Assembly (NCBI GenBank): GCA_036940085.1
Contig: JALLBK010000204.1
Location: 1 to 30,782, forward strand
From: Discostella pseudostelligera
Taxonomy: Eukaryota > Bacillariophyta > Thalassiosirophyceae > Thalassiosirales > Thalassiosiraceae
Length of the DNA: 30,782 nucleotides
Direction: 5' to 3'
In this document: in pieces, positions 1 through 30,782 of the stretch
Layout: each line of letters opens with the position of its first letter
How positions within the stretch are numbered: the first letter of the stretch is position 1
Translations under genes and position numbers: made by a program
The notes under the pieces: model-generated
The model's input: only the letters and a program-made list of their open reading frames with translations
The model's database searches: none
What the model was told of the DNA's origin: nothing

Positions 1-18
1 TGCCTTGCAAAACTAACC

Positions 19-1384
19 TCAATTGGATGGTTTCTTCATCCTCTGCTGTACCAACTCATATGTCACGAAAAAGATACAAACACTCGGTGCAATATATGCC
101 ACTCGTGGCACTACCCCAGCAAACAGTCCCGAAAGTCCATCCTCCTGCACTATTTTCGATGCACATGCCACCACCGATCCCCCATACGTATTGGCTGTAT
201 CAGTCATCATCAATGTTTTAATTCGATCCAGGGGATTGGTAATTGCTGCCGAGAACGACCCCGCTGCGGCACCGCATGCGGCTGCTTCCAGTGCCGAGAG
301 TGATCCAGAGTCTACATCCCTCGATCGACGGCGTTTCGCCTGAAGGTAGAGACTTTTGGTTACTTCAAATGTTGTTAATTGAGCCACACGGAATGGTACG
401 TCGCTGTAAAAAGTGAGCAACATCGATGCCGACAAATCACAGAAGATTAGCAAGAAGAAAGCTGTGAGCGAGAACAAATTCCGACACAACAGATGTGATC
501 ATTCCAATTTTGATGATTCAACATCAAAAAACATACCGTGCCAAACCACCTGTATAACCCTGATAAAAACCCGCCATTCCACTCTTCTCCCAAATGCCTT
601 TAATCGCCTCACTCATGCTAGGATAAATACCCGCTTGTAATTGCTGTTTGACCACCTCGGAGGGGCACAACCATCCACTACCAGTGACATCACCCATAAC
701 TGCTGCCAATGCATAGATGAATGCCGGCTTGATACTTGGAAAACGATTCATCAAAGATTGTTTGTAGATTTCGTAGGATCCAAAGGTCAATACCCTTTAT
801 TATTTGTTGGTGCATGTATGGATCGAGATAATCAATCAGAATCATAATGCGAAATGAAAGAGATGATAATTATAAAATGACACACCGAGACAAACAGCCA
901 CTCACCCGTACGGAACCTGTCCAACCAAACTTCCTGCCACACCCTTGTACAATCCACTCATACGAAATGCATCACCCTGCTTCATTTGCATCCGCGTTTT
1001 GATGGTATCAACCGGGTACATCCCAAAGATGCTTACCGCTCGTGCCGCCGCTGCGGCAGCTAGGTGAGATCGAGCATCAATAACAGTCTGAATGAATGAT
1101 TTTAGGATGGATGATACTTGAATAGTGGAAGGTGGAGTTGATTTTGCAGTCGAGGAGAGTTTGGCGCCGCCACCGCCGCCACCGCGAGGCAATAATGCGA
1201 CCGTCGATGCGATGGCTGTGCTGGCAGCAAGGGACGACGATGGTCGTTTCATTGGTGATAGGATAGCACATGTCGGACTAGCAGCAGAGAAATGGGAGGA
1301 AAGGAAGACAAGTGCGAGAACTGAGATTAGTAGGGAGGAAGCCTTGCGGCTTGGGGGGTGAGTAGGAGGGATCATGATGGTCAT
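19..1384 (-). CDS. Mitochondrial carrier family protein, S-adenosylmethionine carrier-like
   Basis: Three exons on the minus strand, 1384-906, 794-537 and 403-19, join in phase at GTGAGT and GTATGT donors and AG acceptors to give 373 residues. All three carrier signatures are visible: P124-x-D126-x-x-K129, P204-x-E206-x-x-K209 and P303-x-D305-x-x-K308. The stretch LLRD-VPF-type (here LARDVPFRVAQ) after the second repeat, and VPYGVLTFGSYE after the first, resemble SAM carriers, which exchange SAM for S-adenosylhomocysteine across an organelle membrane. The first 45 residues form a hydrophobic signal-like segment (about 16-36) ending SAASP, followed by a Ser/Ala/Gly-rich stretch. This could be a bipartite plastid presequence, although the motif is not a clean ASAF. 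The substrate is inferred from similarity. Membership of the carrier family is secure; SAM specificity and plastid location are not. Confidence 0.85.
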
Positions 1385-1845
1385 GGTTTCAAGGTGCTAT
1401 GCTGTTGGTGTTTGAGGAGGCATCGATCATCGCGAGAGCGAAAGCGAGAGTCTGCGAGAGTGATGGTGATGGCAGGTGATGGCGAAGGCAGGTGACGTCA
1501 TTGTACTTTTCTTCCCGTCATTTTTACCTCAACGTTCCCGCCGCCATTCCTTCGCCACGAAAGACACTCTTCAAGAGAGTTGGCTCTTTGGAAGGTGGCG
1601 TTAGTCGTTGCAGAAGACCCAAAGCAATGTCAATGATCAAGCAACTCGGGAAACTGTCGTAGAAGTGCTGGATCTTTGTATCAGGTGGTTATGTGTTGTC
1701 TTTCCTTTGATGTCGTAGTTGATAAATGTCATAACTGCTTCCATCGTATCGGAATAGATGTTCCTGAACAAGTATCTTCTGTCAGTCTAATGAAACATTT
1801 CTTCTTACTAAGTATCAATAATTACTGGGCGTTGGTACAATTTTG
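1385..1845. other. Intergenic region, upstream of the carrier gene, with CRE-like and E2F-like motifs
   Basis: There is no convincing gene here. It is the upstream region of the minus-strand carrier gene and the downstream region of the transporter gene. It holds a GCGAGAG-rich stretch near 1433-1460, a perfect TGACGTCA palindrome at 1493-1500 and TTCCCGCC at 1535-1542 (E2F-core-like on the minus strand). The right part, 1600-1845, looks like plain 3' flank. Confidence 0.5.
1493..1500. promoter_or_regulatory. CRE-type TGACGTCA palindrome
   Basis: A perfect 8-bp CRE palindrome lies about 109 bp upstream of the carrier start codon. In diatoms TGACGT-type elements bound by bZIP proteins are known to mediate CO2/cAMP-responsive transcription. 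Whether this copy is used is inference. Confidence 0.35.
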
Positions 1846-3459
1846 TTAGCGTAGAATTGAGCCATAATTCACCAAGCTCCTGTTGTGTGCATCGATACCA
1901 ACTATCGCACACGACGTATTCTTGGTTTCGCCATTCATTCTTCTACCATCATTTTCTTCATCAGTTGCATCCGTCGACAGCAATAGCTCTATTTTTTCTC
2001 CCCCACATTGCATCGTTGTTTCAGAGTATTGCATGATATACTCATTGATTGCAAACACTACCGCAGATGTCATTGTTACTAGTGCACCAAAGATATTTGG
2101 ACCAGTCATATGAAACTGCGCATTCGGAGAAAACACCATGGCGACTATCCACTGGGGTATGATTTTCAATTGTCCAACTAGTCCCACTGCCACAGTCGAT
2201 GTCAAATGGGCAAGGAAGGTACAATTCACTTGGAAGATTAATGTTGGCAACGATCCACCGAGGACATCCAATTTTACAGACGATGATAAATTGCGAAATG
2301 CATGGAACCAACCAGCAGTGACCGGTATTTCATCACCACCATCTGATAAGCCATCCTCGACCGACTTCCTTGATCCCTCGAATATTGAAGCAAGCAACAG
2401 TGCCACAATTGCCGATATCGCAGTCTTTATTGCTGTCAATTCGACAGAACCCACTGATCCACACAGTCGATGATTCCTACTGTTACGACTACTCCCTCCC
2501 TCCTCCATTAATTCCACACATGCCGATCGTAATGTCGCTACACACAATCCCATGAGCATGGGTGATATCAAATTCACGCCAATGGCAAATATGGTAAAAC
2601 TGGTCGAACTCCCATCCTCCGAATGTTGTCGTCCTACTTGTACTGTCAAAATCACCGTCCCAACAAAACATCCACATAAACATATCAAACCCAATGTGGA
2701 TGTATGCTCTCCATTAATAAACCATGCACCCAATACTGTCCAAATAATGTCGGTAGATTGAAGAAGTAAATGGGTGGGAGTGGGTATGAGATGCAACCCT
2801 AAATTCATGACAGCTTTTTTGAGTCCGAATAGAAAGCCGACGGGGAAGATGATGTACAGTTTCCATAGGAAGTTGGGTCCGAAGATGCAGCTTGGTGGTG
2901 GATCAGACTGTGATAACGTGGGTACTATTGGGTTTACTGTGGATGGCACTGTTGTTGTTGCTTTGGTGAATAATTGTAATTCTTGTAGACTTCCTTCCCC
3001 TGCTCTTTCTCTACCGCTACCCCCCAAACCATCAGAACCCACTTCAACCCCACCACCATCACTACCCTTCTTCGAATAATTCACCAACCAATAATAATAA
3101 TTCCCAATATTCGCACAAGTCAACATCATCGAAACACACAGTAATTGTATCCCAGCCGTAGCCATGGGATAGGGATAATATTCCTTTTGAAAAAAGTGTT
3201 TATTGTAGATGGGTATTAAAGAGACGGTGGACCAGAAAAGTGCTATGGAGGCGGTGATGGTGATTGCACGATGGTGACGGTTTGGAAATATTGATAGCTG
3301 ATAATGATGATCTGTCGGAGATGATGGTAGGGTGGTGGCGGGAGGAAGGAGTACTATTGTTGTTTGAGGCGGTGGAGACGGCGGCGAGAGCGGCGACAAT
3401 GACGACCGATGATGTTGTGCCTCCTCCGCTGACACCTCGATGAACATAGCTTCGTCCAT
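1846..3459 (-). CDS. Drug/metabolite transporter superfamily protein (TPT/nucleotide-sugar transporter type)
   Basis: A single exon of 537 residues. It is a multi-pass membrane protein: hydrophobic helices begin near residue 66 (IALFWSTVSLIPIYNKHFF) and continue to the C-terminus. The arrangement matches the TPT/SLC35 branch of the DMT superfamily. 'IYNKHFFQ' is the family's helix-1 start, 'LIPTPTHLLLQSTDIIWTVLGAWFINGEH' matches the helix 3-4 region, and 'VGLVGQLKIIPQWIVAMVFS' matches the late conserved helix with its lysine. Members exchange phosphorylated sugars or nucleotide sugars. The substrate cannot be read from the sequence. Two low-complexity inserts are odd: a Ser/Pro-rich N-terminus and a Gly-rich loop at about residues 131-160. 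No clear plastid presequence is visible, so a Golgi/ER or outer plastid membrane location is possible. Confidence 0.78.
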   Translation of the reverse strand: MDEAMFIEVSAEEAQHHRSSLSPLSPPSPPPQTTIVLLPPATTLPSSPTDHHYQLSIFPNRHHRAITITASIALFWSTVSLIPIYNKHFFQKEYYPYPMATAGIQLLCVSMMLTCANIGNYYYWLVNYSKKGSDGGGVEVGSDGLGGSGRERAGEGSLQELQLFTKATTTVPSTVNPIVPTLSQSDPPPSCIFGPNFLWKLYIIFPVGFLFGLKKAVMNLGLHLIPTPTHLLLQSTDIIWTVLGAWFINGEHTSTLGLICLCGCFVGTVILTVQVGRQHSEDGSSTSFTIFAIGVNLISPMLMGLCVATLRSACVELMEEGGSSRNSRNHRLCGSVGSVELTAIKTAISAIVALLLASIFEGSRKSVEDGLSDGGDEIPVTAGWFHAFRNLSSSVKLDVLGGSLPTLIFQVNCTFLAHLTSTVAVGLVGQLKIIPQWIVAMVFSPNAQFHMTGPNIFGALVTMTSAVVFAINEYIMQYSETTMQCGGEKIELLLSTDATDEENDGRRMNGETKNTSCAIVGIDAHNRSLVNYGSILR

Positions 3460-3908
3460 TATTATTTGTGGTTAGATTACTTGTTGATTTTTCAATGGAA
3501 GCAATGCTGAAGGGAGACACGCAGCCTGTTGTCCATTCTTCATCGATCATGGTTATCAGGGTGCATGAGCGTCATGGTTCCTTTGAATTTTTGTGTCATA
3601 ATTTTCTGCATGCAGTGTGTTCGCTAGCTGGAGAGTCTTCGTCCTTCCCGCTCAATCCAATAGTAATTCCTCTAACAGAATTCTTGTGGATGGGAAAGAT
3701 CTCTGCAACTTCAGCAAAAGAGCGATAGTTTGTACAGTAGAGTGGTAGAAACATTCGCTGAATCGCGGGCTTCATCGGCACATCATCCACAGCCCAATCC
3801 ATCATCCATCACAACCAACAACCAACGCAGAACTCCCCTCAGCACGATGATGGTCGGTGGTCGGGTATTTGAGGGCAAGGAGTACGATAGTAGTGAAACA
3901 ACAACATC
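3460..3908. other. Divergent intergenic region between the DMT transporter and the unknown presequence protein
   Basis: Presumed bidirectional promoter. No clear TATA box or repeated element was seen. The minus strand carries an open stretch at 3596-3805 whose translation resembles a helix-turn-helix fragment; it is listed separately as a possible relic. Confidence 0.4.
3596..3805 (-). pseudogene. Possible relic of a transposon-type helix-turn-helix (Psq-like) domain
   Basis: The minus-strand translation reads NYRSFAEVAEIFPIHKNSV followed by RGITIGLSGKDEDSPASEH and CRKL, then stops at 3596. The spacing 'SFAEVAEIFPIHKNSVRG' looks like a Psq/pogo-type HTH (SxxEAAxxFgVxxxTVrxR), a domain common in repeat-encoded proteins. 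The open stretch is about 70 codons, has no partner domain and sits inside a divergent promoter. A decayed element fragment is therefore more likely than a gene. The call is tentative, since chance similarity over 50 residues cannot be excluded by eye. Confidence 0.25.
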
Positions 3909-4943
3909 ATGGCTCGCCTATCATTCCTAGCCAACACTCTCCAAGCATTGTCAATTATGGCATCATGGTCATACCATATCATGATGATGGCCGAAGTATC
4001 TTCATTTCGTATTTCTCCACCTTCTAAAAGTAGTACTGGCAGGCCATCCTTCATGACGACGATGACGACAACGTCGGCGATGCTGATGGCGCCAACATCC
4101 AAATCGGACATCCATACAGGTTATGCTTCATGGAAACCATTGCGCGATAAATCATTTGTCATCTGGAACGAACCATACTCGACATTATACGCACAATATT
4201 CATTGGCGACCACAAGAGCATCAACTCTCCTCCGAAGCAGCAGCAGCGGAAGCACAGACGACGACACGAAAGAAAATCAAACAACAACAACACCCTTGAC
4301 ACCTGAGACAATCGCTGAAATGATCGAGGTATCCTTCATTCAATCCTGTCTCCAACTCTCCCAGGGGTACATTGACGTAATCAAACTTTTCATTGTGGCT
4401 GTCAAGGCAGGATATGAAATCTCTCTTTCTCTCCACGAATTGCACACCTTGGTTACCAACTGTCCCGTAAATTCAGCTGGGAGGGATTTAATGAACGAAG
4501 AGAAGGAATTACGATATGAATGGATGAAATTGGTGTATGAATTATTGAATGCATTGAATCAAAATGCAGAGATGCAATCTGGTGATGGTGTCGGTGCAGA
4601 AGGGGGAAGTAATGCCGATGCACGGATTTCTGGAGTGGTGAAGTCCATGCTATCCATCCAACGGACACTCCTTGATGAAGAATCAAGTTCAGGTGGCAAA
4701 CAAGATGCCACAGTCAGTTTGACCAATCTTACTGTCGATCAAGCACGTGCGAAAAGTAATTCCTTATCGGTATTGTATGAAACGACACTGAACAATCCAA
4801 TGGAAAGGGCGATATTGACGAATGATATTCGGGTGGCAATATTGACATTTCGTGTTTTGCAAGAGGAGAGGATTTGTTTGCAGGATAAATCGAGTGGTGG
4901 CATGGAAGAACGAGTGCCTCGACCTCCCATACCTGGGACATGA
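3909..4943 (+). CDS. Presequence-bearing protein of unknown function
   Basis: A single exon of 344 residues that I do not recognise. The N-terminus (residues 1-32) contains a moderately hydrophobic stretch followed by 'AEVSSFRISPPSKSS'. This resembles a signal peptide with an ASAF-like cleavage site and a Ser/Thr-rich transit peptide, so import into the plastid is plausible. The mature part is mainly helical. It has a conserved-looking block at about 135-215 (EMIEVSFIQSCLQLSQGYID, the LHELHTLVTNCPVNSAGRDL stretch, then a helix rich in Glu, Trp and Leu), a Gly/Asp-rich linker at about 222-240 and a helical C-terminus ending in a Pro-rich tail. No catalytic motif is evident. Its 3' end faces that of the AlkB-SRA gene, with 154 bp between the two stop codons. 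Confidence 0.7.
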   Translation: MARLSFLANTLQALSIMASWSYHIMMMAEVSSFRISPPSKSSTGRPSFMTTMTTTSAMLMAPTSKSDIHTGYASWKPLRDKSFVIWNEPYSTLYAQYSLATTRASTLLRSSSSGSTDDDTKENQTTTTPLTPETIAEMIEVSFIQSCLQLSQGYIDVIKLFIVAVKAGYEISLSLHELHTLVTNCPVNSAGRDLMNEEKELRYEWMKLVYELLNALNQNAEMQSGDGVGAEGGSNADARISGVVKSMLSIQRTLLDEESSSGGKQDATVSLTNLTVDQARAKSNSLSVLYETTLNNPMERAILTNDIRVAILTFRVLQEERICLQDKSSGGMEERVPRPPIPGT

Positions 4944-5097
4944 CATTCAGGATGAGCATGATTAATTTATCCCTCCTAACTTTCACTCTAACACTCTAGG
5001 ATAACAGACTGTAAGTTGTTCGACATTTAAACATCGACCCATGTAGTATTGGCCTATGGTACGCCCCTTTCATCGAGAAGCACGAATCATCTCATCG

Positions 5098-8000
5098 TTA
5101 TCCCTGCATACGAAAATACTTGCGTACTGCAGGCATGTTTTTGAGCAAAGCGCTCGATGTCAGCCATTTATCGTGACTTTTGGAATATCCTTTATAATGC
5201 ACCAAGTATTTTGCACACCCGCCTCTTGCATCTTCTTTCACCTTCAATACCTTGGCCACATATAGATGATATTTGTCCCAAGCATAGATCTTTTCTTTGA
5301 CGTTGAACGTTGTCAATGCCGGAGAATTTGCATCAGCGATGTGTGCAAATCGTGGTGATGTCCGCATGCGTGTCATCTCACTTGCTTCGTGTACGCAATC
5401 ATCCAAGTAAGTAGTTTCCTTCCCGTCGGGTGAAAGAAAATCACACAGATCTGTCTTCCGACGCTTGCCCGAAATACACCACTTCACCGTCACCTTCACC
5501 TGCCTAAACACCTTCCTCCTTCTGTCCACGCAATACAACGCTTCCAAAGGCTGAGATATCGATTGCATTCCTTCTTCTACATTGGTGGTAAATCGAACGA
5601 CGCTCTGTCGAGTTCGAGGCTCGACGATTTGAGGTACTCGTTCAGGCATTTGGACTCTTTTGCGTTTGTTTGATTTCAGTTGAGTCCTTCCACCTTCGAA
5701 TATATGTTGATTACTTGTCACAAGTCTCTTACGGTTATCTGACATTGTCTCATCCCACAGAGCTTCTCCGCATATGTTACGAAGTGAACGAGTTGTACAG
5801 ATTTCAAGGAGATGACTTGCGTTATCAGTGAGCTGAATGAAACTCTTCCAGTACTCTGTCAGTATGACTGAATAGGAAAACACTTCAAGTTCCTCAAATG
5901 CATCAGGTGATATCGACATCGCAATTTTGTCGTTTACTGGAAAGCTTTCCATCGGGAGCTCTGTCTCAGCATTGTCACTCTTTGAACTCACGCTCGGTGT
6001 GTTTTGGCATGCAAATACTTGTGTTGAGGGATGGCACGGTGCACTAGAATATGTATGCATCGTCGTCGTTCCCTTCACTCTGAGAAGGCCGGCAGAACTT
6101 GCAACACTTTGAGTATTGCATCTGGCAACCGTCTCATTCAAAAGTCTTGGTAACTTATCCAAAAAGTTAAACCGACGAGGCTCAAGCACCAATTCGTGCT
6201 TACGTCCATGCGAGAGTTGAATCTTTTCCAATAGATCCTGTAAATTCAAGCGGTTGTAATAATTGTCGTTTTGACCAGTAGAATTCAATTCTAATTTCGG
6301 GTTTCGTTCAAGGTGAAAAGTAAACTGAGTGCCACCAGCAGGAATGCCATCATTAATCGCGCCAACCAGGTTGCCGTTTGCATCCCATGCTTTGGTCACA
6401 ACATCTGTTTTCATGAGTACAAGTGAGAGTTAGAAAGAGACAGGCCAAGTGCATTCATAAATGAACTCTTTACGTACACAGCCCATCATATCGGTAAGAC
6501 GTTCGGCCGCCATCAAGCTCCGGTGGGGCGTATTTCGTATTAAGGTTGGATGAACGAAAGACTCGAATCGGGTGTGTTTTAGAATAGCTCAAACAGAGTG
6601 CTCCACCACCTACAAGTTTGCATCACAGCACATGAATAAGTAAAAAGGCAAACCACAAATGAGGAATGAGTGAATTGTCACAAAACTTTCCTTGCTTCCG
6701 ACTACTCGTATACCTCAACCATTGCAACCCTGTTGAATTGATAAGATGTTTAGTATATTAACATGCGCAAGCAAGATACTTCTAGTCTTCATTGCACTCA
6801 CCGTCTTCCTCTCGTAAGCCAGGGTCTTGTCGACTGACAACAATTGAATCCGATCCAAGTTTCATACTTCCGTTAATGCCACGTTGGTCTGCCCTATGTG
6901 CACGTGACGTAAAAAGGAACCGCCTACTATGACATGATCCCTCGACAACTCCTCGTGGATGGCCAAATGATACTAATCTTAAAGTAGAGAATGCAATGCG
7001 CGTTTTGCAATAGGGTATCAGGTACTGATATGTTGAGTGGAAGTTCGAAAAAGTACTTAGCTGCATACGAACTCACGGAGCTTTGGCCCTCATCCGCGAG
7101 AGAAATGACACAAAGTTTGATATTGCTGTTTGCGAATACTCGGGCATTTCGGTGAGAGCTACACCTGTGTCGACGGGAACTATTGCCTCATTGCCGTGCC
7201 TAAAGATCAACACAAACCTATGTGCTGTACTCCCAATTCTTTTAGGTAGGGCATGCTCGTACCCAGCCTGCATTATGCCATCCATTACATAACCATCGCC
7301 TTCACCTATATAGAGCTGAATTTCTTCATCTCCGTCAGACAATTGTTTTGCTCTTTTGGTTGGCCGAACACGGATTGTTCTGGGTTCACCTGGAGCATCG
7401 ATAACAACACACAGAACAACAGATTCGCCTTCGAATATTTTTCATTGCAAAGAAGAGGTAAGAACGCGCAACAAACAGTGCTAACATCGCTGTACAACGA
7501 CATTTGGTGGTTTCAGTAACCAGTGCTTACCTTGAGTGTCATCTGCATGCCACCCTATGCTGTCCTCTCCATCTTTGTAAACAATTAGATCGACACCAAT
7601 ACCCCATTGATCATGAGGCAGCTTGTACATTCTCGCAAGATCCTTCGCGCAACTTGCAACTTCAGGTACACATTCAATCGGAAGTGCTTTCATCTTTATC
7701 CCATGGTACATGTATCCAACGTTTGATTGTGCTGCTTTGGATGAGAGTAGAACGTGGAACCTCGGCTCATTAAATATTTGACTCCGTGAGTATTGCCGGT
7801 ATAATTTGCATTGTTTCATCGCCTTTGAGAGAGCCATTCTCTTTTCATGCGGAAGTATGTTTGTATGAACACGGATCTTTCCTCCGCGGCTCAGTGGAAT
7901 ATCTATTGTCGACGTACGCTGAGAAACATCCTCGTGTAGACCTGAGCCAGCATAAATATCAGACCAAGCACTGTAGGATGCATTAGTTTCATTGTACCGC

Positions 8001-8782
8001 CTAATACGACCAATTATACGACCCGAGTTTGTTGTATTGACGTGGACATGAGAACTGGTGGAGAGTGACGAAGCAATTCCTGCATCTAACGAAGATCCTC
8101 CATGTGAGGAATCTATTGTCGCCATTCTTGTTGCAACCGTAGCAAGCAAATCCATATTTTGCATGATGAGAGAAGTGGCACCCGCAATGCTTCCATTATT
8201 GACAGTAGCATAGCTAGGAGCGGGTTGGAAGTGTAGCGAACCTTGTCCGTTTGTAACACTATCATGAGGCAACGCCCAATTCAAATACTGCATGCTGGCC
8301 AAATCATGCATGATGTGAGTATTGACAGCTGCAATAACCTGACCATTCCCAGGGAGAGCGTTTTGAAAGTATGGAGAGTGGGTAATATTATCATGATGAT
8401 ATGGTGTTGTGCACTGTTTGCACCGACTCTGTTCCAAATGACCGGCTATGACCCCATTGCAATTGCAAAGATTCTCCCCACGCAGCTGCTTATATTGCAG
8501 TCAAGTAAGTAATCATTAGAAGAAAAGCAGCAAACACGTGAACGTGATAGTTGTGAATATTATGGCAGGATAAATCTGAATTAGCGTGCACCAAGTACTG
8601 TGCAAAGTTCTCACCGTCGCATCTGCTCCGGCATCAGTCGGCGAGGATGATGCCGATACCGATGTTGACGGTGCATTTTCGCCACATCGTGGCCCGCGAA
8701 GATTCTGGTCGTCAACTGTGGCTCTCTTAAGAGAGATGGTCGCATACACTCGAGGGATCAGAAGGAGAGCATTGCCATACAT
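5098..8782 (-). CDS. AlkB-type 2OG-Fe(II) dioxygenase fused to an SRA/YDG domain and a C-terminal chromo-barrel
   Basis: Seven minus-strand exons (8782-8615, 8485-7531, 7428-7077, 6977-6802, 6729-6682, 6609-6478, 6404-5098) join in phase to 1045 residues. Residues 63-81 carry a C-x-C-x12-C-x2-C cluster. About 285-452 is an AlkB core: H369-x-D371 (GWHADD) and H433 as iron ligands, and R445...R451 as the 2-oxoglutarate arginine pair. About 493-650 is an SRA domain: FGHPRGVVEG, HRADQRGI, SIVVS, Y557-T558, PIRVFRSS, KYAP and YRYDGLY at 605-611. KRKR and GKRRK motifs suggest nuclear import. About 979-1045 is an MRG15-like chromo-barrel with Y992, Y1014, Y1017 and W1024 in cage-like positions. Expected role: recognise modified DNA and methylated histone tails, and oxidatively remove alkyl or methyl groups. 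Target base and activity are inference. The 48-bp exon 5 has a weaker donor (GTGACA). Confidence 0.88.
8486..8614 (-). other. Intron 1 of the AlkB-SRA-chromo gene, which fixes the true start
   Basis: The GTGAGA donor at 8614 and the AAGCAG acceptor at 8486 are separated by 129 bp, with a CTAATGA branch-point-like sequence near the 3' end. Removing it joins a 56-codon first exon that has a genuine ATG at 8782 to the long second exon. Without it, the second exon lacks an upstream ATG and would need a TTG start at 8437. A second acceptor 3 bp earlier (exon start 8488) would add one Gln. Confidence 0.7.
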
Positions 8783-9050
8783 CGTCAGATAATAATTTGG
8801 TTCTCTTTCCTTGTCGGTGAACTTTGGGTAATGTTGATGGTGACGTTGGATGTGGTTGATGTGCCTAGGATTTCAGAAATGAGCGATGCCAATAATGATT
8901 CCTACGTGAATTCTACGTGATGCCAGCTCTTGGCTTGGGTGCTTACTTCGTCCTCCATCCTCTATCCGTGTTCCGAGATGTCGTTATTGTGCATGGTCAT
9001 CAAACTCTGCACAACAATGGATTCATCGGAGCCATGACAAAGCGCTAAGA

Positions 9051-9072
9051 ATGTGCAAATAAATTTGCACAT
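9051..9072. repeat. Perfect 10-bp inverted repeat with a 2-bp centre
   Basis: The arms ATGTGCAAAT and ATTTGCACAT are exact reverse complements around AA. This could be a dimeric transcription-factor site or a hairpin. It lies 30 bp from a second inverted repeat. Confidence 0.6.
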
Positions 9073-9101
9073 GCCCCAATGAGATATGAAATAATAACTG
9101 G

Positions 9102-9139
9102 TGCAGGTAAAAGAGAAGCACTTAAAAGTTTTACCTGCA
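9102..9139. repeat. Perfect 11-bp inverted repeat with a 16-bp loop
   Basis: TGCAGGTAAAA at 9102-9112 pairs exactly with TTTTACCTGCA at 9129-9139. The right arm read on the minus strand contains a GTAAAA donor-like sequence, so the stem could be RNA-level structure around a splice site or a relic of a small insertion. Confidence 0.55.
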
Positions 9140-9305
9140 TGATCAATTCCACCGTGACCGCGATTGTACATAATCGAACCAGTACCATTCTCCAATAGTG
9201 TTCAACACATTATTTTGATGAATATCTCAATAGCAAGTGAATACTGGATCCTTAAACTTCCATCAACACTATCCAAGCATTATTTCGCAAAACGACCAAT
9301 GAATC

Positions 9306-10370
9306 TCATGACTGTCCCTGAAGTGTGATGACAATACGTCGCGTATGCCCACCACCCCATCCACCTTGATCACGATGCTCATTAAGATAAATTCCTACGA
9401 AAACAACGTACATTGAATGCAGTTAATACCTCATCGATCGGAGTCATAACACATAGACCAATGTATCATAATGTGATTGTCACGTTGTTTCACCCACCTT
9501 GCCATGTGCCCAATGCTAATCGACCATTCCGAATCTTTTGTTGGTTTACCACAGTGTTTGTAGATTGATTGGATAAGTGGTAACAGCATAAACCCTATTA
9601 GAGCATCTGTTCTTCGGAAGAATTCGAACTCTTATTATCATCCACTTACTGGAATATTCAGACTGGGACCCATCAAACTAGCCTTGACATGTCCGGGCAT
9701 ATCATCCTCCCCCTCCATGGTATGATGAAATGTCCCATCTCGTGTCCAACTACCAGGAACAATTTTGTTGAGTGCCACTTCCATATCCCTAGTACGAATG
9801 CAATCGAAGCAGAGAGGCGGTGCCGAGCAAGTGAACGATATTGGAAATTCACATCGCCGTCATTGAAATTGAAATACGGTACAAAAAGTCTCACCGTCGA
9901 ACATCCGGATCGGCATTCTCATTAATAGTCAAACTTGCTGAGGTATGTTGAATGAATAGATTGGCCATACCAATTTTAATACTTGCCATATCGCTACCAA
10001 TGGCCTTGTTCACCTCGGATGTTATGAGATGACACCCACGCGAGGGAGCGGTGATGCTAATTTCATGTTGAAACCATTTAGGGATGGATGATGTCATGAT
10101 GTTGTTGTCGTTACTGCTTCTGCTACTGCTGCTGCTGCAAAGAGAAGTGGAGGTCGTGGTGGTGGGTGAAAAACAAGTTGATGAAGACGCGCGATCTTTG
10201 GCAGGATGATGATGAGACGGAGACGGATCTCTGGGCGACTGGGCGCGAGCGGATGAAACGAATGCAAATGAAACAGCGGTGGATATGAGCAGCAGAATGG
10301 TGATTGCCAACTTCTTAATCATCGTGTAGGTGAATCGCAATAGATATGACGATCTAACAGCTTGAGCCAT
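9306..10370 (-). CDS. YjbQ/UPF0047 family protein with N-terminal targeting sequence
   Basis: Four minus-strand exons (10370-9895, 9788-9650, 9534-9498, 9394-9306) join in phase to 246 residues. The family signatures are complete: KWFQHEISI, RGCHLIT, IQHTSASLTINENADPDVRR, TMEGEDDMPGHVKAS, ALGTWQGIYLNEHRD and RRIVITLQGQS. YjbQ proteins are small trimeric proteins; bacterial members have been reported to show weak thiamin-phosphate synthase activity, and their main role is unsettled. The eukaryotic N-terminal extension matters here. Met17 (codon at 10322) begins a strong signal peptide (KKLAITILLLISTAVSFAF) whose end resembles an ASAF plastid motif, followed by a Ser/Thr/His-rich linker. That makes Met17 a likely alternative start (230 residues). 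Exon 3 is only 37 bp. A nearer acceptor would keep an open but non-family insertion, so the shorter join was chosen. Confidence 0.88.
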
Positions 10371-10794
10371 TGGCCGTGGCCGTCATTGCGATGGGATGGT
10401 GAATGCGACGGTGGATGTGTTGCCTGTGCGTGGTGATCTGTCTGGCTTGCTCCACGTGGCAAGAGGGTGAGACTTGCTCCACGTGGCAGGAGGCTACACC
10501 CTGACACGTGGAAGCGGCAGCACTTTGGCACACCCTGACACGTGGAAGCTTCTGTCTGAGACTTCATCTGTCTGGCGTCGAATTTAATGACTAGTGAGTC
10601 TGTGAGACAAGCGAGCCTACTGGCATTTCGGACGTCATGGTCATGGTCATTTTATTCGAGAATCACAGCACGATAGATGAAGAGATGACGTCGATGACGA
10701 TTCCGTCAAAGAATCAATGATAAGTCGTTGCGATGCCCATGCCATAGAGCATTCACACCTCCAAACCCAAACGAATCTGTATTGCTATTGCATC
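10371..10794. promoter_or_regulatory. Divergent promoter between the YjbQ gene and the CCB4-like gene
   Basis: The region separates two presequence-bearing proteins read in opposite directions. The 10453-10544 segment holds four CACGTG G-boxes. Closer to the plus-strand gene are further ACGTC-type sites (near 10631 and 10687). No TATA box stands out. Confidence 0.55.
10446..10550. promoter_or_regulatory. Cluster of four CACGTG (G-box) sites in two repeated contexts
   Basis: CACGTG occurs at 10453-10458, 10480-10485, 10505-10510 and 10539-10544. The first two share the context CTTGCTCCACGTGGCA and the last two share CCCTGACACGTGGAAG, so the cluster arose by two local duplications. G-boxes are bound by bHLH or bZIP factors, for example light-regulated ones. 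Use here is inference. Confidence 0.6.
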
Positions 10795-12111
10795 ATGACG
10801 ACGTGCCGCAGTATCGCCATTCGAACTGCAATAATTTCGCTCTTGGCATTTTCAGTGGAAGGCGTGTCATCATCGTCGACGCCGCCGCGCCAGCAACTCT
10901 ACGTTCGTCGTAAAGCTGTATCAAGTCGACAACGAAATGATACAGTAATTGCGTTCCAACAATACGATTGTTCTCATGGCTCGATATTTGCATCACCAGC
11001 ACCATTATCAGCGTCATCAAGAGCGAAGCAACGATGCGACAACATCATTACCAACACTATTTGCAACAACAACAACAACATCAATAACAATCTCCGCAAT
11101 AGGCATCATCATCGCCACAAGAATAGCATGATACTACTCAACAAAATGATCAAAAACAATGATGACGAAGGTGCCTCCACCTCCTCTGCATCTTTTCTCT
11201 CCACCGATAAGGCAAAAGTTACCTTCCAAAATCGCAACACCATGTCCAACTCCAATAACAGTCGACTACTCTCCAACACCCTCTCTCCCATGGATCAGTT
11301 CCTACTAACACTAACATCCGATCGAACCTCCCTCCTTCTAGGTTCGATAGGTATAATCCTCCTACTATTGAATCGACTACTTACCTTCCCCGATGGTAAT
11401 GTTTTGTATGAAGCATCCCGAAGTCGAATGGATTTATTGGGAGTGTTTGCTGCCGGGAGTGTATTGTTGAATGGTATTACCAAATTGGATGTGGAGAGTG
11501 TTCGGGCGGAGAAGGTTGTGTTGGAGGGAAGGATTGTGGAGGAGGTGATGTGGGACGTTGGTACACTTCTCGGGGAGGAGGATACGTTCCGATCAATCGT
11601 TGAGTGGGCATTACTTTCATATCTCAAATGCACCCCGGCCAAAACTGCCATTCTTCTCACCAAGCGTGTTTCGCCGCAACAAGAAGGTAGCAATAGTGCA
11701 CAATGGCTGGCCTTGGCTAGAGTTGGCGTCGTTCCGTTCAAATCAAAAATACCAAACAAAACTCCAATCCTCGATCGGATGTTCAGCGGTGATAGTAGTA
11801 TCAAAGGCGGGACTGTGGGTGGAGCAGACGTAGCAGTTGGAACGGCAGCGGGAAATAGAAAGGGAGGGCCGAAGGAGTCCTACTTGCCCACATTGCAAGC
11901 ACTCCCGGGTAAGGTAGAGTTTACATATTTGCCATCGAATGCACAAGAGGCGTTGATATTATCCGTTTCATCACCATCGACAAGTGGTGCTGCTACTGCT
12001 GAAAGATGGAATTATGCTGTAGTGTTGGGTGGGGATGTTGCCAAGAGTTTTGCTCCCAGAGATGTTGCATGGTGTAAAGAGATTGCCTCTTGGATCGGGG
12101 ACCTCGTGTAG
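10795..12111 (+). CDS. CCB2/CCB4-like cytochrome b6f cofactor assembly protein, plastid-targeted
   Basis: 438 residues from the ATG at 10795. An in-frame upstream ATG at 10717 would add 26 residues, but the downstream Met starts a proper signal peptide (TTCRSIAIRTAIISLLAFSV), so it is preferred. A Ser/Asn/His-rich linker to about residue 165 fits a transit peptide. The conserved part starts near residue 168 with a membrane hairpin (SLLLGSIGIILLLLNRLLTF and LGVFAAGSVLLNGITK). It then runs through 'RAEKVVLEG', a central 'RSIVEWALLSYLKCTPAKTA' and the C-terminal 'WNYAVVLGGD...FAPRDVAWCKEIASWIGDL'. This layout matches the CCB2/CCB4 family, thylakoid proteins needed for covalent haem attachment to cytochrome b6. 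The assignment is from pattern, not alignment. Confidence 0.65.
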   Translation: MTTCRSIAIRTAIISLLAFSVEGVSSSSTPPRQQLYVRRKAVSSRQRNDTVIAFQQYDCSHGSIFASPAPLSASSRAKQRCDNIITNTICNNNNNINNNLRNRHHHRHKNSMILLNKMIKNNDDEGASTSSASFLSTDKAKVTFQNRNTMSNSNNSRLLSNTLSPMDQFLLTLTSDRTSLLLGSIGIILLLLNRLLTFPDGNVLYEASRSRMDLLGVFAAGSVLLNGITKLDVESVRAEKVVLEGRIVEEVMWDVGTLLGEEDTFRSIVEWALLSYLKCTPAKTAILLTKRVSPQQEGSNSAQWLALARVGVVPFKSKIPNKTPILDRMFSGDSSIKGGTVGGADVAVGTAAGNRKGGPKESYLPTLQALPGKVEFTYLPSNAQEALILSVSSPSTSGAATAERWNYAVVLGGDVAKSFAPRDVAWCKEIASWIGDLV

Positions 12112-12275
12112 AGTACAACGTAATTCTCGATAGTGACATCCATCAACGATCGTCGACTTTGACGATCCATTAAGTTTATTAAATGATCTATCACAAACTC
12201 AGTCTCGTCAGCGTATCCTTACTCTATCTCAACCCCGACAATCTGCCCTCACTCAAATCGCGCATTCTTCCACAT

Positions 12276-13824
12276 TTAGCCAACTTTCAATACCTTGACC
12301 TCAAATACCAAGTCAGAATCCGGAGGAATGTCGTCTCCAGCACCCTTCGAGCCATAGCCAAGATTACTGGGAATCGTAATTACTCTCTCTCCACCCGCCC
12401 TCATCCCTTCGAGACCACGTTCCAATCCTAGAAGTCAAGTTTGAGACGAGAGAACAAGCTTTGAGAACATGCGATCACATCGTTGTGGAAAACAACATCA
12501 CCGACTCGGATCTCTTACCTCTGATGACCTCTCCGGTTCCCTGACGAAATACAAGTGGATGCTGCTTACTATGATTCTTGTCAAAAGCTTTCCCAGTCGA
12601 GCGGAGTGTTCCAGTGTAATGCAACGATATTCTTTTCCCAGGTTTCACGGGTGCACCCGCTCCAAGAACCACGTCAGATACGATCAATCCACCCGCAAGA
12701 CGACGTTCTCGCGTTTGTGTACTAGTTGAGTTTTGTTCCATAGCTTTTTCCTTCTTCAATTGTTTCTTTGACTTCTTTGTCTGAGGTTCGTTGTTGTTGT
12801 CGCTATTCTTCGTCTCGTCCTCATCGTTGCGTGCAGCCGCCAATGTCTCCTCAAGTTGCTTGGCCTTCTCCTGAGCAAGCTTCTTTCGTTGAGCTTTTGT
12901 CAATTTACTGTTATCACCAGTATTGCTCTGTGATTCGGCTGCAATGTTCGTAGTCGAATCCATCACAACATCCTTCACATTCTCATCCTGCTTCCTCTTT
13001 CTTGATGAAGACGACCCCTCTGTAGCGCCTTTTGGTTGCATCTTTTCCGAATCTTTAATCTGTCCCTCCACCACCACATCCTCCTCCTCTTCATCTTCCA
13101 TTCCCTCCTCCTCATCTTCGTCGTCTTCGTCATCCTCCCCTTCTGATGTTCCTGACATGAATGCATCCGCGTACGGGAAATAGTCATCATCGTCGTCATC
13201 TTCATCATAATCATACAAATATTTCGATGGCTCAATTACTCCAAACACATTAATCTTGTCGTCCAGATTCACGCATGGAAGAGCCCCCGCTCTAAAATCA
13301 ACTTTACACGGTCCAACCACCTTCAAATTCACAACATTTGATGGCATTAGTCCCATCCCTCCCCTCTTCGTGTCAAGAAAGTTGCATAGAGCCAAGAACT
13401 GGCCATCTTTCTCATCGTCGTTATCGTCATTGTCATCATACACGCATCTATACATCAATCTCGCCCTATGAAATGCACAATCCAATACATCCAAACACAC
13501 CGAGGATATAGTCAATATACTCCCACTCGCAATTTCTACACTACAAATATGTTGATTGGGATCCTTCGTGGGTGTGAGTGCGATAATTGGAATAGACAAG
13601 GCGATATTTCTCGGCCCGACGTCGCTGAATATTGTTTTCGTAGAGGAAAAGTATTTGCCATAATTCTCTTCATCTTCTGAATTAAACGCCTCCTCTTCAT
13701 CAATTTCCTCATCGTTGCCATCATCGAGCTTGGATAGTTCGTCGAGTGTCATGCCTTGGTATTTCTCCAGGGAGGAGGTAGTAGATTGCCCCTTCTTCGA
13801 TTTGGATTTGGAAACTGATGGCAT
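12276..13824 (-). CDS. Nucleolar-type FKBP peptidyl-prolyl isomerase with acidic N-terminal region
   Basis: Two minus-strand exons, 13824-12519 and 12427-12276, join in phase to 485 residues. An in-frame ATG at 13995 would add 57 basic residues. MPSVSKSKSKKG was preferred as the usual kind of start, but the longer form is possible. The layout is that of Fpr3/Fpr4, FKBP39 and plant FKBP53: a nucleoplasmin-like beta-rich part (about 60-210), very acidic tracts (about 215-260), Lys-rich nuclear or nucleolar signals (KKSKKQLKKEK), and a C-terminal FKBP domain. The FKBP domain shows GKRISLHYTGTL, GKAFDKN, LVFRQGTGEVIRG, LERGLEGMRAGGERVITIPS, LGYGSKGAGDDIPPDSDLVF and EVKVLKVG. Relatives act as histone chaperones and in rDNA chromatin. 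The FKBP active-site pattern looks intact. Confidence 0.88.
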
Positions 13825-14331
13825 GTTGCTTTTGCTCTCTCTATCTCTGTTACCTATCTGAGTTGCACGGTGTTGTTGGAGCGATACTGGTCGCTTCGAG
13901 GAGGTAATGCCTCTGCCATCCATCCATGGTGGACATAAAACCATCTCGTTGTGTTGGTGGTTGATTGGTTGTGGGCTCGTCGGTGGGAGGCACAAGACAG
14001 ACGACGGATGGTTCAGAGGAACAGTACACAGACCTACTTATGAATTCCGACGATGTATTTTACGAATGAGACCAATTCAATTCAAATGCGAGAAAGATAA
14101 AGTAGGAACTAGTATCCGTACAGAGGAGCTCGTGAAATTTGAATCAAACTCGGCAGTTTGGCGGGAAACATTCTTTGCAAGTCGAGTCGAAGTGAAAAAT
14201 AACAACCATCGACTAATAATCTCAACTTTCATTGGTCAATGTCCATGAAATAATGATGATAAATGCAGATGAATGCCACATCGCCCTCATCTGACGGTCG
14301 TCTGTACTAGCTGCATAATAATCATCGTTTG
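13825..14331. promoter_or_regulatory. Divergent promoter between the acidic FKBP and the alpha/beta hydrolase, with a perfect E2F-like site
   Basis: The left part is the 5' leader of the FKBP gene and may include an upstream in-frame start at 13995. At 14157-14168 stands TTTGGCGGGAAA, an exact match to the E2F/DP consensus. An open stretch on the plus strand at 13907-14248 has no family features and is taken as chance. Confidence 0.5.
14157..14168. promoter_or_regulatory. E2F/DP consensus site TTTGGCGGGAAA
   Basis: A 12-base exact consensus within a divergent promoter, about 175 bp upstream of the hydrolase ATG and about 333 bp upstream of the FKBP ATG. E2F sites mark cell-cycle-regulated genes in plants and animals. 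Use in this organism is inferred. Confidence 0.5.
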
Positions 14332-17300
14332 ATGTCAGCTCGTGGCTTGGCAAAGGAAGACAACGACAAAGCAGCAGCCGCATCAGAATTACTCTCATCG
14401 CAGAGATTTTCGAATTCGTATGGATCTTGTTGTGCCACCTCCTCCACCACTACGCCCACAACAACCAGACATCCACGGTCGCTACTTTCGAATCTCCTAA
14501 TGAATTCTACCGACTCTTTCGTTTCTTCTACAAATATTGCAACTACTACTACCGACTCTGCTCTTGACATTGACGCAGCATTAGAATTGGACAACAATTC
14601 CGCGCAGACTAATTCCACTGACGACTCGGACACAGTTCAAATAATTGCCAACCGAAAAGAAGAGCACGACGAAAGCATACTCAACATCCAAGAGATATCT
14701 ACAAATAATACTCCAATGGCACGCAGAATACCCTCCATCCTCATGTCGCGAATCAACACACTCTGCATTCTACTCACTCCATGCATCAATCGATTTCTTC
14801 AACAACCCGTGCTCGCCGACAAATTATCCCATTATGCATTCCTAAACACAATCCTACTCAATGGCAAATACCTCCCCATTGGATTCTTCGGTGCCTACAT
14901 CCTCTTCCTATCCGTTTTCTGGATTCCACTATGGGTACTTTCCCAACTACTCACCGAAATAGGGGTGTACCTACTACTACTCTCCTGCCTAATCTTCGGC
15001 GGAAGAGCCTTATTGCGTCTACTAGCCTTTCCCGGGACCAATGTTCGAGTGTATGGAGAAATTGAGAATGAATTTGCCAAGTATAGTTGTAAGATGTTGG
15101 AGGGGGCATCGAATGCCATGGAGGAATTTGCCAAATCATTGCTTGGACTTTCTTCTACTGCTGCATCTACTTCGATATTGACTTCGTCGTCGTCCAATGA
15201 AGGAATTGACACAGTGGATCTCCTCAGAACCAACTACAAACGTGTCGAAATTTATAAAAATCAAGTATTGGGTGTATTTTGGGAAGTGTTGCATTGTTTA
15301 TATGAAGACCATGGGGAGGGAACTGCGAGCAACAACAATGTGCAACATCGGAGATCATGCAGTACGAATGGTTACCACCACGTGGGTGAACAAATATCTG
15401 CATGTAAGGAGACATGCAAACGTAACTTTTGCTGTGAGCGAACATCAACGCGACATACCAATGGAAATGAACTATCGAATAATGACGATATCGGTGAGAC
15501 TTCGGAGTTGAGTACCAATCTTTGCCATAGTCCTGTCACTACCGACAATGGTACCTTGGATTGTCCTTCTATCATGACAACGCGATACGGGAACAATCCA
15601 CTGGTGGGGGATATTGGAAATTTGGCCAATCTTACACCACAGGCACGATCAAATGGACGAGAACTCTACGCACTCCTTGGTTTGGTTCTGGATGATATAT
15701 GCACGTTGGAAACTTCGGCGTGCAGTATATTACGCAATTTGGAGAATGAGAACAAGCTAAATAATCTAACAATCTCCAAAGACACTATCGAGTATGCAAC
15801 GAAAATGATCGAACGTGCAGTAGAGTTACGAGAATTCATCTCGCGGATTAAACTCTCCTCAGATACAGATGACAATGAGAATGACGAGAAAGTCGGTGCA
15901 GATGCGGTTAGACATCATCTCGAAGAGCAAGGGAATAATTTAACGTCATCCTCCGTAATTGGTATGGTATCGTCGGCGGTGCAAGCCTTTGTCAATATGA
16001 TAGACCCTCCTCCACACAACAGTATATTTGGTCTCGACGTGGTCCGTGGCTGCTTCTTGGCACGGTATGTTGGAGCGAAGCAATTTTGGGTAAAAAGAAT
16101 GAGTGGTTCCAGTGTTTGTGGTAGAAATGGAAAACTGGATGTGGTCATGATTCCATCATGGGGAAGAATTGGACGCAATACTGATGTTGTTGATAATGTT
16201 ATCCCATTGTCGCCACGTAAGGATCGAAATGAAAGCATCGCAGGAACTGCACGGGCCGATAGCATCAAAAAAGTCAGAAAGGCAGTATTGTACTGCAATC
16301 CTAATGCAGGCTTGGTGGAGGTGGCTACTGGTATGGGTCTTACTGGAGGAAATGTCCATAAAACCAATGATGGTGACGATGATACAGGCCCGTGAGTTCC
16401 AATATCATTTTTGTGTGGCTATTTGTTTTTCATATTTCTTTTCTAACCTGCATGGCGTTGTTTTACCGAGCAGCACCTGTTGGACGGAGCATTACATAGA
16501 ACATGGATATGATGTGTATTTATTCAATTATGCGGGATACGGTCGCAGCTACGGAGGAAGTGACTTGAACAATCCGACACATGAATTCAGCCACGGGTTC
16601 CTAGGTTCGATGAAGCGATGCCTTTTTTCTGCGTTTCTAGCTTTCAAGCCATCTTCAGAATCTCTCAAGCTCGATGCTCTTGCTGTTGCGCGACATCTCG
16701 TCGAAGTTGTCGAAGTTGACGAGCTAATAATACACGGAGAAAGCATTGGAGGGATGGCAGCAGCTGGTGCAGCGAAAACTTTAAGTGTACTGACGTCAAA
16801 ACCAAAGTCGTCACTCCTTCTTTTTTGTGATCGAACATTTAGCAATTTGGAAGGAGTGGCTCAGAGACTTGTTGGGAGATGGACTGGGAACGCAATACGC
16901 CTCCTAACACCCGGATGGAGCACCAACGTGGCTCGTGATTTCATAGCAGCGAGATGTCCAAAAATCGTAGCACAGGATTGTGCAGACGAGATTATTCATG
17001 ACTATTCGTCACTGAAGTCGGGAGTATCTTTTGCAGGAGAATTGACCAAAGGTCAGACCAATAATGTAGGTTGGATGATGCCACCGCCGATTGAGTATCA
17101 GATTGCAGATTTAGACAACGTCAGCATCATAAATGGTAGATGCAACACACACCAAGTCAGAACCTCGCCGACCTGGCCTTCCGACAAGCACATCTCATGG
17201 TGTGAAGCGCATCACTTTGCAGCCTGCGTCAGACGAATTGGGAAGTTAGCTACTACTGCGAAGAAGCGTTTGCGCGGAGCGCTTGGAGAATCAGGGCATT

Positions 17301-18087
17301 CGAGCGATGAAGCTGAAGGAATTGAAGTTTCACTTGCTTCTGAGGAATCATCATTGCAGCTCTACCCGACAAAAAACAAAGGTGTTCCGTTACAGAAAAC
17401 AACTGAGGCGGATGCGCTTCTTAAGCTGTGGAAGGTACTTGCTTGCTGCGATGGTTTGTGTGGTAATCCTCTCGGACATGCTATCAAAGAAGGCTCGGAC
17501 TGCACTATTTCGTGGCTCTGTACTGCTGTTATATTTGGACCACAGATAGTTGCGGGAAACGCCGAAAAACGATGGGATATACAACTTCCAAACAATACAT
17601 CAACTAATTCTGATTTCAGTCATGGCATACTTCCAGAGGACTTCGATTTGAGACCTCGGGGGTACAAATGGGTTGAAGACGCCACATCGAAGTACCCCAC
17701 ACCTCTACCTGAGACATTGGCGTCGCTGAAATCGATGGCTTCACCGACAAATAATGCGCTCGTTGAAGGTTTGTGTTCTTATCATTTTTTGTTTATTATG
17801 TGAGCATGTTCGTCTCTGAACTCATTCTCTCGCTTACTAATGCAATCCCAGTCCAATCGGAGTTGAGTTATGTCATTGGCATGCTGGAGTATGTTGTAGA
17901 GAGAATTAGTTCCAAAGAAAGCATGATTTTCGCACGTCGACGAAGGAGTGGAGGCGAGGAGGAACGCGGGTTCATCTCGACTGGATGTTTCCTAAATCTG
18001 AAATGCGGTCACAACAATCAATACTCTCCCGATGAACGCGATAGATTAATGCACTTGATCTGCAGGGCATCAGGCGATTCTGTTTAA
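14332..18087 (+). CDS. Large membrane-anchored alpha/beta hydrolase
   Basis: Three exons (14332-16391, 16474-17768, 17852-18087) join in phase to 1196 residues. The N-terminal 130 residues are Ser/Thr-rich and low in complexity. Two adjacent hydrophobic helices at about 181-202 and 209-231 anchor the protein in a membrane. The alpha/beta-hydrolase fold shows 'VLYCNPNAGLVEVATGMGL' (oxyanion strand), 'YIEHGYDVYLFNYAGYGRSYG' and the nucleophile elbow G-E-S777-I-G-G. 'CADEIIHDYSSLKSG' could supply the acid, and HH in the later segment could supply the catalytic histidine. The arrangement recalls ABHD16/BAT5-type lipid hydrolases, but the long helical inserts (about 330-600 and after 880) are unusual and the substrate is unknown. 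Both introns are short (82 and 83 bp). Confidence 0.75.
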
Positions 18088-18691
18088 GCAACATAAAATA
18101 GTAACAGAGACATACCGTGTCCTTTCAACATTGGATAGTGAGGAACGTTCGTATTTAGCTGACGGACTGGGACAACGTAAACCTAAAAATAATGGAGCAG
18201 CTCATTGTGGATGATTGAGATAGTTGGTTGGTTGGTTGGTTGGGCGCAACAATTTTGGCGCGGCCAGGGACTTTTCCGCCTGATCTTCCAGATGTTCCTA
18301 CTAATTCCTCAGTTGACTTTTTGAATTTTAAGATTTGAATTAAAATCCGAATTTTGTTCATACGTTGGAGTTCGTATGTAGTCTATTGAAGTGTTCCTAC
18401 TGTATCGTACTTTGCCGCCTGACGGTGACGCTCGCTGACGTCACATTGAACGATCTTTCGTCGTCATCGTCTCCAATATTCACCTTCATCCACCCAACGT
18501 CACCACCTCGCCTCGTGCTCGACCATGATATTGAGCCGGAACGGCAGTAGTAGGTAGTAGTGGGAGTACTTGCCATAGCTTGCCATACGATTTTGAATAG
18601 TTGACTCTTGAAGATCCAGGTCCACTTTGATCCATTTTTGAAGTCTGGATCTCTGTTGTCGCCATCGACACTTTGTGCAAAGTGCAAAGCC
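18088..18691. other. Intergenic region upstream of the coiled-coil protein gene, with a TTGG microsatellite, an E2F-like site and a CRE
   Basis: No gene is convincing here. Visible items are a GGTT tandem run at about 18223-18242, TTTTGGCGCG at 18253-18262 (E2F-like), an AT-rich stretch at 18310-18360 and a perfect TGACGTCA at 18436-18443, about 249 bp upstream of the next ATG. Confidence 0.5.
18436..18443. promoter_or_regulatory. CRE-type TGACGTCA palindrome
   Basis: Second perfect copy of the CRE palindrome in an intergenic region of this window, upstream of the presequence-bearing coiled-coil protein. Function is inferred only. Confidence 0.3.
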
Positions 18692-21600
18692 ATGCGGATA
18701 TTCATTTCTTCCTTCGTGATTTTCCTCCAGCTTTCACCATCACTCGCATTCTCGTTTTCATCAATTCAACGAAGGCGATCTGCTGTTGCATGTGTAAACG
18801 AACGTAGACCAGTGTCAGTGGGAGCGGGGAATGATCAACTCGATATAAATGCACATAATCATGATCGTCTGCTGGATGACAACCATAATTTATCTGTTGT
18901 CGACGGCAACATCGGCTCAACCAAGAAAGGGTCTATTGCGGCAGGTGTATTGGGAGCGGCCACAGCGCAGTTTAGTGCAACCAAGGTATGTCAAGTTGTA
19001 AATACATTAATTTGCTAGTGACGTATTGGTTCGATATTTCTCAACCATTGTTCCGTATGCAGGCATTTGCTGTAGTGGGTCTGGCAGGAGTAATTACCAC
19101 CGGTTCAGTTGATGACATCACCTACCAAGATTCACGACATATCAGAGATGAAACATCAGCTGAGTCTTCTGTTGTTGTAAACAAGCAATCCTCGATACTG
19201 AAAACATCACCATCTTCTCGAATATCATCCGTTACACTGTCAAGTAATATTTTAGCAGATACTAGCATAGACGACACCTCAATTTTGGATAAAATGATCG
19301 AAAAAATGGCAAGCGTCAATGAAAAGGCACAGGCAGAAAGAATCGATGAGGCAGGTATGAAACGAAAGATACAGGACATAAAGGAAAAAGCGCTGGAAGA
19401 TGTTCCAATTATTGCGAAGCAGGCAGATAAAGAGAAATTGAATACAGAGCCAGAAAGTATTCCTACTGAGCAATCAACGCGTGCATTGGACGATGACATG
19501 CTGGAAAAAGATACTCCTGTAGAACAAAGTTCCCGAGTAGAGGAGGGCGATCGGTTGAAAGAGCAACAGGAAGCAGGGCGTTTGGCACTAGAGCAACGGG
19601 CTCGGGACGAGACGGATGCACTTCTGAAGGAGCAACAGGAAGCAAAGAGAATTGCAGCTGAGCAAAAAGCCCAAGAAGAGGCAGATGCTAGATTGAAGGA
19701 ACAGCAGGAGGCAGAGCGAGTGGCCGCCGAGCAAAAGGCCCGAGCAGAGGCGGATGCACGGCTGAAAGAACAGCAGGAGGCAGAGCGTGTATCTGCAGAG
19801 CAAAAGGCCAGAGCAGAGGCAGATCGGCTGAAGGAACAACAGGAGGCGGAGCGAGTGGCAGCAGAGCAAAAGGCCAAAGCAGAGGCAGATGCACGGCTGA
19901 AGGAGCAACAGGAGGCAGAGCGTGTATCTGCAGAGCAAAAGGCCAGAGCAGAGGCAGATGCACGGCTGAAGGAGCAACAGGAGGCAGAACGTGTGGCTGC
20001 AGAACAAAAGGCCAAAACAGAGGCGGAAGCACTGCTGAAGGAACAACAGGAGGCGGATCGAGTGGCTGCCAAGCAAAGGGCCCGAGAAGAGGCGGAAGCA
20101 CGGCTGAAAGAACAGCAGGAGGCAGAGCGTGTAGCTGCTGAACAAAAGGCGCGTGACGAGGAAATCGCAGTACTAAAAGCACAACTGGAAGCAGAGCGTC
20201 AGGAGACAGAGCGTATAGCTGCTGAACAAAAAACGCGTGAAGAGGCCATGGTGATGCTTAAACAGCAACAAGAGGCAGAACGAGTGGCCGCTGAAGCTGC
20301 GAGGATTGCAGAGCAAGAGAAACTTCAACAGGAACGCGAAGTTGCAAGAATAGAGGCGGAGCGAGTCGCTGAGGAAAGACTTCTAGCTAAGTTGGAAAAG
20401 GAGGAAAAGACTCTCATCGACTCCATATCCAAACTTGTGGCACAGGTTCAAAGACAAGAGCAGGAAAGTGCTAAGATAGAAGTTGACCGTCGTCGTCAAG
20501 AGGAAGTTCTCGCGAAGTTGGAATCCGAAGAAAAGGCGCGTACAGAGCAAATTGAACGAATTGATGCACAAGTGATTAAACTCGAGAAGGAGGCCGATGA
20601 GGCAAAAGCTGTATTAGAGAGGCTGAAGAAAGTTGAACAATCCAGAGAGGATGAGGCAAACAAGGCGATGGAAGCAAGAAAGTCACTAGTTGCAAAAATC
20701 GATTCAATAAAGTCGTTACCATCAAAGACGCTGTCAGACTTCAATTTAAGGACTCCTCAGTTCCAAGGGTCTCTGGAACTCTTCAAATCGAATTTCCCAT
20801 CAATCCCTTCACTTGATGGAATAAATTCTCTTGAGATCCCCAAATCAAAAGTTGTTGCGTCGATGCCTTCTCCATCTAGTGGACAGAAGATTCTGGTAGA
20901 ATCGCAGGCCTCTGTCAAAGACATGATCAAAAACGTTCCAGAATATGCAGTGACGTGGGGTGCGTCAGCGGTGTTGGCACTTGGTGTCATCACAGTAGGA
21001 TTTGCATTGCGTGGAGAAGGAGACGATGATGATCAAAATGGATACAACGATGATAGTAACGTATCTACTCCCTATGGATTGAGAGGACAAGGAGGTTTGT
21101 ATTCTCCAACATCATCACCATTCAATGGACAAAGCAATCCTTTTTCGAAGTCATCGTCTTCTGGTATGCCTTTGCAGAGCAGTTCGTTTGGGAATACTAA
21201 ATCATCATTCGGTAGTCCAAAATCGCAAGGATTTGGTATGTCCGGGATGGGTTCTGGATCAGGCTTCACCGGTTCACCACCGTCCATAACATTCCAGCCG
21301 CCACTCAAAGGCTCCACGATGGGTGGTAATGGACCTGGATTAGGAGGTTTCGCTCGACCAAAAGGAGGGTCATTCGGTAGCAAAACATCGTTTGGTGGAA
21401 TGCCAGGAGGTGTAGGTGGGCTCCCTACGGGTATGCCATTGGGAAAGCAGGGGGGCAATGCAGGCGGTAATACATTCACAAATTCCCAGCCGTCGTTCGC
21501 AAAAGGTACAATGAAAGGATCAAGTAGCAGTTTTGGCAACAATCAAGTAGTGAAATCGGGATCGCCGACAGGTATGCCATTCGGCCAAAAAGGAGGTGGA

Positions 21601-22155
21601 GGTAGCACTATGCCATCAGCATCAAAGTTTGGTGCAAAAGGATCGAGTGGATTCGGTAGCATGCAAGGAGGAGGGCTGGGAGGAGGAGGGCCTGGTCTTT
21701 CCTCTACTAGTATGCCATTCGGCCAAAACGGAGGTGGTGGTTTGTCATCAGTGTCAAAAGCTTCTTCAGGTACTACCAATTCGCCACCGTTTCCAACAGG
21801 ACCAATGAAAGGATCAACTGGTTTCGGTAGCATGCAAGGAGGAGGACTAGGAGGTGGTCCCGGGCTCACTCCAGGTATGCCATTACCAAAGTCAAGCACT
21901 TTTGGAGGCAACCCACCGCCGTTCGGTGGTGCAAATGGAACAATGAAAGGTGCAAGCGCATTCAAAAGTGGGCCTGGTTTCCAGTCAGGCATGCAAAAGG
22001 GAGGTGATGGTGGCGATGGCAGTGGCTTTTCATCAGTATCAAAGACTTCTTCTGGCAACCCACCGCCGTTTCCAACAGGACCAATGAAAGGATCCGGCTC
22101 TGGCTTTACTGGAGCTCCGAAGTCGTACGGTAAATCATCGTTCAAAAAGGGATGA
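18692..22155 (+). CDS. Presequence-bearing coiled-coil repeat protein with a Gly/Phe/Ser-rich tail
   Basis: Two exons, 18692-18985 and 19063-22155, join in phase 0 to 1128 residues. It begins with a clear signal peptide (RIFISSFVIFLQLSPSLAFS); SLAFSF resembles the diatom ASAF plastid motif, followed by a basic, Ser-rich stretch. A hydrophobic segment spans about 80-112. Residues 263-496 are ten tandem units of about 23 residues built on LKEQQEAERVAAEQKARAEA, followed by further Glu/Lys/Arg coiled coil to about 650. A single transmembrane helix lies at about 726-748 (TWGASAVLALGVITVGFAL), followed by an Asp-rich turn and about 370 residues of low-complexity tail with repeated GFGSMQGGGLGGG, MPFGQ and PPFPTGPMKG blocks. 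No enzyme motif was found. A structural or tethering role on a plastid membrane is a guess. The family is not recognised. Confidence 0.75.
19555..20256 (+). repeat. Ten tandem 69-bp coding repeats
   Basis: In-frame units of 69 bp each encode LKEQQEAERVAAEQKARAEA plus three residues. Unit 4 lacks one Ala codon and unit 10 carries a five-residue insertion. Units 3-7 are nearly identical, which suggests recent unequal exchange. Long open stretches on the minus strand here are by-products of the repeat. Confidence 0.85.
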
Positions 22156-22478
22156 GAGTCGATTTTTTGGACTTGAATTCATAACGCAAGAGTGTCGGTG
22201 GTGTGTACAGTACAAATAGCTCCTTTGTGAGAGCAACGAGCGATAGATAACAATTGGTTGGATTAGATTGAGGACACAGCATAATTTGTTGACTCTTCTG
22301 GTCGAAACGACGTGATAAAGTCGAACTGCACTTGTCAGCGAGGTCTAGGATGAGATTATCTTTATATTCCTCGTTATCGAGTAGAGTAGCAGCGTGTGTG
22401 TTGCTCCCAACTAAAGTACCAACCAACACGTTCTCCGATACATGATCAATAACCGTATGGTATGAGTGTCAAGATCAC
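22156..22478. other. Convergent intergenic region
   Basis: Lies between the stop codon of the coiled-coil gene (+) and the stop codon of the small FKBP (-). Apart from 3' flanks, nothing recognisable was seen. Confidence 0.5.
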
Positions 22479-23529
22479 TTATAAGTCTTCCTTCACATAG
22501 TCTCCCTTGACCTGTGATAGAGCAAAGAAGAAGAAACAGACATCGTTCAGCGGGAGGAATTCGAACGAAGCGATTCCCAATGCCCTTCCATTGCCATTCC
22601 AATGAAAAAAACATGGCGCGGTCTTTCCATTCCATTCTCACCTTCAATAATTCTAGAGTGAACACCAATACAGCACCACCGGGAATAGCCCCTCCAGCAC
22701 CGCTATCACCATATCCCAATTCCGAGGGAATGTAAAGTTCCCACTTCGCACCTTCCTTCATTAGCTGCATTGCCTCGGTCCATCCCCTTCACAAAGAGAG
22801 TTGGTGGTATTAAGTTGCAACAAAGATATCATGTTGAGTAAGAATCTAAATGCGGTATGTGTTGACGGAAGATATGAGATAATGAGTTGGGAGAGTTTCT
22901 ACTCACCTGATCACTTGATTAGGCGCAAAGGTCAATGGTTGACCACGCTTGTAGGATGAGTCGAACTCGGTGCCATCGATGAGTGCCCCCCAATAATCGC
23001 TGTAGTACAAAATACGTTAATTAAGTCGATATGAAGAGAACGACATGATGCAGGTGCAGCAAATATGGAAATTCTTTCAAGCTAATAGAATCTTACCATT
23101 CACAGGGTGAATTGATGGTGGGCGTTTTGCCATCGGCTTGGTGATTTGTGTGCACGATGCGAGATTAATGGTGAGACGATGGTCATCTGCAAATGCCGCC
23201 GCCGCCGCCGACCCAACTGATAACACTCATGACGAAAAAAACTCACCATTCCCAGGACGGATTTCTTTGTAGAGCAATCCACTTGGTAGAGTTACCACTC
23301 CCTCCTCTTTCCCCTTCGCCGCAAGGTAGGCGAGCCCTGAAATAATTTCGACAGGCAGCGGTATCAACGAGTCGATGAGAATGACTATGCACAATGGAAT
23401 GGCATCGAGAGACAATATACAGAAATATATATTTGACGAACCTTCCGCGGAAGTACCCGCAAGGACAGAGCAAAGTGAGAGCAGGCCGCAGAGGAGCGCT
23501 AATAGGATGGTGAATAATTTGGCGGTCAT
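22479..23529 (-). CDS. Small secretory FKBP-type peptidyl-prolyl isomerase
   Basis: Six minus-strand exons (23529-23442, 23336-23247, 23136-23097, 22999-22907, 22786-22642, 22511-22479) join in phase to 162 residues. Residues 1-27 are a signal peptide ([20 protein letters not shown]). The mature part is a single FKBP domain of the FkpA/MIP-like type: [92 protein letters not shown] and [10 protein letters not shown]. It ends DYVKEDL. The last residues only loosely resemble a KDEL-type ER-retention signal. The protein should catalyse proline isomerisation in the ER lumen or beyond. Intron 1 (105 bp) is a multiple of three without an in-frame stop, so retention would insert 35 hydrophobic residues. 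The 40-bp exon 3 was placed by phase and family fit. Confidence 0.88.
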
Positions 23530-23744
23530 GGTGTGTTTGTTTTGTTGCTGTTGCTTGCTGTTGCTGTGCGCGGTGTTGTTGCGGCGGGGCCGGTTTGTGG
23601 AAAGATCCAAAAGATATGGCGCCAAATGAGGATCCAGTCAACGGACAGACTTGTTGCTCGGCGATCCCGCTGTTCGTGCGCCGCCGCCGCCGCCGACGAC
23701 GGCCCACACCAACACCATGAACAATGGCCATGATATTATCATGA
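23530..23744. promoter_or_regulatory. Short divergent promoter between secretory FKBP and sulfhydryl oxidase, with an E2F-like site
   Basis: Only 215 bp separate the two ATGs. GGCGCCAAA at 23618-23626 (TTTGGCGCC on the minus strand) is E2F-like. Both products are folding enzymes of the secretory pathway, so shared control is plausible but unproven. Confidence 0.4.
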
Positions 23745-25691
23745 ATGTCGTCTCGTCGGACCAAACAATCGCCCATGCCATTGCGTCTACCTAATCTCAT
23801 TCGAGCAAGGCTTGTTATTTGCTCCGTCTCGGTCGTAATTTTGGGGCTAGTGTGTTATTTGGTGAGTGAGAATATCGTCGGGAGATGAACAAAAAATGAT
23901 CGAGCATCTGAGTTCTGAGAGTCGTCGATCCTATTTATCTATTTCGAGTGCTAACATTCGCATGTATATTTGATTAATATCCGTTGCTTTAGGTGGTTGC
24001 AACAATCATGGGCCGTCCACAGTATTTGTACTATGATGAGGATGGCATCGACTCTGCCGGCGTGAATTCTCCCGTTATCGAATATTTAGCACCACATGAT
24101 GATGATCATGATGGCAGCGGCACCAGCAAAAGCAGTAGTAGCTCCTCGCTCAATCCAGATTTTTTGTATCAGCCATCTTCGCAACCTGAATATGTGCCTC
24201 CGCCTAGAGTCGTTGTGTTTTACGCGCCATGGTGAGATTGAGGATTGAGGTGCACGTGAACTGAGATTGTCATTGATATATGTTATGCTTTATTCTCACA
24301 CTAAATTTTCAACCCTTGTGCAAAGGTGTCCCCATTGTGTTCATTATGTACCAAAATACAAACAATTAGCAACGAGCGTCATGTCCGCCAATCCTACCAT
24401 AAAATTTTATGCCATCAGTTGTGTAGCCCACAATGAATTGTGCCATGCCCAAAGCATCCATTCATTCCCAACGATCAAACTATTTCGTGAGGGAAGCTAT
24501 GAAGAACGAAAGGGCAAAGTGGGTATTGATTCCAATTCCGTCCTTAGGGAATTGGGTTTTGACGAGCTCACTGTAGGTGGAATTGACGATAATGATAAGG
24601 GAGCAAGTGTAAAGAAAGGGCACTCGAGGGTGACACCATTCCGAGATAATGATGTACATGATGCGTGGTCCGATGCCGCTCTATCCTTCGAATTTGCACT
24701 AAAGAATGGGATATACATGGAACATGGTCCACTCGCCGACGACAAACGAGATGCCTTCCGCAATTGGTTGGACCTGCTATCGAAATCCTTACCGGCACAA
24801 ATGAAACGGACACACGCTATCATCATTGCAGTATTGGACAATTTCTCACTAGCGAGTAGTGGGCAGTCGGAATTGGATGAATTAGTTCGCAGTCAGGTCT
24901 TCTCCGAGACGTCGTTGTCCGCATCGTCGTGGAGGACTTGTACCAATGGCAACAATGAAATGGGGTACACATGTGGATTATGGGATTTGTTTCACATCAT
25001 GTCCGTGGGTGTGGTGGAGTACAATCGTCACAATAATCCGCCGATACCCACGAGGCATGCCTCGGAGACATTGCGAAATTACATCGATCATTTCTTCCAA
25101 TGCGATGAATGTCGGATGAATTTTCTATCCATGTATGACACATGTGCATTTGATGGCTGTCATCGGCTTTCGGAGAATCCATCGTCGAAAGAAGAGGAGT
25201 GGCGTGAATTGACTCTGTGGTTGTGGGAGACTCATAATGATGGTCAGTAAATCCTCTCTCCAGAACTACTTGTTTACCCGTTCAAGTTTTTGTGCAAGAC
25301 ATATCCATCTCATCCCGTTCGTTTTTATCCCACAGTGAATGTCAGATTGCTTGGTGAGCGGTTAGAGGCAAACAAGGAGTCGAAACCGAACCATTCAGAA
25401 TCGCAGCAATCACGATGGCCATCATCGCGTTCCTGTCCATCTTGCTGGAGGGGAGATAATAGTTGGGAGCAAGAGGAAGTATTTAACCATCTCCACAACA
25501 TGTACTGGTCAGGCAATCCGAACTACATCAAAATTGCATCCGACAATTACGAAACGATAAGCAGCGGTGGTTGGTCTCAGACGCTATTGCGATGGAAGTT
25601 CACACTTGTTAGCTTTGTCTTTGCCATGCTCATCAGACACATTTATAAATGGAAACGAAGGAAATTGACTTCAGGGCAGCATAAAAAGTGA
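23745..25691 (+). CDS. QSOX-type flavin-dependent sulfhydryl oxidase (thioredoxin + Erv/ALR domains)
   Basis: Four exons (23745-23861, 23993-24231, 24326-25242, 25336-25691) join in phase to 542 residues. An N-terminal signal-anchor (about 20-46) is followed by an acidic Ser-rich stretch. A thioredoxin domain with the split codon W119 then C120-P-H-C123 and 'HSFPTIKLFREG' follows. Next is an Erv/ALR FAD domain: WDLFHIMSVG (WxxxHxxS), C378-D-E-C381 as the redox disulfide next to FAD, and H422-N423-DVN as the FAD-contacting HNxVN motif. A CPSCW motif follows near residue 470, then a C-terminal transmembrane helix (LVSFVFAMLIRHIY) with a basic tail. QSOX enzymes make disulfides in secreted proteins and pass electrons to O2. 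The ATG at 23745 is preceded by an in-frame stop and by an overlapping upstream ATG in another frame. Confidence 0.92.
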
Positions 25692-25848
25692 GGTAGATAT
25701 GCAGAAGAACGTGCTTTCATGTGATTTATGTATGTATTGTAGCATGGTATTGCCGAGAAGCACCACCGCAGAGCTAGTGGTAACTATCTAAAACAACAGT
25801 GGTGGTGGATCAGCACAATGCTCATCATGGTTCGTCGCTCTTATCTCT

Positions 25849-27084
25849 CTACGACTGCGTAAACAGTTGCCTCTTTGTCATCTGCACAATATTGTCCACC
25901 AACTCTTCCGTCGCAATCTCCATCACCGCACGCAATGGTTTGCCGAGCTCTCCACCAGAACCAAACCCATCCTCATCTGTCTCATCCATTCCCTTCTTGC
26001 CCAAGTTTGAAGTAGTGGCAGTCGAAGTAGGAACGGGCGACGACGAGGCTCGTTCGCCCGACGAAATGCCACCACCTCCACCAGTCTTGGACGACATGAG
26101 TGCCGAGGGTCGATCAATCATACTAGCTGCTGTACTACTATTCTCGGGAAGGAATTTATTAATCCGTTCCGCGGCAGAACATAGTCCCTCGGCATGACGA
26201 CACGTCCTCTCCTCTCGTTCTTCCGACACTCCACCCCCTCCACCTCCTCCTCCCAAGGCTCTCATCCACAAAAAATTCTTAGTCAACGACTCCAACACAT
26301 ATCGTGCTCCACTACTCATATAATACTCCACCCCCAATTCATAATAGCTTGCATAACAACTCCCCCATTTCTCCAACCTACTCTGTTCCTCTCGAATCAC
26401 CTCACCATTGGGACAAGTATATGGTACCGGATGAGTATATTCCGGAGGATACGCTCGAAATGCCTTCAACTCTGGTACATTCTTTGCCAAACTCCGAAGT
26501 GGATCCACAACAATTGCCAAAAATGGATTCCCATGTCCATCCTCGGCACGTTGCCATTGCAATTGTGTACTCACATCGGTCTGACTTAAAAAACAATGAC
26601 TTCGTTCACACAAATCAAATGGATGACTGTGATACCATCCCATAAACTTTTCTTTTCGTGTTGGTTCCAATGATTCCCCCAGGGCGATCATGTGGTTAAT
26701 GACATCATTGTCATCTGCCACAACTCGCGTTTCGAATCCTTCAATTGGCAAGGGGAATACATCCGTCACCACCAATGTATGAGGAGTAGTAGGATCCGGC
26801 CTCCCTAACAATAATCCCATGACTTCAATAGGATTCCCACCCGAGGCAATGCCCTTGGTAACACCGGAATGACAATGGGTCATCATTTTCATAATGGCGA
26901 CTGGACCGACAGCAACATTGGTGAAGTAGTGTGGGTCGAGTGTCCAGGGTGAGGAATGGCGGAGTTGTTCGAGTGCGATGGGATCGCAGGAGTAGCGGGC
27001 GTTGGCCATGTTGATGCTGGCATTGGCGGTGGTGGCATCGCTGGTGGTGCTGCCCGTGGCAGTAGTAGCGGAGGAGGAGGGCAT
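25849..27084 (-). CDS. CSN5: COP9 signalosome subunit 5-like JAMM metalloprotease
   Basis: A single exon of 411 residues. The N-terminal ~30 residues are Ser/Thr/Ala-rich. The MPN+ domain follows: E87 in NPIEVMGLLLG is the catalytic Glu, H152-S-H154 (GWYHSHP) and D170 are the zinc ligands, and S167 precedes D170. CSN5-typical text surrounds it: 'FPLPIEGFETRVVA', 'VSTQLQWQ', 'FLAIVVDPLRS', 'LKAFRAYPPEY' and 'YYELGVEYYMSS'. CSN5 removes NEDD8 from cullins in the COP9 signalosome. Odd point: 12 residues separate H154 from S167, against seven in the canonical HxHx7SxxD motif, and no intron explains the extra five. A Gly-run at about 276-283 and an acidic, Gly/Ser-rich linker precede a C-terminal helix. 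Its start faces that of the NOT3 gene, 409 bp away. Confidence 0.9.
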   Translation of the reverse strand: MPSSSATTATGSTTSDATTANASINMANARYSCDPIALEQLRHSSPWTLDPHYFTNVAVGPVAIMKMMTHCHSGVTKGIASGGNPIEVMGLLLGRPDPTTPHTLVVTDVFPLPIEGFETRVVADDNDVINHMIALGESLEPTRKEKFMGWYHSHPFDLCERSHCFLSQTDVSTQLQWQRAEDGHGNPFLAIVVDPLRSLAKNVPELKAFRAYPPEYTHPVPYTCPNGEVIREEQSRLEKWGSCYASYYELGVEYYMSSGARYVLESLTKNFLWMRALGGGGGGGGVSEEREERTCRHAEGLCSAAERINKFLPENSSTAASMIDRPSALMSSKTGGGGGISSGERASSSPVPTSTATTSNLGKKGMDETDEDGFGSGGELGKPLRAVMEIATEELVDNIVQMTKRQLFTQS

Positions 27085-27493
27085 GGTGATGGTGTTGTTG
27101 GGATAGACGGGCGGGGCTTGTTACGGTGATAGAGCGGCGGCGGCGGCGGATGTCATGGTCATGGTAGTCATGGTGGACGGTGAACAATATAATGTTTTGG
27201 CGGGAGAGAGGGGGAGGCAAAGTGCTAGCGGCATTTTTTGGCGGGAGAGAGGGCGACATCATACGGACAGACGATGATGTGGCGCCAGACAGACGCCCCA
27301 GCCAACTCCAACCTCCAAAGCAACAACAACAAAACGAGCAAGCAGGGTGCACAACAACAACAACAAGCTCCCAACAACAATCGAGCACAAGCGAGCGGCA
27401 CCACCAACAATTAAATAATTATTGACTTCGATCTTCCGCCGCCGCCGCCATCGGGAAGTAATACTACTACTGCTGCTTCAGGAGAAATAAACC
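27085..27493. promoter_or_regulatory. Divergent promoter between CSN5 and NOT3, with duplicated E2F-like element
   Basis: The region contains TTTTGGCGGGAGAGAGGG twice (27195-27212 and 27236-27253), each with an E2F-like TTTGGCGGGA core. It then has a long CAA/ACAACA-rich stretch (about 27315-27410) that probably forms the NOT3 5' leader, and a CCGCCGCCGCC tract near 27436. Confidence 0.5.
27195..27253. repeat. Direct repeat of an 18-bp E2F-like element
   Basis: Two exact copies of TTTTGGCGGGAGAGAGGG start 41 bp apart. The core resembles the E2F binding site, and the spacing is about four helical turns. Confidence 0.6.
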
Positions 27494-29887
27494 ATGTCGG
27501 GAGCAAGAAAGCTGCAAAGTAAGTAGCTCTAATTTTTAGTCGTCGTGCCGGTTGCGCGATTTGTATCGGGTGAGGAGAGACATGACGGCGGCGATGATGT
27601 AGCGGCGGCCGGCGGGGGGGGGGGTATTTATTTCCCATGTTATCTGCTACCTGTTATGGTGCTCTTGTCTCGGATATTTTCATTTGCTCATTATTTGATC
27701 CATTGTTGGGGGTGGCTGGGTGGGTTGCGTAGGGAGGAGGAGGAGGGGGGGCATCTTTCACACAACTTGCTGCGGTGGATGTGCACTCTGAGTGATGGTG
27801 GGAAAGAAGAGATCTCGCCTCGCGCATGTCTAGAATTTTAGTCCGTTATTCTAACATATTGACGTACATCTCGCTCTTTCCTCACCAACATCAACAAAAA
27901 TAACTACAACAACACAGCCGAGATCGATCGGGTAATGAAGAAGGTCGACGAGGGCGTCGAACTCTTCGACGAGATCTACGAAAAAGTCTACACCGCCGAA
28001 CAGCAATCCCAAAAGGAGAAGTACGAGGTTGAGCTCAAGAAAGAAATTAAGAAGCTCCAACGATTGCGTGATCAGATCAAATCATGGATATCGGGCACCG
28101 AAGTGAAAGATAAGGATGGTCTATTGGAATATCGACGATTAATCGAAACGAAGATGGAGGCATTCAAGGTGGTAGAGAAGGAGACGAAGACGAAAACTTT
28201 CTCCAAGGAGGGGTTGGCACGGGCGGATAAGCTGGATCCGGAAGAGCAGAAGAAGGAGGAGACGATACAGTGGATGGGAGAGGTTATTGAACAGCTCCAA
28301 ACGCTAATTGACGAGAAGGATTTAGAGGTGGTGAAGCTATCGGCGGGCAAGGGCAAAAAGACGAACAAAAGTCAAATCGAGGAGTACAATCATCATCTAT
28401 TATCACATAAATTCCACATGAGTAAGCTCGAGGGTATTATGCGTCTAGTGCGGAATGATCGCATCCCCGCTGATCAGGTGGATGATCTCAAGGAAGACCT
28501 GGAATACTACATTGATAGTCATCAGGAGGATGATTACATGATGGCATATGATGAGGATGGGTTTTACGAATCCTTGGGTCTCGATGAACTTGATATCGTG
28601 AATGTCGATAGGGTCACTCAGGCCAACACCGCCTCATCGAAGAAGAAGGATGATGATGCGACATCGGCAAGTAGTGGTAGTAAGGTGGAGAAGAATTCCA
28701 AAAAGACATCGGCGGCAACGGGGATGATACCGCTCACGATCGGGAGGGCGCGTAGTGCCAAGGCGGATAAGGAGAAGGGCGGCCCGACATCGTCGAACGA
28801 GGCCACGCCAACGAAGATTGGACGGAGCAACTCTGGTATTTCGGCAACGAATGGTGTAGGAGGGGCCCCTGCTCCGGCAGTCGTGGGCCCAACACCGACA
28901 CCCAAGGCCCCGGCATCGCCTCCGGGGGCGGGTGGAGCGTCCATGGCGGCGGTACTCCGGCGTGAGAGCGAGGAACGGGCGAGGGCGGCGCAGCTTTTGG
29001 CTCAACAGCAGGAACAGGCGGCGTTATTACAGCAACAGCAGGCTGCAGAGAAATTGCGCCAACAGCAGCTCCAGAAACAACTACAGCAACAGGCCGAGAC
29101 ACAACGCCTACAGCAAGCAGAGACATTGCGCCAGCAGCTCGAGGCGCAGCAGAAGGCGATGGCCGCAGCAGCACAGCAGGCCGAGGCGCTCAAAAGACAG
29201 CAGATGATGATGGAACAGCGTCAGGCGGCGGCGCAGATGCAGCAACAGCAGCAAGATGCGGCTGCCAAGGCAAAGATGTTGCAGCAGCAACAACAGGCGC
29301 AAGCAGCGCCTCAGCAGGTTGCCCAGGCACAACAGCAGAATGTCATCAACGCTGGCCTCGCTGGCTTGTCGTTGGGTAACGTCGGGCCGAGCCCGGCTTC
29401 CACCGCACCAATTGCCTCCACTAGCTCCGCCGCTTCCAACATGGATTCCACGGAACGATACCTTAACGCTCTCAACGACTCCTTCCTCCAAATGCCAACA
29501 TCTACCGAAACTGAGCGCGCGAAAGCATACACTCCACGCAATCCCTACCCCGCTGCACCACCATGCTATCCGTCCACACCGTCACCCATCCTTGATAATC
29601 CGGCAGTATTCGAAAAGCTAGGAACAGACGCACTATTCTTCATCTTTTACTATGCCCAGGGCACGTACCAGCAGTACTTGGCAGCTCGCGAGTTGAAGAA
29701 ACAGAGTTGGAGATATCACAAAAAGTATATGACTTGGTTCCAACGGCATGAGGAACCCAAGGTTACGACCGGAGATTATGAGCAGGGCACTTATGTTTAT
29801 TTTGATTATGAAACAGGCTGGTGCCAGAGGATTAAGAGTGATTTCCGCTTTGAATATACGTTCTTGGAGGACTCGTTGTCGGTGTAG
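27494..29887 (+). CDS. CNOT3: CCR4-NOT complex subunit 3 (NOT3/NOT5)
   Basis: Two exons, 27494-27518 and 27918-29887, join in phase to 664 residues. The first coding exon is only 25 bp (MSGARKLQ plus one base); splicing gives KLQTEIDRVMKKVDEGVELF, exactly where family members read KLQxEIDRxLKKVxEGV. The N-terminal Not3 coiled coil continues with QKEKYEVELKKEIKKLQRLR, DQIKSW, ETKTKTFSKEGL and EYYIDSHQEDDY. The middle is a Ser/Gly/Pro linker and then a Gln/Ala-rich tract (about 350-480). The C-terminal NOT2/3/5 box includes LFFIFYYAQGTYQQYLAARE, SWRYHKKYMTWFQRHEEPK, GTYVYFDYETGW and FRFEYTFLED. The subunit is part of the mRNA deadenylation and translational-control complex. The 399-bp intron is the longest seen here and holds an 11-G run (27614-27624). 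Confidence 0.95.
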
Positions 29888-30508
29888 TTCTTACGACGGC
29901 AAATGTGCGTATTATACATAAAGTCGTCGATTGGAAGATGGAACATGAGATTGATTGGTGATTGGGCGAATGTACACATGATTTCCTACTACTTAATTCT
30001 TATCAAGCCAGTGCAGGGTGCTTCCTCGCTGGAATTTCATCTCCGACTTGCACTTTCCACAAGAATGCTGGAAGAGAGGGCTATACTATCATCGATCATA
30101 TTAGATACTACTACTATGTTTGAGGTGTTATTGCATTGGGAAGGAAGGATCCAAGCATCGCATGCCTCATGCAGTCTCATGCCCTCTATCGTACCAGTTT
30201 AAGTGTAGTCCGCGGACAGGCCCATTGCGACATATGTTTTTCACTGTTTATGTTTTGCTCGTTAAATCTAAACTAGGATGGCATATCCAATAAGTAACCA
30301 CATAATTATAATCGTCTTTAACTGACGAACATTTTGATATATAATAGTCCTATGTTTCTTCCCCAGCTAGGTGTTCATAATTGCACTCAAAGCTACCTGC
30401 GTCACAAATCAGTACCCCAAAAATGATAGTCGCACATGAGATATCAATGCATACCTTTTCAAATTAGTCTTCAAAACTGTCCGAACACCTGGGCAAAGTG
30501 TTCCTAGC
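29888..30508. other. Intergenic region
   Basis: Begins with the 3' flank of NOT3. An open stretch at 29903-30202 (+) shows no family features. The part 30230-30400 is AT-rich. No RNA gene or clear promoter was recognised. Confidence 0.5.
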
Positions 30509-30782
30509 ATGGGTCGAACGGGCTCTGTCGACCCGGAGTTGGTCAAGCAGGCTGTTTCCAAGATGAAAAAGCATCCAACTCTCACTGCTTCGGAAGCGAT
30601 GCAGCTGGCAGGATTTTCGGAGGAGGAGAGGAAAAACCGGAGCACACAACGCTTGATTTATCGACACCTCCCCGGCAAATCTAAGCGTAATTTAACTGCC
30701 GCTACATCGTCGAATTCATCTAACAATAATGTTGGATTAATAGTATCTTGTGAAGAGCCAACACCAACAATATCGCCTATGA
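30509..30782 (+). CDS. 5' part of a gene encoding a small helix-turn-helix-like domain, cut by the right edge
   Basis: The ATG at 30509 opens a frame that runs off the window end after 91 codons. It starts MGRTGSVDPELVKQAVSKMK, then KHPTLTASEAMQLAGFSEEE, RKNRSTQRLIYRHLPGK and a basic, Ser/Asn-rich linker. 'LTASEAMQLAGFSEEE' followed by 'QRLIYRHLPGKSK' looks like a short helix-turn-helix DNA-binding module. Such modules head many repetitive, possibly transposon-derived proteins in diatoms, to my recollection. No second domain is visible because the gene is truncated, so the identity stays open. Confidence 0.55.
   Translation, partial: MGRTGSVDPELVKQAVSKMKKHPTLTASEAMQLAGFSEEERKNRSTQRLIYRHLPGKSKRNLTAATSSNSSNNNVGLIVSCEEPTPTISPM

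Follow-up and report, generated by a model that had tools for sequence, protein, structure and literature searches.

A predicted protein of the diatom Discostella pseudostelligera joins an ALKBH2/3-like dioxygenase domain, a diverged SRA domain and a chromo-barrel, and belongs to a conserved ochrophyte family

SRA domains are DNA base-flipping readers, and in UHRF1/UHRF2 and SUVH proteins this reader of modified DNA is combined with chromatin domains. In the restriction endonuclease TagI, going by its record name, it is joined to a nuclease. The pocket motifs of these SRA domains are GGYxDDxD, YTGxGG and a finger loop. ALKBH3 and ALKBH2 are human DNA dealkylases, and in AlkB enzymes the Asn of the NxY motif is a typical 2OG contact. 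TET and JBP enzymes, too, are Fe(II)/2OG dioxygenases whose substrates are DNA bases, and chromo-barrels are found in the MRG15/EAF3/MSL3 proteins. Co-evolution of cytosine methyltransferases with ALKB2 is reported in a review, which attributes it to off-target production of 3-methylcytosine (3mC) by the methyltransferases (PMC9246332). Diatoms have been reported to be without DNMT1 (PMC8566409), and DNMT5-dependent methylation is described for Phaeodactylum (PMC9998398). In this study, we describe a D. pseudostelligera protein whose sequence places it in a family conserved among ochrophytes. Members of this family combine an ALKBH2/3-like dioxygenase with a diverged SRA domain, to which the protein described here adds a C-terminal chromo-barrel.

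The gene occupies positions 8782-5098 on the minus strand of the window, i.e. the whole stretch of 30,782 nucleotides analysed, which comes from a genome of 23.0 Mb in 963 contigs. Seven exons fuse in frame to give 1042-1045 residues; the six introns are 129, 102, 99, 72, 81, and 73 bases long, with a clear GT donor in five and an AG acceptor in all six. Exon 1 (8615..8782; residues 1-56, start codon at 8782) is not conserved and is the least certain, as neither it nor the start codon has support from relatives. Exon 2 (7531..8485) encodes the N-terminal region and the first half of the AlkB domain, including H369 and D371, and exon 3 (7077..7428) encodes the second half (H433, R445, R451) and a linker. 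The SRA domain starts in exon 4 (6802..6977; VSFGHPRG...SIVVSRQDPGLREEDG), continues through the core segment LQWLRYTSSRKQG in exon 5 (6691..6729) and GGALCLS...PIRVFRSS...YRYDGLY in exon 6 (6478..6609), and ends in exon 7 (5098..6404), which also contains a long linker, the chromo-barrel, and the stop codon. The end of exon 5 can be read in two ways, both of which leave the frame open: at 6691, with a GA donor (CAAG/GAAAGT), or nine bases further on at 6682, with a weak GT donor (TTTT/GTGACA) that adds KFC between RKQG and GGAL. Two more GT donors are possible for this intron 5, with which the conserved segment would lose four or five residues. Possible explanations for this site are a GA-AG intron, a variant or assembly error at a single base, and a genuine insertion of three residues.

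The seven exons without a frame break that had been proposed in a preliminary description are borne out by the joined frame and by 19 of 36 related proteins (P0001-P0019), which back the exon joins with 41-56% identity over 78-100% of residues 230-720. The length of 1045 residues given there holds with the weak GT donor of intron 5, whereas the length conserved in relatives is the 1042 residues obtained with the GA donor. The unsupported exon 1 and an intron 5 whose donor at the conserved length is not a strong GT might raise the suspicion that two adjacent genes, one for AlkB and one for SRA and chromo-barrel, have been wrongly joined. However, the same one-frame order recurs in numerous independent records and also in frames derived from transcripts, and this conserved AlkB-SRA order leaves a gene-join artefact with hardly any probability, close to refuted.

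All three domains of the joined protein score above their Pfam cut-offs, in one chain and in the order first proposed, including the SRA and chromo segments, whose failure to score had been named as one of the findings that would count against the proposal. The AlkB domain (2OG-FeII_Oxy_2, PF13532; ~residues 264-451; 7199..7864, minus strand, interrupted by intron 2) scores 44.5 bits against a cut-off of 31.2, and the SRA/YDG domain (SAD_SRA, PF02182; ~residues 494-639; 6310..6973, minus strand, exons 4-7) 49.3 bits against 30.7. The chromo-barrel, of the MRG/MSL3/Tudor-knot type (~residues 974-1038; 5113..5307, minus strand), passes with MSL3_chromo-like (PF22732, 30.5 bits against 28) and Tudor-knot (PF11717, 26.9 against 20.8), and is under the cut-off with Chromo (PF00385, 21.7 against 25.1). 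When the exons are left unjoined, AlkB and SRA fail, their single-exon frames scoring 18-21 bits. A weak Sarcoglycan_2_C match (E 0.014, below cut-off) was taken as chance, and NCBIfam searches with 3 sequences had no match at E up to 0.01. Among solved structures, the joined protein matches an EAF3 homologue (2lrq, E 4.9e-5), ALKBH3 (E 1.3e-4), and TagI (E 1.3e-4). Furthermore, a structure model of one relative matches ALKBH3/ALKBH2 structures with its AlkB fold and TagI/UHRF SRA structures with its SRA fold, a comparison in which the absence of a family from the match list is no evidence against it. The aromatic residues of LY, HYKGY, and DKW in the chromo-barrel have counterparts in IY, HYAGW, and DEW of the EAF3 homologue, but NW there is SH here; these positions are candidates for an aromatic cage that may bind methyl-lysine. 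Although the chromo-barrel is shared with MRG15/EAF3/MSL3, it stands here at the end of an AlkB-SRA protein and not in an MRG protein.

The likeliest role, which we put forward tentatively, would be chromatin-tethered dealkylation repair, for example of 3mC in methylated chromatin. Through the SRA domain and the chromo-barrel, the enzyme would be kept on chromatin in which the DNA is modified and the histone methylated. The base flipped out by the AlkB domain would bear an N-linked methyl group and would most likely be 3-methylcytosine or 1-methyladenine; hydroxylation of the methyl group by this domain would then lead to its release as formaldehyde. A repair enzyme would in this way be tethered where methyltransferases cause damage. 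Considering that the catalytic domain is ALKBH2/3-like and that the joined protein has no match to Tet_JBP (PF12851) at E up to 1, dealkylation repair seems at least as likely as the erasure of a mark. A DNA-demethylation or repair route distinct from TET/JBP, as suggested in the preliminary description, is thus far a predicted one.

The residues assigned to iron and 2OG in that description (H369, D371, H433, R445, R451) are all present in the alignment at exactly those positions. Counting family rows with letters at the respective sites, the HxD iron ligands are kept in 39 of 40, the second His (third iron ligand) in 39 of 39, and both 2OG arginines (RxxxxxR) in 40 of 40. Conservation of HxD and of the arginines to this degree across several lineages is hard to explain without catalysis. 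It speaks against the view that the protein is a reader or scaffold of methylated chromatin, with a UHRF1-like role in a lineage reported without DNMT1, and that AlkB is secondary and lost or dead in some paralogues. Against this view, too, stands the absence from the joined protein of RING, PHD, and SET matches at E up to 1. The protein shares with UHRF1/UHRF2 and SUVH the SRA fold and the presence of chromatin domains, but these missing matches set it apart, and it does not belong to the UHRF1 type, in which RING and PHD accompany SRA. In favour of a reader or scaffold are P0018, the one HxD exception, which has WSSN where the others have WHAD and yet retains the architecture, and a paralogous SRA frame of the D. 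pseudostelligera genome (L016) with repeated chromo-barrels and no AlkB match; both also count against repair. Hoguin et al. moreover urge further study of UHRF1-type accessory proteins in the diatom setting (PMC9998398). On balance, we consider a mere reader or scaffold unlikely.

In contrast to the iron ligands, the NxY Asn is lost in all 40 rows, being replaced by Ile in 21, Val in 18, and Leu in 1 (I357 in the D. pseudostelligera protein), although it is retained, by eye, in six other AlkB frames of the same genome. Thus, while the catalytic domain is similar to those of ALKBH3/ALKBH2, it differs from them both in this residue and in being fused to SRA and chromatin readers. Since the profile, the iron ligands, and the fold all agree with AlkB, we regard the loss as divergence within the AlkB family, for which this Asn is not a defining feature. 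It nevertheless argues for caution about the 2OG site, and it weighs against repair.

The SRA domain has likewise diverged. The pocket motifs of TagI are visible in its alignment with the D. pseudostelligera protein, whereas the motifs of 5mC readers, GGYxDDxD...YTGxGG, are absent from the latter apart from YT. The pocket stretch is instead a conserved RQxxxxREEDGxxWLRYTSSRRQGGGAL-like segment, much alike from diatoms to pelagophytes and deviating in P0018, P0040, and most of all P0033. Compared with TagI, the SRA domain follows a dioxygenase instead of being joined to a nuclease, and its pocket loop is shorter and different. Because the loop is replaced, we do not class the domain as 5mC-reading in the manner of UHRF1/SUVH, and the standard interpretation that an SRA domain reads 5mC was not adopted; a function as a modified-base reader is plausible. 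A loop which is not of the 5mC-reading type is a further point against repair in methylated chromatin. Together with the lost NxY Asn, it could mean a shifted substrate, as would fit the main rival to repair, in which AlkB oxidises a regulatory mark (6mA, 4mC, or 5mC) read by the SRA domain, and the chromo-barrel or a PHD-like finger restricts the chromatin acted upon. The fusion of a modified-base reader to an oxidase, with interchangeable chromatin readers, is in line with such an eraser. In Nannochloropsis, also an ochrophyte, an AlkB gene is reported to remove 6mA in vitro, with 6mA going up in knockouts, but this enzyme is described in the same source as an ALKBH1 homologue (PMC10943562), whereas the AlkB domain here is ALKBH2/3-like. 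No MT-A70 writer was matched in the D. pseudostelligera genome, which would weaken the eraser further, but the same search was blank in control genomes too. We consider an epigenetic eraser possible, albeit less probable than repair. That RNA at chromatin (m1A, m3C, or m6A) is the substrate, with SRA and chromo-barrel merely locating the enzyme, appears improbable, since SRA is a DNA reader, DNA-bound structures are among the fold matches, and nothing points to RNA.

Other species have retained the AlkB-SRA chain. A search with residues 230-720 found 36 proteins, of which 28 were labelled as both AlkB and SRA, and an alignment search found 23, of which 7 were new. The resulting 43 relatives are a lower bound, since scoring in the alignment search was confined to the 8000 candidates with the most words in common with the query. 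According to precomputed Pfam labels, AlkB and SRA occur together in 32 of the 43 (both searches combined). With the SRA region alone as query, 21 proteins were found, none of them new, and 17 had both labels. The named sources are Thalassiosira profunda, Stephanodiscus triporus, Cyclotella cryptica, two Triparma, Chrysophaeum, and Aureococcus, i.e. centric diatoms, Triparma, and pelagophytes. The nearest named relative is that of T. profunda (55% identity over 96% of residues 230-720) and the nearest row overall is P0039 (68% over 309 columns). No pennate diatom is among the named sources, most matches carrying no name; this counts against repair, although only as far as names go, given the DNMT5-dependent methylation described for Phaeodactylum (PMC9998398). 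Profile scans of viral contigs (43 pattern matches) and, for prokaryotic relatives, of genome contigs (140 pattern matches) gave none confirmed by tblastn for the patterns used.

Among the relatives without both labels, P0017, P0020, and P0022 have AlkB residues despite carrying no AlkB label, and P0020 and P0022 have AlkB profile matches below the cut-off. For P0032, P0035, and P0036 the alignment shows no AlkB letters, and these sequences begin at or within the SRA region, which may mean that the models are truncated. When seven relatives were re-scanned, SRA in P0001 and both AlkB and SRA in P0010 were below their cut-offs, which counts against repair; in both gene models part of SRA is missing. 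The three-domain order is less widespread than the AlkB-SRA pair: a chromo-barrel label is found in 6 of the 43 relatives, and only 5 combine it with AlkB and SRA, so that of the proposed order the AlkB-SRA part is what recurs. A PHD-like finger label (PF13771) takes its place in 10 of 43, and it was just under the cut-off in P0021 and P0026, the two checked in the re-scan. As far as these labels indicate, the chromo-barrel is a variable add-on and not part of the family core. Further labels are zf-CW, SAP, and PF03457, each in 2 of 43. In P0019, P0026, and P0028, zf-CW or SAP domains stand beside AlkB-SRA, which suggests that the chromatin or DNA reader has been exchanged between lineages.

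A midpoint-rooted tree was built from the 39 rows that were long enough among 44 (the 43 relatives and the D. pseudostelligera protein). It contains a pelagophyte-type group of 13 rows (support 100/99), a group of Triparma with P0019 (99/96), a group of P0018 and P0040 (100/99), and a diatom-type group of 19 rows including the D. pseudostelligera protein, with weaker support (82/87); P0033 and P0042 are on long branches. As AlkB-SRA is present in all groups, we infer, with the root placed at the midpoint, that a single old AlkB-SRA fusion was probably followed by later exchange of readers.

The same genome contains six other AlkB places. One, L001 on C4, is stand-alone and ALKBH2/3-like (E 5.6e-16 to ALKBH3 and 1.7e-15 to ALKBH2), so plain 3mC repair by the fused protein would be redundant, a further argument against repair. 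Another, L018 (C421:1-6000; 524-4648, minus strand), is a 1374-residue frame with an FAD-binding domain, ankyrin repeats, and AlkB, and thus another unusual fusion. The one other SRA place found, L016 (C43:1-9990; frame 2696-8137), has SRA followed by the repeated chromo-barrels mentioned above, of which three Tudor-knot stretches pass, and resembles P0018. The own-genome SRA and AlkB searches missed the gene described here because it is split over exons, and other split genes, such as an AlkB exon upstream of the L016 frame, may be missed likewise. C5-methyltransferase has eight matches over five contigs; the frames on C575 and C92 score ~159 bits, and that on C88 is presumably DNMT2-like, going by a motif. 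TET/JBP, like MT-A70, gave no match in this genome, and the same searches matched in no control genome either.

Elsewhere in the window, a 1059-residue frame (18976-22155) contains many KEQQEAERVAAEQKA-type repeats, is glycine-rich at its end, and has no Pfam match at 1e-5. Thioredoxin and Erv1/Alr are combined in one frame at 24249-25250, a sulfhydryl-oxidase-like protein. Ordinary neighbours are a CCB2/CCB4 cofactor assembly protein (10681-12111), a JAB/MPN protein (25849-27120), and the CCR4-NOT subunit NOT3 (27863-29887).

The domains are known ones in a conserved combination which is undescribed as far as our literature search reaches. No AlkB-SRA protein was described in the titles or abstract starts of the matches listed, a scope within which an earlier mention elsewhere could be overlooked, and the terms SRA and AlkB do not occur in the main text of Hoguin et al. 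2023 on diatom methyltransferases (PMC9998398). The family might also be a separate one of oxidative DNA-base enzymes targeted to chromatin in ochrophytes, with an AlkB domain of altered 2OG-site chemistry, an SRA domain whose remodelled pocket guides it to a base mark other than plain 5mC, and interchangeable chromatin readers. This appears rather doubtful, but if true it would be a route of base-modification erasure or repair independent of both TET/JBP and free ALKBH enzymes. Two of the named carriers, Cyclotella cryptica and Aureococcus, can be cultured. An ALKBH2/3-like enzyme joined to an SRA domain would make the idea of methyltransferase-ALKB2 co-evolution directly testable, and in diatoms such a protein would be a candidate for connecting DNA methylation and histone marks with repair or removal.
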